Positions 1 through 64,000 of a DNA stretch of 64,000 nucleotides are shown here, piece by piece. Made by a program: the position numbers and the translations under genes. The DNA comes from Mumia flava (GTDB lineage: Bacteria; Actinomycetota; Actinomycetes; Propionibacteriales; Nocardioidaceae). Each line of letters opens with the position of its first letter. Within the stretch, counting starts at the first letter, position 1. The stretch is taken from positions 1,550,001 to 1,614,000 of the forward strand of contig NZ_PGEZ01000001.1 in assembly GCF_002797495.1 (NCBI RefSeq). The letters run 5' to 3'. The notes beneath the pieces were generated by a model. That model saw only the letters and a list, made by a program, of their open reading frames with translations. It was not told the origin of the DNA and made no database searches.

Positions 1-43
1 TGCGGCGTGCCCCTGGAGGCACCGTACGGCGCGGGCCGCCGCA

Positions 44-889
44 TCAGGCCTGCTGTTGCGCCTTCCAGGCGCGGAAGCCCTCCTCGGACTCGCCGCGACG
101 CCAGTAGCCGGACAGCGAGAGCTGCTCACGCGGGACGCCGCGATCGTGCAGGAGGTACGAACGCAGCTGCTTGAGCAGCGACGACTCCCCGTGCACGAAC
201 ACCTGCGGCGCACCCGCCGGCCACGCGTCCGTCCTGACCGCGTCGGCGATCAGCGTCGTCGTCCCGGCGGGCGCGTCACCGCGGTGCAGCCAGGTCAGGG
301 TCACGTCGGCCTCGGAGGTGAACGGCTGCTCGTCCTCGGGACCGCCCACCTCGACGAACGCGTGCACCCGCGCGCCCGCCGGCATCGCCTCCAGGGCCGC
401 CTGGATCGCCGGCAGCGCGGCCTCGTCACCGGCGAGCAGGTGCCACGGAGCGACCGGGTCCGGGACGTACGCGCCGCCGGGCCCGAGCAGGTGGATCACG
501 TCGCCCGGGGTGGCCGAGGCCGCCCACGGGCCGGCCACACCTGTGTCGCCGTGGACCACGAAGTCGATCGTGATCCGGGCGTGCTCGAGATCGATCGTGC
601 GCAGCGTGTAGGTCCGCACGACCGGCAGGTCGTCGGCCGGGAACGTCGCCCGGACGAACTGCATGTCGAGCGGATCGGGGTAGTCGACGCCGTCGCGCAG
701 GAACACGAGCTTCACGTAGGAGTCGGAGTAGCCGCCGAACCGGCGGGCGAACTCGTCGAACTGGACGCTCCCGAGCACCACGCGCTGCATGTGCGGGGTG
801 ATCGGCTCGCTGGAGACCACCTCGAACCGCAACGGATAGCGCTTGCGGTCGGCAGCGGAGCCCGGGGGGTCGATCGCAGTCACGCTCAT
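44..889 (-). CDS. siderophore-interacting protein (FAD-binding ferric-siderophore reductase family)
   Basis: Predicted cytoplasmic flavoprotein that releases iron from imported ferric siderophores by NAD(P)H- or ferredoxin-driven reduction. The 281-residue product has the family layout: an N-terminal FAD-binding barrel with an RTYTLR flavin-binding motif near residue 95 and a C-terminal SIP nucleotide-binding domain ending in a Gly-Tyr-Trp-Arg-Arg-Gly-Glu segment typical of the family. The ATG at 889 follows the GNAT stop by only 4 bases, so it is the last gene of a VOC-GNAT-SIP operon. The next downstream bases are outside the window. Confidence 0.9.
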   Translation of the reverse strand: MSVTAIDPPGSAADRKRYPLRFEVVSSEPITPHMQRVVLGSVQFDEFARRFGGYSDSYVKLVFLRDGVDYPDPLDMQFVRATFPADDLPVVRTYTLRTIDLEHARITIDFVVHGDTGVAGPWAASATPGDVIHLLGPGGAYVPDPVAPWHLLAGDEAALPAIQAALEAMPAGARVHAFVEVGGPEDEQPFTSEADVTLTWLHRGDAPAGTTTLIADAVRTDAWPAGAPQVFVHGESSLLKQLRSYLLHDRGVPREQLSLSGYWRRGESEEGFRAWKAQQQA

Positions 890-893
890 AAGG

Positions 894-1523
894 TCACCCT
901 AACGAACCGGTGGTCGAGGTCGAGGCGTCCCGGGGCCCGTCGACGGCGTCGAGGCGGTAGAGCACGTGTCGGACCAGCCGCGACCCGGCGGGCACCCTCG
1001 GGTTGTCGAACTCGCCCGCGAGCACCATCCCGATCCGCCGCATCACGGCGACCGAGCGGTCGTTGGTCACCGAGGTGAACGACCACACCGTCGAGAGACC
1101 GGCGCGGTCGAAGGCGTACCGCGCCGCCGCACGCGCAGCCTCCGACGCCAGCCCTCGGCCCCAGGCGTGGCGCGCCAGCCGCCACCCGATCTCGGTCGGC
1201 GTCGGATCGTCCTCGCCGCCGACCCCGGCGCCCGTGTCGCGGACGGCTGCCGCGGCGACCGCCTCGGGCACCGGGTTCAGGCCGGTGAAGCCGAGGAAGG
1301 TCCCCGTCGCGGACTCCTCCACCGCCCACAGACCGAAGCCCTGCGCCGCGAACCGCTGCACGATCCGGTCGACGAGCGCGTCCGACTCCGCCCGGGTCAG
1401 GGGCGCGGGGAAGTGCTCCATCACCTGCCCGTCGGCGTTCAGAGCGGCGAACGGCGCGCGGTCGGTCTCCTGCCACGGACGCAGGACGAGCCGGTCCGTC
1501 GTCAGGCTCACCGGCCGGGTCAC
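894..1523 (-). CDS. GNAT family N-acetyltransferase (RimJ/RimL type)
   Basis: Acetyl-CoA-dependent acyltransferase of the RimJ/RimL branch; substrate not predictable. The product starts VTRPVSLTTDRLVLRPW, the usual N-terminal strand of this branch (TDRLVLRPW), and carries an acetyl-CoA-binding region with R-H-A-W-G-R-G-L-A-S-E-A around residues 120-131. The GTG at 1523 is chosen because its bases overlap the stop of the upstream VOC gene (GTGA), implying translational coupling; a longer in-frame extension to 1571 would lie inside the VOC gene. The last residues (DASTSTTGSLG) are encoded by DNA resembling the GGTGGTCGAGG dispersed repeat, so the C-terminus may have been extended by a repeat remnant. 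Confidence 0.85.
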   Translation of the reverse strand: MTRPVSLTTDRLVLRPWQETDRAPFAALNADGQVMEHFPAPLTRAESDALVDRIVQRFAAQGFGLWAVEESATGTFLGFTGLNPVPEAVAAAAVRDTGAGVGGEDDPTPTEIGWRLARHAWGRGLASEAARAAARYAFDRAGLSTVWSFTSVTNDRSVAVMRRIGMVLAGEFDNPRVPAGSRLVRHVLYRLDAVDGPRDASTSTTGSLG

Positions 1524-1933
1524 GGGAGGACGGTCTCGCCGATCGGCCCCGGGTTGTACGCGATCTCCCACCGGTATCCGTCCGGGTCGGCCACGTATCC
1601 CGTGTATCCCCCCCAGTCACGGGCCTGGGGCTCGGCCACCGCCGTCCCACCGGCCGCGACCATCTGCGCGAAGACGGAATCGACGTCGTCGGTCGTCGGC
1701 ACGTTGTGCGCGAGGGTGATCGGCGGGATGCCGCCGGTCGACGGCTCGCCCACCTCGGAACGGAATCCGTCGACGTCCCACAGCGAGAGGACGACCTTGT
1801 CGGCGACACCGATCATCAGCACCTCACCGGGCACGTACATGCTCTCGGCCCACCCGAGGCCGTCGACGTAGAACGCGCGGCTGCGGGCCACGTCGGTGAC
1901 GGCGACGGAGATGAAGCTCAGACGTTGATCCAT
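1520..1933 (-). CDS. VOC superfamily (glyoxalase/bleomycin-resistance fold) protein
   Basis: A 137-residue single-module VOC protein. The pattern FISVAVTDVARSRAFYVDGLG at the N-terminus and the WGGYTGYVADPDGYRWEIAYNP segment near the C-terminus are the paired beta-alpha-beta-beta-beta hallmarks of metal-binding glyoxalase-like proteins. The reaction is unknown; members include dioxygenases, lyases and antibiotic-binding proteins. It is the first gene of a coupled trio with GNAT and SIP genes and is separated from mntH by a strong hairpin. Confidence 0.85.
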   Translation of the reverse strand: MDQRLSFISVAVTDVARSRAFYVDGLGWAESMYVPGEVLMIGVADKVVLSLWDVDGFRSEVGEPSTGGIPPITLAHNVPTTDDVDSVFAQMVAAGGTAVAEPQARDWGGYTGYVADPDGYRWEIAYNPGPIGETVLP

Positions 1934-1936
1934 AGT

Positions 1937-1975
1937 GCGACCCTAGGCCGTGCCACCGACACGGCCCAGGGTCGC
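1937..1975. terminator. Hairpin between mntH and the VOC operon
   Basis: Arms at 1937-1952 and 1960-1975 pair over 16 bases with one mismatch around a 7-base loop (GCGACCCT-A-GGCCGTG). It sits directly after the mntH stop and before the VOC start, so it most likely ends mntH transcription. There is no T-run, which is common for actinobacterial terminators. Confidence 0.65.
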
Positions 1976-1981
1976 GCGGGC

Positions 1982-3202
<1,221 letters not shown>

Positions 3203-3209
3203 GCACCCA

Positions 3210-3230
3210 AGGATGTCCTACCGGCATCCT
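3210..3230. promoter_or_regulatory. Inverted repeat upstream of mntH, candidate metal-regulator operator
   Basis: AGGATG-N9-CATCCT lies 8 bases upstream of the mntH GTG and overlaps a TAGGAC hexamer that could serve as a -10 element on the minus strand. Metal transporters of this family are commonly controlled by MntR/DtxR-type repressors; assignment to one of them is inference. Confidence 0.35.
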
Positions 3231-3252
3231 CAACGCCTCACCGGCGGTGATC

Positions 3253-3732
3253 TCAGACCAGGACGTACCAGCGGCCGGCGTGCACCACCAGTGTGAAGGT
3301 CTGGCCGCGGAGCGGGACCGGACGGTCCTCGATCTGGTGCGGCTCGACGGTCGCGCGCGTCCGCGCGACCGTGGCCCCCCGGACCTCGATGCGGCGGTAC
3401 GCCCGCAGCGTCGCGTCGGAGACGTCGTCGAGCCGGTCGCGCAGATCGGCCGCGCAGCCACGGAGCTGCTCGTCGTCGACGATCGGCACTCCGTCCGGGG
3501 CTGCGGAGCGGCACGCGGCCTCGACGTCGCCCTGACCCAGGGCCCGCAGCACGCTCTGCAACGTCTCCGCCGGCCCCTGCGGCAACGGCTCCGCCGCGCC
3601 CGTCGCCCGGGTCGCGCCGAGGCCGCCGACGAGGCCGACCGCCATCGCCCCGCCCGCCAGGAGGACTGCCACGAGCAGAACCAGCCGCGGGCGTGGCGCC
3701 AGTGACGCGTGACGCGGTTCCGGGGTGCTCAT
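3253..3732 (-). CDS. Membrane-anchored hypothetical protein, paralogue of the upstream lipoprotein (possible NTF2-like fold)
   Basis: 159 residues: a short charged N-terminus, a hydrophobic segment at about residues 17-39 (LVLLVAVLLAGGAMAVGLVG) and an exported domain. The pattern A-E-T-L-Q-S-V-L-R-A-L-G-Q-G-D...A-C-R and the end G-R-W-Y-V-L-V closely parallel the neighbouring gene (G-E-T-L-S-R-M-L-V-A-L...A-C-R; Q-R-W-Y-V). A terminal x-R/K-W-Y-V strand is typical of secreted NTF2-like domains, but the fold is inference. The ATG overlaps the stop of the upstream paralogue by 4 bases, so both are co-translated. Function unknown. Confidence 0.7.
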   Translation of the reverse strand: MSTPEPRHASLAPRPRLVLLVAVLLAGGAMAVGLVGGLGATRATGAAEPLPQGPAETLQSVLRALGQGDVEAACRSAAPDGVPIVDDEQLRGCAADLRDRLDDVSDATLRAYRRIEVRGATVARTRATVEPHQIEDRPVPLRGQTFTLVVHAGRWYVLV

Positions 3733-4151
3733 CGGCTGCTCACGTACCAGCGCTGATCGATCCGCACGAGCTCGAAGGTGCCCTCGCGGAATGCCGCCGA
3801 GGCCCCCGTCATCTCCGCTCCGTCGATCTCGGCACGGCGACCGTCGACGTCGGGCGGCGGGATGCCGACGTCACGCAGCGACCTCAGGGCCCGATAGCCC
3901 GACCCTTCGGCGTACACGCGCATCCGCTCGGTGCAGGCCGCCAGCCGCGTGCCGTCCTCGATCCGGCCGTCGGCGTCCGCGGTCAGCCGGCACGCGTCCT
4001 CGTACCGTCCGTCGGCGAGCGCCACGAGCATCCGGGAGAGCGTCTCGCCGGGCCGGTCGGCGGCACCCTGGCCGGAGCAGCCGATCAGTCCGAGAACCAT
4101 CGCGACCAGTGCGGCGGACGCGACGACGACGGCCTTCGTGAGCACACGCAC
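3729..4151 (-). CDS. Putative lipoprotein, first of a tandem paralogous pair
   Basis: 140 residues with a lipoprotein signal: hydrophobic stretch then L-I-G-C-S-G, placing the lipidated Cys at about residue 25. The mature domain has two Cys residues (ACR, AACTE) that match the positions of the two Cys in the downstream paralogue and could form a disulfide outside the cell. It ends with I-D-Q-R-W-Y-V, a strand seen in NTF2-like secreted domains. It overlaps the next gene by ATGA. No specific function recognised. Confidence 0.75.
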   Translation of the reverse strand: MRVLTKAVVVASAALVAMVLGLIGCSGQGAADRPGETLSRMLVALADGRYEDACRLTADADGRIEDGTRLAACTERMRVYAEGSGYRALRSLRDVGIPPPDVDGRRAEIDGAEMTGASAAFREGTFELVRIDQRWYVSSR

Positions 4152-4247
4152 CCCCTCGCCATCCGGTGGTCGGACTCGGGGGATGCTCCGATCCTCACCC
4201 GGGCGCAGGGATGCCGCCAGTCGAGGGACCGGGTCGGCGCGAGCCGG

Positions 4248-4544
4248 TCAGCGCGTGGCGACCAGGTCGGCGTACTCGGGGTGCTTCTCGACGTAGGCGC
4301 GGACCAACGGGCAGGTCGGGACGACGGTCCAGCCCTTGCTCCGGATGTCGTCCAGGGCGGTCCGGACGAGCCGGCTCGCGAGCCCTCGCCCGCTCATCCG
4401 CGGGTCCACCTCCGTGTGCAGGAGGTCGCGGACCCCGTCGCTCGGATCGCGGTAGTTGATCTTGCCGACCTGCTCACCGTCGACGGTGAGGAGGTAGCGT
4501 CGCCGGTCGGCCTGGTCGGTGATCTCGATCGCCGGGTCGGTCAT
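4248..4544 (-). CDS. Small GNAT-fold acetyltransferase (YidJ/Gcn5-related, single domain)
   Basis: 98 residues matching the short GNAT family exemplified by human GATD/NATD1 and bacterial YjdJ-like proteins: a TVDGEQVGKINYR strand pair, H-T-E-V-D-P-R-M-S-G-R-G-L-A-S-R-L-V as acetyl-CoA loop (near residues 43-60), and the conserved C-P-L-V-R-A-Y-V-E-K-H-P-E-Y ending. It starts 13 bases after the purQ stop, so it is probably co-transcribed with purS-purQ. Substrate unknown. Confidence 0.88.
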   Translation of the reverse strand: MTDPAIEITDQADRRRYLLTVDGEQVGKINYRDPSDGVRDLLHTEVDPRMSGRGLASRLVRTALDDIRSKGWTVVPTCPLVRAYVEKHPEYADLVATR

Positions 4545-4557
4545 CGCACGCTCCTGC

Positions 4558-5226
4558 TCAGGAGACCAGGCTGGTGAGGACGGACGTGAAGAACCGGAGC
4601 CCGTCGGTGCCGGGACCGCAGAGATCCTCGACGGCGTGCTCCGGGTGCGGCATCAGCCCGACCACGTTGCCGCGCTCGTTCGTGACCCCGGCGATGTCGC
4701 GCAGCGAGCCGTTCGGGTTGTCGTCGAGGTAGCGCGCGACCACCCGACCCTCGCCCTCGAGCATCTCGAGCGTGAAGTCGTCGGCGACGTAGCCGCCCTC
4801 GCCGTTCTTCAACGGGATCACGATCTCCTCACCCGAGCCGTACGCGCTGGTCCAGGCGGTGGAGGCGTTCTCAATCCGCAGCCGCTGGTCGCGGCAGACG
4901 AACGTGCGGTGGTCGTTGCGGATCAGCGCCCCCGGCAGCAGGTGCGACTCGCAGAGGATCTGGAAGCCGTTGCAGATCCCGAGCACGGGCATCCCGCGCT
5001 CCGCTGCTGCGACGACCTCGGCCATCACCGGCGCGAACCGTGCGATCGCGCCACAGCGCAGGTAGTCGCCGTAGGAGAAGCCGCCCGGCAGCACCACCGC
5101 GTCGACCCCGCGCAGGTCCGCGTCGCCGTGCCAGAGCGCGACCGGCTCGGCGCCGGCGAGGCGGACGGCGCGCTGCGCGTCGACGTCGTCGAGCGAGCCC
5201 GGGAAGGTGACGACCCCGACCTTCAC
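4558..5226 (-). CDS. purQ: Phosphoribosylformylglycinamidine synthase subunit PurQ
   Basis: Glutaminase subunit of FGAM synthase, the fourth step of de novo purine synthesis; it supplies ammonia to PurL in the PurLQS complex. The 222-residue class I amidotransferase shows [10 protein letters not shown] at the N-terminus, the oxyanion/Gly-rich [14 protein letters not shown] loop, the nucleophile in G-I-C-N-G-F-Q (Cys near residue 87) and the His-Glu of H-P-E-H-A near residue 196. Its start overlaps the purS stop by 4 bases. purL, which often follows purQ, is not the next gene; a GNAT gene is. Confidence 0.96.
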
Positions 5227-5477
5227 GCGACCGGCTCCTCGATCCGGACCTCGAAGTCCTCGATCACCGGGTTGGACAGGAGCGTCTCCGCGATCCTGCG
5301 GACCTCCGCGAGCCGCTCCTCGGTCAGGTCGCCGTCGACGGCGAGCTCGAACCGCTTGCCCTGCCGGACGTCGGCCACCCCGCCGAACCCGAGCCGGTCC
5401 AGCGCCTGGTGGACGGCCTTGCCCTGGGGGTCGAGGATCTCCGGCTTCGGCATGACGTCGACGACGACACGGGCCAC
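5223..5477 (-). CDS. purS: Phosphoribosylformylglycinamidine synthase subunit PurS
   Basis: Small 84-residue bridging subunit that lets PurQ dock on PurL. Sequence [19 protein letters not shown], the [17 protein letters not shown] segment and the C-terminal [12 protein letters not shown] motif are standard for PurS. The GTG start at 5477 has AGGAG 7-8 bases upstream. It is the first gene of purS-purQ-GNAT, coupled to purQ through an ATGA overlap. Confidence 0.95.
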
Positions 5478-5526
5478 GGTGCGCTCCTGGGAACGGTGGG
5501 ACGGGACGCGCCGAGTCTACCGACCA

Positions 5527-5738
5527 ACCGGTGGTCGAGGCCGAGCGGAGCGAGGATCGAGACCCGGGTGAGGGGTCTCGATCGCTCGCTTCGCTCGCGC
5601 CTCGACCAGCGGGACGGGGCGGGCTCGCGCCTCGACCAGCGGGACGCGGCGGGCTCGCGCCTCGACCAGCGGGACGCGGCGGGCTCGCGCCTCGACCAGC
5701 GGGACGGGGCGGGCTCGCGCCTCGACCAGCGGGACGGC
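5527..5738. repeat. Dispersed intergenic repeat with a 5-copy, 30-bp tandem array
   Basis: An inverted element (GGTCGAGGCCGAGCGGAGCG at about 5531-5550 against CGCTTCGCTCGCGCCTCGACC at about 5588-5608) is followed by five direct copies of a 30-base unit starting at 5593, 5623, 5653, 5683 and 5713 (core GCTCGCGCCTCGACCAGCGG). Copies differ only at one or two bases. The last copy abuts the stop codon of the acyl-CoA ligase gene. There are no unique spacers, so it is not a CRISPR array. Related sequence occurs at 10.6, 31.4 and 42.9 kb. Confidence 0.9.
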
Positions 5739-7289
5739 TCAGAGCTCGCGCTTGAGGATCTTGCCCGTGCTGGTCATCGGGAGCTCGTCACGGAACTCGA
5801 TGATGCGCGGGTACTTGTAGGCCGCCATCTGCTCCTTGGCCCACGCCACGAGCTCCTCCTCGGTGGTCTCGTCACCGGCGTTCTTGAGGACGACGGCCTT
5901 GACCTCCTCGCCGTGGCTGTCGTGCGGGACGCCGATGACCGCGACCAGCGACACCGCCGGGTGGGTCATCAGCACCTCCTCCAGCTCGCGCGGGTACACG
6001 TTGAACCCGCCGCGGATGATCATGTCCTTGGCACGGTCGACGATGTAGTAGTAGCCGTCCTCGTCCTTGCGGCCCAGGTCGCCGGTCCGGAACCACCCGT
6101 CCTGGAGCACCTCGTCGGTCGCCTCGGGACGGTTGTAGTAGCCCTTCATCACGTTCGGGCCCTTGATCGCGATCTCACCGATGTCGCCGACCTCGGTGAT
6201 CTCCTTCCAGTCCGGGTCGATCAGCTTCATCTCGACGTCGGGGATCGGCTTGCCGATCGAGCCCGGGCGCGGCTCGGCGCCGAGCGGGGCGAACGACGCG
6301 ACCGGCGAGGTCTCCGAGAGGCCGTAGCCCTCGAGGATGTCGACGTCGAACTTCGCCTTGAAGTCGCGGATGATCTCGACCGGCAGCGACGAGCCGCCGG
6401 CCGCGGCGACGCGGAGGTTCTCGGCGACCGCGCCCGCCGGGATCTCGCTGCCCTCGAGCGCGCCGAGGAGGCCCCAGTACATCGTCGGGACGCCGGCGAA
6501 GAACGTGATCTTCTCCTTGACCAGCAGACCGAGCGCCGCGTCGGCCTCGAACCGCGGCAGCATCACGACGGTGCCGCCGTAGCCGAAGGCGCCGTTCTGG
6601 ATCACGGTCTGGCCGAAGGAGTGGAACAGCGGGAGCACGCACAGGTACGTGTCGGGGTTGCTCGCGTCGGCGCCGAACAGCTTCTCGCCGGTCAGGGCGT
6701 TGCTCAGCATGTTGGAGTGTGACAGCTCCGCACCCTTCGGCTGGCCGGTGGTGCCGGAGGTGTAGAGGATGACGGCCGTGTCGGAGTCGTCGGTGGCGAC
6801 CGTGTCATGCGTCGGGGGCTGGTTGCCGACCGCGGCCGCGAAGGTCTCGGCACCCTCGATCGGCGACGGCGCCGTCGGGTCGGCGGTGATCAGGAAGAAG
6901 TGCTCGCAGCCGTCGGTGGCGTTGAAGCCCTCCCACGCGGCCTGGCCCATCGGGAGCTCGGGCGTGCCCTGGAAGGCGAAGTAGGCGCGGGCCTCGGAGT
7001 CGGCGAGGTGGTACGCGACCTCGCGGCCCTTGAGGAGCACGTTCAGGGGGACCACGGTCGCGCCGGACTTGAGGATGCCGTAGTAGACGATCGAGAAGTA
7101 CGGGAGGTTCGGGCACGAGAGGGCGACCTTGTCGCCGTGGCCGATACCGCGGGAGGCGAGCAGGTTCGCGACCTGGTTCGCGGCGGCGTTCACCTGCGGG
7201 TACGACAGCCGCGTGTCGCCGAACACGATCGCGGTGCGGTCGGGGTAGGAAGCGGTCGAGTTCTCGAGAAGGGAGGCCAGGTTGCTCAC
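5739..7289 (-). CDS. Long-chain fatty acid-CoA ligase family protein (AMP-forming)
   Basis: Activates a carboxylic acid to its acyl-CoA with ATP. The 516-residue protein has the adenylating-enzyme core motifs: [11 protein letters not shown] (P-loop) near residue 175, G-Y-G-L-S-E-T near 320, G-W-F-R-T-G-D-L-G near 398, [16 protein letters not shown] hinge near 415, and the catalytic Lys in S-T-G-K-I-L-K close to the C-terminus. The GTG at 7289 is chosen because AGGAGC lies 6 bases upstream and the N-terminus ([20 protein letters not shown]) is typical; an extension to 7334 lacks a ribosome site. A GTGAG/CTCAC inverted repeat lies upstream. Chain-length specificity cannot be read. Confidence 0.92.
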
Positions 7290-7320
7290 GGCGTGCTCCT
7301 GATTGTCATGTCCTGTGGAA

Positions 7321-7334
7321 GTGAGGCTACTCAC
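7321..7334. promoter_or_regulatory. Inverted repeat GTGAG-GCTA-CTCAC upstream of the acyl-CoA ligase
   Basis: A perfect 5+5 palindrome with 4-base spacer, 32 bases upstream of the ligase GTG. Position suits an operator or part of a promoter, but the arms are short and chance occurrence in GC-rich DNA is possible. Confidence 0.25.
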
Positions 7335-7392
7335 AGCGGGACCTCACGCAGAACCCTACTGGCGAGTACGGAACCAGGGTGACACAGCGCAC

Positions 7393-7408
7393 GTGAGCGT
7401 TTGCTCAC
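7393..7408. terminator. Short hairpin downstream of the exported-protein gene
   Basis: GTGAGC-GTTT-GCTCAC forms a perfect 6-base stem with a tetraloop about 40 bases after the stop of the 7447-8067 gene and 100 bases before the ligase gene on the same strand. Plausible weak terminator. Confidence 0.35.
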
Positions 7409-7446
7409 CGGGGTCGGTCCGCGACGGCGGCTCCGGAAGGCCCCCG

Positions 7447-8067
7447 TCAGCAGCCGTCGCGCATCAGGCCCGGACGGCTCCCGCTCGTCACCTGGATCAG
7501 CGTGATCCGCGACGCGGCGCCGATCGCGTCAGGTCCGGCCTCGAAGCCGAAGCCCACCCAGTCGTCGCCGTCGGAGACCATGAACCCGACGTTGCCGTAG
7601 TCCAGCGTGATCGGCCCCGACAGGTCCGGGCCGTACGCATCGCGCAGGCTGCGCAGCGTGTCGCCGACGGTGATGCCGTTCGGTGTCTCGACGCGGGGGC
7701 CGAGCATCCCGACGTCGGTCACGACTCCCTGGTAGGTGTAGAGGTCGAGGTCCTCCCGGAGATCGCCCGTCCACCGGTAGTAGCGCTGACCGCAGATGCG
7801 CTCGCGCTCTCGATCGCGTTCGACGTAGCCGGTCTCGACGGCGTCGGCGACGGACATCCCGGCCCGTACGGGCCCGATCGCACCGGGGACGACGTAGCCC
7901 GGTACGGCGGTGGCCACCGTCGGGGCAGGGGCCGACGACGGGGAAGGCTCGGCCGGGCCCTGACCGGCGAGCGCGCGACCGTCGTTCACGTCGACGGCCA
8001 CGAACCCGAGCGCGCCGCCGGCGACGATGCTCAGCGACACCAGCAGGGCGGCGATGGTGCGGCGCAT
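7447..8067 (-). CDS. Exported protein of unknown function, in operon with the ECF sigma factor
   Basis: 206 residues with an N-terminal signal or anchor (MRRTIAALLVSLSIVAGGALGFV), a Pro/Ser/Ala-rich linker at about 38-55, and an extracellular domain containing two related segments: G-P-V-R-A-G-M-S-V-A-D-A near residue 65 and N-G-I-T-V-G-D-T-L-R-S-L-R-D-A-Y-G near residue 132. Two Cys (ICGQ and the terminal DGC) may pair. The ATG at 8067 is preferred because GAGGAGGA sits 6 bases upstream and the signal sequence begins there. It follows the sigma gene by 67 bases in the same direction, so it may act in or respond to that pathway. No family recognised. Confidence 0.75.
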   Translation of the reverse strand: MRRTIAALLVSLSIVAGGALGFVAVDVNDGRALAGQGPAEPSPSSAPAPTVATAVPGYVVPGAIGPVRAGMSVADAVETGYVERDRERERICGQRYYRWTGDLREDLDLYTYQGVVTDVGMLGPRVETPNGITVGDTLRSLRDAYGPDLSGPITLDYGNVGFMVSDGDDWVGFGFEAGPDAIGAASRITLIQVTSGSRPGLMRDGC

Positions 8068-8134
8068 GATTCCTCCTCGGCCGCCCCGGTGGCGACTCTC
8101 ACCTGTTCCGATGCACCGGCCACACGAAAGGTTG

Positions 8135-8683
8135 TCATCGGGTTCCGTCGGCGTCGACCAGCCTGCCACGGACGAAGCGGCGGGCGGTGTGGATCCGCGC
8201 CTTGACCGTGCCGAGCGGCGCCCCGGTCGTCACGGCGATGTCGGAGTACGCCAGGCCGGCGACGTCACGGAGCAGGAACGCCTCGACCGTCTCGGGGTGC
8301 GTGGCCTCGAGGGCGTCGATCGCGTCCATCAGATCGACCCGGCTGCCCGCGATGATGCTGACCCGGCGCGGGTCCGGAGCCTCCGGCAGCTCGGCCAGAC
8401 CGGTCTCGGCGAACCGTCGCCGCAGACTCCGATAGGTCATCCGGGCCTGGTTCGTCGCGATCGCGGAGACCCATCCCGCGAACGAACCACGTCCGGCGTA
8501 GTCTCCGATCCGCTCGGCCACGGTCAGCAGCGCCTCCTGCGCGGCCTCCTCCGCGTCCTGCCGGTACGGGAGCACGCGGGCACAGCGGCGCAGCACCATC
8601 GGCCGGATCGTACGGAGCAGGGCGTCGAGCGCCACCGGGTCCCCGGAGCGCGCCGCGGCCAGCGTCCCGTCCTCGACCTCCAC
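8135..8683 (-). CDS. RNA polymerase sigma factor, ECF (sigma-70 family)
   Basis: 182-residue group IV sigma factor. Region 2: L-L-R-T-I-R-P-M-V-L-R-R-C-A-R, then D-A-E-E-A-A-Q-E-A-L-L-T-V near residues 42-55, which retains the acidic residues of region 2.2, and G-S-F-A-G-W-V-S-A-I-A-T-N near 69-80. Region 4: F-L-L-R-D-V-A-G-L-A-Y-S-D-I-A with G-T-V-K-A-R-I-H-T-A-R-R-F-V-R recognition helix near 155-170. GTG start at 8683, 25 bases from the start of a divergent Ser/Thr kinase. No anti-sigma gene lies beside it; the kinase is the obvious candidate partner. Confidence 0.93.
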   Translation of the reverse strand: MEVEDGTLAAARSGDPVALDALLRTIRPMVLRRCARVLPYRQDAEEAAQEALLTVAERIGDYAGRGSFAGWVSAIATNQARMTYRSLRRRFAETGLAELPEAPDPRRVSIIAGSRVDLMDAIDALEATHPETVEAFLLRDVAGLAYSDIAVTTGAPLGTVKARIHTARRFVRGRLVDADGTR

Positions 8684-8708
8684 GAAGCCTCCGTCGATAC
8701 TGTCCTGC
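8684..8708. promoter_or_regulatory. 25-base divergent promoter region between ECF sigma and kinase genes
   Basis: Only 25 bases separate the two GTG start codons. GATACT at 8696-8701 lies 7 bases before the kinase GTG, the spacing of an actinobacterial -10 element for a leaderless transcript. The promoters of the two genes must overlap each other or the coding regions. Confidence 0.4.
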
Positions 8709-9569
8709 GTGAGACACCTCGGTCGTTACCGCCTCGACGCGGTCGAAGGCGTGGGCGCGTTCGCGACCGTCTGGCGCGGTTACGATACCGATCTCGAGGT
8801 GCAGGTCGCGGTCAAGGTGCTGGCCGACAACTGGGTCCACCACACCGACGTCCGCGAGCGGTTCCTCGCCGAGGCGCGCCTGCTGCGTCGGATCGACGAC
8901 CCCCGGGTGGTGCGGGTCCACGACGTCGGGATCGCCGACGACCGACCGTACTTCGTGATGGACTTCCTCCCCGGCGGGACCCTGGCCGACGTGATCGCCA
9001 CCGGAGTCGGCCGCGAGCGCGCGCTCGCTCTCGCCGCGGAGTCGGCGCGGGCCGTCCAGGTCCTGCACGACGCGGGCGTCCTGCACCGCGACGTCAAGCC
9101 GTCGAACCTCCTGCTCGACGCCGACGGTCAGGTGGTCGTCAGTGACCTCGGCAGCGCCAAGCGGCTCGCGGAGGCCAGCGGCATCACGGTCACGACCGGC
9201 ACCCCCGCGTACATGGCTCCCGAGCAGGCCTTCGGCCAGCCGCTCGACGCCCGCTGCGACGTCCACGCGCTCGGCGTCCTCGCCTACGAGCTCGTCGCCG
9301 GGCGCCTGCCCTTCGACGGGCCGGTCGGGCGCAGCCCGTCGGACCGCCCGGACCCCACCGAGGCCGGCGCGGGCGTCGACCGGGTTCTCGCCGCGGCGAC
9401 CGCGGTCCGGCCGTCGGACCGCCCGGAGTCACCCGGCCGGCTCGCCGAGGCGATCGAGACCGTCGACGACACACCACCGGTACGGACCGTCGCGCCGAGC
9501 CTGGTCGTGCTGATGATGGTGGCGGGGTTCGTGGCCGCGGCGGCCGGCGTGTGGTGGCTCGGGGCGTGA
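8709..9569 (+). CDS. Membrane-tethered Hanks-type serine/threonine protein kinase
   Basis: 286 residues. Kinase core: Gly loop G-V-G-A-F-A-T-V near 14-21, ATP-anchoring Lys36 in VAVKV, catalytic H-R-D-V-K-P-S-N at 126-133, and D-L-G at 146-148 in place of the usual [13 protein letters not shown] near 161-170 is the activation/P+1 region. After a Pro/Asp-rich linker the C-terminus is a single hydrophobic helix (about 263-284) with only one or two residues outside, so it has no extracellular sensor domain. Divergent from an ECF sigma gene. Substrates are likely the sigma factor or associated proteins (inference). Confidence 0.93.
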
Positions 9570-9594
9570 GCGGCACCGTCCGTGCTCGGGAGGC

Positions 9595-10470
9595 CTACCG
9601 GCGGAACGTCTCCCCGGTCAGCGTCTCGTACGCCTCGACGTAACGGGCGCGGGTCCGCTCGACGATCTCGCCGGGCAGCCGGGGCGGCGGTGTGTCGGAG
9701 GCACGGTCCCACCCGGACGCGGGCGAGGTCAGCCAGTCGCGCACGAACTGCTTGTCGTACGACGTCTGCGCCCGGCCCGGCTCCCACGCGTCGGCGGGCC
9801 AGAAGCGCGACGAGTCCGGGGTGAGCAGCTCGTCGGCGAGCACCAGCGTGCCGTCGCCGCGCAACCCGACCTCGATCTTCGTGTCGGCGACGATGATCCC
9901 CCGCTCGCGGGCGAGCGCCTCGCCCCGTGCGTACACCTCGAGCGTGAGGTCGCGCAGCCGCGCTGCGAGCTCGGATCCGACCGCGTCGGCGACCTGCTCG
10001 TAGCTGATCGGCTCGTCGTGGCCGCCGTACTCGGCCTTCGTGCTCGGCGTGAAGATCGGCTCGGGCAGCTTCGAGCCGTCGGTCAGGCCGGGCGGGAGCG
10101 CGATCCCGGACACGACGCCGCTCGCGCGGTAGTCGGCCAGGCCGGACCCGGTCAGGTAGCCGCGGGCGATGCACTCGACCGTGACCATGTCGAGCCGCTC
10201 CACCTCGATCCCGCGGCCCGCGACGACGTCGGGGACGTCGGTCGAGACCACGTGGTTGGGGGCGACGTCGGCGAGCTGGTCGAACCACCACAGCGACATC
10301 CGGGTGAGGATCTCGCCCTTGTCCGGGATCGGCGGCTCGAGCGCGTGGTCGTACGCCGAGATCCGGTCCGAGGCGACCATCAGCAGGTGGCCGTTCGGGA
10401 GGTCGTACAGGTCGCGGACCTTGCCGGAGTAGACGTGGGTGGCTCCGGGGACGTCGTACGGTGCACTCAC
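9595..10470 (-). CDS. purC: Phosphoribosylaminoimidazole-succinocarboxamide synthase (SAICAR synthetase)
   Basis: Condenses CAIR with aspartate using ATP in de novo purine synthesis. 291 residues with Y-S-G-K-V-R-D-L-Y near residue 13, S-D-R-I-S-A-Y-D near 35, E-C-I-A-R-G-Y-L-T-G-S-G near 98, and I-V-A-D-T-K-I-E-V-G and Q-T-S-Y-D-K-Q-F-V-R-D-W-L further on, all SAICAR synthetase hallmarks. The GTG at 10470 is supported by a TAGGCT -10-like hexamer 7 bases upstream (leaderless) and by the family N-terminus; the open frame upstream is only uninterrupted GC-rich antisense. Confidence 0.96.
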   Translation of the reverse strand: MSAPYDVPGATHVYSGKVRDLYDLPNGHLLMVASDRISAYDHALEPPIPDKGEILTRMSLWWFDQLADVAPNHVVSTDVPDVVAGRGIEVERLDMVTVECIARGYLTGSGLADYRASGVVSGIALPPGLTDGSKLPEPIFTPSTKAEYGGHDEPISYEQVADAVGSELAARLRDLTLEVYARGEALARERGIIVADTKIEVGLRGDGTLVLADELLTPDSSRFWPADAWEPGRAQTSYDKQFVRDWLTSPASGWDRASDTPPPRLPGEIVERTRARYVEAYETLTGETFRR

Positions 10471-10484
10471 GCGGGCCAGCCTAG

Positions 10485-10700
10485 GCGAGACCGTTCTCGA
10501 TCGGGCTCGTCCCTCGCCCGCCTCGAACACCGGAACCCGCTGACGACGCGAGACCGTTCTCGATCGGGCTCGTCCCTCGCCCGCCTCGAACACCGGACCC
10601 CGCTGGTCGAGGCGGAGCGCAGCGCGCCCCCGCCGCTGGTCGAGGCGGAGAAGAGCGCGGCCCACCGCTGGTCGAGGCGGAGCGCAGCGACGATCGAGAC
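10485..10700. repeat. Dispersed intergenic repeat block: two 63-bp direct repeats plus three GGTCGAGGCGGAG units
   Basis: The first part is a tandem duplication with 63-base period (GCGAGACCGTTCTCGATCGG at 10485 and 10548). The second part has three units CGCTGGTCGAGGCGGAG at 10601, 10634 and 10666, ending GACGATCGAGACC. The block fills the whole space between purC and the hydrolase gene and carries the same core as the arrays at 5.6 and 42.9 kb. Confidence 0.88.
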
Positions 10701-11837
10701 CTACCCCACGCACCCGTACAGCGTGCGCAGGTAGCCGGCGCCACGCTTCGAGCCGAGCATCGCGTTGCTCATCCGGTTCATCACGTAGGTCGCCGTCATC
10801 GACCGGTCGAGGTCGTTGATGACGTACGACCCGCCCCAGCCGCCCCAGTGGCAGACCCGGCCGGTTGGGAGGTACGGCTGGGTGGCGCGGTCGACGAGCG
10901 CGTAGCCGATCCCCCAGCGCAGGGGCGCCCCGACGACGAGGTCGAGGCCGCTCGCCTGCTCCTCGAAGATCAGGTCGATCGTGTCCTGGCCGAGCAGCTT
11001 GTGCCCGCCGGCCCTGCCGCCGTGACTCACCGCGCACTGGATCGCGGCGAGGCCGCGGGCGTGGCTGTGCCCGTTCGCTCCGCCGATCTCCGCGTCGCGC
11101 CAGCCGTCGGTGAGCACCACGCTCGCGTGCAGCGGCGGGCCGCCGAGCGTCTTCATCGCCAGCGGCCCCGGGGTCACGCCGGGCGGGAGCTCGACGCCGG
11201 TCGGCGGGATGTTCGGGCTGCACCGGTCGTACGCCGTGCGAGGCAGCCCGATCGTGAAGTCGGCTCCGAGGGGTTTCGCGATCTCTTCGGCCACGAAGTC
11301 CGTGAGGCTCTGCCCCGTGACGCGGCGGACGACCTCGCCGATCAGGTGGCCGTAGTTGATCGCGTGGTAGCCCGATGCCGTGCCGGGTTCCCACCACGGT
11401 GCCTGGGAGGCGTACCGCGCCGCGGCGACGACCGGGTCGTACAGGTCCTCGACCGTGCACGGCTGGTCCATCCCCGAGACCCCGGACGTGTGGGAGAGGA
11501 GGTGACGCACCTCGACGTCGGCCTTGCCGTGCGCGGCGAACTCCGGCCAGTAGGCGGCGACCTTCTCGTGCACGTCGATCAGCCCGCGGTCGTGCAGCAT
11601 GAGCGCGGCGAGCGCCGTCACGGTCTTCGTGCTCGACCAGACGTTGGTGATGGTGTCGGCCTCCCACGGCCGGGTCCGCTCGGCGTCGGCGTGGCCGCCC
11701 CACACGTCCACGACGGTGCGGCCCTCGTGCACGACGGCCATCGACGCACCGACCTCGTCGCCGGCATCGAGGCGCACGCGGAGCTCGTCGACCAGCGGCG
11801 CGAACCGGTCGTCGTAGGTGCCGTGGACCTCGGCCAT
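10701..11837 (-). CDS. Serine hydrolase of the beta-lactamase/EstB/penicillin-binding fold
   Basis: 378 residues, no signal peptide, so probably a cytoplasmic esterase or peptidase rather than a true beta-lactamase. Active-site elements: S-S-T-K (nucleophile Ser and general base Lys) at about residues 68-71 in VWSSTKTVTAL, the tyrosine motif Y-H-A-I-N-Y-G near 149 (Y-x-N), and H-W-G-G-W-G-G-S near 333 in place of the KTG motif, as usual for EstB-type esterases. It lies upstream of purC on the same strand, separated by repeats. Confidence 0.88.
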   Translation of the reverse strand: MAEVHGTYDDRFAPLVDELRVRLDAGDEVGASMAVVHEGRTVVDVWGGHADAERTRPWEADTITNVWSSTKTVTALAALMLHDRGLIDVHEKVAAYWPEFAAHGKADVEVRHLLSHTSGVSGMDQPCTVEDLYDPVVAAARYASQAPWWEPGTASGYHAINYGHLIGEVVRRVTGQSLTDFVAEEIAKPLGADFTIGLPRTAYDRCSPNIPPTGVELPPGVTPGPLAMKTLGGPPLHASVVLTDGWRDAEIGGANGHSHARGLAAIQCAVSHGGRAGGHKLLGQDTIDLIFEEQASGLDLVVGAPLRWGIGYALVDRATQPYLPTGRVCHWGGWGGSYVINDLDRSMTATYVMNRMSNAMLGSKRGAGYLRTLYGCVG

Positions 11838-11922
11838 GCGATGCCTCCTCGGGGTAAGCGTCCGCTTACCTTGTCATCCGAGCATGCCGGTTGTCGAGGC
11901 AGGCCCGTCCGTCCCGATCCGG

Positions 11923-12876
11923 TCAGGCAGGCCCGGCGAGCAGCGCGGCTGTCTCGCGCAGGTGGTCGCGCAGGGCGCCCGGCGTGACGACCTCGAAGGG
12001 CGCCCCGACGGCGGCCAGGACGTAGACGACCCAGTCGAAGGTGTCGACGCGCATCCGCAGCCGGCACCGCTCGTCGCCCTCGGGCTCGACCTCGCCCCAC
12101 CAGCGGACGGCGGCACCCACCTGCCCTGCCGGCGCCTCGACGATCACCTCGACCCGGGTGCTCGCCGCCTCGGCGGCCGAGGCGATCGACGACTCGAGGT
12201 ACGCGGCCGCGTCCTCGGCGGGAAGGTCCCGCTGCCGGAAGCGGGCCCCGGTCGCGCGCGCCTCGCCGATCCGGTCCACGCGGAACGTGCGCCAGTCGCC
12301 GCGGGTCAGGTCGTACGCGATCAGGTACCAGCGGGTGCGGCGCGAGACGAGGCGGTGCGGCTCGATCGTGCGGCGGCTGCGCTCGGCGTCGCGGCGCCGG
12401 TAGACGATCTCGATCCGCTCGTCGTCGCGGCACGCCTGGGCGAGGGTCGCGAGCAGCTCCGCATCGAGCGTCGGCCCGCTGAACGGACCCGGCACCGCGA
12501 AGTCCTGGATCGCCTTGACCCGGCGCCGCAGCCGCGGCGGCATCACCTGCACGATCTTGCTGAGCGCCCGCACCGACGCCTCGTCCAGCCCCGGCGACTG
12601 CGCGCTCGCCGAGGAGCGCAGACCGACGGCGATCGCGACCGCCTCGTCGTCGCCGAGCAGCAGCGGCGGCAGCGACGCGCCGGCCTGGAGCTGGTAGCCG
12701 CCGGCCACGCCACGGGTGGCGTCGACGGGATAGCCGAGGTCGCGGAGCCGGTCGACGTCGCGGCGCAGGGTGCGCTCGCTGACCGCGAGCCGCTCGGCGA
12801 GCTCCGGCCCCGTCCAGAAGCGGTGCGTCTGCAGCAGAGACAGCAGGCGCAGCATCCGTTCGCTCGATCCGCTCAT
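11923..12876 (-). CDS. WYL-domain transcriptional regulator (HTH-11/DeoR-like)
   Basis: 317 residues: winged helix at 1-60 (M-L-R-L-L-S-L-L-Q...V-S-E-R-T-L-R-R-D-V-D-R-L-R-D-L-G-Y-P-V), then a WYL domain with R-R-T-R-W-Y-L-I-A-Y-D near 178-188 and F-R-V-D-R-I just after, and the C-terminal W-W-G-E-V-E-P module. Such regulators sense small molecules or nucleic acids. It diverges from a DrrAB-like ABC transporter 63 bases away, which it probably controls. ATG at 12876 has TACGCT 7 bases upstream, consistent with a leaderless mRNA. Confidence 0.93.
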   Translation of the reverse strand: MSGSSERMLRLLSLLQTHRFWTGPELAERLAVSERTLRRDVDRLRDLGYPVDATRGVAGGYQLQAGASLPPLLLGDDEAVAIAVGLRSSASAQSPGLDEASVRALSKIVQVMPPRLRRRVKAIQDFAVPGPFSGPTLDAELLATLAQACRDDERIEIVYRRRDAERSRRTIEPHRLVSRRTRWYLIAYDLTRGDWRTFRVDRIGEARATGARFRQRDLPAEDAAAYLESSIASAAEAASTRVEVIVEAPAGQVGAAVRWWGEVEPEGDERCRLRMRVDTFDWVVYVLAAVGAPFEVVTPGALRDHLRETAALLAGPA

Positions 12877-12939
12877 GTTTCTCAGCGTAGACCTCGAATC
12901 AGGACAGAAACTGACCGGAATCGACGAGACGGTGGATCC

Positions 12940-13944
12940 ATGGACACGATGATCGACACCCGGGGACTCACCAAGGAGTTCCGCTCCGGAAAGAAGACCG
13001 TCACCGCGGTCAAGGACCTCGATCTCCACATCGAGGTCGGCGAGATGGTCGCGCTGCTCGGTCCCAACGGCGCCGGCAAGTCGACCACCCTGCGCATGCT
13101 CACCACCCTGCTCACCCCCACGTCGGGCACGGCGCGGGTCGCCGGGCACGACGTCACCGCCGACCCGCAGGCGGTGCGGCGCGCCATCGGCTACATCGGC
13201 CAGGGCAACAGCGCCGGCCACGCCCAGCGCGCGATCGACGAGCTCGTCGTCGCCGGCCGGTCGTACGGCCTGTCGCGGACGGCCGCTCACGATCGCGCCG
13301 GCGCGCTCCTGGAGTCGCTCGACCTGGCCGAGCAGGCACGGCAGAAGGTCATGACGCTCTCGGGCGGGCAGCGGCGCCGGCTCGACATCGCGATGGGCCT
13401 GATCCACGCGCCGGGGCTCCTGTTCCTCGACGAGCCGTCGACCGGCCTCGACCCGCAGAGCCGCGCGAACCTCCAGCAGCACGTCCTCGACCTGCGGCGC
13501 GAGCACGGCGCGACCGTCGTGCTGACGACCCACTACCTCGACGAGGCCGACGCGCTGGCCGAGCGGATCGTGGTCGTCGACCACGGCCGGGTGGTCGCCG
13601 ACGACACGCCGGCCGCGCTCAAGGCCGAGCACGCCGGCGACCGGATCACGCTCGCGTTCGGTAGCGACGCCGACGCCGTACGGGCTGCCGAGCGCGCGTC
13701 CGCCGCGCACCCGCGTGCGGACGTACGGCGCGACGGCGCGGGCATCGACGTCCGCGTGGCCGGCGGGTCCGGGCTGGTCGCGGGCCTGCTCGGCGACTAC
13801 GCGACGGCCGGTCTCGTCCCGACCAGCGTCGAGGTGGCCCGGCCGACGCTCGACGACGTCTTCCTCTCCCTCACGGGCCGCAGCCTGCGCGAGGGCAAGA
13901 CCAACCCTGATCACGACACCGTCCTCGAGGAGGTGGCGGCATGA
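12940..13944 (+). CDS. ABC transporter ATP-binding protein, DrrA/daunorubicin-resistance type
   Basis: 334-residue nucleotide-binding subunit of a drug or antibiotic exporter. Walker A L-G-P-N-G-A-G-K-S-T-T near residues 44-54, ABC signature L-S-G-G-Q-R-R-R-L near 144, Walker B L-L-F-L-D-E-P-S-T-G-L-D near 166, switch His in V-L-T-T-H-Y-L-D-E-A-D-A-L-A near 199, plus the long C-terminal domain ending in P-T-L-D-D-V-F-L-S-L-T-G-R typical of DrrA. The ATG overlaps none upstream; it is coupled by ATGA to the permease gene downstream and divergent from the WYL regulator. Confidence 0.95.
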   Translation: MDTMIDTRGLTKEFRSGKKTVTAVKDLDLHIEVGEMVALLGPNGAGKSTTLRMLTTLLTPTSGTARVAGHDVTADPQAVRRAIGYIGQGNSAGHAQRAIDELVVAGRSYGLSRTAAHDRAGALLESLDLAEQARQKVMTLSGGQRRRLDIAMGLIHAPGLLFLDEPSTGLDPQSRANLQQHVLDLRREHGATVVLTTHYLDEADALAERIVVVDHGRVVADDTPAALKAEHAGDRITLAFGSDADAVRAAERASAAHPRADVRRDGAGIDVRVAGGSGLVAGLLGDYATAGLVPTSVEVARPTLDDVFLSLTGRSLREGKTNPDHDTVLEEVAA

Positions 13945-14756
13945 CCGCCCTCGACACGCACACCGACGCACCCCTCCGTACGACCGCTCCGGCGCCGACG
14001 CGCGCGACGAGCACGCTGCTCGACGTCGCGCTCGTCTTCGGACGCGAGCTGCGCCCGGTCGTCCGCGACCCGTTCTCGGTGGTCTTCGGACTGATCCAGC
14101 CGTTGTTCTTCCTCGGCCTGTTCACGCCGCTGCTGGTCGCGTCCTCGGGGCAGTCGGCCGCAGCCACGCTGCAGTGGTTCGTGCCCGGCGTGATCGTGAT
14201 GCTGGCGCTGTTCGGGACGTCGACGACCGGCGCGAACCTCCAGTTCGAGATGCAGACCGGGTCCCACGAACGCACGCTGGTCAGCCCGCTGTCCCGGTCC
14301 TCCCTCATGATCGGCCGCGCGCTCAAGGAGATCGTCCCGGCGATCGTGCAGGCCGTGGTGATCGTCGCGGTCGCGATCCCGTTCGGATTCCGCCCGGATC
14401 CGGCAGGGCTGGTCGTCGGGCTGGTGATCCTCGCCGGCTTCTGCGTCGGCCTCGGCGCGCTGTCGTACGCCCTGGCGCTGGCCGTCAAGGAGAACCAGTG
14501 GGCGTTCTGGGGCGTGCAGCAGACCCTGCTGTTCCCGCTGATGCTGCTCGCCGGGATCCTGCTCCCGCTCACGGGGGCGCCGGGGTGGCTCGAGGTCGCT
14601 TCTCGGCTCAACCCGCTGACCTACGTCGTGGACGCGGAGCGGGCGCTGCTGGACGGGACGTTCGGGGCCGATGCGACCCAGGGCGCCGTCGCCGCGGTGC
14701 TGATGGCGGCCGTCGGTCTCTTCGTCGGATCCCGGGCGATGCGCGCGAGCGCCTGA
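13941..14756 (+). CDS. ABC-2 type transporter permease, DrrB type
   Basis: 271 residues with about six transmembrane helices and the ABC-2 signature region (L-F-P-L-M-L-L-A-G-I-L-L-P-L near residues 193-206). The N-terminal R-E-L-R-P-V-V-R-D-P-F-S-V-V-F-G-L-I-Q-P is characteristic of DrrB-like permeases. Starts inside the last codon of the ATPase gene (ATGA). Together they make a homodimer-type exporter; cargo unknown. A strong hairpin follows. Confidence 0.94.
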   Translation: MTALDTHTDAPLRTTAPAPTRATSTLLDVALVFGRELRPVVRDPFSVVFGLIQPLFFLGLFTPLLVASSGQSAAATLQWFVPGVIVMLALFGTSTTGANLQFEMQTGSHERTLVSPLSRSSLMIGRALKEIVPAIVQAVVIVAVAIPFGFRPDPAGLVVGLVILAGFCVGLGALSYALALAVKENQWAFWGVQQTLLFPLMLLAGILLPLTGAPGWLEVASRLNPLTYVVDAERALLDGTFGADATQGAVAAVLMAAVGLFVGSRAMRASA

Positions 14757-14787
14757 CCCGCCCACGGGAGTCTCGACATCGCCGTGG

Positions 14788-14829
14788 GTCTCGACATCAC
14801 CGTTGCTCGGGCGACGGTGATGTCGAGAC
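14788..14829. terminator. Perfect 16-bp stem hairpin after the DrrAB operon
   Basis: GTCTCGACATCACCGT (14788-14803) pairs perfectly with 14814-14829 around a 10-base loop. A partial extra copy of the arm (GTCTCGACATCGCCGT) lies at about 14770-14785, so this resembles a dispersed palindromic element doing duty as a terminator. Confidence 0.7.
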
Positions 14830-14884
14830 TCACGTGAGGCCGCGGCACTCGGACGCGGCGGGGCCCTGTGCCTACGGTGGAGGC

Positions 14885-15628
14885 ATGACCTCGAACAACC
14901 TCCGCTTCTACTTCGACCCGGTGTGCCCGTTCTGCTGGTTGACCAGCAAGTGGATCCGGATGGTGCAGGCCGAGCGTGGCTTCGCCGTCGAGTGGCGGTT
15001 CATCTCGCTGCGGCTGATCAACGCCCACGTCGACTACGACGCGCACTTCCCGCCCGAGTACGAGGCCGGTCACACCGCGGGCCTGCGTCTGCTGCGCGTC
15101 GCCGCCCGTACCCGCGCCGAGCACGGCCCGGAGGCGCTGGACCGGCTCCAGGCCGCACTCGGGGCGCACATCTTCGACACGCCCCCGCCGTCCGGGGCGA
15201 CGGACGGCGAGAACAGGGAGCGCCGCGGCACGCGGGAGTTCGTCGAGCCGATCCTGCGCGATGCGGGGCTGCCGGCCGAGCTGGCCGACGCGCTCGACGA
15301 CGAGGCCTGGGACGCCGAGATCCGCGCCGACGGCGAGGAGGCGCTCGCGCTCACCGGCAAGGACGTCGGCACGCCGATCATCCACTTCGAGCCGCCGGAC
15401 GGCGTCGCGTTCTTCGGGCCCGTGATCAGCCGGCTCCCCGAGCAGGGCGAGGCGGCCGAGCTCTGGGACCACGTGCTCGCCCTGGCCCGGTTCCCCGGCT
15501 TCGCCGAGCTGAAGCGCAGCCTGCGCGAGCGACCGCAGCTGGTCGGGTTCGGGGTCGAGCCCGGCGCCGTCGGCAAGCAGGAGGACTGGCACGGCGGCAG
15601 CCGCCGGCAGAGGAGTGAACGCGGATGA
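14885..15628 (+). CDS. DsbA-fold mycothiol-dependent nitroreductase family protein (Rv2466c-like)
   Basis: 247 residues. The N-terminal R-F-Y-F-D-P-V-C-P-F-C-W-L-T-S-K-W fits the Rv2466c family of thioredoxin-fold, mycothiol-dependent reductases; active-site Cys14 and Cys17 form a C-P-F-C motif. The helical insertion and the cis-Pro loop G-T-P-I-I-H near residue 161 are also present. In the family the enzyme reduces mycothiol mixed disulfides or nitro compounds in oxidative stress. ATG at 14885 follows GGAGG and a TACGGT hexamer. Monocistronic between two hairpins. A broader DsbA/HCCA isomerase assignment is the alternative. Confidence 0.88.
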   Translation: MTSNNLRFYFDPVCPFCWLTSKWIRMVQAERGFAVEWRFISLRLINAHVDYDAHFPPEYEAGHTAGLRLLRVAARTRAEHGPEALDRLQAALGAHIFDTPPPSGATDGENRERRGTREFVEPILRDAGLPAELADALDDEAWDAEIRADGEEALALTGKDVGTPIIHFEPPDGVAFFGPVISRLPEQGEAAELWDHVLALARFPGFAELKRSLRERPQLVGFGVEPGAVGKQEDWHGGSRRQRSERG

Positions 15629-15638
15629 CCCCCTTCCC

Positions 15639-15695
15639 GCTGTGTGGCCGCAGCCCCGTTCTCGGATGGGCGGAACCGGGCTGACGGCACACAGC
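15639..15695. terminator. Bidirectional hairpin between the nitroreductase gene and purB
   Basis: Outer arms GCTGTGTG (15639) and CACACAGC (15688-15695) and inner arms AGCCCCGTTC / GAACCGGGCT (one mismatch) fold into one long stem between two convergent genes. Confidence 0.65.
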
Positions 15696-15715
15696 GCGAA
15701 GGAGAGGCACCGACG

Positions 15716-17137
15716 TCAGAGGATGTCGCCGGGACCGTACGCGGCCGCGTCGGGATAGCGCGCGGTGAGCTCGCCGACCTTCGCGACCACGGCCTCGACC
15801 TGCGGCACCGCCGCGCCCGTGAACGACAACGGCTCGGCGACCAGCGCCTCGAGATCCGACTCGGTGAGACCGAGCCGCGAGTCGGCCCCGAGCCGGGCGA
15901 ACAGGTCGTTCTCGTTCGTCCCCTTCTCCCGCATCTCCAGCGCGACCGCGACCGCGTGCTCCTTGATCGCCTCGTGCGCGCTCTCCCGGCCGACACCGTG
16001 CCGCACCGCCGCCATCAGCACCTTCGTCGTCGCGAGGAACGGCAGGTAGCGGTCGAGCTCGCGCTGCACCACCGCCGGGAACGCGCCGAACTCGTCGAGC
16101 ACCGTCAGGAACGTCTCGAACAGCCCGTCGCACGCGTAGAACGCATCCGGCAGCGCGACCCTCCGTACGACCGAGTCCGACACGTCGCCCTCGTTCCACT
16201 GGTCGCCGGCGAGCTCGCCGAGCATCGCGAGGTTGCCGCGCAGCACGACCGCGAGCCCGTTGACGCGCTCGGCGGAGCGGGAGTTCATCTTGTGCGGCAT
16301 CGCCGACGAGCCGACCTGCCCGGGCTTGAAGCCCTCGGTCACGAGCTCGTTGCCGGCCATCAGCCGGATGGTGGTCGCGAGGTTGGACGGGGCCGCGACG
16401 AGCTGGACCAGCGCGCTGACGGCGTCGAAGTCCAGCGAACGCGGGTAGACCTGGCCGACGCTGGTGAGGACGTTCGCGAAGCCGAGGTGCTCGGCGACCC
16501 GCTGCTCGAGGCGCGCGAGAGCGTCGCGGTCGCCGCCGAGCAGGTCGAGCTGGTCCTGCGCGGTGCCGACCGGGCCCTTGATGCCGCGCAGCGGATAGCG
16601 CGCGATCAGCTCCTCGAGCCGCTGCACCGCCACCAGCATCTCGTCGGCCACGGTCGCGAACCGCTTCCCCAGCGTCGTCGTCTGCGCCGCGACGTTGTGG
16701 CTGCGCCCCGCCATCACCAGCGCCTCGTGCTCCGCGGCGCGCGCGGCCAGACGCGCGAGCACGGCCACCGCGCGGTCCCGTACGAGCTCGAGCGCCGAGC
16801 GGATCTGGAGCTGCTCGACGTTCTCGGTCAGGTCGCGCGAGGTCATGCCCTTGTGGACGTGCTCGTGCCCGGCGAGTGCGTTGAACTCCTCGATCCGCGC
16901 CTTCACGTCGTGCCGCGTCACCCGCTCACGCGCGGCGATCGAGTCGAGGTCGATGCGGTCGACCACCGCCTCGTACGCCTCGATCACGCCGGCGGGCGTC
17001 TCGATGCCGAGATCGCGCTGGGCCTCCAGGACCGCGATCCAGAGCCGTCGTTCGAGCACGATCTTGTGCTCCGGCGACCAGAGGCGGGCCATCTCGGGCG
17101 AGGCGTAGCGGTGGGCGAGCACGTTCGGAGTCGTCAC
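15716..17137 (-). CDS. purB: Adenylosuccinate lyase
   Basis: Fumarase-superfamily enzyme acting twice in purine synthesis (SAICAR to AICAR and adenylosuccinate to AMP). About 473 residues; signature G-S-S-A-M-P-H-K-M-N near residue 284, substrate-binding T-S-R-D-L-T-E-N near 98 and G-R-S-H-N-V-A near 146. The GTG at 17137 (VTTPNVLAHRYASPEM) is preferred to the ATG at 17146 because GACAAT lies exactly 7 bases before it, as in leaderless genes here; the ATG has no ribosome site. Convergent with the upstream-coded nitroreductase gene. Confidence 0.95.
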   Translation of the reverse strand: MTTPNVLAHRYASPEMARLWSPEHKIVLERRLWIAVLEAQRDLGIETPAGVIEAYEAVVDRIDLDSIAARERVTRHDVKARIEEFNALAGHEHVHKGMTSRDLTENVEQLQIRSALELVRDRAVAVLARLAARAAEHEALVMAGRSHNVAAQTTTLGKRFATVADEMLVAVQRLEELIARYPLRGIKGPVGTAQDQLDLLGGDRDALARLEQRVAEHLGFANVLTSVGQVYPRSLDFDAVSALVQLVAAPSNLATTIRLMAGNELVTEGFKPGQVGSSAMPHKMNSRSAERVNGLAVVLRGNLAMLGELAGDQWNEGDVSDSVVRRVALPDAFYACDGLFETFLTVLDEFGAFPAVVQRELDRYLPFLATTKVLMAAVRHGVGRESAHEAIKEHAVAVALEMREKGTNENDLFARLGADSRLGLTESDLEALVAEPLSFTGAAVPQVEAVVAKVGELTARYPDAAAYGPGDIL

Positions 17138-17204
17138 ACGCCCCATTGTCCCAGGTCGCCGCCAGCGCCCGTCGCTCCGTGGGGACGAGCGTGCGTACCG
17201 CCTG

Positions 17205-17639
17205 CTACTCGGCCGGCTCGGCGAGCAGGACCGGGATCAGACGGTCGGTCTTCGTCTGGTACTCGGCGTACGGCGGGTACGCCTCCACCGACCGGTCCCA
17301 CCACACCGCGCGCTCGTCCCCGGACAGCTCGCGGACGCGCATCGTCTGCTTCTCGAAGCCGTCCTGGACGTCGATCACCGGGTCGTCGACGAGGTTGAGG
17401 TACCAGGTCGGGTGCTCGGGCGCCCCTCCCTTCGACGCGACCAGCGCGTACGCCCCGTCGTGCTCGACCCGCATCACGCCGGTCTTGCGGAGCTTGCCGC
17501 TCTTGCGCCCCCGGAAGGTGATGATCACGATCGGTCGGCCGTACGGAGGGTTCTCGACGGTGCCGGTGCGCTCCATCTCCTCGATGTGCTGCGCGACCCA
17601 GCCCTGCGGATTCGGCTCGTACTCCCCTTGCAGTGCCAT
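17205..17639 (-). CDS. Deazaflavin (F420)-dependent nitroreductase/quinone reductase family protein (Ddn-like)
   Basis: 144 residues with the split-barrel Ddn family pattern: I-I-T-F-R-G-R-K-S-G-K-L-R-K-T-G-V-M near residues 41-58, the A-S-K-G-G-A-P-E-H-P-T-W-Y-L-N-L motif near 68-83 that binds the F420 side chain, and Y-P-P-Y-A-E-Y-Q near 121. Members reduce quinones or nitro compounds with F420H2. The ATG at 17639 is chosen because an extension to 17720 runs through a hairpin and lacks family similarity. Located between purD and purB without close coupling. Confidence 0.9.
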   Translation of the reverse strand: MALQGEYEPNPQGWVAQHIEEMERTGTVENPPYGRPIVIITFRGRKSGKLRKTGVMRVEHDGAYALVASKGGAPEHPTWYLNLVDDPVIDVQDGFEKQTMRVRELSGDERAVWWDRSVEAYPPYAEYQTKTDRLIPVLLAEPAE

Positions 17640-17664
17640 GCGCCCAGTCTGCCTCGCAATCCGC

Positions 17665-17740
17665 CCCGACCGCGATTCGTCGAGTTCCGGTCGGAGCTGG
17701 GGGTCCGAATCACACCGCAACGCGACGAATCGGGGTCGGG
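17665..17740. terminator. Inverted repeat after purD (GATTCG family hairpin)
   Basis: CCCGACCGCGATTCGTCG (17665-17682) pairs with 17723-17740 over 18 bases with one mismatch. It sits immediately after the purD stop. The GATTCG-containing arms resemble the hairpins at 46.2 and 48.7 kb. Confidence 0.6.
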
Positions 17741-17748
17741 CGGGAAGC

Positions 17749-19011
17749 TCAGGCGCCGGCGGCCGCAGCGGCGATGTCGCGGCGGGAGAAGCCGCCGTCG
17801 ATCACGACCAGATCCACCCCTGCGTACGCGCGCCGGCGGGCGTCGGCGAGATCGGTGCCGGTCGCCGTCACAGCCAGGACGCGACCACCCGCGGTGACCA
17901 GCTGGCCGTCGGCGTCGAGCGCGGTCCCGGCGTGGATCACGTCGACGCCGTCGAGCGCGTCGGCAGCATCCACCCCCGTGATCCGGTCGCCCTTGCGCGG
18001 CGACGCCGGGTAGCCCTGTGCCGCGACCACCACGGTGACCGCCGCGCCGTCGCGCCACACGGGCAGACCGACCTCGGCGAGCGTGCCGGTCGCGGCGCCG
18101 TGCAACAGCGCCGACAGCGGCGTCTCGAGCAGCGCGAGCAGCGCCTGGGTCTCCGGATCGCCGAAGCGTGCGTTGAACTCGACCACCCGTACGCCCCGGC
18201 TGGTCAGCGCCAGCCCCGCGTACAGCAGGCCGGTGAACGGTGTCCCGCGACGCGCCATCTCGTCGACGGTCGGCTGGAGCACGCGAGCCGTCACCTCGGC
18301 GACGAGGTCGTCGGGCGCCCACGGCAGGGGGGTGTACGCGCCCATGCCGCCGGTGTTCGGGCCGGCGTCGTCGTCGTAGGCGCGCTTGAAGTCCTGGGCC
18401 GGCTGGAGCGGGACCACGGTCGCGCCGCCCGCCTCGCTGTAGCCGCACAGCGCGAACAGCGACACCTCCGGCCCGTCGAGGAACTCCTCGATCACGACCC
18501 GGTCGCACCCCTGCGCGTGCGCGAGCGCCGCGTCGCGGTCCTCGGTGACGACGACGCCCTTGCCGGCGGCGAGCCCGTCGTCCTTCACGACGTACGGCGG
18601 CCCGAACGCGTCGAGCGCGGCCTCGGCCTCCTCGGCGGTCTCGCAGACGCGGGCCATCGCCGTCGGCACCTCGGCCGCCGCCATCACCTGCTTGGCGAAC
18701 GCCTTCGACCCCTCCAGCGCGGCGGCTTCGCCCGACGGTCCGAAGACCGCGATCCCGCGATCCCGGACCGCATCCGCGACCCCGGCGACCAGCGGTGCCT
18801 CCGGCCCGACCACCACGAGGTCGACGCCCAGACCTTCGGCGAGGTCGGCGACCGCCTCCCCGTCGAGCGGGTCGACGTCGTGGAGCGCGGCGACGGCGGC
18901 GATCCCCGGGTTCCCGGGTGCGGCGTGCACCTCGTCGACGGACGGGTCGCGGGAGAGGGCGAGCGCCAGCGCGTGCTCGCGGCCGCCGGTGCCGATCACG
19001 AGGGTCTTCAC
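17749..19011 (-). CDS. purD: Phosphoribosylamine-glycine ligase
   Basis: ATP-grasp enzyme joining phosphoribosylamine and glycine, step two of purine synthesis. 420 residues, starting V-K-T-L-V-I-G-T-G-G-R-E-H-A-L-A-L. G-P-S-G-E-A-A-A-L-E-G-S-K-A-F-A-K near 101-117, Y-V-V-K-D-D-G-L-A-A-G-K-G near 147-159, and R-F-G-D-P-E-T-Q near 285 are hallmark segments. GTG at 19011 is set by the canonical N-terminus; the frame open upstream is not coding. Confidence 0.96.
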   Translation of the reverse strand: MKTLVIGTGGREHALALALSRDPSVDEVHAAPGNPGIAAVAALHDVDPLDGEAVADLAEGLGVDLVVVGPEAPLVAGVADAVRDRGIAVFGPSGEAAALEGSKAFAKQVMAAAEVPTAMARVCETAEEAEAALDAFGPPYVVKDDGLAAGKGVVVTEDRDAALAHAQGCDRVVIEEFLDGPEVSLFALCGYSEAGGATVVPLQPAQDFKRAYDDDAGPNTGGMGAYTPLPWAPDDLVAEVTARVLQPTVDEMARRGTPFTGLLYAGLALTSRGVRVVEFNARFGDPETQALLALLETPLSALLHGAATGTLAEVGLPVWRDGAAVTVVVAAQGYPASPRKGDRITGVDAADALDGVDVIHAGTALDADGQLVTAGGRVLAVTATGTDLADARRRAYAGVDLVVIDGGFSRRDIAAAAAGA

Positions 19012-19076
19012 GGGCGACCAGCCTACGGGGTCGCGCGGCCGAGGCGGGGATGCGTCTCGAAGCGACCCGTGACAAC

Positions 19077-19095
19077 GTGACACACTCACTGTTAC
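19077..19095. promoter_or_regulatory. TetR-like operator candidate and promoter upstream of the diiron oxygenase gene
   Basis: GTGACA-N7-TGTTAC is a near-perfect 6+6 palindrome (one mismatch) in a locally AT-richer stretch about 70 bases upstream of the ATG at 19165; an additional GTGACA lies at 19070. TACATT at 19093-19098 could be the -10 element, overlapped by the palindrome. No TetR gene is adjacent in the window. Confidence 0.4.
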
Positions 19096-19164
19096 ATTGC
19101 GATTGACCGATGCTGTCACCCCCCGTTCACGCCGCTGCACGCGGCGCCGAGGAGGCCGATCGAG

Positions 19165-20112
19165 ATGACCGTGACCGAGACCCGTCACGCGCACACCGAC
19201 GCCGAGCGGATCGCCGCCCAGCGCGAGGAGTCCGGTCGCCGGCTGCTCCGATCCGCGGCGACCCTGTCCTACGACCCGCTCGTCGACCTCGACTGGGACG
19301 CCCCGCTCGATCCGGACCGGTTCTACGTCCCGCCGCACCGCATCTCGCTGTACGGCACGCCGCTGTGGGACTCGATGTCGCTCGAGCAGCGGATCGACCT
19401 CTCGCGCTACGAGCTCGCGAGCGTCGCCTCGATGGGGATCTGGTTCGAGACGATCCTCATGCAGATGCTGATCCGCCGGACCTACGACGCCGACCCGACG
19501 AGCGCGAACGTCCAGTTCAGCTACACCGAGATCGGCGACGAGTGCCGCCACTCGGTGATGTTCGGCAAGCTGATCGACAAGGTCGGCGCCCGCTACTACC
19601 GACCGGGCACGCTGCTCCACGCCGGCGGACGGTTCCTCAAGACCACCTCGAACGGCGCGATGTGCTTCGCCGGGGCCCTGTTCGTCGAGGAGATCCTCGA
19701 CCAGCTCCAGCGTGAGGCCGCCGCGGACGAGTCGCTGCAGCCGCTGGTCCGCGGCGTCTCGCACGTCCACGTCGTGGAGGAGGCGCGGCACATGCGCTTC
19801 GCGCGGGAGGAGGCCGCGATCGAGTACGCCGCCCAGGGCCCCGTCACGAAGCGCCGCTCACGGTTCGTGATCGCCGCCGCCGCCTACCTGTCCTCGGTCC
19901 ACCTGATCCACCCCCGGGCCTACGCCGACGCGGGCCTGGACCCGAAGCACGCCTGGAAGGTGGCGCGCGCCAACCCGCACGCCCGTGCGACCCGCGCCTG
20001 GGCGGCCCGCCGGGTCCGGGCGAGCCTGGAGGACATCGACATGATCGGCGGTCCGAGCGCGACGCTGTGGCGCCGTGCGGGGCTGCTCGACGACGTCGAG
20101 GCAGCTGCGTGA
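19165..20112 (+). CDS. AurF-type diiron oxygenase
   Basis: 315 residues of the AurF family, named after the p-aminobenzoate N-oxygenase. A full set of likely iron ligands is visible: Glu95 (GIWFETIL), Glu126 and His129 (EIGDECRH), Glu175 (ALFVEEIL), His202 and Glu206-x-x-His209 (HVHVVEEARHM). Substrate is unknown; N-oxygenation of an amine is only one possibility. The gene starts at ATG 19165 with GGAGG (GGCGCCGAGGAGGCC) upstream, and overlaps the next gene by GTGA. A TetR-like palindrome precedes it. Confidence 0.92.
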   Translation: MTVTETRHAHTDAERIAAQREESGRRLLRSAATLSYDPLVDLDWDAPLDPDRFYVPPHRISLYGTPLWDSMSLEQRIDLSRYELASVASMGIWFETILMQMLIRRTYDADPTSANVQFSYTEIGDECRHSVMFGKLIDKVGARYYRPGTLLHAGGRFLKTTSNGAMCFAGALFVEEILDQLQREAAADESLQPLVRGVSHVHVVEEARHMRFAREEAAIEYAAQGPVTKRRSRFVIAAAAYLSSVHLIHPRAYADAGLDPKHAWKVARANPHARATRAWAARRVRASLEDIDMIGGPSATLWRRAGLLDDVEAAA

Positions 20113-20480
20113 GCCACGGCGACGCCGTACGCGGCGGGCTCGGCGACCAGCACGAGGTGCACGAGTCCGAGGTCGCCGCGTACCGCGGGCCGTGCGTGCT
20201 CGTCGCCCCGGACCGCGGGGACGGCGCACCGGAGCCGGTGACGGCTCAGGTGACGCTCTCCGGGTTCGTCCAGCCGATCGACGGTGCCTACCACTGGCAG
20301 GGCCGGCTCCAGCCCGACGAGCAGGTGACCGCGCTGGCCGCACGGGTCGGGCGCAAGCCGCTCGCCGTCCACCTCCCGGGTGGCGATCCCGTCACCGCGC
20401 GGCTGGGCGAGCGCAATCCCTGGGGCGGGTACCGGATCAGCGGCACCGGCACGCCCCCGTACATCTCGCCGGAAGACTGA
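20109..20480 (+). CDS. DUF4873 domain-containing protein
   Basis: 123 residues starting V-S-H-G-D-A-V-R-G. The core resembles DUF4873: L-S-G-F-V-Q-P-I-D-G-A-Y-H-W-Q-G-R-L near residues 55-72 and G-Y-R-I-S-G-T-G-T-P-P-Y near the C-terminus. The domain occurs in actinobacteria alone or fused to flavin monooxygenases. The GTG overlaps the stop of the AurF-like gene, so the two products are probably made in fixed ratio and may act together (inference). Biochemical role not established. Confidence 0.75.
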   Translation: MSHGDAVRGGLGDQHEVHESEVAAYRGPCVLVAPDRGDGAPEPVTAQVTLSGFVQPIDGAYHWQGRLQPDEQVTALAARVGRKPLAVHLPGGDPVTARLGERNPWGGYRISGTGTPPYISPED

Positions 20481-20513
20481 CCGACCCCGCGCTCCACACC
20501 GTACGATCCTCCG

Positions 20514-23500
20514 GTGCCCCCCGAAGCCGAGCCGCGCCGTCCCCGGCGTCTCCTCACGGCCCTGCTGCTCGTCGTTCTGATCGGCGCGCTGCTCGCGACG
20601 GGGGCAGGCGTCGCCGCGGTGCTCGACGACGCGCTCGGCATCGCGAACACCCCGGCGGACATCCCGGCCGAGGACCCCACGGCAGCGCCCGAGCGGGTCG
20701 CGTCGCCTCTCCCGACGCTGGACGTCGTCACGTATCCGGCTGACGACGTGCCGATCGCCGCCGCTGCCGAGGACCTGTCCGACGCGATCGCCGAACGGGG
20801 CGGCGCACCGCCGCGCCTGGAGACGTACGACCCCGAGCGCGGCGGCGCGGCGCGCCCGGCGGCCGACGGCGAGGCGACGCTGCTGGTGACGGTGGGGACG
20901 ATCCCCGCCGACCCGAGCCCCGAGGCGTACCGGCTCACGACGACCTCCGGCGACCACAGCCTCGAGACGGCCACCACCGCCGGCGCCGTCGTCGCGGTGC
21001 AGACCTACGCCGACCGCATCCGGTCGGCGCGGCCGGCCTTCCCCACGTCCGAGGACGGCACGGTGACCGCGCCGCGGATGGGCACGCGACTCATCGACGC
21101 CGGCGCCGTCGGGTTCGACGACGACCCCGCACGGTTCGCGGAGGGCGACGACTACTCGCTCAACACCGACGTCGTCGCCTCCGCCGTCCTGCCGGACGCG
21201 CCGTACGTCGACGCAGCTGCCGTCGACGACATCGCGCAGCAGTTCCACGACCTCGTCGACCACGCGCTCTCCCGCGGCTACAACGGCGTCGTGGTGCCCG
21301 GGTTCCTCGAGTACGTGACCTTCCGCGACGTCGGCGACGGCCACGCCGTCTACCCCGAGGGCGACCCGCACGTCGCACGCGCCGAGGCGATGGTCGACGC
21401 GTTCGCGCCGGTCTGGCAGTACGCGGCCGACCAGGGCCTGCAGGTGTACTTCCTCACCGACATGCTCGCGGTCTCCCCGCCGCTGCGCGACTACCTCGAC
21501 GCGCAGGGCCACGCGATCGACGACCCGGCGTTCTGGACCGTCTACCAGGCGGGGATGCGCGAGCTGCTCGAGGCGATGCCGTTCGCGTCCGGCACGATGA
21601 TCCGCGTCGGGGAGGGCGGTTCGGCGTACGCGCTGGACGGCTGGGACTACTCCTCCGAGCTCGCCGTGACCACGGCACCCGCCGTACGGACGATGCTGCG
21701 CGCGCTCCTCGAGGTCGCCGACGAGACCGACGTCGACGTGATCTTCCGGACCTGGACGGTCGGGGTCGGCCCGGTCGGTGACCTGCACACCAACCCCGCC
21801 TCGTACGACGCGGTGCTCGGCGATCTCGACGACCCGCACCTCGTGGTGTCGACGAAGCTCGTCGCCGGCGACTTCTACAGCCACCTCCCGCTGAACCCGA
21901 CGCTCGAGCGCGGCACCCAGCGACGGATCGTCGAGCTGCAGGCACGCCGCGAGTTCGAAGGGCTCGGGGCGCTGCCCGACGACCTGGGCGACCTCACGCA
22001 GACCGCGCTGGACCACTTCCTCGACGCGAACCCGAACGTCGAGGGCGTCTGGACGTGGGCGCAGGGCGGCGGCCCGCTGTACGCAGGCCCGCGCTCGCTG
22101 TACCTGCGCGACGGGTTCTGGCAGCTCGCGGACCTGAACGTCTACGTCGCCGGCCGGCTCGCCGCCGATCCCGGCACCGACCCCGGCGAGGCCACCGCGG
22201 ACTGGGTGCGGCAGACCTTCTCCGCCGACCCGCAGACGGTGCGGACACTCGGCGAGGCGTTCGCCCTGTCGCGGGAGGCGATCACCGACGGCCTCTACAT
22301 CGGCCCCTACGCAGACCAGAGCGTCAAGGCCCTCGGCCTCGAACCGCCGCCGATGATGTGGATCTTCGAGTGGGACCTCGTCACCGGCGACAGCGCGTCG
22401 CTCGGCGCGATCTACCACGTCTCGCGCGACGCGATCGACGAGGCGATCGCGGAGGGCGAGCAGGCAGCGCAGGCGGCGTCGAGGATGCGGCTGCTGGTCG
22501 AGGACACCGACCCGGCGACCTGGCGCGACCCCGCTCTGCGCCAGGAGCTCGTCGACAACCTCGCGTACGAGGAGAACCTCGTCGCCACCCTCACCGCGTA
22601 CCGCGCCACCGTGCTGCGCCACCGCCAGTGGCTCGACACCGGATCGTCCGAGGCCCGGACCGCGTGGGAGGACGCGCGCGCGACGTACGAGACCGAGCGC
22701 GCCGCGCACGTCGCGCGCTACGGCGACGACCTCGACCAACCGGCGTACAACTTCACGGCGGCCGAGATCGGGACCGTCCGGGCCGACCGCGACCCGGCGA
22801 TGGCCTGGGCCGCGCGGGTGCTCCTCGCCCTCGTCGTGGTCGTCGGCGCCCTCGCGCTGGCGCTGCGCCGGCGCCGGGCACCCGGTATCGCGGCGGTCCG
22901 CGCGCTCGGGATCGGCGCGGTCGCACCCTGGCGGCTGCGCGGGCCCGCGCCGACGCGCATCGACGCGATCGCGGTGTGGGCGTTGCCGGCGGCGCTGCTG
23001 GTCGCGAGCCGCGCGACGCTCACATGGTTCGCGGCGCCGGCGCACCTGCTGGTCACGCTCGGCTCGTGGCTGCTGTTCGTCGGGGTCGCGCGACTGCTCG
23101 TCGGGCGACGCGACCCGTACGCGCTCTGGGCGGCGCTGGGCGGCGTCGCGGTGCTGCGGACGGTCGTGCTGCTGCTCGCGCTGATCCTGCGCGGGCCCGG
23201 TCGCTACTGGCTGGAGTTCTGGACCGACCCCGAGGCGCGCAGTCTGTACGTGACGATCGCGTTCGCGGCGTTCTGCTGGCTCTTCGTGGCGGCGACCGTG
23301 GTGCTGCGGAACGCGTACGGCCTCGGGTGGGCCGGCGGGAGCGGCCGGGTGCTGCTCGCGGCGGCGGCGCCGCTGCTGGTCCTCGGGGCTCTCGTCGGCG
23401 CGGTCGGCCTCGAGGACGCGCTGACCGTGTGGAACGACCAGATGGCGCTGCTGCCGTGGGGCCTGTCGCGCATCCTCGGGATCACGGTGCACCTGGGGAT

Positions 23501-23612
23501 CCCCACGTGGCTGCCGTGGGCGGCCTGCGGACTGGGCGCCGCGCTCGCGCTCCTCGGCGCCGGCGTCCTGGCGCTCACCAGGTCACGCGGTGCGCCTCCC
23601 GCCAACGCCTGA
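20514..23612 (+). CDS. Large membrane protein with an exported glycoside-hydrolase-like domain and a C-terminal polytopic domain
   Basis: 1032 residues. Residues 13-37 form one transmembrane helix; about 60-150 look like the small alpha/beta domain that precedes the barrel in GH20, GH67 and GH84 enzymes (A-A-A-E-D-L-S-D-A-I-A-E-R-G-G ... T-T-A-G-A-V-V-A-V-Q-T-Y-A-D). Residues 160-740 look like a TIM-barrel hydrolase: R-G-Y-N-G-V-V-V-P-G-F-L-E-Y, T-M-I-R-V-G-E-G-G (Glu367), V-S-T-K-L-V-A-G-D-F-Y, N-P-N-V-E-G-V-W-T-W-A-Q. From about 764 there are seven or so hydrophobic helices. Family assignment is inference; I cannot identify catalytic residues securely. GTG 20514 has TACGAT 6 bases before it (leaderless). 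Its 3' end overlaps the convergent gene by 38 bases. Confidence 0.75.
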   Translation: MPPEAEPRRPRRLLTALLLVVLIGALLATGAGVAAVLDDALGIANTPADIPAEDPTAAPERVASPLPTLDVVTYPADDVPIAAAAEDLSDAIAERGGAPPRLETYDPERGGAARPAADGEATLLVTVGTIPADPSPEAYRLTTTSGDHSLETATTAGAVVAVQTYADRIRSARPAFPTSEDGTVTAPRMGTRLIDAGAVGFDDDPARFAEGDDYSLNTDVVASAVLPDAPYVDAAAVDDIAQQFHDLVDHALSRGYNGVVVPGFLEYVTFRDVGDGHAVYPEGDPHVARAEAMVDAFAPVWQYAADQGLQVYFLTDMLAVSPPLRDYLDAQGHAIDDPAFWTVYQAGMRELLEAMPFASGTMIRVGEGGSAYALDGWDYSSELAVTTAPAVRTMLRALLEVADETDVDVIFRTWTVGVGPVGDLHTNPASYDAVLGDLDDPHLVVSTKLVAGDFYSHLPLNPTLERGTQRRIVELQARREFEGLGALPDDLGDLTQTALDHFLDANPNVEGVWTWAQGGGPLYAGPRSLYLRDGFWQLADLNVYVAGRLAADPGTDPGEATADWVRQTFSADPQTVRTLGEAFALSREAITDGLYIGPYADQSVKALGLEPPPMMWIFEWDLVTGDSASLGAIYHVSRDAIDEAIAEGEQAAQAASRMRLLVEDTDPATWRDPALRQELVDNLAYEENLVATLTAYRATVLRHRQWLDTGSSEARTAWEDARATYETERAAHVARYGDDLDQPAYNFTAAEIGTVRADRDPAMAWAARVLLALVVVVGALALALRRRRAPGIAAVRALGIGAVAPWRLRGPAPTRIDAIAVWALPAALLVASRATLTWFAAPAHLLVTLGSWLLFVGVARLLVGRRDPYALWAALGGVAVLRTVVLLLALILRGPGRYWLEFWTDPEARSLYVTIAFAAFCWLFVAATVVLRNAYGLGWAGGSGRVLLAAAAPLLVLGALVGAVGLEDALTVWNDQMALLPWGLSRILGITVHLGIPTWLPWAACGLGAALALLGAGVLALTRSRGAPPANA

Positions 23613-24339
23613 GCAGGTCCGGGTCGCCGTCGACTTCGAGGTCGTCGCAGCGGTTCCACAGGGCGAGGTCGAGCGCGGTCACGGTGCCGGAGAACGTCGC
23701 GTCGGCCGCGTCCGGGTCGGCTCCGGCGGTGATCGCGAGGCGCTCGCCGACGTGGATCGTCCAGGACGCCGGCACATCGGTCGGGACGACAGCGATGGTC
23801 TCGTCGCCGCCGGCGAACATCCGCGACGGGCGCCGGGTCAGGAAACCGCGGAGCAGCTCGTCGATCCCGTCGGCCGCCACGTCGGCCTCGAGCGCGACCT
23901 CGTCAGCGCGAGGCGTACGACCGAGCGCGGCCGCGACCGCGTCCACGGCGTGCACCGTCGTCTCGTGGCACTGCCGCCGGGCCCAGAAGATCCGCGCCGG
24001 CGGCGGGTCCGCCAGGAACACGTACGCCTCGAGGTCGTCGCTCGCCTCGCCGATCGCGTCGAGCAGCGGGTCGACCCCGGCGAGGAGGTAGCCGACCGGA
24101 TCGGCTCCCGCCGCGGACCGCGCCTCCTCCTCGGTCGGCTCGTCGTGCGGCCGGCCGGCGAGGTGACCCGTCGCCCACCGGTGCACCATCGCCTGGTGTG
24201 CGAGCAGGTCGGCGACCGTCCAGCCGGGACAGGTCGGCACCGGTGTCGCGAGTCCGGCGCGGCCCGCCTCCGAGGCGAGCAGGTCGGCGGCGGCACGGAT
24301 CTGCGCGGCGTAGCGGTCGACGGCGAGCAGCTCGGTCAT
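23575..24339 (-). CDS. Maleylpyruvate isomerase family mycothiol-dependent enzyme (DinB-like MDMPI)
   Basis: 254 residues. N-terminal DinB-like domain with T-C-P-G-W-T-V-A-D-L-L-A-H-Q-A-M-V-H-R-W near 37-56 and a second metal-site His in C-H-E-T-T-V-H-A-V-D near 123-132; the three His positions (49, 124, 128 by count) fit the zinc site of MDMPI. The C-terminal MDMPI domain follows (V-G-E-R-L-A-I-T...F-S-G-T-V-T-A-L-D-L-A-L-W-N-R). Family members isomerise or conjugate substrates using mycothiol, but many are uncharacterised. Overlaps the convergent membrane-protein gene by 38 bases. Upstream are two 101-base repeats. Confidence 0.88.
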   Translation of the reverse strand: MTELLAVDRYAAQIRAAADLLASEAGRAGLATPVPTCPGWTVADLLAHQAMVHRWATGHLAGRPHDEPTEEEARSAAGADPVGYLLAGVDPLLDAIGEASDDLEAYVFLADPPPARIFWARRQCHETTVHAVDAVAAALGRTPRADEVALEADVAADGIDELLRGFLTRRPSRMFAGGDETIAVVPTDVPASWTIHVGERLAITAGADPDAADATFSGTVTALDLALWNRCDDLEVDGDPDLLRRWREAHRVTW

Positions 24340-24347
24340 GCGCGCAT

Positions 24348-24620
24348 CCTGTCAGGCCTGACGGTCTGCCCAGCCAACTGGGGAGACCATCACCTGGCCC
24401 GGGAAACCATCAGGGCCCGGTGCGAAACTCCGTAGCCGGCTACGGAGACCTGTCAGGCCTGACGGTCTGCCCAGCCAACTGGGGAGACCATCACCTGGCG
24501 CGGGAAACCATCAGGGCCCGGTGCGGAACTCCGTAGCCGGCTACGGAGACCGCCACCGGGCGAACCGGAGTTACGGAGACCGCCACCGGCGAACCGGAGT
24601 GCCGGAGACCGCCACAGACC
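24348..24620. repeat. Two 101-bp direct repeats, each with a perfect 20-bp palindrome, then 29-30 bp decaying repeats
   Basis: Copy 1 runs 24348-24448 and copy 2 24449-24549, differing at only a few bases. Each ends with CTCCGTAGCCGGCTACGGAG (24428-24447 and 24529-24548), a perfect palindrome. Two further short units (TACGGAGACCGCCACCGG...GAACCGGAG) of 29-30 bases follow to about 24600, then GCCGGAGACCGCCAC. The block occupies the region between purA and the MDMPI gene on the same strand. It has no coding sequence that I can support. Confidence 0.9.
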
Positions 24621-24635
24621 GGTCGCGCAGCGGAC

Positions 24636-25919
24636 TCAGACCAGGTCGTGCAGCACGACCGCCTGGTCGCGACCCGGGCCGACGCCGATCACCGAGATCC
24701 GCGACCCGGACAGCTCCTCGACCCGGCGTACGTAGGCCTGCGCGTTGACCGGCAGATCCTCGAACGAACGGGCGTCCGAGATGTCCTCGTCCCAGCCCGG
24801 CAGCTCCTCGTACACGGGCGTGGCGTGGTGGAAGTCGGTCTGGTTCACCGGCATCTCGTCGTGCCGCACCCCGTCGACGTCGTAGGCGACGCAGACGGGG
24901 ATGGTCTCGAGACCCGTGAGGACGTCGAGCTTGGTGAGCACGAAGTCGGTCACGCCGTTGACCCGTGCGGCGTAGCGCGCGACGACCGCGTCGTACCAGC
25001 CGCACCGGCGCGGACGACCCGTCGTCGTGCCGTACTCGCCGCCCGCATCGCGGAGGAAGTCGCCGGAGTCGTCGAACAGCTCGGTCGGGAACGGACCCTC
25101 GCCGACGCGGGTGGCGTAGGCCTTGACGATCCCGATCACGCGCTCGATCGCCGTCGGAGCGATCCCCGACCCGGTCGCCGCGCCGCCGGCGGTCGCCGAG
25201 GAGGAGGTCACGAACGGGTACGTGCCGTGGTCGACGTCGAGCATCGTCGCCTGCCCGGCCTCGAGCAGCACGACCTTGTCGTCGGTCAGTGCCTCGTGCA
25301 GCAGCAGCCCGGTGTCCGCGACGTACGGAGCGAGCCGGTCGGCGTACGACAGCAGGTCGTCGACGACCTCCTCGACGGTCACGGCACGGCGGTTGTAGAC
25401 CTTGGTGAGGATCTGGTTCTTCAGGTCGAGCGCGGCCTCGACCTTCTGGGTCAGGATCTTCTCGTCGAAGAGGTCCTGGACGCGAATCCCCTGGCGGTTC
25501 ATCTTGTCGGCGTACGTGGGGCCGATGCCCCGCCCGGTCGTGCCGATCTTGCGGGAGCCGAGGAACCGCTCGGTGGTCTTGTCGAGCACCTTGTTGTACT
25601 CCGGGATCACGTGGGCGCTCGCACTCACCCGCAGCCGCGAGGTGTCGATCCCGCGCGCCTCGAGCCCGTCGATCTCCTCGAACAGGACACCGACGTCGAC
25701 GACGACGCCGTTGCCGATCACCGGGACGACCCCCGGGGTGAGGATGCCGCTCGGGAGGAGGTGGAGGGCGTACTTCTCGCTGCCGATCACCACCGTGTGG
25801 CCCGCGTTGTTGCCGCCGTTGAACTTCACGACGTAGTCGACGCGGCTGCCGAGCAGGTCGGTCGCCTTCCCCTTCCCCTCGTCACCCCACTGGGCTCCGA
25901 CGATCACGACTGCGGGCAT
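24636..25919 (-). CDS. purA: Adenylosuccinate synthetase
   Basis: GTP-dependent ligation of IMP and aspartate, first committed step to AMP. 427 residues; [11 protein letters not shown] near the N-terminus is the GTP-binding loop, N-A-G-H-T-V near 36, G-T-T-G-R-G-I-G-P near 125, and [10 protein letters not shown] near 298. ATG 25919 gives the standard [15 protein letters not shown] start; a GTG at 25931 would add four residues. A GC hairpin at about 25948-25970 lies in the leader. Confidence 0.96.
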
Positions 25920-26040
25920 GGAGGGCACCACCTGCGAACATGCGACAAGCCCCGGATCCTGGGGCTCTTACCGTCGCAGTCTAGCGAACCCGCTGCGGCG
26001 GTACGGATGCCCGTGGGGACCGCCGTGGTACACCGATGAC

Positions 26041-26976
26041 ATGCCCCAGGTCCTGATCGTCGCGAACGCGACCGCCGGCAGCGCCGACGACGAGGTGCTC
26101 GACTCCGCCGTCGGGCTGCTGCGCGCTCGTGGAGACGTCGACGTGGTCCGCACCGGTGGACCGGACGAGCTGCAGGCGGCGCTGCGAGAGCGTCCCGCCG
26201 TGGACGTGGTGGTCGCAGCCGGCGGCGACGGGTCGCTGCACGCGCTGATCGCGGCGCTGCACACGCTGGACCGGCTCGGCGACGTCGTCGTCGGGCTGCT
26301 GCCGCTCGGGACCGGCAACGACTTCGCCCGCACCCTGGGGCTCGACGAGGATCCGCTGACCGTGGCGGCCGCCATGCTCGACGCCGACCCGGTCCCGCTC
26401 GATCTCGCGGTCGACGACGACGGCGGGGTGGTCGTCAACGCCCTGCACGTCGGCGTCGGCGCGGAGGCCACCCGTGCCGCGGAGCCGCTGAAGAAGTGGC
26501 TCGGCCCGCTCGGCTACCCGGTCGGGGCGCTGCGGCGCGGCCTGTTCGGACCCGCGCGGACCATGACGGTGGCGGTCGACGGCCGTGTCCTCGACGGCGG
26601 CGACGACGTGATCCAGGTGGCGGTCGGGGTGGGCCGGTTCGTCGGCGGCGGGACGCCGTTGCTCCCCGAGGCCGACCCGACCGACGGGCTGCTGGACGTG
26701 ACGATCTCGCACGCGGCCCGGTTCGGGCGGCGGGTCGCGTACGGGCTGAAGATGCTCCGGGGCACCCATACGAGGCTTCGCGACACGGTCAGCGTGCGCG
26801 CCCGCGAGGTGACGATCAGCGGGCGTGACCTGGTGTGGAACGTCGACGGCGAGACCGGCGACGGGCTGCGCGAGCGGACCTGGCGGCTGCAGCACGGCGC
26901 GTACCGGATGCTCGTGCCCGCCGGCGGGGGCGACGGCACCGGCCCGGACCTCGCCACGACACGAGAAGCGGATTAA
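26041..26976 (+). CDS. Diacylglycerol kinase family lipid kinase (DagK/YegS-like)
   Basis: 311 residues. N-A-T-A-G-S near residue 9, the nucleotide-binding G-G-D-G-S-L-H near 60-66 and L-P-L-G-T-G-N-D-F-A-R-T near 86-97 define the DAGK catalytic domain; the C-terminal beta domain contains V-G-G-G-T-P-L-L-P-E-A-D-P-T-D-G-L-L-D-V. Related actinobacterial enzymes phosphorylate diacylglycerol or make phosphatidylinositol-linked lipids, so substrate is open. Divergent from purA with 121 bases between, followed by a strong hairpin. Confidence 0.93.
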   Translation: MPQVLIVANATAGSADDEVLDSAVGLLRARGDVDVVRTGGPDELQAALRERPAVDVVVAAGGDGSLHALIAALHTLDRLGDVVVGLLPLGTGNDFARTLGLDEDPLTVAAAMLDADPVPLDLAVDDDGGVVVNALHVGVGAEATRAAEPLKKWLGPLGYPVGALRRGLFGPARTMTVAVDGRVLDGGDDVIQVAVGVGRFVGGGTPLLPEADPTDGLLDVTISHAARFGRRVAYGLKMLRGTHTRLRDTVSVRAREVTISGRDLVWNVDGETGDGLRERTWRLQHGAYRMLVPAGGGDGTGPDLATTREAD

Positions 26977-27024
26977 TCGGACATATTGCGGAGGACGCGA
27001 ACTCGCGCAACAATAGGTCCAGTG

Positions 27025-27077
27025 GCAGTGGCCGCGACGGAGTCTACCGGGGGATGACTCCAGTCCGCGGCCACTGC
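27025..27077. terminator. Bidirectional hairpin between dagK-like gene and the DUF3151 gene
   Basis: GCAGTGGCCGCG (27025-27036) pairs perfectly with CGCGGCCACTGC (27066-27077), with an inner GAGTC/GACTC pairing at 27040-27044 and 27056-27060. Located between convergent genes. Confidence 0.75.
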
Positions 27078-27094
27078 TTCGCTTTGTGGGGTTT

Positions 27095-27166
27095 CGACAG
27101 GCTCAACCGGCGCGGAAGGGCGGCTCAACCGGCGCGGAAGGGCGGCTCAACCGGCGCGCAGGGGCG
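27095..27166. repeat. Three 22-bp tandem copies of the GGCTCAACCGGCGCGGAAGG element
   Basis: GCTCAACCGGCGCGGAAGGG begins at 27101, 27123 and 27145 (the last is diverged: GCGCGCAGGGG). It is preceded by TTTCGACAG, giving the TTTCGACAGGCTCAACC word that also appears in inverted, degenerate form near 45545-45595. Confidence 0.85.
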
Positions 27167-27181
27167 GCCATCCGAAGGGCG

Positions 27182-27580
27182 TCAGCCGCCGATCAGGGTG
27201 TCGTAGCCCTCGCGGCTGGACTCGCGGAGGAACTCCCGGCAGCGGTGCGCCTCCTCGTCGTCACCGATCCGCTCCGACGCCGTCGCGAGTGCGGCCAGCG
27301 CCCGAAGGAACCCCTGGTTGCCGGGGTGCGACCACGGGACCGGCCCGTGGCCCTTCCAGCCGTTGCGCCGCAGCGCGTCCAGCCCGCGGTGGTAGCCGGT
27401 CCGCGCGAACGCGTACGCCACGACGTCGTCGTCGGACGCGAGCGCCTCCTCGGCGCAGCGCGCCCACGCGAGGCTGGAGGCCGGGTGGGCCCGCGCGACC
27501 TCCTGCGGGGTGCCGACGGCCGAGGCTGCCGGGTCGTCGGGAAGGAGGGTCTCCGGGGGCTCGCCGAGAAGGTTCGTCAT
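27182..27580 (-). CDS. DUF3151 domain-containing protein
   Basis: 132 residues, cytoplasmic, no signal. The family pattern is clear: L-L-G-E-P-P-E-T-L-L-P at the N-terminus, A-H-P-A-S-S-L-A-W-A near 31-40, A-Y-A-F-A-R-T-G-Y-H-R-G-L-D-A-L-R-R-N-G-W-K-G near 55-77 and H-P-G-N-Q-G-F-L-R. This family is almost confined to actinobacteria and typically neighbours fbaA; here it starts 37 bases after fbaA, in operon. Function unknown. Confidence 0.92.
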   Translation of the reverse strand: MTNLLGEPPETLLPDDPAASAVGTPQEVARAHPASSLAWARCAEEALASDDDVVAYAFARTGYHRGLDALRRNGWKGHGPVPWSHPGNQGFLRALAALATASERIGDDEEAHRCREFLRESSREGYDTLIGG

Positions 27581-27617
27581 GCGCCCACCGTAACGCCGCG
27601 GCCGGAGCGCGCCGCCG

Positions 27618-28637
27618 TCAGAGCTTCGTCCCGGTGGAGGACAGGTTCGAGCAGGCCTCGACGACCCGCGCCGCCATCCCGGCCTCGGCCGCCTTGCCCC
27701 AGGCGCGGGGGTCGTACGTCTTCTTGTTGCCGACCTCGCCGTCGACCTTCAGCACCCCGTCGTAGCTGCGGAACATGTGGTCCGCGACCGGGCGGGTGAA
27801 GGCGTACTGGGTGTCGGTGTCGACGTTCATCTTGATCACGCCGTACGAGACCGCCTCGGCGATCTCCTCGGCGCTCGAGCCGGAGCCGCCGTGGAATACG
27901 AAGTCGAACGCGCGCTCCTGGCCGTACTTCTCGGCGACGGCCTTCTGCGCGACGTCGAGCACGGACGGGCGCAGCTTGACGTTGCCGGGCTTGTAGACGC
28001 CGTGCACGTTGCCGAAGGTGAGTGCGGTCAGGTAGCGGCCCTTGTCGCCGGTCCCGAGCGCCTCGACGATCGCGAGGGCGTCGTCGGGCGAGGTGTAGAG
28101 CTTCTCGTTGATGGCGTTCTCGACGCCGTCCTCTTCGCCGCCGACGACACCGACCTCGATCTCGAGGACGACCTGGGCCTTCGCGCAGTGCGCGAGCAGG
28201 TCCTCGGCGATCTGGAGGTTCTCCTCAAGCGGCACGGCGGAGCCGTCCCACATGTGCGACTGGAAGTACGGCAGGCCGCCGGACGCGACCCGCTCCTCGC
28301 TCGCCGCCAGCAGCGGCCGTACGAAGCCGTCGAGCTTGTCCTTCGGGCAGTGGTCGGTGTGCAGCGCGACGTTGATCGGGTACTTCTTCGCGACCTCCTG
28401 GGCGAACGCTGCGAACGCGAGCGAGCCGGAGACCATGTCCTTCACGGTCGGACCGGAGAGGTACTCCGCGCCGCCGGTCGAGATCTGGATGATGCCGTCG
28501 CTCTCGGCCTCGGCGAACCCGGCGAGCGCGGCGTTCAGCGTCTGCGACGAGCTCACGTTGATGGCGGGGTAGGCGAACGACTCACGCTTCGCCTTGTCCA
28601 GCATCTCGGCGTAGACCTCGGGCGTGGCGACCGGCAT
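27618..28637 (-). CDS. fbaA: Class II fructose-bisphosphate aldolase
   Basis: Zinc-dependent aldolase of glycolysis and gluconeogenesis (FBP to DHAP plus G3P). 339 residues, the long class IIA form: Y-P-A-I-N-V-S-S-S-Q-T at 23-33, N-V-A-L-H-T-D-H-C near 92-100 with catalytic Asp and zinc His, V-L-E-I-E-V-G-V-V-G-G-E-E-D near 165-178, and F-V-F-H-G-G-S-G-S near 247-255. ATG 28637 has GGAG (GAGGAGTCACC) upstream. Followed by the DUF3151 gene. Confidence 0.96.
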   Translation of the reverse strand: MPVATPEVYAEMLDKAKRESFAYPAINVSSSQTLNAALAGFAEAESDGIIQISTGGAEYLSGPTVKDMVSGSLAFAAFAQEVAKKYPINVALHTDHCPKDKLDGFVRPLLAASEERVASGGLPYFQSHMWDGSAVPLEENLQIAEDLLAHCAKAQVVLEIEVGVVGGEEDGVENAINEKLYTSPDDALAIVEALGTGDKGRYLTALTFGNVHGVYKPGNVKLRPSVLDVAQKAVAEKYGQERAFDFVFHGGSGSSAEEIAEAVSYGVIKMNVDTDTQYAFTRPVADHMFRSYDGVLKVDGEVGNKKTYDPRAWGKAAEAGMAARVVEACSNLSSTGTKL

Positions 28638-28706
28638 GGTGACTCCTCATCGACCTGGGGCTGGTCCGGTCATTATCGCAGCCGACGCCGCCGTGGAAAG
28701 CCCGGG

Positions 28707-30056
28707 TCAGAGCACGGACGCGGCCCGGCGAGCGGCCTGCTGGACCGGGTCCCAGACGCTGGAGTACGGCGGGGCGTATCCGAGGTCGGTCATCATCAGG
28801 TCGTCGACGGTCATCTCGTTCCACAGCGCGAGTGCGAACGAGTCGATCCGCAGCGCCGACCCTTCACGACCGACGATCTGCGCACCGAGGAGGCGCCGCG
28901 AGGGCCGGTCGGCGACGACCCTGATCGTCATGTCCCGGACGCCGGGCATGTAGCCGGCGAACGTCGTCGCCTCGACCGTCACAGGAACCGGCTCGAACCC
29001 GGCCTCGGCTGCGTCGGTCTCGCCGAGCCCGGTCAGGGCGATCTCCAGGGTCACCACCTTCGTCATCGCCGTCCCCACGACCCCGGGGAACGCGAGCGGG
29101 TGCCCGGCGAGGTTCTTTCCGACGACGACGCCCTGCTTGTTCGCGTGGGTGCCGAGCGGGACGTACGTCGGGCGTCGCGAGACCCGGTGGAACGACTCCA
29201 CGCAGTCGCCGGCGGCCCACACGTGCCGGTCCGCGTCGACCCGTCCGCGCCCGTCGACCGGCAGTGCGTCCTTGACCCCCAGCGACAGCCCGGCCGCGGC
29301 GGCGAGCTCCGTACGGGCCTTGACGCCGGTCCCGAGGATCACGAGATCGGTCTCGATCGTGCCCTGGTCGGTGACCGCGGCCCGCAGCCGCCCGTGCGCG
29401 TCGGTCTCGAACGCCGTCACCGTCTCCGACGACCGCACCGTGATCCCGTCGCGGCGCATCTCGTCTGCCACGACCGTCCCGAGCTCCGGGTCCAGGCCGG
29501 TCATCGGCTGCGGACTGCGTCCGACGACCACGGTCTCCAGACCACGCCGTACGCACGCCTCGGCCATCTCGAGCCCGATGTAGCCGGACCCGACCACCAC
29601 GACGTGCTTGGGATCGTGCTCGAGCGCGTCGAGCACCGCGGCGCCCTGGTCGAGGGTCTGGACGCCGTAGATCCCCTCGGCGTCCGCGCCCGGGACCTCG
29701 GGGACCTGCGGCTCCGCGCCGGTGGCGATCACGAGCTCGTCGTAGCCGTACGAACGCTCGCCGTCGGCGTCGCGGGCGGTGACCTTGCCGGAGTCGAGAT
29801 CGAGTCCGGTCACCACGGTCTCGGTCCGGACGTCGATGCCGTTGGCGCGGTGCTCGTCGGGTGTGCGTGCGATCAGGTCGTCGAGCGTCGGGACGTCGCC
29901 GGCGATCCAGTACGGGATGCCGCACGCGGAGTACGAGGTCCACGGCTGGCGTTCGAGGACGAGCACGTCAGCGGAGTCGCCGAGGGCGCGCTTGACCGTG
30001 GACGCGGCGGACATCCCGGCGGCGTCTCCCCCGACCACGACGATTCTGCGAGGCAT
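28707..30056 (-). CDS. FAD-dependent pyridine nucleotide-disulfide oxidoreductase, CoA-disulfide reductase-like
   Basis: 449 residues. FAD-binding V-V-V-G-G-D-A-A-G-M-S-A-A-S at 6-19, and redox Cys in S-Y-S-A-C-G-I-P-Y near 41-49, the single-Cys active site of CoA-disulfide reductases and NADH oxidases/peroxidases. NAD(P)-binding V-V-G-S-G-Y-I-G-L-E-M-A-E near 153-165, D-R-H-V-W-A-A-G-D-C near 278-287 and a C-terminal dimerisation domain ending Y-A-P-P-Y-S-S-V-W-D-P. Expected to reduce a low-molecular-weight thiol disulfide or oxygen species; which one is not decidable from sequence. A conserved-looking short reading frame precedes it. Confidence 0.92.
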   Translation of the reverse strand: MPRRIVVVGGDAAGMSAASTVKRALGDSADVLVLERQPWTSYSACGIPYWIAGDVPTLDDLIARTPDEHRANGIDVRTETVVTGLDLDSGKVTARDADGERSYGYDELVIATGAEPQVPEVPGADAEGIYGVQTLDQGAAVLDALEHDPKHVVVVGSGYIGLEMAEACVRRGLETVVVGRSPQPMTGLDPELGTVVADEMRRDGITVRSSETVTAFETDAHGRLRAAVTDQGTIETDLVILGTGVKARTELAAAAGLSLGVKDALPVDGRGRVDADRHVWAAGDCVESFHRVSRRPTYVPLGTHANKQGVVVGKNLAGHPLAFPGVVGTAMTKVVTLEIALTGLGETDAAEAGFEPVPVTVEATTFAGYMPGVRDMTIRVVADRPSRRLLGAQIVGREGSALRIDSFALALWNEMTVDDLMMTDLGYAPPYSSVWDPVQQAARRAASVL

Positions 30057-30065
30057 GAGGCGAGC

Positions 30066-30137
30066 CTAGGCGTCACGAGCGAGGCCGGAGCGGAATGCCT
30101 CGAGCAGCAGCCGGTTGTCGGCGATGTTCCCGGTCAT
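30066..30137 (-). other. Short coding-like reading frame (23 residues) just upstream of the flavoprotein gene
   Basis: From ATG at 30137 the frame reads MTGNIADNRLLLEAFRSGLA, then RDA and TAG, 10 bases before the start of the flavoprotein gene. Most codons end in G or C as in real genes here, and the good codon pattern continues upstream (SEGPLLRQ) without a start until a TGA at about 30206. It could be the C-terminal relic of a lost gene or a leader peptide. No ribosome site stands out. Confidence 0.3.
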
Positions 30138-30212
30138 CTGGCGGAGCAGCGGGCCTTCCGAACGCCATCCGGAGAACCGGCACCGAACCGCGCCGCGTGC
30201 TCAGAATCTGAT

Positions 30213-30233
30213 GTGTTCACGTTGCGTGAACAC
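30213..30233. terminator. Perfect 9-bp hairpin after trmH-like gene, or palindromic operator
   Basis: GTGTTCACG-TTG-CGTGAACAC is a perfect palindrome with 3-base centre, starting 6 bases after the stop codon of the tRNA/rRNA methyltransferase gene. As RNA it would terminate pyrE-trmH; as DNA it has the symmetry of a dimeric repressor site about 160 bases upstream of the flavoprotein gene. Confidence 0.5.
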
Positions 30234-30238
30234 GGTGC

Positions 30239-30841
30239 TCAGATCTCCGCGTGCTCGCGGATCCAGGCGTGCATCGCGACCGCAGCCGCCGCGCCGACGT
30301 TGATCGAGCGCGTCGACCCGAACTGGCTGATCGCGAGGACGCGCGAGCACAGACCGATCATCTCGCTGCTCAGCCCCGGGCCTTCCTGACCGAACACCAG
30401 CGCGCACTCCCGCGGCAGCGACGCCCGCTCGATCGGCTCCGCGCCAGGGACGTTGTCGATCGCGACCACCTCGAGGCCCGCCGCATCCGCCCACGTGCCG
30501 AACGCGGCCACGTCCGCGTGGTGGCGTACGTGCTGGTACCGGTCGGTGACCATCGCACCGCGGCGGTTCCAGCGCCGCCGGCCGACGATGTGGATCTCGG
30601 CCGCGGCGAACGCGTTGGCGGTCCGGACGATCGAGCCGATGTTGTGGTCGTGCTGCCAGTTCTCGATCACGACGTGGAACGGGTGCCGCCGCGTGTCGAG
30701 GTCGGCGACGATCGCGTCGAGCGACCAGTAGCGATAGGTGTCGACGACGTTGCGCCGATCGCCGTCGCGCAACAGCTCGGGGTCGTAGCGCGGGTCGTCC
30801 GGCCACGGACCGTCCCACGGACCGACACCGACCTCAGTCAT
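30239..30841 (-). CDS. TrmH/SpoU family RNA 2'-O-methyltransferase
   Basis: 200 residues with the trefoil-knot SPOUT motifs: motif 1 H-N-I-G-S-I-V-R-T-A-N-A-F near 68-80, motif 2 A-L-V-F-G-Q-E-G-P-G-L-S near 146-157, motif 3 S-I-N-V-G-A-A-A-A-V-A-M-H near 179-191. Lacks the N-terminal substrate-binding domain of RlmB/TsnR, so it is a minimal TrmH-like enzyme; the modified RNA position is unknown. ATG 30841 is 14 bases after the pyrE stop, so both are co-transcribed. Confidence 0.92.
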   Translation of the reverse strand: MTEVGVGPWDGPWPDDPRYDPELLRDGDRRNVVDTYRYWSLDAIVADLDTRRHPFHVVIENWQHDHNIGSIVRTANAFAAAEIHIVGRRRWNRRGAMVTDRYQHVRHHADVAAFGTWADAAGLEVVAIDNVPGAEPIERASLPRECALVFGQEGPGLSSEMIGLCSRVLAISQFGSTRSINVGAAAAVAMHAWIREHAEI

Positions 30842-30855
30842 GGACTCCGCCGAGC

Positions 30856-31395
30856 TCAGAGCCCGAGCTCGGACTTGCCGATCGCGAACCGGTAGTCGTA
30901 CCCGGCTTCGCGCACCCGGTCCGCAGCCCCCGTGTCGCGGTCGACGATCACCGCGACGGCGACCACCTCGGCACCCGCCTCGCGCAGCGCCTCCACGGCC
31001 GTGAGCACCGAACCACCGGTGGTCGAGGTGTCCTCGACGGCGACGACCCGACGGCCCTCGACGTCCGGACCCTCGATCCGCCGCTGGAGCCCGTGCGCCT
31101 TCTCGGCCTTGCGGACCACGAACGCATCGAGCGGGCGGCCCTGCGCCGCAGCCGCGTGCATCATGGCCATCGCGACCGGGTCGGCGCCCATCGTGAGCCC
31201 GCCGACTGCGTCGTAGGAGAGATCGTCGAGCAGGTCGAGCATCACCTTGCCGACCAGCGGGGCGGCCTCGTGGTCGAGCGTCACGCGGCGCATGTCGACG
31301 TAGTAGTCGGCCTCCTTGCCGGACGACAGCGTGACGCGCCCGTGCACGACCGCCTTCGCGGTGACCTGACGGACGAGGGCCTCGTGATCGCTCAT
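30856..31395 (-). CDS. pyrE: Orotate phosphoribosyltransferase
   Basis: Converts orotate and PRPP to OMP in pyrimidine synthesis. 179 residues with H-G-R-V-T-L-S-S-G-K-E-A-D-Y-Y-V-D near 18-34 and the PRPP loop R-R-V-V-A-V-E-D-T-S-T-T-G-G-S near 115-129. ATG 31395 is supported by a TACCCT hexamer exactly 6 bases upstream (leaderless); the frame upstream reads through dispersed-repeat DNA and is not coding. Confidence 0.95.
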   Translation of the reverse strand: MSDHEALVRQVTAKAVVHGRVTLSSGKEADYYVDMRRVTLDHEAAPLVGKVMLDLLDDLSYDAVGGLTMGADPVAMAMMHAAAAQGRPLDAFVVRKAEKAHGLQRRIEGPDVEGRRVVAVEDTSTTGGSVLTAVEALREAGAEVVAVAVIVDRDTGAADRVREAGYDYRFAIGKSELGL

Positions 31396-31409
31396 GGGGC
31401 GAGGGTATC

Positions 31410-31584
31410 GGGGGGACGTCTCGATCGTCGCTCCGCTCCGCCTCGACGAACGAAGCATCGTCGCTCCGCTCCACGGCGGTCGCGTCTCGATCCTCGCTCC
31501 GCTCGGCCTCGACGAGCGGAGCTGCCTCCGGTACTCGAGGCACGAGCGCAGCGAGTGATCGAGAGTCGACGAGCGCAGCGCCGG
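31410..31584. repeat. Dispersed intergenic repeat block (CTCGATCGTCGCTCCGCTCC family)
   Basis: Contains GTCTCGATCGTCGCTCCGCT at about 31415, a shortened second unit near 31450, GTCTCGATCCTCGCTCCGCT near 31485, and a partial inverse (GAGCGCAGCGAGTGATCGAG) near 31545. Irregular spacing suggests decayed copies. It fills the whole gap between the sortase and pyrE genes. Confidence 0.8.
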
Positions 31585-32268
31585 CTACTTCTTCACCGCG
31601 CTCTCGAGCTCGCCGAAGACGATGCTGCGCTTGTCGGTGTGGAACAGCTCCGAGCAGGTCACCATCGTGATCAGCTTCTCGGTCGGCTCGGCGTCCGGCG
31701 CACCCGGCACGGGGTCCAGCACCCAGCCCTCGGAGAAGTCGAGCTCGCGGTCCGTGCCGTCGTCGCGCAGCACGTAGGTGTAGACGTGGGTGCGCGTCTC
31801 GACGACCACCTCGTCGCCGGCCCTCAGCTCGAGGAAGTGCCGGAACGGCTCTCCGTGGGTGACCCGGTGGCCGGCGATCGCGAAGTTGCCGACCCGACCG
31901 GGCCGCGCGGTGTCCGGGAACCACCCGACCCCGCTGGCCAGCGACGCGTCGTCGACGCCGCGTACGACCGGCATCACGTAGTCGTCGCCGAAGCGCGGCA
32001 CGCGCAGCAACGCCATCGCGTCGCCGATCTCCACCGGCTCGGTGGCTCTGACCGGCGCGTCCCACTCGCGTACGAGATCCTGGCGCAGCTCGGCCTGGTG
32101 CTGCTTGGAGATGATGTTGGTCCCGAAGTACTGCCAGCCGACGTAGCCGAGCATCCCCACGCCGACGAGCACGAGCACCAGCCCGAGAGCCGTCAGGACA
32201 CGACCCGTCCGGCTCCGGCGCTTGCTGCGCGGGCCCGGCGGGGCGGGTTCGGTGACCTGTGTGCTCAC
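31585..32268 (-). CDS. Class E sortase
   Basis: 227 residues: short cytoplasmic basic tail (R-S-K-R-R-S-R-T-G-R), one transmembrane helix at about 23-46, then the sortase barrel. Catalytic His in A-I-A-G-H-R-V near 134, Cys in T-M-V-T-C-S near 200 and Arg in T-D-K-R-S-I-V-F-G near 208. Class E enzymes attach proteins with an LAxTG signal to peptidoglycan or pili. GTG 32268 has GACAAT 6 bases upstream, fitting a leaderless start. No LAxTG or LPxTG substrate is encoded in this window. Confidence 0.9.
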   Translation of the reverse strand: MSTQVTEPAPPGPRSKRRSRTGRVLTALGLVLVLVGVGMLGYVGWQYFGTNIISKQHQAELRQDLVREWDAPVRATEPVEIGDAMALLRVPRFGDDYVMPVVRGVDDASLASGVGWFPDTARPGRVGNFAIAGHRVTHGEPFRHFLELRAGDEVVVETRTHVYTYVLRDDGTDRELDFSEGWVLDPVPGAPDAEPTEKLITMVTCSELFHTDKRSIVFGELESAVKK

Positions 32269-32306
32269 CTCGTCATTGTCGCACCGACGCCGTAGGGTCG
32301 GAGGCG

Positions 32307-33464
32307 ATGAAGTCCACGAGCGCACGCGTGGCCGACCTCGGCACGACGATCTTCGCCGAGATGTCGGCACTGGCGGTCCAGACCGGCGCGGTCAACCTCG
32401 GCCAGGGCTTTCCTGACACCGACGGGCCGGCCGACGTGGTCGAGCAGGCGGTGGAGGCGATGCGCGGCGGCGCGAACCAGTACCCGCCCGGCGCCGGCAT
32501 CCCGGCGCTGCGCGAGGCGATCTCCACCCACCAGAAGACCTGGTACGGCCTCGACGTCGACCCCGACACCGAGATCGCGGTGTCGACCGGCGCGACCGAG
32601 GCGATCGCCGCCGCCCTCCTCGGACTCGTCGACCCCGGCGACGAGGTCGTGGTGCTGGAGCCGTACTACGACTCCTACGTGGCGGTGCTCGGCTTCGCCG
32701 GTGGCGTGCGCAGGCCGGTGACCCTGCGTCCGCCCGACTTCCGCCTCGACCTCGACGAGCTCCGCGCCGCGGTCGGACCGCGGACCACGACGATGCTGAT
32801 CAACAGTCCCCACAACCCCACCGGGACGGTGCTCACGCGCGAGGAGCTGACCGCGATCCGCGACCTCGCGGTCGAGCGCGACCTCACGGTGATCACCGAC
32901 GAGGTCTACGAGCACCTCACGTTCGACGACGTCCCGCACATCCCGCTGGCGACGCTGGACGGCATGCGCGAGCGGACGCTGACGATCTCGAGCGCGGGCA
33001 AGTCGTTCTCGTTCACGGGCTGGAAGGTCGGGTGGATGAGCGGTCCGGCGGAGCTGGTCCGCTCGGCGGTGGGCGCGAAGCAGTTCCTGAGCTACACGTC
33101 CGGCGCGCCGTTCCAGCCCGCGATCGCGTACGCCCTGGGCCACGACGCCTCCTACTTCGAGCGCTTCGCCGCCATCCTCCAGTCGCGCCGCGACCAGCTC
33201 TGCGCCGGGCTGAGCGAGATCGGCTTCACGACGTACGTCCCGCAGGGCACCTACTTCGCGCAGACCGACATCCGCCCGCTGGGGTACGACGACGGGATCG
33301 AGTTCTGTCTCGCGCTCCCGAAGACCGCCGGGGTGGTGGCGATCCCGACGCAGGTGTTCTACGACGACGTCGCGACCGGCCGGCCGCTGGTGCGGTGGGC
33401 GTTCTGCAAGCAGGAGAGCGTGATCGCGGAGGCGCTCGACCGGCTGTCCGTGCTGGCTCGCTAG
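32307..33464 (+). CDS. Class I/II pyridoxal-phosphate aminotransferase (DapC/kynurenine-aminotransferase-like)
   Basis: 385 residues of fold-type I. N-L-G-Q-G-F-P-D-T-D-G-P near 31-42, S-T-G-A-T-E-A-I-A-A-A near 93-103, N-S-P-H-N-P-T-G-T near 168-176, and the PLP Lys in S-S-A-G-K-S-F-S-F-T-G-W-K-V-G near 228-242. Closest by motif to N-succinyldiaminopimelate aminotransferase DapC of mycobacteria and to YbdL/KAT enzymes; specificity is uncertain. ATG 32307 has GGAGG 2-3 bases away and TAGGGT 8 bases before it. Divergent from the sortase gene, 38 bases apart. Confidence 0.9.
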   Translation: MKSTSARVADLGTTIFAEMSALAVQTGAVNLGQGFPDTDGPADVVEQAVEAMRGGANQYPPGAGIPALREAISTHQKTWYGLDVDPDTEIAVSTGATEAIAAALLGLVDPGDEVVVLEPYYDSYVAVLGFAGGVRRPVTLRPPDFRLDLDELRAAVGPRTTTMLINSPHNPTGTVLTREELTAIRDLAVERDLTVITDEVYEHLTFDDVPHIPLATLDGMRERTLTISSAGKSFSFTGWKVGWMSGPAELVRSAVGAKQFLSYTSGAPFQPAIAYALGHDASYFERFAAILQSRRDQLCAGLSEIGFTTYVPQGTYFAQTDIRPLGYDDGIEFCLALPKTAGVVAIPTQVFYDDVATGRPLVRWAFCKQESVIAEALDRLSVLAR

Positions 33465-33486
33465 GCACCGACAGGCATCGGGCCCG

Positions 33487-33515
33487 GTGACGTGACGGGG
33501 ATCACGCGCTAAGGT
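33487..33515 (+). promoter_or_regulatory. Promoter candidate for the secreted protein gene
   Basis: GTGACG (33487-33492), 17-base spacer, TAAGGT (33510-33515); predicted start of transcription about 33522, giving a 33-base leader with AGGAG at 33544 and ATG at 33555. Confidence 0.4.
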
Positions 33516-33554
33516 CACTCCCGTTGACACCCCCGGTCATCCCAGGAGCTCCCG

Positions 33555-34991
33555 ATGCCGCACCTCCCCCAGCGCTCCCTGCGCGTCGCCACCGCCGTCG
33601 GCGCCGCCGCACTCGGTCTCGCCCTCGCGGCCCCTGCGTCCGCCGACGGGTCCTTCGGGCCGCTCCCTCCGCAGAACCCGCACACCGCCCCGAACGGCAC
33701 CGCGACGATGCACGGCGACACCGCGTCGAGCGACACCACCCCGTACGGCAGCCCGGGCACCGGCCGCATCGACGCCGTACGCCGCGGGCTCGCCGCCGCC
33801 TGCCCCGCGATCACCGTCGGGGCCGACGGCATGCCCGTCGCGCTGTGCACGGAGGTGCTGGGCCGCACCCCGGTCGTCCACCTGCTGAACCCCGACACGG
33901 GGCGGAGCCTGGCGTCGCTGCGGGTCGAGAAGGGCGCGCTGTTCGGTGGCGTCTACGCCTTCCTCGACGATGCGGACCGGCTCGTGCTCGTCGACGGCGA
34001 CCACAACCTGCTGCGGATCAGCCACCGCAGGACCTGGCTCGGGTGGCGGCTCGAGGTCGCCTCGTCGACGTCGCTGGACGCCGCGATCCCGGACGGAGCC
34101 TCGGTCGTCGGCCTGTCGCCGGGCTGGGACGGCGAGGTGTGGTTCGCCGCGAGCGACGGCACCGTCGGCACCGTGGATCCCGACGGGACCGTCCGCACGA
34201 CCGCGCTCGGCGAGCCGGTCCAGAACAGCATCTCGACCGTCCCCGGGCTGACCGGCGTCGTCACCGAGCACGCCCTGTACGGCGTGAAGCGCGGTGCCGA
34301 CGGCGCACCGGCTGTGGCGTGGCGCCAGCCGTACGACCGGGGCCCGTCGCGCAAGCCCGGTCAGCTGAGCTGGGGAAGCGGGGCGACGCCGACGTTCTTC
34401 GGGCCGGTCGACGGGACCGAGTACGTCGCGATCACCGACAACGCCGCCCCGCACGAGAACCTGATCGTCCGGCGCAGCGCGGACGGCGCCGCGGTCTGCC
34501 GCCTGCCCGTGCTGACCGACCACGCCGCCTCCGGCACCGAGGACTCGATGATCGCGTCCGGTCGCAGCATGATCGTCACCAACACCTACGGCTACCCGTA
34601 CCCGGCGTCGCCGGAGGGTGTCCCCGACCCGGTCCCGGCGACCGCGGACTTCGACGGGGGCATGACCCGGGTGGACGTGAGGGCCGACGGGTCGGGCTGC
34701 GACGTCGTGTGGGAGAACGACGTCGCGTCCGCTGCACTGCCGCGGCTGTCCCTCGCCGACGACCTGATCACCACGATCACCGTGGACGGCCCGACCGGGC
34801 TGGTCGGGAGTCACACCATCGCCGCCTACTCCTACGCGACCCTCGATCCGCACACCGGGGCGGAGCTGAGCGCGTCGTTCCTGGGACTGGGCCTCGCGTA
34901 CAACCCGCTCCAGATGACCGGCACGACGGCTGCGAACGGCACGCTCTACCAGGGGACGGAGACCGGGATCGTGCGGATCAGCCGGGACTGA
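33555..34991 (+). CDS. Secreted hypothetical protein, probable beta-propeller-like domain
   Basis: 478 residues. Signal peptide 1-31 with A-P-A-S-A cleavage site. The mature part has repeated strands of the type V-V-H-L-L-N-P-D-T-G-R-S-L-A-S-L, V-Y-A-F-L-D-D-A-D-R-L-V-L-V-D, G-E-V-W-F-A-A-S-D-G-T-V-G-T-V-D-P-D-G-T-V, which look like blades of a quinoprotein or SMP-30-like propeller. Four or more Cys may pair outside the cell. No anchor or sortase signal at the C-terminus. Function unknown. Its last 14 bases overlap the convergent CPBP gene. Confidence 0.8.
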   Translation: MPHLPQRSLRVATAVGAAALGLALAAPASADGSFGPLPPQNPHTAPNGTATMHGDTASSDTTPYGSPGTGRIDAVRRGLAAACPAITVGADGMPVALCTEVLGRTPVVHLLNPDTGRSLASLRVEKGALFGGVYAFLDDADRLVLVDGDHNLLRISHRRTWLGWRLEVASSTSLDAAIPDGASVVGLSPGWDGEVWFAASDGTVGTVDPDGTVRTTALGEPVQNSISTVPGLTGVVTEHALYGVKRGADGAPAVAWRQPYDRGPSRKPGQLSWGSGATPTFFGPVDGTEYVAITDNAAPHENLIVRRSADGAAVCRLPVLTDHAASGTEDSMIASGRSMIVTNTYGYPYPASPEGVPDPVPATADFDGGMTRVDVRADGSGCDVVWENDVASAALPRLSLADDLITTITVDGPTGLVGSHTIAAYSYATLDPHTGAELSASFLGLGLAYNPLQMTGTTAANGTLYQGTETGIVRISRD

Positions 34992-35799
34992 TCTCGTCCG
35001 CGCCGGCGACCGCCGTCGGGTCCGCCGGTCCGCGGGGCGAGATCCGTCTGCGCCCCGCCAGCAGCACCCCACCGAGCACCAGCAGGAGCAGCGCCTCGTA
35101 GGCCAGGGCGTCCGAGAGTGGCGGCTCGGCGTACCCGACACCGCTGCTGAACTGGGCGAAGTCGATCGCGGCGTGCACGACGATCGGCAGCCACAGGCCG
35201 CGGCCGACCCGGAGGCACAGATAGAGCAGGTAGCCGCTGACGAAGGCGATCAGGACCTGGCCGAGGGCAGCCCCACCGACGACGACGGCGTTGACCAGGT
35301 GGATCGCACCGAACAGGAAGCACGACCAGAACACCGCCCACCCCTCGCGGTAGCGGTCGCGCATCGTCTGGAGCGCGACACCACGGAACAGGAGCTCCTC
35401 GCTGACCGCGGTGGACACCATCGCGAGGCCGAAGACCACGACCAGTGACCCTGGCACCTCCGCGAGCTGCCCGTAGTCCGTCACCAGCACGCAGTACACG
35501 AGGAGCGAGACCGGAACGACCGCCACCCAGGGCCGCACGCGCCGCGCCTCGTACCAGACCAGCCGCCACCACCCGAGTCGCCAGACGACCAGGGCGAGGA
35601 TCAGGATGCCGCCGACGTCCATCCCGAGGTCGGACGCGATCGTGCTGCGCACCGTCGCGTACCCGTCGTCCATGTCGTCGAGGTCGAAGACGAAGAGGCC
35701 GACGATCTGTGGCAGCAGGAACCACCCGAGGATCAGCACGATCAGGCCGGCCCACCCGAGGCGCCGCCGTCGGTCGGCCCGGTCGCCGGTCTCCGTCAT
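34978..35799 (-). CDS. CPBP family intramembrane metalloprotease (Abi domain)
   Basis: 273 residues, about eight transmembrane helices. The CAAX/Abi catalytic motifs are present: S-E-E-L-L-F-R-G near 158 (E-E-x-x-x-R), F-G-A-I-H-L near 187 (F-x-x-x-H), and H-A-A-I-D near 227. Bacterial members process prenylated or other membrane peptides, or act in immunity and maturation of bacteriocins; role here unknown. ATG 35799 chosen over the longer frame because MTETGDRADRRRR precedes the first helix. Convergent overlap of 14 bases with the secreted protein gene. Confidence 0.9.
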   Translation of the reverse strand: MTETGDRADRRRRLGWAGLIVLILGWFLLPQIVGLFVFDLDDMDDGYATVRSTIASDLGMDVGGILILALVVWRLGWWRLVWYEARRVRPWVAVVPVSLLVYCVLVTDYGQLAEVPGSLVVVFGLAMVSTAVSEELLFRGVALQTMRDRYREGWAVFWSCFLFGAIHLVNAVVVGGAALGQVLIAFVSGYLLYLCLRVGRGLWLPIVVHAAIDFAQFSSGVGYAEPPLSDALAYEALLLLVLGGVLLAGRRRISPRGPADPTAVAGADEISPG

Positions 35800-35854
35800 G
35801 CCCTGATGGTGGCAGCCCGGACGCGGTCCCGGTCGCCACGTGCCGAGGTCCGGC

Positions 35855-37069
35855 TCAGGCGCCGCGCGGGGCGGCGCGGCTCGCCGTCTCCCGCGGCGCG
35901 AACGCACGGGCGACCAGCAGGATCAGCGGGACGAGCACGAGCGGCACGACGAAGATCCAGCGCAGCCCGTCCCCGGTCGCGATCGCACCGATCAGGGCGG
36001 CGCCGACGATGTTGCCGACGTAGTTGAAGATGTTGAGCCGCGCGATCGCGACGTCGGCGTCGGAGTCGGGCAGCGTCCCCGCCGCCGCGAACGCCAACGG
36101 CACGATCACGGGAAGGCCGAGTCCCATCACGCCGAACGCGACGATCACGAACCACGTCGACGGCGCCGCCACGACACCGAGGAGTGCGACGAAGCCGATC
36201 AGCGTCCCGGCCCGCACGACCGCGACCGCGCCGTACCGGCGCACGAACAGGTCACCGGTGAGGCGCGAGACGACGGCGCCGGCCTGGTAGGCGGCGTAGC
36301 CGAACGGCGCGATCGCCTCGGCCGCGTCCAGCGCATCGTGGAGGTAGAGCGTGCTCCAGCTCATCACCGAGGTGTCGGCGAGGTAGAAGACCACGATCAC
36401 CAGGCCGAGCGCGAGGATCGGCTGCCACGGAACCCGCAGGTGCGGCACGTGCTCGGGGTCGGCGGCCACCTCGGCGCCGTGCTCCAGCCCGGCCGCGGTC
36501 ACGAACCGCCGTCCGACCGCGAGGGTGAGCACGATCCCGAGCACCCCGACGAGGATCAGCGTGGGTCGCAGGGTGAGGTCCAGCAGCACCGTCAGGCCCG
36601 CGTACCCGGCGGCGACGATCGCGCCGATGCTCCACACGCCGTGGAAGCTGGTCATGATGCTGCGTCCGTACAGCTTCTGCACGGTCACGCCCTGCATGTT
36701 CATCGACGCGTCCACGGCTCCGACGCCGATCCCGTACAGCGCGAAGACGACGTACATCGCACCGACGGACTCGACCAGGCCGACGACGATCACCATCACG
36801 GAGATCGTCAGCATCGCGAGCCGAAGCGCGAACCCGCTGGAGCGGGCCAGCGCGATCCTCTCGGCGACCACGGACCCGACACCGGCGAGCACCGAGGTGA
36901 GCAGCAGCAGGATCGTGATGTCGCCCTCGGTCACCCCGCGCTCGTCCTCGAACGCCGGCAGCCGCGACAGGATCGTGACGAGGATCAGCGCCTGCAGGAA
37001 GAAGCCGCACGCCGTGGCCACGCGGGCACGACGCAGCGCGGCGCTGGGGGCTTGCACCGAGTTGGACAC
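35855..37069 (-). CDS. Major facilitator superfamily transporter
   Basis: 404 residues with about 12 hydrophobic helices, a central loop at about 190-215 and a final R-A-F-A-P-R-E-T. The pattern resembles FucP/YbjJ-like or DHA-type permeases; the neighbouring divergent beta-glucosidase gene suggests a sugar or glycoside, which is inference. GTG at 37069 has CATACT 6 bases upstream on the minus strand, so it is probably leaderless. Only 17 bases separate it from the glucosidase start. Confidence 0.85.
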   Translation of the reverse strand: MSNSVQAPSAALRRARVATACGFFLQALILVTILSRLPAFEDERGVTEGDITILLLLTSVLAGVGSVVAERIALARSSGFALRLAMLTISVMVIVVGLVESVGAMYVVFALYGIGVGAVDASMNMQGVTVQKLYGRSIMTSFHGVWSIGAIVAAGYAGLTVLLDLTLRPTLILVGVLGIVLTLAVGRRFVTAAGLEHGAEVAADPEHVPHLRVPWQPILALGLVIVVFYLADTSVMSWSTLYLHDALDAAEAIAPFGYAAYQAGAVVSRLTGDLFVRRYGAVAVVRAGTLIGFVALLGVVAAPSTWFVIVAFGVMGLGLPVIVPLAFAAAGTLPDSDADVAIARLNIFNYVGNIVGAALIGAIATGDGLRWIFVVPLVLVPLILLVARAFAPRETASRAAPRGA

Positions 37070-37086
37070 CCGACCAGTATGTGGGG

Positions 37087-38424
37087 ATGAGCACCGCCGT
37101 GAACAGACCCGGACCCGATGATTTCTGGTGGGGCGTCGCCACGGCGGCCTACCAGATCGAGGGTGGTGCGCGCGAGGACGGGCGTGGGCGCAGCATCTGG
37201 GACACGTTCTGCGAACGCCTCGGGGTCATCGCCGACGGCTCCTCCGGCGCGGTCGCGTGCGACTCCTACCACCGCTGGACCGAGGACCTCGACCTCGTCG
37301 CCGGCCTCGGCGCCGACGCGTACCGTTTCTCGATCGCCTGGCCGAGGATCCAGCCCGACGGCCGAGGTCCCGCGAACCCCGCCGGCCTCGCGTACTACGA
37401 CCGGCTCGTCGACGGCATGCTCGAGCGCGGGGTCGCCCCGGTGGCGACGCTGTTCCACTGGGACCTGCCGCAGGCGCTCCAGGACGACGGCGGGTGGATG
37501 GAGCGGGGGACCGCCGAGCGGTTCGCCGAGTACGCGGCGCTGGTCGCCGATGCGCTGGGCGACCGGGTCGCCGCATGGTGCACGCTCAACGAGCCGTTCG
37601 TGCACATGGGGTTCGGCTATGCCTTCGGCATCCACGCGCCCGGCGAGGCGCGCATGCTCGACGCTTTCGCTGCCGGCCACCACCAGCTGCTCGGACACGG
37701 CCTCGCGACCTCAGCCCTGCGTACGGCCTCCGACGCTCCCGTCGCACTGGTGAACAACTGCACCCCGGTCGAAGCCGCGAGCGACTCCGACGAGGACGGC
37801 ACCGCGGCGGCGGCGTACGACGCGTTCCACAACGGGATGTTCCTCGACCCGGTGCTGCTCGGCCGCTACCCCGACGCGCTTGCCGCGCTGGCCGACGGCG
37901 TGGTCCGGGACGGGGACCTGACCACGATCGCGCAGCCGCTCGACCTGCTCGGGATCAACTACTACAACCCGACCCGGATCGCCGCGCCGGAGGGCGACGA
38001 CCCGCTGCCGTTCGCGATCGTGCCGATCGAGGGCGTGCCGCGGACCGGGTTCGACTGGCCGGTCGTGCCCTCGGGGCTGACCGATCTGCTCGTCGGACTC
38101 CGCGACCGGTACGGCGCCGCCCTGCCACCGATCCTCGTGACGGAGAACGGGTGCGCCTACCCGGACGGCGCCGACGCCCCGCCGTACGACGACGTCGAGC
38201 GGATCGGGTTCCTCGACGGGCACATCGCTGCCGTGGGTGCGGCGCGGGAGGTCGGGGTCGACGTGCGCGGCTACTTCTGCTGGTCGCTGCTCGACAACTT
38301 CGAGTGGGCCGAGGGCTTCACCCAGCGCTTCGGGCTGGTCCACCTCGACCTCGCGACGCAGGACCGCACCCCGCGTGCGTCGTACGGGTGGTACCGCGAC
38401 CGCATCGCCCGCGCCTGGTCCTGA
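37087..38424 (+). CDS. Glycoside hydrolase family 1 beta-glucosidase
   Basis: 445 residues. F-W-W-G-V-A-T-A-A-Y-Q-I-E-G-G at the N-terminus is the GH1 glycone-binding signature; acid/base Glu in W-C-T-L-N-E-P near 165-171 and nucleophile Glu in L-V-T-E-N-G near 350-355; W-S-L-L-D-N-F-E-W near 400 recognises glucose. No signal peptide, so it hydrolyses imported beta-glucosides inside the cell. ATG 37087 has CAGTAT 6 bases upstream (leaderless); a GTG at 37081 is an alternative. Confidence 0.95.
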   Translation: MSTAVNRPGPDDFWWGVATAAYQIEGGAREDGRGRSIWDTFCERLGVIADGSSGAVACDSYHRWTEDLDLVAGLGADAYRFSIAWPRIQPDGRGPANPAGLAYYDRLVDGMLERGVAPVATLFHWDLPQALQDDGGWMERGTAERFAEYAALVADALGDRVAAWCTLNEPFVHMGFGYAFGIHAPGEARMLDAFAAGHHQLLGHGLATSALRTASDAPVALVNNCTPVEAASDSDEDGTAAAAYDAFHNGMFLDPVLLGRYPDALAALADGVVRDGDLTTIAQPLDLLGINYYNPTRIAAPEGDDPLPFAIVPIEGVPRTGFDWPVVPSGLTDLLVGLRDRYGAALPPILVTENGCAYPDGADAPPYDDVERIGFLDGHIAAVGAAREVGVDVRGYFCWSLLDNFEWAEGFTQRFGLVHLDLATQDRTPRASYGWYRDRIARAWS

Positions 38425-38485
38425 CCGCGCGTCACCGCTGGCGGGGTCGCGACCCCGCCATACGCGACTCGCGGGCGGAGGCGGG

Positions 38486-39118
38486 TCAGGCGAAGAGGCG
38501 GTCGGGCCCGAACTGGAACCAGATCAGCGACAGCACCGCGACGTACCAGAGCAGCACGATCAGCAGCGTCCAGTCGGAGACGAACCGCGAGAATCCCCAG
38601 GTCGGCCGCCAGGCCCGCAGGTTGCGAGCCGTGACCGAGACGAACAGCGGGATCGTGACGGTCCAGACGACCATGCAGTACGGGCACAGCCGCACCAGCG
38701 TGTAGATGCTCGTGTACTGCAGGAACGTGATGAGCGCGATCGCGAGCACGACGCCGATCTGGAGGCCGACCCAGAACCACTCGGGAAGCCGCACGCCGCT
38801 CAGCAGCAGCATGCCGAGGGTGACGACGACGGCGAAGCCGATCATGCCGAGGAAGGTGTTCGGGAACCCGAGGAGCGACGACTGGCTGCTCGTCACGACC
38901 CCACCGCAGTCCACCCACGCGTTGAGCGTGCAGGCGAGGGCCGCATCAGGGTTCTCGGCCACCTTGAGCTTGTCGTACGTCAGGATGCTCGAGGCGAGGA
39001 TCCCGATGCCGCCGCCGACGACCATCAGCCAGGCCAGTGCACTGCGCAGGCCGGTCGCCTCGGACGCGGCGTCGCGCGCCGGCAGGTCCGCCCGGCCGGC
39101 TTCCTCGGTCTCGATCAC
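38486..39118 (-). CDS. Vitamin K epoxide reductase (VKOR) family protein
   Basis: 210 residues, four to five transmembrane helices. Loop Cys pair in A-C-T-L-N-A-W-V-D-C-G-G-V (near residues 62-72) and active-site C-P-Y-C near 143-146 are the VKOR redox centres. In actinobacteria VKOR reoxidises DsbA-like proteins with menaquinone to drive disulfide formation outside the cell. No fused Trx domain. GTG 39118 has TACGAT 6 bases upstream, so leaderless; the reading frame upstream is not family sequence. Confidence 0.94.
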   Translation of the reverse strand: MIETEEAGRADLPARDAASEATGLRSALAWLMVVGGGIGILASSILTYDKLKVAENPDAALACTLNAWVDCGGVVTSSQSSLLGFPNTFLGMIGFAVVVTLGMLLLSGVRLPEWFWVGLQIGVVLAIALITFLQYTSIYTLVRLCPYCMVVWTVTIPLFVSVTARNLRAWRPTWGFSRFVSDWTLLIVLLWYVAVLSLIWFQFGPDRLFA

Positions 39119-39265
39119 CCGATCATCGTAGGCGGAGCGCGACGCACGGCCGACCCCGTGGGTGGTCACCCTCACGGAATTCTCAGGAAGCCGTACGGTC
39201 GGGCCCGTCCGGTGCCGCCAGCCGACGCCGTGCCGGCGGGCGCAGAGCGCCCTAGGGTGTGGCGC

Positions 39266-40129
39266 ATGTCCCCCGACGCGGACACCCCTGTGCCGGCCGA
39301 CGAGCACGGCGTGATCCTGCGTCGGCGGCGGCCCGGCGACGGTGGGCTGTCCGCCACCCAGGAGGCGCGGCTGATCCAGGTCGTCTCGGCGGTCTCCCCG
39401 CTCCCGCTGCCACGGGTCCTCGCCCTCGACGTCGTGGACGACTCGATGGAGCTCGAACGGCTCGGCGGTGTGCCATTGCGGGCTCCGTTGACCGAGCCCG
39501 GGCTCGCCCCGGCCGAGCGGACCCGGCTCGGTGGGCAGATCGGCGCGTTCACCGCGGCCCTCCACACGCTGCCGGCGGCGAGCGTCTCCGAGCTCGTGCC
39601 GGTCGACGCAACCCGCCCCTCCGACCTCCTCGCCTCGCTGCGGGAGAGCGCGGACCTGGCGGCCCCGGCGATCGGGACGGCGTTGCGCGGGTCGATCGCC
39701 GAGTTCCTCGAGACGGAGGCACCCCCGTCCACCTCACGTCGCGTGCTCGCCCACACCGATCTCGGCGCCGACCACGTCTACGTCGCCTCCGCGGCCGACG
39801 AGCCGCTCGAGATCGTCGGTGTCGTCGACTGGTCCGGCGGCGCCCTGGCCGATCCCGCCCTCGACGTCGGCCTGATGCTGCGCGACCTCGGCAGCGCGGG
39901 GCTGTACGGGATGGTCCGTGCCTACACCGCCGGCGGCGGGATCATCGACCCACCACTGCTCGAGCGGGCGTTGTTCCACGCACGCGCCCGAGCGATCGCC
40001 GACCTCGTCTCCGACGTGGGCTCGCAGGATCACCTCGAGCGGGCCTCCGCCGTCCGGTCCCTCGGCTTCCTGCTCGGTCCCGGTGCGACGGCCCGCGTCC
40101 TGACCCATGCCGGCGTGCTCGCGAGGTGA
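39266..40129 (+). CDS. Aminoglycoside/macrolide phosphotransferase (APH) family protein
   Basis: 287 residues. The catalytic loop reads L-A-H-T-D-L-G-A-D-H-V-Y-V near residues 162-174 (H-x-D with DLGAxH as in one APH branch) and the metal-binding loop V-V-D-W-S-G-G-A-L-A-D-P-A-L-D-V-G near 187-203. The N-lobe lacks an obvious Gly loop, which is usual. May phosphorylate a metabolite or drug; resistance cannot be claimed. ATG 39266 lies 7 bases after TAGGGT. A TTCTCAGGAA decamer upstream recurs before the next gene. Confidence 0.82.
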   Translation: MSPDADTPVPADEHGVILRRRRPGDGGLSATQEARLIQVVSAVSPLPLPRVLALDVVDDSMELERLGGVPLRAPLTEPGLAPAERTRLGGQIGAFTAALHTLPAASVSELVPVDATRPSDLLASLRESADLAAPAIGTALRGSIAEFLETEAPPSTSRRVLAHTDLGADHVYVASAADEPLEIVGVVDWSGGALADPALDVGLMLRDLGSAGLYGMVRAYTAGGGIIDPPLLERALFHARARAIADLVSDVGSQDHLERASAVRSLGFLLGPGATARVLTHAGVLAR

Positions 40130-40235
40130 CCGTCTTCACACGGTTCTCAGGAAACGTTGTCCGATTGCGTCGCGTTGGTCTCGTTGGAACCACTCGTCCA
40201 GCGTCGGCCGGGTGGAACGGACGAAGGGGAACACC

Positions 40236-40898
40236 GTGGAGCAGCCCACCCAGGAGCCGCGCGGAACCACGACCGCGACGGTCGGCCTGGCACTGGCGAG
40301 CGGCGCAGGACTGCTCGCGCTCGCGGCCCCGCTGGTCGGGATCCCCGCCGCCGCCGGACCTTACGTCGCTGCCGGGCTGCTCGTCTCGATCGTCGCCGGC
40401 GTGGTCGTCCTGACGGTCGCGCACCGCGGACGCGGAAACGTGTGGGTCCCGCTCGGGGCGGCGTTCCTCCTGCTCGCGACGAACCTCACCGCGCCCGTCA
40501 GTCTGATCGTGACGGCGTCGCCGAGTGCGCTCGTCGAGCCCATGCTGACGGCCTGGGTCGCGACCACCTGCCTGGGTGCGCTGGCCCTGCTCGGCCTCTC
40601 CGGCCTCGCAGCACGCCACGACGCGGGCTTCGACGTGGCCGACGACGACCGTGAGGCAGCGGACATCGAGGCAGTGGCCGACGAGGGAGCGGCCGACGCC
40701 ATCGTGCTCGCGGACGACGAGGCAGCCGCCGACGCGACCGTCGCCGCCGAGCCCGTCGCGGTCGCGGCGGCGCCGAGCGACGAACGCGACGCGACACCGG
40801 ACGAGGTCGACCTCACCGACGTCGACCTCGCGGAGCTCGAGGAGCGGACGATCGCGTGGACGCCCGCCGGGGACGACCCGTACCGTACGGCCGCCTGA
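40236..40898 (+). CDS. Membrane protein with a long acidic C-terminal tail, unknown function
   Basis: 220 residues: four hydrophobic helices in residues 15-130 (for example L-A-S-G-A-G-L-L-A-L-A-A-P-L-V-G-I and Y-V-A-A-G-L-L-V-S-I-V-A-G-V-V-V-L), then a tail of about 85 residues dominated by Ala, Asp and Glu with almost no Lys. The GTG 40236 is supported by AAGGGGA upstream and the start of the membrane domain. No family recognised. Upstream carries TTCTCAGGAA also seen before the APH-like gene. Confidence 0.7.
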   Translation: MEQPTQEPRGTTTATVGLALASGAGLLALAAPLVGIPAAAGPYVAAGLLVSIVAGVVVLTVAHRGRGNVWVPLGAAFLLLATNLTAPVSLIVTASPSALVEPMLTAWVATTCLGALALLGLSGLAARHDAGFDVADDDREAADIEAVADEGAADAIVLADDEAAADATVAAEPVAVAAAPSDERDATPDEVDLTDVDLAELEERTIAWTPAGDDPYRTAA

Positions 40899-40938
40899 GC
40901 GCGGAGCACCAAGCTCCGGCCGCGCGGGCAGCCTTGCC

Positions 40939-41385
40939 CTACTTGGGCTCCTCGGAGTCCTCCGAGCCCTGCTCCTGCTCGTACTCCCGCTGCCACGACG
41001 CCCGGGCCTCGAGCGCGTCGTCGTCGTCCGACTCCTGACGCGCGCGCAGGTCGGCGAGCGCGTCGCCGACCTGCGCCTGGTCGGCCACGTCGTACGACGT
41101 GCCGTCGATGCTGAGCGCGACCGCGGCCGGAGCCACCGAGTCGGTGAAGCCGCGCAGTGCGGTGCCGAAGCCGGACCCGTCACGACCGAGGTGGAACGAC
41201 CCCACCGCGAGCACGACGCCGTCGAGGTCGGGTGGTCGCTTGTCCAGGGGGTCCGCGGCGATCTCCGCCTCCGAGAGCGATGCGACGAACGCGTCGGACG
41301 CGTCCCGCGAGACGGTCACCTCGACCGTCTGCGTCCCGGCCAGCCCGCCGTCGACCCGGACCTCGATCCTCTGTGGCTCCGCCAT
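40939..41385 (-). CDS. Hypothetical protein
   Basis: 148 residues, soluble, acidic C-terminus (Q-E-Q-G-S-E-D-S-E-E-P-K). Begins M-A-E-P-Q-R-I-E-V-R-V-D-G-G and has a predicted alpha/beta N-terminal part (V-E-V-T-V-S-R-D-A-S-D-A-F-V-A-S-L). No family recognised. Starts with a GAGGGG ribosome site 6-7 bases upstream, 9 bases after the next upstream gene (41395-41667) ends, so they form an operon. Confidence 0.65.
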   Translation of the reverse strand: MAEPQRIEVRVDGGLAGTQTVEVTVSRDASDAFVASLSEAEIAADPLDKRPPDLDGVVLAVGSFHLGRDGSGFGTALRGFTDSVAPAAVALSIDGTSYDVADQAQVGDALADLRARQESDDDDALEARASWQREYEQEQGSEDSEEPK

Positions 41386-41394
41386 CGTCGCCCC

Positions 41395-41667
41395 TCAGCT
41401 GTTGCGCAGCGCGTTCACGAGCTGTGACTTGGACATGCTGGACCGGCCTTCGATGCCGATCTCCTTGGCACGATCGTAGAGGTCCTGCTTGCTCCAGTCC
41501 TCGTACGCGGGATTCTTGCCGCCCTTGCGACCGACCTTCGAGCGCGACGTCTTCGCAGCCTGGTTGGCGATCCGCGCAGCCTTCGACTTCGATGCGCCCT
41601 CGTCGCGGAGCTCTTCGTACAGCTTCTTGTCCTTGACACTCGGACCTGGGGACTTCCGACCTGGCAT
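41395..41667 (-). CDS. Small basic protein with a C-terminal Rho-N-like module
   Basis: 90 residues. The first part (K-D-K-K-L-Y-E-E-L-R-D-E-G-A-S-K-S-K-A-A-R-I-A-N-Q-A) is the DUF7218-like small basic protein pattern; the last part (W-S-K-Q-D-L-Y-D-R-A-K-E-I-G-I-E-G-R-S) followed by a K-S-Q-L-V-N-A-L helix matches the Rho termination factor N-terminal fold, a nucleic-acid-associated helical module. ATG 41667 has AAGGAGC upstream. Likely binds nucleic acid; role unknown. Confidence 0.8.
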   Translation of the reverse strand: MPGRKSPGPSVKDKKLYEELRDEGASKSKAARIANQAAKTSRSKVGRKGGKNPAYEDWSKQDLYDRAKEIGIEGRSSMSKSQLVNALRNS

Positions 41668-41798
41668 CGTGGGCTCCTTCCGCTGGTTCGGGTGTGCCGG
41701 TGGGCACACGTCCTACCGTCGTCCCGTACCCCGGCGCGCTCAACTCGAAACGACGTGAGCGCACCGGGGACGGGTCAGGACGGTCGGGACGGACGGTG

Positions 41799-42809
41799 TC
41801 AGCTCGGGCGTCGCGAGGGCGCGGACTTCGCGGTCATCGCCGGGTCGGAGATCACCGCGTCGCCGAGGGCCTCGTCGATCGCCGCGAGCTGGGAGGCGTC
41901 GAGCTCGACGCCTCCGGCGCGCACGTTGTCGGTGACCTGCTCGGGGCGGGAGGCCCCGATGATCGCGGCCGCCACGTTGTCGTTCTGCAGCACCCACGCG
42001 ACGGCGAGCTGCGCCATCGTCAGACCGGCCTCCGCGGCGATCGGCTCCAGCTTCTGGACCCGGCCGAGGACGTCGTCGGTCATCCAGCGGCCGATCATGT
42101 CGGCGCCGCCCTTCTCGTCGGTCGCACGCGATCCCTCCGGCGGGGCCTGGCCCGGCTTGTACTTGCCGGTCAGGATCCCCTGCGCGATCGGCGACCAGAC
42201 GATCTGGCTGACGCCGAGCTCGCGGCTCGTCGGCACGACCTCCGACTCGATCACCCGCCACAGCATCGAGTACTGCGGCTGGCTCGAGATCAGCTGGATG
42301 CCGAGGTCCTGCGCGAGCGCATGCCCGGCGCGCAGCTGCTCCGCGGTCCACTCGCTCACTCCGATGTACAGCGCCTTGCCGCTGCGCACGACGTCCGCGA
42401 ACGCCTGCATCGTCTCCTCCAGCGGCGTCTCGGTGTCGTACCGGTGCGCCTGGTAGAGGTCGACGTAGTCGGTGCCGAGCCGCTTCAGGGAGCCGTTGAT
42501 CGACTCCATGATGTGCTTGCGCGAGAGGCCGGAGTCGTTCGGGCCGGCCGGGCCGGTCGGCCAGTAGACCTTGGTGAAGATCTCGAGCGACTCGCGCCGC
42601 TCGTTCGCCAGGGCCTCACCGAGGACCGCCTCGGCCTTCGTGTTCGCGTAGACGTCGGCGGTGTCGAACGTCGTGATGCCCTCCTCGAGGGCTTGCCGTA
42701 CGCACGCGGTCGCGACGTCGGCCTCGACCTGCGACCCGTGGGTCAACCAGTTGCCGTACGCGATCTCGCTGATCTTCAGTCCGCTGTTTCCCAGGTATCG
42801 AAACTTCAC
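41799..42809 (-). CDS. Aldo/keto reductase (Kv-beta/YghZ-like)
   Basis: 336 residues. K-F-R-Y-L-G-N-S-G-L-K-I-S start, F-D-T-A-D-V-Y near 48-54 with catalytic Asp and Tyr, K-V-Y near 78 and Y-Q-A-H-R-Y-D near 119 (catalytic Lys and His), W-S-P-I-A-Q-G-I-L-T-G-K-Y-K near 200-213 and G-A-S-R-P-E-Q near 296. NADPH-dependent reduction of aldehydes or ketones; physiological substrate unknown. GTG at 42809 is set by the canonical N-terminus and a TAGCGT 7 bases upstream. Confidence 0.93.
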   Translation of the reverse strand: MKFRYLGNSGLKISEIAYGNWLTHGSQVEADVATACVRQALEEGITTFDTADVYANTKAEAVLGEALANERRESLEIFTKVYWPTGPAGPNDSGLSRKHIMESINGSLKRLGTDYVDLYQAHRYDTETPLEETMQAFADVVRSGKALYIGVSEWTAEQLRAGHALAQDLGIQLISSQPQYSMLWRVIESEVVPTSRELGVSQIVWSPIAQGILTGKYKPGQAPPEGSRATDEKGGADMIGRWMTDDVLGRVQKLEPIAAEAGLTMAQLAVAWVLQNDNVAAAIIGASRPEQVTDNVRAGGVELDASQLAAIDEALGDAVISDPAMTAKSAPSRRPS

Positions 42810-42860
42810 CTGCCCCACGCTAGTTCGCGCACGCAACGAACACACACGGCGGAGGGCCAC

Positions 42861-43001
42861 CGCTGGTCGAGGCGGAGCGGAGCGCCGACAGAGCCGTTGG
42901 TCGAGGCGGAGCGGAGCGCCGACAGAGCCGTTGGTCGAGGCGGAGCGGAGCGCCGACACAACCGCTGGTCGAGGCGGAGCGGAGCGACGATCGAGACCCA
43001 T
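42861..43001. repeat. Four-copy 34-bp tandem array of the CGCTGGTCGAGGCGGAGCGG element
   Basis: Units start at 42861, 42895, 42929 and 42963 with nearly identical sequence (CG(C/T)TGGTCGAGGCGGAGCG core, then GAGCGCCGACAGAGC); the last ends GACGATCGAGACCC. It sits between the aldo/keto reductase and the PNPOx-like gene on the same strand. The same core occurs in the 5.6, 10.6 and 31.4 kb blocks. Confidence 0.9.
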
Positions 43002-43014
43002 CGACGGCGACTCG

Positions 43015-43458
43015 CTACGAGCGGACGATCCGACGCCCGGTGAGCTCGACCAGGTCCATCGCGACCCACAGCCGGCGCTCACCACCCGCCCACGGCGTCG
43101 CGCGGTCGGGCGCGAACAGCGAACGCAGGACGTCCGGGTCCTCCTCGCGGCGGGCGGTCCCCGACGCCAGCACGGACCATCCGGTGTGCGAGTCGGTGTC
43201 GATCCCGTCGATCTGGAACGACGCGTCCATCGAACCGCCGCCGGCGTCGAGGGCCTCGCCGAGCACGCCGAAGGGGACGGTCCGGAAGTACAGGGCCTCC
43301 TCGCGCACCATGTGGTTGACCGGGATCACCTGGATCCTGCCGTCCGCCACGAACGCGATCCGACCGGCACGCTGCCCGGCGAGCAGCTGCCGGCACTCGT
43401 GCGCGGTCAGCTCGACCAGCCGGGCCTGCGGCTCGAGGTGGTCACCCAGTTCGCTCAC
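43015..43458 (-). CDS. Pyridoxamine 5'-phosphate oxidase-like FMN/F420-binding split-barrel protein
   Basis: 147 residues. L-L-A-G-Q-R-A-G-R-I-A-F-V-A-D-G-R-I-Q-V-I-P-V-N-H near residues 25-49 and L-Y-F-R-T near 56 match the NimA/PNPOx-like family; later W-S-V-L-A-S-G-T-A-R-R near 93. Members bind FMN, heme or F420 and often act as small reductases. The GTG 43458 has a perfect AAGGAGG ribosome site. Located between ppgK and the repeat array. Confidence 0.85.
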   Translation of the reverse strand: MSELGDHLEPQARLVELTAHECRQLLAGQRAGRIAFVADGRIQVIPVNHMVREEALYFRTVPFGVLGEALDAGGGSMDASFQIDGIDTDSHTGWSVLASGTARREEDPDVLRSLFAPDRATPWAGGERRLWVAMDLVELTGRRIVRS

Positions 43459-43486
43459 CGGTCCTCCTTCGTACGGGCTCGCCGTC

Positions 43487-44269
43487 TCACTCGACCGTAC
43501 GGCGTCCGTGCGCGTGCTCGCGAGCGAGCCACGCCGCGCCGATGATGCCTGCCGCGTTGCCGAGCCGTGCCGCGACGATCGGGGCTCGCAGGTGCAGCAG
43601 CGGCAGGAAGTGCTCGGCGTGCTTCGCGACGCCCCCGCCGACCACGATCAGGTCCGGCCACAGCAGGTCCTCGACCCGCGCGAAGTACTCCTGCAGACGC
43701 TCGGCCCACTCCTCCCACGACAGGTCCTCGGACTCCCGTGCGTGCGACGACGCCCGCGTCTCGGCGTCGACCCCGTCGATCGTCAGGTGGCCGAGCTCGC
43801 TGTTCGGGACGAGGGCGCCCTCGTTGATCAGGGCGGTGCCGATCCCGGTGCCGAGCGTCGCGAGCAGCACGACGCCCGACGTGCCGCGCCCCGCGCCGTA
43901 CTGCAGCTCGCCCAGGCCGGCCGCGTCGGCGTCGTTCACGACGGTCACCGGTCGGCCGAGGCGCTCCTCGAACAGCCGCGACGCGTCCGTCCCGATCCAG
44001 CTCTGATCGATGTTGGCGGCCGTACGGACGAGCCCGCGCGTGACGACGGCCGGCACCGTGATGCCGACCGGGACGTCGTGGTCCTTGTTGTCGAAGTGCT
44101 CGACGATCTGCGCCACGACCTCGGCGACGGCCTCGGGGGTCGACTCCTCCGGCGTCTCGATCCGGAGACGGTCGTCGGCGAACTCGCCCTTCTTCAGGTC
44201 CACGGGCGCGCCCTTGATGCCGCTGCCGCCGATGTCGACGCCGATCGGATGGTGGCTCACGCGGCCCAT
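43487..44269 (-). CDS. ppgK: Polyphosphate glucokinase
   Basis: Phosphorylates glucose with polyphosphate or ATP. 260 residues of the ROK family: I-G-V-D-I-G-G-S-G-I-K-G-A-P-V-D near 9-24 (phosphate 1), N-D-A-D-A-A-G-L-G-E near 122-131 (catalytic Asp), L-A-T-L-G-T-G-I-G-T-A near 143-153 and S-E-L-G-H near 165. Size and N-terminal pattern match actinobacterial PpgK rather than longer ROK glucokinases. Start could also be the GTG at 44260 (VSHHPIGVDIG). 61 bases from hpd. Confidence 0.93.
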   Translation of the reverse strand: MGRVSHHPIGVDIGGSGIKGAPVDLKKGEFADDRLRIETPEESTPEAVAEVVAQIVEHFDNKDHDVPVGITVPAVVTRGLVRTAANIDQSWIGTDASRLFEERLGRPVTVVNDADAAGLGELQYGAGRGTSGVVLLATLGTGIGTALINEGALVPNSELGHLTIDGVDAETRASSHARESEDLSWEEWAERLQEYFARVEDLLWPDLIVVGGGVAKHAEHFLPLLHLRAPIVAARLGNAAGIIGAAWLAREHAHGRRTVE

Positions 44270-44330
44270 GCTGCCACCGGTCGAACGCGTCCGCAGGGAC
44301 TCGGCAGCGGCACCCGGGCATCGCGCGACC

Positions 44331-46188
<1,858 letters not shown>

Positions 46189-46194
46189 CCTGAC

Positions 46195-46268
46195 GCGCCC
46201 CCGATTCGACGGGTTGTGCACCGAATCAGCCGAGGACTTCGGTGGGAAACCCGTCAAATCGGGGGCGC
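46195..46268. terminator. Bidirectional hairpin (CCCCCGATTCGACGGGT family) between asnC-type gene and scoB
   Basis: Arms 46195-46215 and 46248-46268 pair over 21 bases with one mismatch; the loop contains a second stem CACCGAA/TTCGGTG. It lies between two convergent genes. Confidence 0.8.
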
Positions 46269-46282
46269 ACTCGGGCCGTCGT

Positions 46283-46912
46283 TCAGACGAGGACTGTCGC
46301 GCCCGTCTTCTCGCGCACCTCGTCGACCTCGACGCCCGGCGCCGTCTCGACGAGCCGCAGTCCGTCCTCGGTGACGTCGAGCACCGCGAGGTCGGTGATG
46401 ATCCGCTGGACGACGGCCTTGCCGGTCAGCGGCAGTGAGCAGTCGTCGACGATCTTGTGCGATCCGTCCTTGGCGACGTGCTCCATCAGCACGACCACGC
46501 GGCGCGCGCCGTGCACGAGGTCCATCGCGCCGCCCATGCCCTTGACCATCTTCCCGGGGATCATCCAGTTCGCGATGTCGCCGGTCCGCGAGACCTGCAT
46601 CGCGCCGAGGATCGCGGCGTCGATCTTGCCGCCGCGGATCATCCCGAAGCTGGTCGCGGAGTCGAAGTACGACGCGCCCGGCCGTACGGTCACGGTCTCC
46701 TTGCCGGCGTTGACCAGGTCCGGGTCCTCGTCACCGGCGTACGGGGAGGCGCCGACGCCGAGGATCCCGTTCTCGCTCTGGAGCACGAGCTCGACGTCGT
46801 CGGGCACGAAGTTCGGGACCAGGGTCGGAAGGCCGATCCCGAGGTTCACGTACATCCCGTCGTCGAGCTCGGCCGCCGCGCGGGCCGCCATCTCGTCTCG
46901 CGTCCACGCCAT
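46283..46912 (-). CDS. scoB: Succinyl-CoA:3-ketoacid-CoA transferase subunit B
   Basis: 209 residues. Active-site Glu in L-Q-S-E-N-G-I-L-G near residue 47-54 (acyl-enzyme Glu), [11 protein letters not shown] near 22-32, and G-G-A-M-D-L-V near 124. With ScoA it moves CoA from succinyl-CoA to acetoacetate, the end product of homogentisate degradation. AGGAGG 8-9 bases before ATG 46912; only one base separates it from the scoA stop. Ends next to the convergent hairpin. Confidence 0.95.
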
Positions 46913-46913
46913 G

Positions 46914-47720
46914 TCAGCTCTCCTCCTGGCTCGCCGCGCCGTCCGCGTCCGGGCGGGGTCGGGTGACGACCTTCTCGATCCGCTTGTCCGCCGCCTGCTC
47001 CGGCGTCAGCTCCACCACGCGGTGGACGTACGCGCCGGGGGTGTGGATCTCGTCGGGATCGAGCTCGCCGGGCTCGACGAGGTGCTCGACCTCGGCGATC
47101 GTGACCCGGCCGCACATCGCGGCGAGCGGGTTGAAGTTGCGCGCGGCCTTGCGGAAGACGAGGTTGCCGTGGCGGTCGCCCTTCCAGGCCCGGACGAGGC
47201 CCGCGTCGGCGACCAGCGCGTGCTCGAGGACGAACTCCTGCGGCCCGCGGTCGGTCTCGAAGACCTGGGTCTGCTTCGCCGGGGACGTGACGGCGACCGT
47301 GCCGTCGGAGTGGTAGCGCCACGGCAGACCGCCGTCGGCGATCTGGGTGCCGACGCCGGTCGCGGTGAAGAAGGCCGGGATACCCGATCCGCCGGCGCGC
47401 ATCCGCTCCGCGAGCGTGCCCTGCGGGGTCAGCTCGACCTCGAGCTCGCCGGCGAGGTACTGCCGCGCGAACTCCTTGTTCTCCCCCACGTACGACGCGA
47501 CGACCCGGCGCAGCCGGCCCGCGCCGAGCAGCACGCCGAGCCCCCAGTCGTCGACACCGGCGTTGTTGGAGACGACCTCCAGCTCGTCCGTGCCGCGACG
47601 CAGCAGCGCGTCGATCAGCACCGACGGGATGCCGCACAGCCCGAATCCGCCCACGGCGAGCGTCGCGCCCGCCGCGATGTCAGCGACCGCCTCGTCGGCG
47701 GACCCCACGACCTTGTCCAT
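46914..47720 (-). CDS. scoA: Succinyl-CoA:3-ketoacid-CoA transferase subunit A
   Basis: 268 residues. [15 protein letters not shown] near 18-32 is the glycine-rich CoA-binding signature; N-N-A-G near 53, [13 protein letters not shown] near 113-125, and [11 protein letters not shown] near 174 are the other conserved segments. The C-terminus has a 20-residue polar tail ([12 protein letters not shown]). ATG 47720 with GAGGGAG upstream. Divergent from an IclR gene. Confidence 0.94.
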
Positions 47721-47836
47721 CAGCTCTCCCTCTTCGTCGACTGGGGTCCATCACACGCGGCCGGAGTGAGGGTGGTCAAGGAACAACCGCCGCTAGTCCA
47801 TGCAATTGCTCAGTCCATGGAAACATCGGACGGGGA

Positions 47837-47855
47837 GCGTTCATTCAACGAACGC
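47837..47855. promoter_or_regulatory. Operator candidate between scoAB and the IclR gene
   Basis: GCGTTC-N7-GAACGC is a perfect 6+6 palindrome, the arrangement seen at IclR-type operators. It is 22 bases upstream of the regulator start and about 117 bases upstream of scoA, so it can control both. Two AGTCCATG words lie at 47796 and 47812. Confidence 0.5.
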
Positions 47856-47876
47856 CGCGACAGGGAGGCGGATCCG

Positions 47877-48644
47877 TTGAGCACCGACGGTGTGGTCGAG
47901 AAAGTCGGGCCGCTGCTGCGCGCGGTCGCCGGGCACGAGCCGGGCGGCGCGACGACCTCCGATCTGGCCCGCGAGACCCGCCTCAACCGCTCGACCACGC
48001 ACCGGCTGCTGGGGTCGCTCGAGGCGCAGGGCCTGGTGGAGCGCGACCCCGCCACCGCCCGCTGGATGCTCGGGCCCGAGACCTTCCTGCTCGGCAGCGC
48101 GGCGGCGTCCCGCTACGACGTGAGCGCGCTCGCCCGGCCGGTCGTGCACGCCCTGTCCGAGGCGAGCGGGGAGAGCGCGTTCTTCTCGGTCCTGCGCGGG
48201 ACCGAGACCGTGTGCCTGATCCGCGAGGACGGCAGCTTCCCGCTCCGCTCCCACGTCCTGCACGAGGGGATCCGCTTCCCGCTCGGCGTCGCGTCGGCGG
48301 GTCTGGTGATCCTGGCGTTCCTCCCGGCCGAGGAGGCCGACGCGTACCTCGCGACCGCCCGCCTCGAGGACACGTACGGGCCGGCGCACGCCGCCGAGCC
48401 CCTGCGTGCGCGGCTCGCCGACGCCCGCCGCCTGGGCTACGCGGTGAACCCGGGTCTGATCGTCGAGGGGAGCTGGGGGATGGGTGCCGCGGTGTTCGAC
48501 GCTGCCGACCGTCCCACCGGCGCGCTCAGCCTGACCGGGGTCGAGCACCGGTTCGCGGCGCAGCGCCGACCCGAGCTCGGCCGGCTCCTGCTCGACGCCG
48601 CCCACCGGCTGTCCGCCGCGCTCGCACCCGGCCGTACGCGCTGA
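47877..48644 (+). CDS. IclR family transcriptional regulator
   Basis: 255 residues: winged HTH (T-T-S-D-L-A-R-E-T-R-L-N-R-S-T-T-H-R-L-L-G-S-L) at 27-49, then the IclR effector domain (G-I-R-F-P-L-G-V-A-S-A-G-L-V-I-L near 131-146; L-G-Y-A-V-N near 191). The TTG start at 47877 is chosen because GGGAGG sits 8 bases upstream and the perfect GCGTTC palindrome is then intergenic; an ATG at 47817 would put that palindrome inside the coding region. Divergent from scoAB, which it probably regulates. Confidence 0.9.
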   Translation: MSTDGVVEKVGPLLRAVAGHEPGGATTSDLARETRLNRSTTHRLLGSLEAQGLVERDPATARWMLGPETFLLGSAAASRYDVSALARPVVHALSEASGESAFFSVLRGTETVCLIREDGSFPLRSHVLHEGIRFPLGVASAGLVILAFLPAEEADAYLATARLEDTYGPAHAAEPLRARLADARRLGYAVNPGLIVEGSWGMGAAVFDAADRPTGALSLTGVEHRFAAQRRPELGRLLLDAAHRLSAALAPGRTR

Positions 48645-48653
48645 GGGGCCGTT

Positions 48654-48728
48654 GCGTCCCCGATTCGACGGGTCTCCCACCGAACCTGAGGTCAAGAAGC
48701 GTGGAGAACGCGTCAAATCGAGGACGCG
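48654..48728. terminator. Bidirectional hairpin (CCCCGATTCGACGGG family) between iclR and hmgA
   Basis: GCGTCCCCGATTCGACGGG pairs with the region around 48708-48727 (CGCGTCAAATCGAGGACGCG), with three mismatches. Same family as the hairpin at 46195-46268, again between convergent genes. Confidence 0.75.
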
Positions 48729-48738
48729 TCGCAGTGCG

Positions 48739-49932
48739 TCAGAGCTGCCGCCCCGCCCAGCTCCACGCGTACGCGCCGTCGTCCACTGCGCGCCCGCCCT
48801 CGCCGACTTCCAACGGACGGAACGTGTCGACCATGACCGCGAGCTCGTCGAACGCCTCCGCGCCCAGCGACGCCTCGATCGCGTCCGGCTGCGGCCCGTG
48901 CGCGTACCCGCCCGGGTGGAGCGTGATCGAGCCGAGCCCGATCCCCGACCCCTTGCGCGCCTCGTAGTCCCCGGCGACGTAGAACATCACCTCGTCGGAG
49001 TCGACATTCGAGTGGTAGTACGGCACCGGGATCGAGCCCGGGTGGTAGTCGACCTTGCGCGGCACGAACGCGCAGACCACGAAGTTGTACCCCTCGAAGA
49101 CCTGGTGCACCGGCGGCGGCTGGTGCACCTTGCCGGTGATCGGCATGAAGTCGGCGACGTCGAACGTGTACGGGTACAGGCAGCCGTCCCAGCCGACCAC
49201 GTCGAACGGGTGCGTCGCGTACGTCATCCGCGTGCCGACGATCCCCGACGGCCCCGGCCCGCGGTGCTTCACCAGCACCTCGACGTCGGTCCCCTCCTCG
49301 AGCAGCGGCTCGGACGGTCCGTGCAGGTCGCGCTCGCAGTACGGCGCGTGCTCGAGCAGCTGCCCGTAGCGCGACAGGTAGCGCTTCGGCGGCGCGATGT
49401 GGCTGTTGCCCTCGATCGCGTAGGCCCGGGTGATCGTCGCCGGCACCCAACGGTGGGTCGTGGCGCGCGGGATCACCACGAAGTCGCCGGTCGCGTACGG
49501 CACGGTGCCGAACACGGTCTCGACCACGCCCTCGCCCTCCTCCACGAACACGCACTCGTCGCCGAGGGCGTTGCGGTAGTACGGAGAGGTCGCGCCCGCC
49601 ACCGCGTACGAGATCCGTACGTCGCCGTTGCCGAGGACGAGCCGCCGGTGCGTCACGGGGTCGTGCGACTTCGCGTCGGTGTCGTCGGCCAGGTCGTGCA
49701 GCCGCAGGTGCAGCGGCTTCAGCGGGTGGTTGGCCACCGTCGCGAGGTCCGGCAGCTCCCAGACCTCGCTGGCGACGATCGCCGACGGGACCCCGCGGTG
49801 GTAGAGCAGCGACGAGTCGGAGGAGAACCCCTCCTCGCCCATCAGCTCCTCGCGGCGCAGGCGGCCGTCGTCGTCGCGGAGCTGCGTGTGCCGTTGACGC
49901 GGCACCTCGCCCACGCACCGGTAGTACGCCAT
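48739..49932 (-). CDS. hmgA: Homogentisate 1,2-dioxygenase
   Basis: Fe(II) dioxygenase cleaving homogentisate to maleylacetoacetate. 397 residues, shorter than the proteobacterial/human enzyme and typical of the actinobacterial type. Visible: Y-R-C-V-G-E-V-P-R-Q-R-H start, D-F-V-V-I-P-R-A-T-T-H-R-W near 149-161, R-Y-G-Q-L-L-E-H near 187, H-Q-V-F-E-G-Y-N-F-V-V-C-A-F-V-P-R near 282, and P-Y-Y-H-S-N near 308 with iron-site His and E-V-M-F-Y-V-A-G-D-Y-E near 319. ATG 49932 has AAAGGTGG upstream. Divergent from fahA. Confidence 0.95.
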   Translation of the reverse strand: MAYYRCVGEVPRQRHTQLRDDDGRLRREELMGEEGFSSDSSLLYHRGVPSAIVASEVWELPDLATVANHPLKPLHLRLHDLADDTDAKSHDPVTHRRLVLGNGDVRISYAVAGATSPYYRNALGDECVFVEEGEGVVETVFGTVPYATGDFVVIPRATTHRWVPATITRAYAIEGNSHIAPPKRYLSRYGQLLEHAPYCERDLHGPSEPLLEEGTDVEVLVKHRGPGPSGIVGTRMTYATHPFDVVGWDGCLYPYTFDVADFMPITGKVHQPPPVHQVFEGYNFVVCAFVPRKVDYHPGSIPVPYYHSNVDSDEVMFYVAGDYEARKGSGIGLGSITLHPGGYAHGPQPDAIEASLGAEAFDELAVMVDTFRPLEVGEGGRAVDDGAYAWSWAGRQL

Positions 49933-49944
49933 CGTGACCACCTT

Positions 49945-49959
49945 TCCCGATTGTCGGGA
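49945..49959. promoter_or_regulatory. Operator candidate between hmgA and fahA
   Basis: TCCCGA-TTG-TCGGGA, a perfect palindrome of 6+6 with 3-base centre, 12 bases upstream of hmgA and 44 upstream of fahA. It lies between the hmgA ribosome site and the fahA promoter, so it could act on both. The IclR gene two positions to the right is a candidate regulator. Confidence 0.45.
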
Positions 49960-50002
49960 CGCGCTGTTCTCTTATCGGTCATCGTCGGTCTACGGTAGGG
50001 GC

Positions 50003-51313
50003 GTGTCAACCTGCTGGGTGGACGGAGCGAACGGCTCCGGCTTCGACGTGGACCACCTCCCGTACGGGGTGGTCGCCGACCCCGACCGCGACGGCGACGC
50101 GGCCCGCACGGCCGTACGGATCGGGCCGTACGCGCTCGACCTCGCCGAGGCCGCCGCGACTCGTCCGAGCGGCGCGCCGGAGTTCGCAGCGCTGCTCGAC
50201 GCCCCGACCCTGAACCCGCTGATGGGCGCCGGCCGGGAGGCGTGGACGCAGCTGCGGACCTGGCTCGCCGAGGGCCTGACCGACCCGGACGTTCAGCACT
50301 CCTGGGAGCCGCTGCTGCGACCGGTCGAGGAGCTCGACGCGCGGCTGCCGTTCGAGGTCGCCGACTACGTCGACTTCTACGCCTCCGAGCACCACGCGAG
50401 CAACGTCGGCCGGATCCTGCGCCCCGGAGCCGAGCCGCTCCTCCCGAACTGGCGCCACCTCCCGGTCGGCTACCACGGTCGCTCCGGCACGGTCGTCGTC
50501 TCCGGCACCGGCGTCCGGAGGCCGTGCGGTCAGCGCCGCTCGCGGGACGCGGACACGCCGGTGTTCGGGCCGAGCGCGCGGCTCGACCTGGAGGCCGAGG
50601 TCGGGTTCGTCGTGGGGACGGCGAGCCGGTTGGAGGAGCCGGTGCCGGCGAGCGCGTTCACGGACCACGTGTTCGGCGTGGTCCTGCTGAACGACTGGTC
50701 GGCGCGTGACATCCAGGCCTGGGAGTACGTCCCGCTCGGGCCGTTCCTGGGCAAGTCGTTCGCCACCTCGGTCGCAGCCTGGGTGACACCGCTGGAGGCG
50801 CTCGATCACGCGCGGGTGCCACTGCCGCCCCGGGACGTCGAGCTGCTGCCGTACCTGCAGGTGGAGGACCCGGCCGGATACGACCTGACGCTCGAGGTCG
50901 AGATCGGCGGTGCCGTCGTCGCCCGGCCGCCGTACCGCACGATGCACTGGTCCCCGGCCCAGATGATGGCCCACCTGACGGTCAACGGTGCCTCGATGCG
51001 GACCGGCGACCTGTTCGCGTCCGGGACGGTCTCGGGACCGGAGCGCGACGAGCGCGGCTGCCTCCTCGAGCTGTCGTGGGGAGGCCACGAGCCGTGGCTG
51101 CTCCACGGCGAGGAGCGCACCTTTCTGCGGGTCGGCGACGAGGTGGTCCTGCGCGCCACCGCCCCGGGCGCGCTGGGCCCGATCACGCTCGCCGAGGTGA
51201 GCGGCACGATCCTGCCGGCGCACGCGGACCCGTACGTGCTCGACCACCACGTCCGGGACCGTCACGTGCGCGATTCGGGCGATCCGGGGAAGAGCCATGG
51301 CCGCGATTCCTGA
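50003..51313 (+). CDS. fahA: Fumarylacetoacetase
   Basis: Splits fumarylacetoacetate to fumarate and acetoacetate. 436 residues. Catalytic core: D-F-Y-A-S-E-H-H-A-S-N-V-G near 126-138 (metal-site Asp and catalytic His), L-D-L-E-A-E-V-G-F-V-V-G near 193-204, L-L-N-D-W-S-A-R-D-I-Q-A-W-E-Y-V-P-L-G-P near 228-247, and G-D-L-F-A-S-G-T-V-S-G-P near 335. GTG 50003 has TACGGT 6 bases upstream (leaderless) and the standard N-terminus. Overlaps the IclR gene by 17 bases. Confidence 0.95.
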   Translation: MSTCWVDGANGSGFDVDHLPYGVVADPDRDGDAARTAVRIGPYALDLAEAAATRPSGAPEFAALLDAPTLNPLMGAGREAWTQLRTWLAEGLTDPDVQHSWEPLLRPVEELDARLPFEVADYVDFYASEHHASNVGRILRPGAEPLLPNWRHLPVGYHGRSGTVVVSGTGVRRPCGQRRSRDADTPVFGPSARLDLEAEVGFVVGTASRLEEPVPASAFTDHVFGVVLLNDWSARDIQAWEYVPLGPFLGKSFATSVAAWVTPLEALDHARVPLPPRDVELLPYLQVEDPAGYDLTLEVEIGGAVVARPPYRTMHWSPAQMMAHLTVNGASMRTGDLFASGTVSGPERDERGCLLELSWGGHEPWLLHGEERTFLRVGDEVVLRATAPGALGPITLAEVSGTILPAHADPYVLDHHVRDRHVRDSGDPGKSHGRDS

Positions 51314-52004
51314 CCAGACCGCCCGAATCGTGGACGGGGCCGAGGGTTCGCAGACCCTCGAGCGTGGGCTCGCCGTGCTCGAAGCGGTCGCGGGCGCACC
51401 GAAGCCGATGACGGCGGCGCAGGTGGTCGCCGTGACCGGGCTGCACCGCTCGGTCACGCACCGGCTGCTGGTGTCGCTGCAGCGCACGGGTTTCGTCGTC
51501 CGCGACTCCGGCGGCTGCTTCCGCAGCGGGCCGACGCTGCACGGGCTCGTCGAGGTCACGCGTCCCTCGTTGCGTGAGCTCGCCGTCCCCGTGCTGCACG
51601 CGCTGGGCGCCGAGCTCGACGCCACCGCGACGCTGGTCGAGGCGATCGGCGGTGCGGCGGTCGCGACCGTCGTCGCCGAGCCGCCGGGCGACGGTCCCCG
51701 CTTCTCCTACCGGGTCGGCAACCGCGACCCGCTGGACCGCGGCGCCGGCGGACTTGCGGCGCTCGCGTCCGGTCCGCCGACCGCGGGCGAGGCGCCGCGG
51801 GTCGCCGAGGTCCGTGCCCGCGGCTGGGTGCGCACGGACTCCGAGCTCAACGCCGGCGCGTACGGGGTGGCGGCGCCGATCACGTCGGTCCCGGGCGTCC
51901 GCGCCGCCGTCACGATCGTCACCCACCGCGCCGACGTCGCCGACGCGGCGGTCGAGCCCGTACGGCGTGCCGCCGCGGCGCTCACCGACGCGACCCGCCG
52001 CTGA
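51297..52004 (+). CDS. IclR family transcriptional regulator, likely of the homogentisate genes
   Basis: 235 residues with winged HTH (T-A-A-Q-V-V-A-V-T-G-L-H-R-S-V-T-H-R-L-L-V-S-L) near 39-61 and a somewhat short IclR effector domain (A-T-A-T-L-V-E-A-I-G-G-A-A; G-A-Y-G-V-A-A-P-I near 189-197). It starts within the end of fahA, so it is co-translated with it. Probably regulates hmgA-fahA (inference). An 11-base perfect inverted repeat (CGATTCGGGCG, arms at 51271-51281 and 51320-51330) spans the overlap region. Confidence 0.9.
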   Translation: MAAIPDQTARIVDGAEGSQTLERGLAVLEAVAGAPKPMTAAQVVAVTGLHRSVTHRLLVSLQRTGFVVRDSGGCFRSGPTLHGLVEVTRPSLRELAVPVLHALGAELDATATLVEAIGGAAVATVVAEPPGDGPRFSYRVGNRDPLDRGAGGLAALASGPPTAGEAPRVAEVRARGWVRTDSELNAGAYGVAAPITSVPGVRAAVTIVTHRADVADAAVEPVRRAAAALTDATRR

Positions 52005-52020
52005 GGCAGGGCGCCGCGTC

Positions 52021-52971
52021 CTACAGCAGGCCCTTGACCCGCTCCACGGCGCTCGCGTGCTCGGCGACCAGCCGGTCGACCACCACCGACACCGGCTCGA
52101 CCGCGCCGATCGTGCCGAGGCCCTGGCCGGCGGCCCAGATGTCCTTCCACCGCCCGGCCGGCGAGGCCGCGGCGTCGTAGGTCCGCTCACCGTCGAACGC
52201 GAGCGCGTCGGGATCGAGCCCGTTCGCCACGAGGCTCGGGCGCAGCCACGACGCCGGGGTGCCGGTGATGCCGGCGCTGACGACGAGGTCGTCGACCTCG
52301 TGCGCGACCACCATCTCCTTGTAGTCCGCGACCGCGAGGCTCTCCGTCGTCGCGAGGAACCGCGTGCCGATCGACACGAGATCGGCGCCGGCGGCGACCG
52401 CGCCGAGCACACCCGCACCGTCGCTGATCCCGCCCCCGACCATCACGAGCCCGTCGAAGAACGAGCGGACCGCGGAGACGAACGCGAACGGCGACAGGTG
52501 ACCGGTGTGCCCGCCCGCGCCCGCGGCGACCAGACCCAGACCGTCGACCCCGGCCGCGACCGCCTTGCGGGCGAGCCGCAGGTCGACGACGTCGGCGACC
52601 ACGAGGCCCCCGTACCCGTGGACGGTGTCGATCGCCGGCACCGGCGAGCCCAGCGCGGTGATGACGATCGGCGGCCGGTACTCGGCGACCAGCCGCAGGT
52701 CGTCGGCGAGGCGGGTGTTGGTGCGGTGGGTCACGAGGTTGAGCGCCCACGGGGTGCCGGTCCCGCGCAACCCGTCGGTGATCGTGCCGAGCCACGTGTC
52801 GAGCTCGGCGGTGGTCCGGCAGTTCGGGGTCGGGAACGCACCGAGGATCCCGGCCCGACCGGCCGCGATCACGAGCTCCGGCCCGGACACCAGGAACATC
52901 GGCGCCGCCACGACCGGGAGCCTCAGCGAGTCCAGCACCTCCCGGATCCGCGCACCCTCAACCGTCGACAT
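52021..52971 (-). CDS. Nitronate monooxygenase/2-nitropropane dioxygenase family flavoprotein
   Basis: 316 residues, FMN-dependent TIM barrel: V-V-A-A-P-M-F-L-V-S-G-P near 19-30, L-V-A-A-G-A-G-G-H-T-G near 146-156, M-V-G-G-G-I-S-D-G-A-G-V near 176-187 and I-G-T-R-F-L-A-T-T-E near 201-210. In actinobacterial catabolic clusters relatives of this family (for example IpdC of cholesterol ring degradation) oxidise or reduce CoA thioesters, so it need not act on nitronates. Starts 14 bases before the end of the upstream ligase gene; last gene of the operon. Confidence 0.88.
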   Translation of the reverse strand: MSTVEGARIREVLDSLRLPVVAAPMFLVSGPELVIAAGRAGILGAFPTPNCRTTAELDTWLGTITDGLRGTGTPWALNLVTHRTNTRLADDLRLVAEYRPPIVITALGSPVPAIDTVHGYGGLVVADVVDLRLARKAVAAGVDGLGLVAAGAGGHTGHLSPFAFVSAVRSFFDGLVMVGGGISDGAGVLGAVAAGADLVSIGTRFLATTESLAVADYKEMVVAHEVDDLVVSAGITGTPASWLRPSLVANGLDPDALAFDGERTYDAAASPAGRWKDIWAAGQGLGTIGAVEPVSVVVDRLVAEHASAVERVKGLL

Positions 52972-54532
52972 GCTCGAACCTCCTGCGCAGCTCGTCCTTG
53001 CGGACCTTCAGGCTCGCGTTGCGGGGCAACGCGTCGACCACGTGGATCGCGGTCGGCTTCTTGTAGCCGGCGAGGCGCTCGCGTACGAACGCCGCCACCT
53101 GCTCGACATCGACACGCGACCCCGGTACGGGGACCACCGCCGCCGTCACGGTCTCGCCCCAGCGGGGATGCGCAACCCCGAACACGGCCGCGTCGGCGAC
53201 CCCGTCGGCCATCGCGAGGACGCGCTCGACCTCGGCCGGGTACACGTTCATCCCGCCGGACACGATCATGTCCTTCGCGCGACCACGGACGTACAGCCGT
53301 CCGGAGCCGTCGAGCGAACCGAGGTCACCGGTGCGGAGCCACCCGTCGACCAGCGCCTCGGCGGTCAGCTCCGGCTGGTCGAGGTAGCCGTCGAACAGCG
53401 TCTCGCTCGCGACCTCGATCTCGCCCACATCCCCCGGAGCGCACGCGGCGCCGTCGGGCCCGACGACCCGGATCTGCGCGATCGGGACCGGCCGACCGGC
53501 CGAGGCGAACACATCGTCCGCGCCGCCGGGCCCGACGCCCGACACAGCCACGCCACGCCAGTCCTCCGGCACGGTCGCGGTCACCGGCGCACCAGTCTCG
53601 GTCATACCGTACGTCTCGACGTAGCGGTCGCCGACCGCGTCGACCAGGTCCACGACGGTCTCACGCGGGGCCGACGACCCCGAGTGCAGCACGACGTCGA
53701 GGTGGTCGAGGACGGCGGGACGGGAACGGACCCGATCGGCGAAGGCGCTCATCAGCGGCGTCGGCGCGTAGGTGAACGTGCTGCGCTCGGCGGCCATCCG
53801 CTCGGTCCACGCATCCGGGTCGAGTCCCGCCATGAACGACAGCTCGCCGCCGACGTACAGGTGCGGGAGGACGACGCCCCAGATCGCGGCCGCGAACGCG
53901 AGCGTCCCGGTGAACGCGCACCGACTCCCCCACCGGATGCCGTCGTGGGACGGCATGTGGCGGACGATCCGCTCGAGGTTCTCGTGGGTGTGCACGACAC
54001 CCTTCGGTCGACCGGTCGTGCCGCTGGTGAAGCCGACGATCCCGGCCTGCTCGGGACTGTGCCGGACGCCCGGCAGCGCGGTCGACGCCCACGCCGTCGC
54101 CAGGTCCTCGTACCGCCAGGTCGTCGCCGGCGTCGCCGGGCCGATCGACACGACGTCCGCACCGCCACCGCGCAGCAGGTCGGCGAGCCGCTCGGCGTGC
54201 CCGGCGGTGTGCACGACCGCGCGCGGGCCTGCCAGGTCGAGCACCTCGGCGACCTCGGCGACCTGGAGACGGTCGTTGACCTGGACCGCGGTGGCGCCGG
54301 CGAGCCCGACTCCGAGGTACGCCTCGACGGCGTCGGCGCGGTCCTCCACGACCAGCGCGACCCGGTCTCCCGGACCGACCCCGCGATCGGCGAGCGCGTA
54401 CGCGAACGCCACCGCCCGGCGGTACGACTCCGCGTGCGTGCGCACCACGCCGTGGCCCCGGAACGCGACCGCGCCCGGGGCCGCCCGGCCCATCGCGGCG
54501 ACGACGGTCTGCGCCCATCCGTACGGCGGCAT
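52958..54532 (-). CDS. Acyl-CoA synthetase (AMP-forming), second ligase of the cluster
   Basis: 524 residues. G-F-T-S-G-T-T-G-R-P-K-G-V-V-H-T near 170-185, E-T-Y-G-M-T-E-T-G-A-P-V near 310-321, G-W-L-R-T-G-D-L-G near 397-405, R-G-R-A-K-D-M-I-V-S-G-G-M-N-V-Y-P near 418-434, and a Lys in the L-K-V-R-K-D-E-L-R end as catalytic candidate. The ATG at 54532 overlaps the stop of the preceding gene (TGATG), so translation is coupled; a longer frame upstream lies inside that gene. Substrate unknown, likely aromatic or alicyclic acid (inference). Confidence 0.9.
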   Translation of the reverse strand: MPPYGWAQTVVAAMGRAAPGAVAFRGHGVVRTHAESYRRAVAFAYALADRGVGPGDRVALVVEDRADAVEAYLGVGLAGATAVQVNDRLQVAEVAEVLDLAGPRAVVHTAGHAERLADLLRGGGADVVSIGPATPATTWRYEDLATAWASTALPGVRHSPEQAGIVGFTSGTTGRPKGVVHTHENLERIVRHMPSHDGIRWGSRCAFTGTLAFAAAIWGVVLPHLYVGGELSFMAGLDPDAWTERMAAERSTFTYAPTPLMSAFADRVRSRPAVLDHLDVVLHSGSSAPRETVVDLVDAVGDRYVETYGMTETGAPVTATVPEDWRGVAVSGVGPGGADDVFASAGRPVPIAQIRVVGPDGAACAPGDVGEIEVASETLFDGYLDQPELTAEALVDGWLRTGDLGSLDGSGRLYVRGRAKDMIVSGGMNVYPAEVERVLAMADGVADAAVFGVAHPRWGETVTAAVVPVPGSRVDVEQVAAFVRERLAGYKKPTAIHVVDALPRNASLKVRKDELRRRFEHVDG

Positions 54533-54972
54533 CAGTGACCGAAGTCCTCGCTGATCCCCATCCCCGCCAGCAGGGTGGGACGGTCGTAGTACTCCAGCCA
54601 CTCGGTCACCCGGCCGTCGGCCATCGCGAGCACGCCGACCACCGGGACCTCGCCGTGGTGGCCGTCGAACCAGAAGTCGTCGACCCGCTCGACGAACACG
54701 CGGCCGTCGATCACGCCGAGGGCCTTGATCCGCAGCGTGATGCTCTCGGCCTTCGAGCCCAGGATCGCCAGCCGCTCCTTGATCGCGTCACGTCCGACGA
54801 CCGGCTCCTGCATCACCGAGTGCAGAACGCCGTCGTCGGCGAACAGGTCGAGGACCGTGTCGAAGTCGATCGCGTCCCACGCGGCGAACATCCGTCGGGC
54901 CAGCGCGAGCTTCTCGTCGTCGTTCATCGGCGCAACGTCCCTCGACTCGTCGCTCGTCGGCGCGCCGCTCAT
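54532..54972 (-). CDS. Limonene-1,2-epoxide hydrolase/SnoaL (NTF2) fold protein
   Basis: 146 residues. L-A-L-A-R-R-M-F-A-A-W-D-A-I-D-F-D-T-V-L-D-L-F-A-D-D-G near 23-50, V-V-G-R-D-A-I-K-E-R-L near 58-68, and the C-terminal G-R-V-T-E-W-L-E-Y-Y-D-R-P-T-L-L-A-G-M-G fit the LEH family, in which an Asp-Arg-Asp triad opens epoxides; the D-D-F-W-F-D and E-Y-Y-D-R segments may supply Asp and Arg. Could also be an isomerase or hydratase. ATG 54972 overlaps the upstream ligase stop (ATGA), favouring it over the internal ATG at 54927. Confidence 0.8.
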   Translation of the reverse strand: MSGAPTSDESRDVAPMNDDEKLALARRMFAAWDAIDFDTVLDLFADDGVLHSVMQEPVVGRDAIKERLAILGSKAESITLRIKALGVIDGRVFVERVDDFWFDGHHGEVPVVGVLAMADGRVTEWLEYYDRPTLLAGMGISEDFGH

Positions 54973-56699
54973 GCCCGCTCCGTGACCGACTCGCGGCGCA
55001 GCTCGCGCTTGAGGATCTTGCCCACGGGGTTGCGCGGCAGCTCCTCGCGCACCTCGAGCCGCTCGGGCAGCTTGAACGACGCGATCTTCTGCTCCTTGAG
55101 GAACGCCAGGAGCTCGTCGAGCGTCAGCGAGGCGTCGGGCTTCAGCGTGACGACGGCGGCGACCCGCTCCCCGAGCACCTCGTCGGGGTCGCCGATCACC
55201 GCCACGTCCGCGACCGCCGCGTGTGCGCCGATCAGGCCCTCGAGCTCCGCCGGGGCGATGTTCATCCCACCGCGGATCACCAGGTCCTTGGCCCGGTCCA
55301 GGTAGTGGAGGAACTGCCCGTCGTCCCCGGCGATCTCGAACAGGTCGCCGGTCTTGAGATAGCCCTCGTCGTCGAACGGGCTGGGCCGCAGCTCCGGGTG
55401 CAGGTAGCCGGCGAACACGGTCGGCCCCGCGATGTGCAGCTCGCCGCTCCGGCCGGGGTCGGTGATCTCCTCGCCGGTGAGCACGTCGACGAGCTTGGTG
55501 CTCATCCACTCCGAGACCCGCGACGACCACGTCACGCCCGGGGCGCCGTACCGCGGGAAGAACTGCGCCCGCTCGACCGGGTCCGGGAAGTCCTCGGCGC
55601 TCGAGAGCAGGCCGATGCCTTCGTTCGAGCCGAAGAAGTTGATCACGGGGATCCCACGGTCCTGCCACCCCTTGACCATCGACGGCTGCAGCGGGACCGA
55701 GCCGGAGCCGATCCGCGTCAGGCTCGACAGGTCGACCTTGGCGAGCAGGTCCTCGTCGTGCAGCAGCATCCACAGCAGCGCCGGGGGCGCGACCGTGTAC
55801 GTCACGCGCTCGACCGCGATCTGGGCGAAGAACGTCGGCAGGTCGAACGGGTGGTGCTGGACGAGGACCGCACCGGTGCGCAGCCACGGCAGGAACATCC
55901 CGTTGATCCCCGCCATGTTGACCATCGGGAACGGGTTGAGCAGTACGTCGTCGCTCGTCACCCGCGGCGCGTCGACGGTCGCCCAGGCGATCGCGAGCCA
56001 GTCGTAGTGGCAGCGCGGGACGCCCTTCGGCTCGCTCTCGGTGCCCGACGTCCAGCAGATCGTCAGGCAGTCGTTCGGGTCGTTCGGGTCCTCGGCGCGG
56101 CGGCCCGCGACCGCGTCGGTGTCCGCCGCGGAGGCAGCGGACGGCACCAGCCGTACGACGTCGGCCGGCGTCGCGTCGGCCTCCTCACCGGGCAGCCCCA
56201 GCGCGACGACGGCCCGCAGGCTCGGGATCCGGTCCCGGGCCGCGGCCGCGTCGGCCGCCGGGTTGCGACCGGCGAAGCCCTCGGTGGTGACGAAGACCGC
56301 GAACTCGGCCTGGTTGGCCATGCCGACGAGCTCGCGCTCGCGGTACTGCATCGGCAGCGGCGACACGACGACCCCGAGGGACCAGGCCGCGAGGTAGACC
56401 TCGACCAGCTCGATCGTGTTGGGCAGCTGGACGCCGAGGACGTCGCCACGACCGAGACCGAGGTCGAGCAGGCGCGCCGCGAGGTGCGTCACCTCGGCGT
56501 CGAGCTCGTTCCAGGTCAGCCGTCGCGGTTCGCTGCCGAGCAGAGCCGCACGGTTCGCCGGGTCGACGACCGCCAGCGCGTCGCCACGCAGGCGGACCTG
56601 CTCGGCGAACAGCGCGTCCGTCGTCTCGTCGCTCCACCAGCCCTTGCCGGTGTAGTCGGCCACGCGCTCCGGCGTGTGCAGGCCACGTCCTCGTGCCAT
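54969..56699 (-). CDS. Acyl-CoA synthetase (AMP-forming), first ligase of the cluster
   Basis: 576 residues. Core motifs: C-W-T-S-G-T-E-S-E-P-K-G-V near 220-232 (P-loop, with E instead of T/G in the middle), N-F-F-G-S-N-E-G near 360, Y-L-K-T-G-D-L-F near 455, D-R-A-K-D-L-V-I-R-G-G-M-N-I-A-P near 478-493 and [11 protein letters not shown] with catalytic Lys at the end. The layout resembles cyclohexanecarboxylate/medium-chain-type ligases. ATG 56699 has GAGGAG upstream. Follows the binding protein gene by 85 bases. Confidence 0.9.
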   Translation of the reverse strand: MARGRGLHTPERVADYTGKGWWSDETTDALFAEQVRLRGDALAVVDPANRAALLGSEPRRLTWNELDAEVTHLAARLLDLGLGRGDVLGVQLPNTIELVEVYLAAWSLGVVVSPLPMQYRERELVGMANQAEFAVFVTTEGFAGRNPAADAAAARDRIPSLRAVVALGLPGEEADATPADVVRLVPSAASAADTDAVAGRRAEDPNDPNDCLTICWTSGTESEPKGVPRCHYDWLAIAWATVDAPRVTSDDVLLNPFPMVNMAGINGMFLPWLRTGAVLVQHHPFDLPTFFAQIAVERVTYTVAPPALLWMLLHDEDLLAKVDLSSLTRIGSGSVPLQPSMVKGWQDRGIPVINFFGSNEGIGLLSSAEDFPDPVERAQFFPRYGAPGVTWSSRVSEWMSTKLVDVLTGEEITDPGRSGELHIAGPTVFAGYLHPELRPSPFDDEGYLKTGDLFEIAGDDGQFLHYLDRAKDLVIRGGMNIAPAELEGLIGAHAAVADVAVIGDPDEVLGERVAAVVTLKPDASLTLDELLAFLKEQKIASFKLPERLEVREELPRNPVGKILKRELRRESVTERA

Positions 56700-56784
56700 G
56701 TCGTTCTCCTCGTCTGGGTCGGGGTGCGGTGCTGCGTGCCCGGTGATGACCGGACCGGGCACGCAGCACCGGGTCAGGAACGGC

Positions 56785-58065
56785 TCACTCGTAGTTCGAC
56801 GAGATGTCGATGACCTCGCCCGCCTCGACGAAGGTCTTGGCCGCCGCGTCCCACGTGTACGGCTGGAAGGCGAGGATGCCGAACGCCTGCGTGGGGCTCA
56901 TCTGGAACGTGATGCCGTCGATGAACATCGGCGGCTGGTAGTCCTGCGTCCGCGCGGCCTCCATGATCGACAGACGCGACAGGCCGTCCTCGGACTCCGA
57001 CGCGCGGTGGAAGTTGTCGATCATCAGGTCGGCGATCGCCCAGCCGTTGACGGTGTAGCTGTTGGTCGGCGAGTCGGCCCCGTTGGCCTCGGACTGCTCG
57101 AGGTACTCCGTCACGGCCGGGTCGTCGGCGAACGCCTCGTTGGCCGGGTCCTTCAGCCAGCGCAGGATCTGCTGGCCGTCGGCGGCCTCACCGGCGGGCT
57201 CGTACAGCGTGGCGCCGTCGGCGCAGTTCGACGGCTGGATCACGGTCTCCGGCTTCCAGCCGACGCGGCCGATCGCCTGGGTGAGCGCGAGGCAGTCGGT
57301 GGTCACACCGGCGTCCACGAGGATCTGGGCGCCGCTGGCCTTCAGGGCCGATGCGGCCGTGTTCGGGTCGGTGAGCGGCTCGGTGGCGACGATCTCGAAG
57401 TCGGTGCCCTCGACGGCCTTCTTGAAGCCGTCGGCGTAGCCCTGACCGGACTCGGTCTGGTTCTCGGCGAGCGCGACCGTCGCGCCGTCCGGGTACTTCT
57501 CCTTCAGACCCTCGACGACGACCTCCATCTCGACGTCGGCGGAGGGGAGGTACTCGGTCGTCCACGGGAAGTTCTCGATGTCGCGGTACGCCGGGACGCT
57601 CGCCTGCCCGAAGAGAAGCGGGACGCAGGCGTCGTTCTGGTCGTCGGCGACCGCGTCGAGCTGGCCGGAGCCGAAGGTGTCGAGGACGTCGACGCCCTCG
57701 GACTGGATCAGCTCGCCGACGTTCGCCTTCGCACGCTCGGGGTTGAAGGCGTCGTCCTTGACGATCACCTCGAGGTCGACGCCGTCGATCCCGCCGGCCT
57801 CGTTCTCGACGGCGAAGCGGGCCTCCATCCCCTCGATCACGTTGCCGACGGCGTCGGCGAGCGGACCGGAGGTCGCCGCGGACCAGCCGACCTTGAGCGT
57901 GTCGGTGATCTCGGCGGTGGCGGCGTCGGGGTCGACGCAGTCGTCGGCGGAGATCACACCGGAGGCGGACGCGGAGTCGTCGCTCGCACCGGAGTTCGAC
58001 CCGCACGCGGACAGGATGAGCAGCGAGGCCGAGACGGCCGCTGCGGTCTTCAGGAGACGGTTCAT
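56785..58065 (-). CDS. ABC transporter substrate-binding lipoprotein, Liv/branched-chain amide type
   Basis: 426 residues with lipoprotein signal: hydrophobic residues 3-18 then L-S-A-C-G (lipidated Cys near residue 20). Type I periplasmic fold: L-K-V-G-W-S-A-A-T-S-G-P-L-A-D-A near 55-70, then two alpha/beta lobes; P-N-T-A-A-S-A-L-K-A-S-G-A-Q-I near 228-242. Binds the ligand imported by the adjacent Liv-type permeases. AAGGAA precedes ATG 58065. Size and disposition resemble proteins for aromatic or hydrophobic acids, but ligand is not predictable. Confidence 0.9.
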   Translation of the reverse strand: MNRLLKTAAAVSASLLILSACGSNSGASDDSASASGVISADDCVDPDAATAEITDTLKVGWSAATSGPLADAVGNVIEGMEARFAVENEAGGIDGVDLEVIVKDDAFNPERAKANVGELIQSEGVDVLDTFGSGQLDAVADDQNDACVPLLFGQASVPAYRDIENFPWTTEYLPSADVEMEVVVEGLKEKYPDGATVALAENQTESGQGYADGFKKAVEGTDFEIVATEPLTDPNTAASALKASGAQILVDAGVTTDCLALTQAIGRVGWKPETVIQPSNCADGATLYEPAGEAADGQQILRWLKDPANEAFADDPAVTEYLEQSEANGADSPTNSYTVNGWAIADLMIDNFHRASESEDGLSRLSIMEAARTQDYQPPMFIDGITFQMSPTQAFGILAFQPYTWDAAAKTFVEAGEVIDISSNYE

Positions 58066-58114
58066 CAGGGGTTCCTTCGTCATCGAGGAGGGGGTGGGAC
58101 AGGTCGGGCCCGGG

Positions 58115-59275
58115 TCAGCGGGACGCGGTCAGGGGTTCGTCGCCCGGTGGTGAGGGTGGTTCCGGTGGCGGGTCGTGGGACGCGGCCGTACGGCGCGGGT
58201 GGTCCGACGGCACGATGGCCACGACCTTGCGGACGAGCAGGCCGAGGCGACCGACGATCCCCTCGGGCATCAGGAAGACGAGAGCGATCAGCAGCACGCC
58301 GAAGACGACGCCGGACAGCGGGCCCTCGGCCCACGAGGCCGTCCAGTAGGGCAGAAAGACCACCGCGAAGGCCCCGACCAGCGGGCCGATCTGGGTGGCG
58401 ATGCCACCGAGGACGAGACCCGTGACGAGCTCGATCGCCTTCATCAGGGTGAACGAGCCGTCCGGGGACAGCGCGCCGATGTACATCCCGAAGAGCGAGC
58501 CGGCGAGCCCGGTGATCGCTCCCGAGATGCCGAAGGCCAGGATCTTGGTCCGCGCGATGCTCACGCCGTTGGCGGCCGCCGCGATCTCGTTGTCGCGGGT
58601 CGCCCGCATCGCGATCCCGAAACGGCTCTTCACCAGGTTGCGGACGAGCAGCATCACGATCGCGAGGACGGCGGCCGACAGCCAGAACATCCAGATCGCC
58701 CGCTCGCCGCGGACCAGGCCGGTCCACTCCGGCGGCGCGAGGTAGCGCGACCGTACGACCATCCCGGCGGCGCCGCCGGTGAGCTCCTCGGCCCGCCGGA
58801 CGATCTCCGGGAAGGACACCGCGACCGCCAGCGTCACCAGCGCGAGGTAGAGACCGTGGATCCGCAGGGACGGCAGCCCGACGAGGAGCCCGAGCACGAA
58901 TGCGAAGAGCACCGCGAGCGGGATCGTGGCCAGCGGTGCGAACTCGTACCGCACGATCAGGATCCCCGTCGTGTAGGCGCCGAGGCCGAAGAAGGCCGAG
59001 TGCCCGATCGAGAGCAGACCCGTGTACCCCGTGACGATGTTCAGTCCCACGACCGCGATCGCGATGATGAAGACGTTGGTGAACTGGCCGAGCCGGAAGG
59101 TCGGCTGACCCGCGGCCCACAGCAGGGCGACGACCGTCAGCGCGATCAGCACGGCCTGCACCGCCCGGTGCCTGGGGCTGTTCTGGACGATCAGGAAGCG
59201 CGGGCCGCGGGGCTTGCCGGCCGCGGTTCCGCTGCGTTCGTTCGACATCGAGGTCGTCTCGTCGATGGTCGTCAT
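58115..59275 (-). CDS. Branched-chain-type ABC transporter permease (LivM-like)
   Basis: 386 residues: polar N-terminus of about 35, then around ten helices with G-Y-T-G-L-L-S-I-G-H-S-A-F-F-G-L-G-A-Y near 86-104 (LivM signature) and A-T-R-D-N-E-I-A-A-A-A-N-G-V near 227-240, plus a Pro-rich cytoplasmic tail of about 25. Its start overlaps the LivH-like stop (ATGA). ATG 59275 preferred. Part of the five-subunit importer; transported compound inferred from cluster only. Confidence 0.92.
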   Translation of the reverse strand: MTTIDETTSMSNERSGTAAGKPRGPRFLIVQNSPRHRAVQAVLIALTVVALLWAAGQPTFRLGQFTNVFIIAIAVVGLNIVTGYTGLLSIGHSAFFGLGAYTTGILIVRYEFAPLATIPLAVLFAFVLGLLVGLPSLRIHGLYLALVTLAVAVSFPEIVRRAEELTGGAAGMVVRSRYLAPPEWTGLVRGERAIWMFWLSAAVLAIVMLLVRNLVKSRFGIAMRATRDNEIAAAANGVSIARTKILAFGISGAITGLAGSLFGMYIGALSPDGSFTLMKAIELVTGLVLGGIATQIGPLVGAFAVVFLPYWTASWAEGPLSGVVFGVLLIALVFLMPEGIVGRLGLLVRKVVAIVPSDHPRRTAASHDPPPEPPSPPGDEPLTASR

Positions 59276-60168
59276 ACCCTCACCACTCGCTTGGTTCCGA
59301 ACAGTCCGTTGGGTCGCACGAAGAGGATCGCGACGATGATGAACAGCGCCGACGTCTGCTGGAGCGCACCGCCGATGAAGGAGACGTAGCCGGTCAGCAT
59401 CGCCTCGAGCACGCCGATCGTGATCCCGCCGACGACGGCGCCGACCAGGCTGTCGAGGCCGCCGAACAGGGCTGCCGCGGACGCCGCGATGAAGATGTGG
59501 AACATCGTCGTGAGTCCGAGCTGCTCGGCGGCGAGCGGCGTGACGAGCACGCCGGCCAGGGCGCCGATCGCGCCCGAGAGCCCCCAGCCGACCGCCAGGA
59601 TGCGGCTGGTCCGGACGCCGGCGAGCGTCGCCGACTCGGAGTTGTCGGCCACGGCCCGCATGTGCAGACCGAGCTTGGTGTGCCGGAAGAGCAGCGTCAT
59701 CAGCACGAGCAGCACGATCAGCGCGCCCCAGACCGTGAGCGCGTCGTAGTAGAGCCGCGCGCCGGCGAGCGAGACGTAGTCGTCCAGGCCGTTCGGGAAG
59801 AGGCTCGGCATGATCTTGGTCTCGCTGCCCCAGATCACCCCTGCCAACGAGTTCAACCCGGTGAACAACCCGAGGGCGACGATCAGGACCGCCATGTCGT
59901 TGCGCCGCTGGACGGGCCTGATCAGCATCCGCTCGATCATCGCGCCGAGCACGAAGCCCGTGAGCAGGGCCGCGACGATCGCGATCCAGACCGGGAACGA
60001 CTCGGTGGTGAGCCACCAGGCGATGAAGGTCGTGAAGAGCGCGAGCTCGCCCTGCGCGAAGTTCAGGGTGCCGGTGCCGCGGAAGACGACGACCAGTGCG
60101 AGCGCCAGCAGCGCGTAGACCGACCCGTTGGTCAGGCCGATGATGAGACGTTCGAGGAAGAGTTCCAC
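59272..60168 (-). CDS. Branched-chain-type ABC transporter permease (LivH-like)
   Basis: 298 residues, eight or so helices. L-F-L-E-R-L-I-I-G-L-T-N-G-S-V-Y-A-L-L-A-L-A-L near 3-25 and R-G-T-G-T-L-N-F-A-Q-G-E near 31-42 are the LivH signature; R-A-V-A-D-N-S-E-S-A near 173-182 is the coupling loop. GTG 60168 has a GGAGC ribosome site; the longer frame upstream belongs to another gene in a different frame. Lies 8 bases after the LivF-like stop and overlaps LivM-like start. Confidence 0.92.
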   Translation of the reverse strand: MELFLERLIIGLTNGSVYALLALALVVVFRGTGTLNFAQGELALFTTFIAWWLTTESFPVWIAIVAALLTGFVLGAMIERMLIRPVQRRNDMAVLIVALGLFTGLNSLAGVIWGSETKIMPSLFPNGLDDYVSLAGARLYYDALTVWGALIVLLVLMTLLFRHTKLGLHMRAVADNSESATLAGVRTSRILAVGWGLSGAIGALAGVLVTPLAAEQLGLTTMFHIFIAASAAALFGGLDSLVGAVVGGITIGVLEAMLTGYVSFIGGALQQTSALFIIVAILFVRPNGLFGTKRVVRV

Positions 60169-60176
60169 GGGGGCTC

Positions 60177-60884
60177 CTAGTAGCCGAGGTACGCGCTGCG
60201 CACCGCGTCGTCGGACCGGAACTCGGCCGGTGTGCCGGCCGCGGCGATCGTGCCGACGTCGAGCAGGTAGACCCGGTCGGCGAGATCCATCGCGAGCTCC
60301 GCGTTCTGCTCGACGATCAGCAGGGCCGTGCCGTCGGTCTCGTTGATCCGGGCCAGGGTCGCGAACAGCTCCTGCACGACGATCGGTGCCAGGCCGAGGC
60401 TGGGCTCGTCGCAGAGCAGGAGACGGGGGCGGCTCATCAGCGCGCGGGCGACCGCGAGCATCTGCTGCTCGCCGCCGGACAGCGACCCCGCGAGCTGCGC
60501 GGAGCGTCGGCCGAGGACCGGGAAGACCTCGGCCCACCGCTCGATGTCGGCCTCGATCTCGGCCTTGTCGTCGCGCGACGCGGCGCCCACGCGCAGGTTG
60601 TCGAGCACGGTGAGCTGGCCGAGCGTGCCCCGGCCCTGGGGCACCAGGCTGATGCCTCCGGCGACGACGCGCTCGGGCCGCGAGCTCAGCGGGCTCCCGT
60701 CGAGCTCGATCGTGCCGCGTCGGCCGATCAAGCCGGCGAGCGCCCGCATCGTGGTCGTCTTGCCGGCGCCGTTCGCGCCCAGCACCACGACCACCTCGCC
60801 GGCGTCGACGTCGAGGTCGATGCCGTGCAGGACGTCGGCGGAGCCGTAGCCGGCACGCAGTCCTTCGACGTGCAGGAGACTCAT
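60177..60884 (-). CDS. Branched-chain-type ABC transporter ATP-binding protein (LivF-like)
   Basis: 235 residues. Walker A L-G-A-N-G-A-G-K-T-T-T near 36-46, signature L-S-G-G-E-Q-Q-M-L-A near 134-143, Walker B L-L-L-C-D-E-P-S-L-G-L-A near 155-166 and H-loop position replaced by I-V-E-Q-N-A-E-L-A near 190-198, as in LivF. It hydrolyses ATP to drive import. Coupled to livG-like by ATGA overlap and to livH-like by 8-base spacing. Confidence 0.94.
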   Translation of the reverse strand: MSLLHVEGLRAGYGSADVLHGIDLDVDAGEVVVVLGANGAGKTTTMRALAGLIGRRGTIELDGSPLSSRPERVVAGGISLVPQGRGTLGQLTVLDNLRVGAASRDDKAEIEADIERWAEVFPVLGRRSAQLAGSLSGGEQQMLAVARALMSRPRLLLCDEPSLGLAPIVVQELFATLARINETDGTALLIVEQNAELAMDLADRVYLLDVGTIAAAGTPAEFRSDDAVRSAYLGY

Positions 60885-61693
60885 GCCGCCCTCCCGAGGT
60901 ACGCGGCGACGACCGCCGGGTCGTCGCGGACCTGCTCCGGGCTGCCCTCGAAGATCTTCTGGCCGAAGTCCAGCGCGACCACGTGGTCGCTGATCCCCAG
61001 GACCAGCCCCATGTGGTGCTCGACGAGCAGCGCCGCGAAGCCGTAGTCGTCACGCAGCGAGACGATCAGCTCACCGAGGTCCTTGACCTCGCTGTGGGTG
61101 AGGCCGCCGGCGGGCTCGTCGAGCAGCAGCAGGCTGGGGCGCGCCATCAGCGCACGGGCCAGCTCGACGCGCTTGAGCGTGCCGAACGGCAGGCCGGCGG
61201 CCGGCGCCTCGGCGACCTCGAGGAGGTCGAGCCGCTCGAGCAGCTCCCACGCGCGGCGTCGGAGCTCGTTGGTCCGGCGCCGCGCCGGCGGCCAGGCGAG
61301 CATCCCGCTGGTCGCGCCGACCCGGCCCTGCGAGGTGCCGCCGGCCATCGCGTTGTCGAAGACCGACATCCCGCCGAACAGCGCCAGGTTCTGGAACGTG
61401 CGCGCGATGCCGAGGCCCGCGAGGTGGTGCGGGCGGATCCTGAGCAGGTCGTCGCCGCGCCAGACGATCTCGCCGGTGTCCGGCTGGTAGATCCGCGTGA
61501 TGCAGTTGAACAGCGTGGTCTTGCCTGCGCCGTTGGGGCCGATCAGGCCGAGGATCTGCCCGGGGAGGACGTCGAGTCCCACGCCGTCGAGCGCCTTCAC
61601 ACCGCCGAACGCGATGGAGACGTCGCGCAGCCTGAGCAGCGCGTCGCCGGCGTCGCCGACCGACGGGGAGTCGGTGCTGGGCCCTGGTGTCAC
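60881..61693 (-). CDS. Branched-chain-type ABC transporter ATP-binding protein (LivG-like), first gene of the cluster operon
   Basis: 270 residues. Walker A I-G-P-N-G-A-G-K-T-T near 51-60, the Y-Q-P-D-T-G-E-I-V-W loop, G-I-A-R-T-F-Q-N-L-A-L-F near 93-104 (LivG Q-loop), signature-equivalent L-P-F-G-T-L-K-R-V-E-L-A-R-A-L near 164-178 replacing LSGGQ, and Walker B L-L-L-L-D-E-P-A-G-G-L near 186-196. The start is placed at GTG 61693 because AGGAAGG lies 7 bases upstream; ATG 61699 and GTG 61714 are alternatives. It begins a tight series of nine minus-strand genes down to the flavoprotein at 52021. Confidence 0.92.
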   Translation of the reverse strand: MTPGPSTDSPSVGDAGDALLRLRDVSIAFGGVKALDGVGLDVLPGQILGLIGPNGAGKTTLFNCITRIYQPDTGEIVWRGDDLLRIRPHHLAGLGIARTFQNLALFGGMSVFDNAMAGGTSQGRVGATSGMLAWPPARRRTNELRRRAWELLERLDLLEVAEAPAAGLPFGTLKRVELARALMARPSLLLLDEPAGGLTHSEVKDLGELIVSLRDDYGFAALLVEHHMGLVLGISDHVVALDFGQKIFEGSPEQVRDDPAVVAAYLGRAA

Positions 61694-61714
61694 GTGCATG
61701 CCTTCCTGGGTCAC

Positions 61715-61833
61715 GTCGATGAGCAGCCTGCTGACACTTCAATTAGCAGTGTGATAGAGATTACTACAGCAAGCAGAGTGAGTCCGTCAACCGTAGTAAG
61801 GCGGACCGTTCTCCCTCGAAAGGACGCGTACCC
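61715..61833. promoter_or_regulatory. AT-richer divergent control region between the importer operon and the NTF2/SDR operon
   Basis: About 45 of these bases (61735-61780) are markedly AT-richer than the rest of the window. On the minus strand TTGACG (about 61784-61789) with an 18-base spacer and TAGTAA is a promoter candidate for the importer operon. Inverted words TTACTAC (61761-61767) and GTAGTAA (61793-61799) and ACACT/AGTGT around 61734-61752 are possible regulator sites. No regulator gene is adjacent in the window. Confidence 0.45.
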
Positions 61834-62433
61834 GTGAGCGACCCACGACCGACCGCTGCGCCTCGACCGGACGCCGCACCCCGACCAGACGCCGTCGACG
61901 ACCGTCTGCTCGACCTGCTGGCGAAGCAGGAGATCCAGGAGGTGCTCACCCGCTACCTCCGTGCCGTCGACCGGGGCGACGTCGACGGACTGCGCGCCTG
62001 CTACCTGCCGGGTGCCACGGAGGACCACGGCGGCGTCTTCGAGGGCCCGGCCGAGGAGTACGTCGCGTCGATCGCGCAGAGCCTGACGCACCCCCGCGCG
62101 GTCACCACGCACGCGATGACGAACGTCCTGGTCGAGGTCGACGGGACCCGCGCCCGCGCCGAGTCGTACGTCCTGGCCTTCGCCCGGGTCCGCCGCCCCG
62201 ACGGCGGGGTCGGCGACACGCTCACCTCGGCCCGCATGGTCGACGAGCTGGGCTACTCCGACGGGCGCTGGGGCATCCGGCACCGCGCGCTGCGCTGGGA
62301 CTGGAACCACGACATGGAGCGCTCCGAGGGCTGGGTGTTCGGCATGCTCGTCGAGCGCGACCGGATGAAGCGCAGCGCGAAGTTCCCCGACGACCTGGTC
62401 TACGCCGACTCGCTGACCGGAGCCGGCGCATGA
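61834..62433 (+). CDS. SnoaL-like/NTF2-fold polyketide-cyclase-family protein
   Basis: 199 residues. After a Pro/Arg-rich N-terminal stretch (1-20) the SnoaL_4-type pattern K-Q-E-I-Q-E-V-L-T-R-Y-L-R-A-V-D-R-G-D-V-D-G-L-R-A-C near 31-56 is followed by H-A-M-T-N-V-L-V-E-V near 93-102 and W-G-I-R-H-R-A-L-R-W-D near 146-156. Members are dehydratases, isomerases or ring-hydroxylating dioxygenase helpers. GTG 61834 has AAAGGA upstream. Coupled to the SDR gene by ATGA. The second such fold in this catabolic cluster. Confidence 0.85.
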   Translation: MSDPRPTAAPRPDAAPRPDAVDDRLLDLLAKQEIQEVLTRYLRAVDRGDVDGLRACYLPGATEDHGGVFEGPAEEYVASIAQSLTHPRAVTTHAMTNVLVEVDGTRARAESYVLAFARVRRPDGGVGDTLTSARMVDELGYSDGRWGIRHRALRWDWNHDMERSEGWVFGMLVERDRMKRSAKFPDDLVYADSLTGAGA

Positions 62434-63200
62434 GCGCGCTGCGGGGCGCTTCCATCGAGGGCGCACGGATCGTGGTCACGGGCGCCAACCGCGGGATCGG
62501 GCTCGCCTTCGTCACCGAGGCGCTCGAGCGTGGCGCCGCCACCGTGTACGCCGGGGTGCGCGACGTCGACTCCGTGACCGACGAGCTGGCCGCGACCGGC
62601 GCCGAGATCGTGCCGCTCGAGGTCACCAGCGACGCCGACGTCGAAGCGGCCGCGAAGGCGTGCGCGGACGCGAACGTCGTCGTGAACAACGCCGGACTGC
62701 ACGCCGGGGACCGGCTGATCGAGGCGAGCGACCCCGACGCCGCGCGCGCCGAGATGGAGGTCAACTACTTCGGCCCGCTGCGGACGATCCGTGCGTTCGC
62801 CCCCGTGCTGCGCGAGAACGGCGGCGGCTCGTTCGTCAACGTGCTGTCGGTCGCCGCGATCGCCCCGACCGCGTTCATGGGTGGCTACTCGCCGTCGAAG
62901 GCGGCGGCGCTCTACCTGGGCGGGATCGCCCGCGCGGAGCTCGAGCGCTACAACATCTCGGTGACCTCGCTGGTCGTCGGATCGGTCGACACCCGGATGG
63001 CCTCGCACGTCGAGGGCGACAAGGAGGACCCGCGCGACATCGCCGCCGTCGGCCTCAAGGCCATGGAGCGCGGCGAGTGGGTGTGCGACACCGACCGCAT
63101 GGCGGTCGAGTCGCGTGCACGCCTGGCACGCGACCCGGTGCGGTACGAGCGTGGGCTCGGCAAGCTGCTGTTCGCCACCGAGCTGAGGACGAAGCCGTGA
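62430..63200 (+). CDS. Short-chain dehydrogenase/reductase
   Basis: 256 residues. Cofactor motif V-V-T-G-A-N-R-G-I-G-L-A near 15-26, V-V-N-N-A-G near 85-90, Ser in V-N-V-L-S-V-A-A-I near 138, and Y-x-x-x-K in G-G-Y-S-P-S-K near 151-157. The Ser-Tyr-Lys set fits an active classical SDR. Alcohol or ketone substrate probably a CoA ester or ring intermediate of the pathway (inference). Overlaps upstream gene by ATGA and downstream gene by GTGA. Confidence 0.93.
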   Translation: MSALRGASIEGARIVVTGANRGIGLAFVTEALERGAATVYAGVRDVDSVTDELAATGAEIVPLEVTSDADVEAAAKACADANVVVNNAGLHAGDRLIEASDPDAARAEMEVNYFGPLRTIRAFAPVLRENGGGSFVNVLSVAAIAPTAFMGGYSPSKAAALYLGGIARAELERYNISVTSLVVGSVDTRMASHVEGDKEDPRDIAAVGLKAMERGEWVCDTDRMAVESRARLARDPVRYERGLGKLLFATELRTKP

Positions 63201-64000
63201 GCGGGCGGATCCGGGTCGCGCAGTGGGCGACCGGCGCCGTCGGCAAGACGATCCTGCGGGGCGTCCTCGACCGCGACGACCTCGAGCTGGTCGGTCTGCT
63301 GGTCTACGGCGACCGCAAGGTCGGTCGGGACGCAGGCGACATCGCCCGGCGCGATCCGACCGGCGTCCTGGCCACCCGCGACGTGGACGAGATCCTCGCG
63401 GCGCAGCCCGATGTCGTCATGCACGCACCACGGCTCCAGGTCCCGTACGAGACCCACGACGACGACCTGCTGCGTCTGCTCGGCGCGGGAGTCAACGTGA
63501 TCACGACCGCCGGGCAGCACTTCCCGCGGGCGCACGGCAGCGAGCGCGAGCAGATGTTCACCGAGGCGTGCGAGAAGGGCGGGAGCACGCTCTTCGGGGT
63601 CGGGGTCAGCCCCGGCGTGATCGGCGAGCGGCTCACGCTGGCGCTGACCGGCGCGAGCGTGACGCTCGACCGGATCACGATCGACGAGGTGCTGGACGCC
63701 CGCGCGATGCCGGACCCGGACTTCGCGTTCACCGTGATGGGGATGGGCTCGGACCCGGCGACGCTGGACGGCTCCGGGCCGCTGCCGTCGCTGTACGCGT
63801 CGCTGTACCTGGAGACGATCGCGTTCATGTGCGAGCGGATGGGCGTCACGTACGACGAGGTCGTCTCCGACCACCGGGTCGTCCCCGCCTCGCGGGACCT
63901 CGAGGTCGCGGCCGGGCACATCGCCGCCGGGACCGTCGGATCCACCGAGTGGCGCTGGCACGCGATGCGGGACGGGAAGCCGTTCCTCACCCTCGCGATC
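63197..64000 (+). CDS. Dihydrodipicolinate reductase-like (DapB-fold) NAD(P) enzyme, 5' part only
   Basis: 268 codons from a GTG that overlaps the SDR stop, open to the right edge. The start V-S-G-R-I-R-V-A-Q-W-A-T-G-A-V-G-K-T contains the Rossmann loop (T-G-A-V-G); later V-M-H-A-P-R-L-Q and G-V-G-V-S-P-G-V-I-G-E-R-L near 134-146. This matches the DapB-like family of NAD(P)H-dependent amine dehydrogenase-type enzymes that also appears in mycobacterial and rhodococcal steroid or fatty-acid loci. The 3' end lies outside. Third gene of the divergent operon; function unresolved. Confidence 0.8.
   Translation, partial: MSGRIRVAQWATGAVGKTILRGVLDRDDLELVGLLVYGDRKVGRDAGDIARRDPTGVLATRDVDEILAAQPDVVMHAPRLQVPYETHDDDLLRLLGAGVNVITTAGQHFPRAHGSEREQMFTEACEKGGSTLFGVGVSPGVIGERLTLALTGASVTLDRITIDEVLDARAMPDPDFAFTVMGMGSDPATLDGSGPLPSLYASLYLETIAFMCERMGVTYDEVVSDHRVVPASRDLEVAAGHIAAGTVGSTEWRWHAMRDGKPFLTLAI

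What the first reader, a model, noticed from the sequence alone, without database searches (positions are those of the whole stretch)
52021..64000. Nine-gene importer and CoA-ligase operon divergent from an NTF2/SDR/DapB-fold operon: probable catabolic system of unknown substrate
On the minus strand LivG, LivF, LivH, LivM and binding-protein-like genes run into two acyl-CoA ligases, an epoxide-hydrolase/NTF2-fold protein and an NMO-type flavoprotein with overlaps of 1-14 bases. The divergent strand has an NTF2-fold, SDR and DapB-fold genes, each with a 4-base overlap. Two ligases and two NTF2-fold enzymes in one locus suggest two activation steps or two related acids. The presence of an LEH-like protein and an IpdC-family relative points to alicyclic or terpenoid acids, not proven.
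Basis: partly seen in the sequence, partly recalled or inferred. Interest (0 to 1): 0.75.

Follow-up and report, generated by a model that had tools for sequence, protein, structure and literature searches.

The report
Imported-acid breakdown regulon with alkene-cleaving oxygenase
Some soil actinobacteria carry a conserved set of about 22 genes, apparently switched together by one regulator, that seems to import an unidentified acid, tag it with coenzyme A and break it down with the help of an iron enzyme that cuts carbon-carbon double bonds; the substrate is still unknown.

Summary
The nine-gene minus-strand operon (52021-61699) and its divergent partner are real. Past the window edge lie a further ligase and a second divergent module: carotenoid-cleavage-type oxygenase (CCO), SCP2-type thiolase, HxlR regulator, fourth CoA ligase, VOC protein, second thiolase, SDR, DUF1295, thioesterase. 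Both modules recur in 7 of 7 named loci examined. An operator-like site of module B's divergent gap is also in module A's gap (window 61762); these are the only two matches (up to 2 mismatches) in the 4.4-Mb genome. Across CCO loci the site follows HxlR: 21 of 23 with it, 0 of 3 without. I read this as one HxlR-controlled 22-gene catabolic regulon: LivFGHMK-type import of an organic acid, CoA activation, beta-oxidation-like steps and Fe/O2 alkene cleavage. The CCO is unusual: four iron histidines kept, one second-shell Glu replaced by Gln in 17 of 18. The substrate is unproven; an apocarotenoid-like or other conjugated cyclic acid fits best, lignostilbene less well, branched-chain amino acids badly. 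New variant of a known kind.

The parts
52021..52971 (-). NMO/FabK-fold flavoprotein (PF03060)
   Evidence: 65.3 bits, cut-off 28; FMN-type FabK 5gvj, 1.6e-24; relatives lie beside Lig1 and a CCO in Cupriavidus and Sphingopyxis
52958..54532 (-). acyl-CoA ligase Lig2
   Evidence: adenylation motif TSGTTGRPK; present in 5 of 7 related loci
54532..54972 (-). LEH/SnoaL-fold protein NTFa
   Evidence: LEH 37.1 bits, cut-off 24; triad R-x-D...D kept in 8 of 8; present in 7 of 7 related loci
54969..56663 (-). acyl-CoA ligase Lig1, nearest in sequence to aryl-acid ligases
   Evidence: nearest solved structures are salicylate- and dihydroxybenzoate-AMP ligases; co-occurs with CCO
56785..58083 (-). LivK-type substrate-binding lipoprotein
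   Evidence: Peripla_BP_6 129.9 bits; model and fold matches; Asn286 invariant in 10 of 10
58115..59275 (-). LivM-type permease
59272..60168 (-). LivH-type permease
60177..60884 (-). LivF-type ATPase
60881..61699 (-). LivG-type ATPase
61762..61781 (+). shared operator-like site (TACTACAGCAAGCAGAGTGA)
   Evidence: related sites in 8 of 8 module A gaps compared
61735..61754 (+). second, weaker site 27 bp away in the same gap
   Evidence: 12.0 bits in the 82-kb scan; a like second site is listed in 4 of the 7 relatives
61834..62433 (+). SnoaL_4-fold protein NTFb (accessory)
   Evidence: 82.5 bits, cut-off 24; absent in 3 of 7 related loci
62430..63200 (+). SDR1 (PRK08264-type SDR)
   Evidence: present in 7 of 7 related loci
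63197..64000 (+). DapB/2,4-diaminopentanoate-dehydrogenase-like oxidoreductase; the gene continues to 64252 in the genome
   Evidence: all matched families below their cut-offs

Best explanation
One HxlR-controlled catabolic regulon of 22 genes in two neighbouring divergent modules. A LivFGHMK-type ABC importer brings in an organic acid. Up to four CoA ligases activate the acid and its later fragments. An FMN-type flavoprotein, SDRs, NTF2-fold and VOC-fold proteins, a DUF1295 reductase-like membrane protein and two thiolases shorten and rearrange the acyl-CoA in a beta-oxidation-like way. A carotenoid-cleavage-type Fe(II) oxygenase cuts a conjugated C=C bond of the substrate or of an intermediate. 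The HxlR protein, encoded in the regulon, probably binds the site in both divergent gaps and is released by the substrate or its CoA ester. Shown: gene content, conservation, shared site, co-occurrence of site and HxlR. Inferred: direction of transport, order of reactions, repression, substrate. Favoured substrate class: conjugated cyclic acids such as apocarotenoid- or ionone-type terpenoid acids; conjugated aryl acids are not excluded.
For: Module A core kept in 7 of 7 and module B core in 7 of 7 named loci, side by side in five. Shared site: a matrix from the 12 module B sites scores window 61758 at 26.8 bits, the best non-training hit in 82 kb, next outside that gap 9.3; only two hits with up to 2 mismatches in the own genome, one in each divergent gap. 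In 27 other genome entries, 27 hits have at most 1 mismatch: 25 lie at the cluster (23 read, 2 placed only by distance to cluster genes), 1 in a second cluster of the same gene families, 1 in an unrelated gene. Site and HxlR: 21 of 23 with, 0 of 3 without (one locus set aside). Lig1 is in 10 of 394 genomes, 9 of them with CCO at threshold, and the tenth has a 42% CCO in the same cluster as Lig1. Lig1, NMO, CCO, thiolase and HxlR relatives also cluster in Cupriavidus and Sphingopyxis. The CCO profile is nearest to a carotenoid 9,10-dioxygenase (339 bits), then lignostilbene dioxygenase (258). A site-bearing locus of another genome pairs a CCO with a PaaN-type aldehyde dehydrogenase and, divergently, a MaoC hydratase. 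The own genome has no squalene/phytoene-synthase-type gene, so an own C40 carotenoid is an unlikely substrate.
Against: No substrate, activity or expression data. No acyl-CoA dehydrogenase and no aldehyde dehydrogenase among the 22 genes; the NMO and genes elsewhere must supply these steps. The Glu-to-Gln change could have altered the CCO's activity. In 10 of 10 loci read from the presumed mycobacterial genus, CCO-ThlX stands without importer and Lig1, so the pair can serve something else. G381 has a 52% binding protein with LivMHFG and no CCO in about 33 kb read. The site is absent in L048 and weak in L047 although HxlR is there, and no strong site was found in the Cupriavidus and Sphingopyxis loci. 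The backwards control pattern gives 4 hits in the own genome, so two hits alone would not be remarkable; their places are. 10 of 14 cluster-bearing genomes do have a squalene/phytoene-synthase-type gene. PaaN is in only 3 of 14, and in two of these away from the cluster.
Confidence: 0.62

Rival explanations
1. A lignin-type aromatic dimer or stilbenoid pathway: an NTF2-fold lyase makes a stilbene, the CCO cuts it as a lignostilbene dioxygenase does, ligases take the acids on.
For: NTF2-fold LdpA/PcfL plus lignostilbene dioxygenase is a described pairing in sphingomonads (PMC12997858, abstract and passages). Lig1 is nearest to aryl-acid ligases. Many top fold matches of the binding protein are aromatic-acid receptors.
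Against: The Lys134 of lignostilbene dioxygenases (PMC8191317, passages) aligns with Tyr152 in 12 of 18 and with Ser in 6 of 18 CCOs of this subfamily. The CCO profile scores a carotenoid 9,10-dioxygenase 81 bits higher. No ring-cleavage or O-demethylase gene among the 22 genes. NTFb is dispensable.
Confidence: 0.2
2. A steroid or bile-acid side-chain or ring pathway.
For: SCP2-type thiolase with its catalytic residues; the DUF1295 protein also matches Steroid_dh just above its cut-off (26.7 bits, cut-off 22.6); ketosteroid-isomerase-like folds and SDRs.
Against: The NCBIfam steroid-24-oyl-CoA synthetase model scores 168-272 bits for the four ligases, cut-off 750. A CCO is not part of the steroid pathways I know (recalled).
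Confidence: 0.1
3. An ordinary branched-chain amino acid importer beside unrelated lipid genes.
For: LivFGHMK architecture; leucine-type receptors among the fold matches.
Against: Conserved linkage with ligases and CCO; shared site; the Glu that binds the amino group in Leu-type receptors (role recalled) aligns with Asn286, invariant in 10 of 10 and in at least 90% when the distant L057 protein is added.
Confidence: 0.04
4. Turnover of the cell's own carotenoids, the importer being coincidental.
For: A CCO is present; 10 of 14 cluster-bearing genomes have a squalene/phytoene-synthase-type gene.
Against: 4 of 14 have none at E <= 1e-5, including the window's own 99.75%-complete genome; the importer operon shares the site with the CCO operon.
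Confidence: 0.04

Closest known systems
LivFGHMK-type (HAAT) ABC importers of organic acids, such as those with the R. palustris aromatic-acid receptors
   Same: Five-part architecture; fold of the binding protein
   Different: 12-21% identity to the listed solved receptors; ligand unknown; tied to a CCO regulon
Carotenoid cleavage dioxygenases (RPE65 family): carotenoid 9,10-dioxygenase, apocarotenoid-15,15'-oxygenase
   Same: Family match (RPE65, 414.9 bits), four iron His in 18 of 18
   Different: Second-shell Glu (place of ACO Glu150 / LSD4 Glu135) is Gln in 17 of 18 and Arg in 1; mostly next to an SCP2-type thiolase gene
Lignostilbene dioxygenases with NTF2 lyases (LdpA-LsdA pathway)
   Same: An NTF2-fold protein and a CCO in one pathway
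   Different: Lys134 absent; CoA ligases, thiolases and importer added; no evidence of phenolic substrates
Abscisic acid breakdown by Rhodococcus sp. P1Y
   Same: An apocarotenoid acid whose side chain is shortened by an actinobacterium, enzymes unknown (PMC9599779, passages)
   Different: No gene link; the strain's genome was not searched here
   Same: NMO fold (recalled for IpdC)
   Different: Nearest matches are FabK-type enzymes; relation to IpdC not tested

Membership tests
LivFGHMK ABC importer | two ATPases, two permeases, one type I binding protein in one operon | tested here: met
Branched-chain amino acid (LivJ/LivK) receptor | acidic residue that binds the ligand's amino group (role recalled) | tested here: not met
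   Glu of 4n0q aligns with Asn286, invariant in 10 of 10
Carotenoid cleavage oxygenase (RPE65 family) | four iron-binding His | tested here: met
   H186, H234, H298, H481 invariant in 18 of 18
Carotenoid cleavage oxygenase (RPE65 family) | three second-shell carboxylates | tested here: not met
   The place of Glu150/Glu135 is Gln153 in 17 of 18, Arg in 1; E369 is invariant and E423 in 90% or more. Family membership rests on sequence; I call it a variant subfamily
Carotenoid cleavage oxygenase (RPE65 family) | oxidative alkene cleavage | not testable with these tools
   needs an assay
Lignostilbene dioxygenase | Lys134 that binds the 4-hydroxyl group (PMC8191317, passages) | tested here: not met
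   Tyr in 12 of 18, Ser in 6 of 18; Phe59 and Tyr101 were not tested
Limonene-1,2-epoxide hydrolase | Arg-x-Asp...Asp catalytic triad (recalled) | tested here: met
   8 of 8
Limonene-1,2-epoxide hydrolase | Tyr53 and Asn55 that hold the water (recalled) | tested here: not met
   Leu and Ser in 8 of 8
SCP2-type thiolase | nucleophilic Cys, HDCF motif, His of GGHPVG | tested here: met
   C91, H305-D306-C307, H355 invariant in 27 of 27; 3zbg at 6.1e-43
Nitronate monooxygenase fold | Pfam NMO above cut-off | tested here: met
   65.3 bits, cut-off 28
IpdC | specific relation to mycobacterial IpdC | not tested
   no IpdC sequence was compared
HxlR regulator | HxlR domain above cut-off | tested here: met
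   114.9 bits, cut-off 20.8, two stretches
HxlR regulator | binds the proposed operator | not testable with these tools
   only co-occurrence: 21 of 23 with HxlR, 0 of 3 without

The most novel reading that the evidence does not exclude
A previously undescribed CoA-linked aerobic pathway for an apocarotenoid-type acid, perhaps abscisic acid or a retinoid-like acid, in which a Glu-to-Gln carotenoid cleavage oxygenase works on a CoA-pathway intermediate together with a dedicated SCP2-type thiolase; the HxlR-CCO-thiolase trio that stands alone in presumed mycobacteria would be the stripped core of the same pathway under the same operator.
Probability: 0.2. Interest if true: 0.8.

Novelty: new variant of a known kind. 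Interest (0 to 1): 0.58.

Why it matters
It turns a vague 'importer plus ligases' into a defined regulon with a testable operator, regulator, importer and signature enzyme, found in several actinobacterial genera and, as a smaller enzyme set, in Cupriavidus and Sphingopyxis. It gives a handle on an uncharacterised subfamily of carotenoid cleavage oxygenases with an altered iron second shell, and on the orphan CCO-thiolase pair of presumed mycobacteria. If the substrate is an apocarotenoid such as abscisic acid, it would supply missing genes for a soil process known so far from metabolites.

Tried and rejected
Homogentisate genes next door (HGD, FAH, IclR; 48739-52004) as part of the system: among the 7 loci they are close by only in the Mumia one, so rejected.

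Looking for a paper on the cluster: the listings showed none that describes it (titles and starts of abstracts seen, HxlR with 'carotenoid oxygenase', gave 0 papers). Abscisic acid (listing): PMC12509608 read whole and passages of PMC12349427, PMC9599779 and PMC6938937 name no genes of the pathway; in the last the words carotenoid, CoA and thiolase do not occur.

Plasmid hits for the DapB-like protein gave no telling context. NMO hits on plasmids show the wider NMO group in other acyl-CoA clusters, so NMO alone is not a marker. The scan for exact gapped palindromes returned nothing; the site was seen by eye in the printed gaps and then tested with a matrix and genome scans, so its discovery was not blind. 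Fold matches of the binding protein do not tell aromatic-acid from amino-acid or other ligands. One structure job, most fold searches and one structure-sequence search were left unused.

Rows set aside: L030 (the fetched stretch ends at CCO, so HxlR cannot be scored; with it the script counts 1 of 4 without HxlR and p 0.013); without it 21 of 23 against 0 of 3, hypergeometric 10/2600, worked by hand; leaving out also the 8 scored loci that trained the matrix, 13 of 15 against 0 of 3. In one search G001 and G058 have identical coordinates and are taken as one assembly, so its 10 of 10 genomes are 9 distinct; G059 and G239 likewise. The three 394-genome draws are taken as the same draw because counts and listed handles agree; this was not proved. 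Row 11 (L057) of alignment A1 was dropped before the structure job.
Full report
What is there. The window is G000:C1:1550001-1614000 of a 4.4-Mb genome. The genome entry G001, told to be of the same genus, has the same CCO coordinates as the Mumia xiangluensis record behind L014, so the genus is very probably Mumia. Gene calls were made with a small codon-bias script of mine, not with a standard gene finder; starts are approximate.

Beyond the window. The adjoining stretch L010 (window numbering continued) adds Lig3 64252-65862 (+, same operon as the DapB-like gene), then VOC-fold 65941-66669 (-), Lig4 66666-68225 (-), HxlR 68222-69217 (-), CCO of the RPE65 family 69261-70778 (-), SCP2-type thiolase ThlX 70820-72049 (-), and divergently Thl2 72273-73484, SDR2 73481-74374, DUF1295 74402-75232 and acyl-CoA thioesterase 75232-76125 (+). 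The VOC protein's matches are below their cut-offs. Module A is the window part plus Lig3 (13 genes); module B is the rest (9 genes).

Conservation. A scan of named genomes with the binding protein gave 7 distinct loci: Mumia xiangluensis, Janibacter melonis, two Humibacillus xanthopallidus strains, Aeromicrobium sp. Root472D3, Actinocorallia populi, Actinomadura craniellae. LivG-F-H-M-SBP-Lig1-NTFa divergent from SDR1...Lig3 is kept in 7 of 7; the DapB-like gene in its place in 6 of 7 (Janibacter has a 41% relative beside HxlR); Lig2 and NMO in 5 of 7; NTFb in 4 of 7. HGD and FAH are near in 1 of 7. ThlX-CCO-HxlR-Lig4 divergent from Thl2-SDR2-DUF1295 is kept in 7 of 7 (Janibacter with the DapB-like gene inserted), the thioesterase in 5 of 7. 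The two modules adjoin in Mumia, Janibacter, both Humibacillus and, with one gene between, Actinocorallia; they lie about 8 kb apart in Actinomadura and about 25 kb in Aeromicrobium (from the coordinates).

Wider occurrence. CCO orthologs (E <= 1e-130) are in 28 of 394 genomes of the class, 18 of the 28 in one genus, f7/g36, that I take for Mycobacterium from family and size (the tool names none). In the 10 g36 loci read, CCO-ThlX stands without importer or ligases, 7 with HxlR and 3 without. M. tuberculosis has a putative CCO Rv0913c (PMC5133782, passage); that it is this ortholog, with Rv0914c as the thiolase, is recall and was not tested. In other genomes CCO-ThlX sits with LivGFHM, SBP, Lig1, NMO, DapB-like or Thl2 genes in other arrangements. 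On plasmids, Lig1 relatives at E <= 1e-60 occur in 6 records; in 5 a CCO is close by: two C. necator by coordinates (one also read), C. basilensis, C. necator NH9, Sphingopyxis granuli; the sixth, Haloterrigena, has none in the stretch shown. In three of these NMO, Lig1, CCO, a thiolase 44-47% identical to Thl2 and a regulator 27-31% identical to HxlR cluster.

Co-occurrence numbers. Lig1 (E <= 1e-120) is in 10 of 394, 9 with CCO at threshold (in G333 on another contig); the exception G416 has CCO (42%), Lig1, ThlX, Thl2 and HxlR relatives in one cluster. SBP (E <= 1e-60) is in 8 of 394, 7 with CCO; the exception is G381, with no CCO in about 33 kb read. Fisher p 1.1e-10 and 3.3e-8; these ignore shared ancestry, so they overstate the strength.

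Operator-like site. The gaps between ThlX and Thl2 carry TACTACAACTAANAGAGTAA-like sites in 10 of 10 loci compared (12 sites), and the module A gaps carry related sites (at least 14 of 19 letters) in 8 of 8. A matrix from the 12 module B sites gives, in the joined 82-kb stretch, its own training site 50.1, then window 61758 (core 61762) 26.8, then 12.0 in the same gap, then 9.3 elsewhere. With the 20-base core the maximum over 171,886 control positions is 9.0, against 26.0 for the gap; 2000 shuffles of the gap reached at most 22.9, mean 1.0. In the whole genome the pattern with up to 2 mismatches has 2 matches, window-equivalent 72196 (0 mismatches) and 61762 (1); the backwards control pattern has 4, so the number is not remarkable but the places are. 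In 27 further genome entries, hits with at most 1 mismatch number 27. By coordinates 25 lie at the cluster: 23 inside stretches that I read, 2 (G005:450390, G165:574811) placed only by their distance to known cluster genes. One (G166:C14) is in a divergent gap of a second cluster with the same gene families, one (G274) inside an unrelated gene. Six entries have no such hit: three g36 genomes with CCO-ThlX but no HxlR in the stretch read, and three of the window's genus without SBP at E <= 1e-20. Per CCO locus: 21 of 23 with HxlR (45% or more) have a site of 20 bits or more near a cluster gene, 0 of 3 without; L047 is weak (14.4) and L048 has none. No strong site was found in the Cupriavidus and Sphingopyxis loci. 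Arms TACT/AGTA make an imperfect inverted repeat; the HxlR protein has two HxlR stretches. That HxlR binds the site is inferred.

Enzymes. CCO: four His kept in 18 of 18; the residue aligned with ACO Glu150 and LSD4 Glu135 is Gln in 17 of 18 and Arg in the Sphingopyxis protein; the place of Lys134 is Tyr in 12 and Ser in 6. PMC8191317 (passages) says the four His and three acidic residues are conserved in all CCDs characterised, and PMC12051055 (passages) says three His bond to second-sphere carboxylates. Nearest solved relatives by profile: carotenoid 9,10-dioxygenase 339 bits, lignostilbene dioxygenase 258, NCED 237. ThlX: SCP2-type thiolase, catalytic residues in 27 of 27. Thl2 has Ser where I recall the second catalytic Cys of thiolases (read), so its activity is less sure. 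Lig1-4 carry adenylation motifs. NTFa: LEH triad without the two water-holding residues. Binding protein: type I receptor fold (model pLDDT 75.8, pTM 0.75), closely ranked matches to amino-acid, fatty-acid and aromatic-acid receptors.

Reading. Import, CoA activation, flavin and SDR redox steps, hydration by NTF2/VOC-type or genome-encoded hydratases, thiolysis, and alkene cleavage. In another genome a site-bearing cluster has CCO with a PaaN-type aldehyde dehydrogenase, and nearby a MaoC hydratase, an enoyl-CoA hydratase and a luciferase-like monooxygenase, which fits aldehyde products entering CoA metabolism; PaaN is found in 3 of 14 cluster-bearing entries, in two of them away from the cluster, so it is not general. 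No squalene/phytoene-synthase-type gene in 4 of 14, the own genome included, argues for an outside substrate. The substrate class is my weakest step: terpenoid-like about 0.35, aryl/stilbenoid about 0.2, rest open (judgement).

Known or new. Nearly every part belongs to a known family; the combination, its operator-like site and the Gln-type CCO subfamily were not found described in the searches, which cover open-licence papers only. I file it as a new variant of a known kind (acid-catabolic regulon with LivFGHMK importer).

Noticed in passing
L010:7261-8778 (CCO, window-numbered 69261-70778) and relatives: A second-shell iron residue, Glu in characterised carotenoid oxygenases, is Gln in 17 of 18 members of this subfamily; the solved apocarotenoid oxygenase chain 5kjd has the same Glu-to-Gln difference from 2biw.
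   Followed up: partly
L067 (G166:C14:26000-43069): A second site-bearing cluster in another genome: DapB-like, Thl2, SDRs, PaaN-type aldehyde dehydrogenase, a 42% CCO, VOC, enoyl-CoA hydratase, luciferase-like monooxygenase, DUF1295.
   Followed up: partly
L039, L041, L042: In three presumed mycobacterial loci without HxlR and without the site, a different gene of about 160 residues follows CCO in the place of HxlR; not identified.
   Followed up: no
window 48739-52004: Homogentisate dioxygenase, fumarylacetoacetase and an IclR regulator adjoin the locus; among 7 related loci only in the Mumia one.
   Followed up: yes
L010:10273-11484 (Thl2): Thl2 reads VSGAAG near its C-terminus where thiolases usually have the second catalytic Cys motif (read; the usual motif is recalled).
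   Followed up: no
L051-L053 (Cupriavidus and Polaromonas plasmids): CCO genes of this type lie with alpha/beta hydrolases and, in L051-L053, tripartite-tricarboxylate-type binding proteins instead of a LivFGHMK importer.
   Followed up: partly
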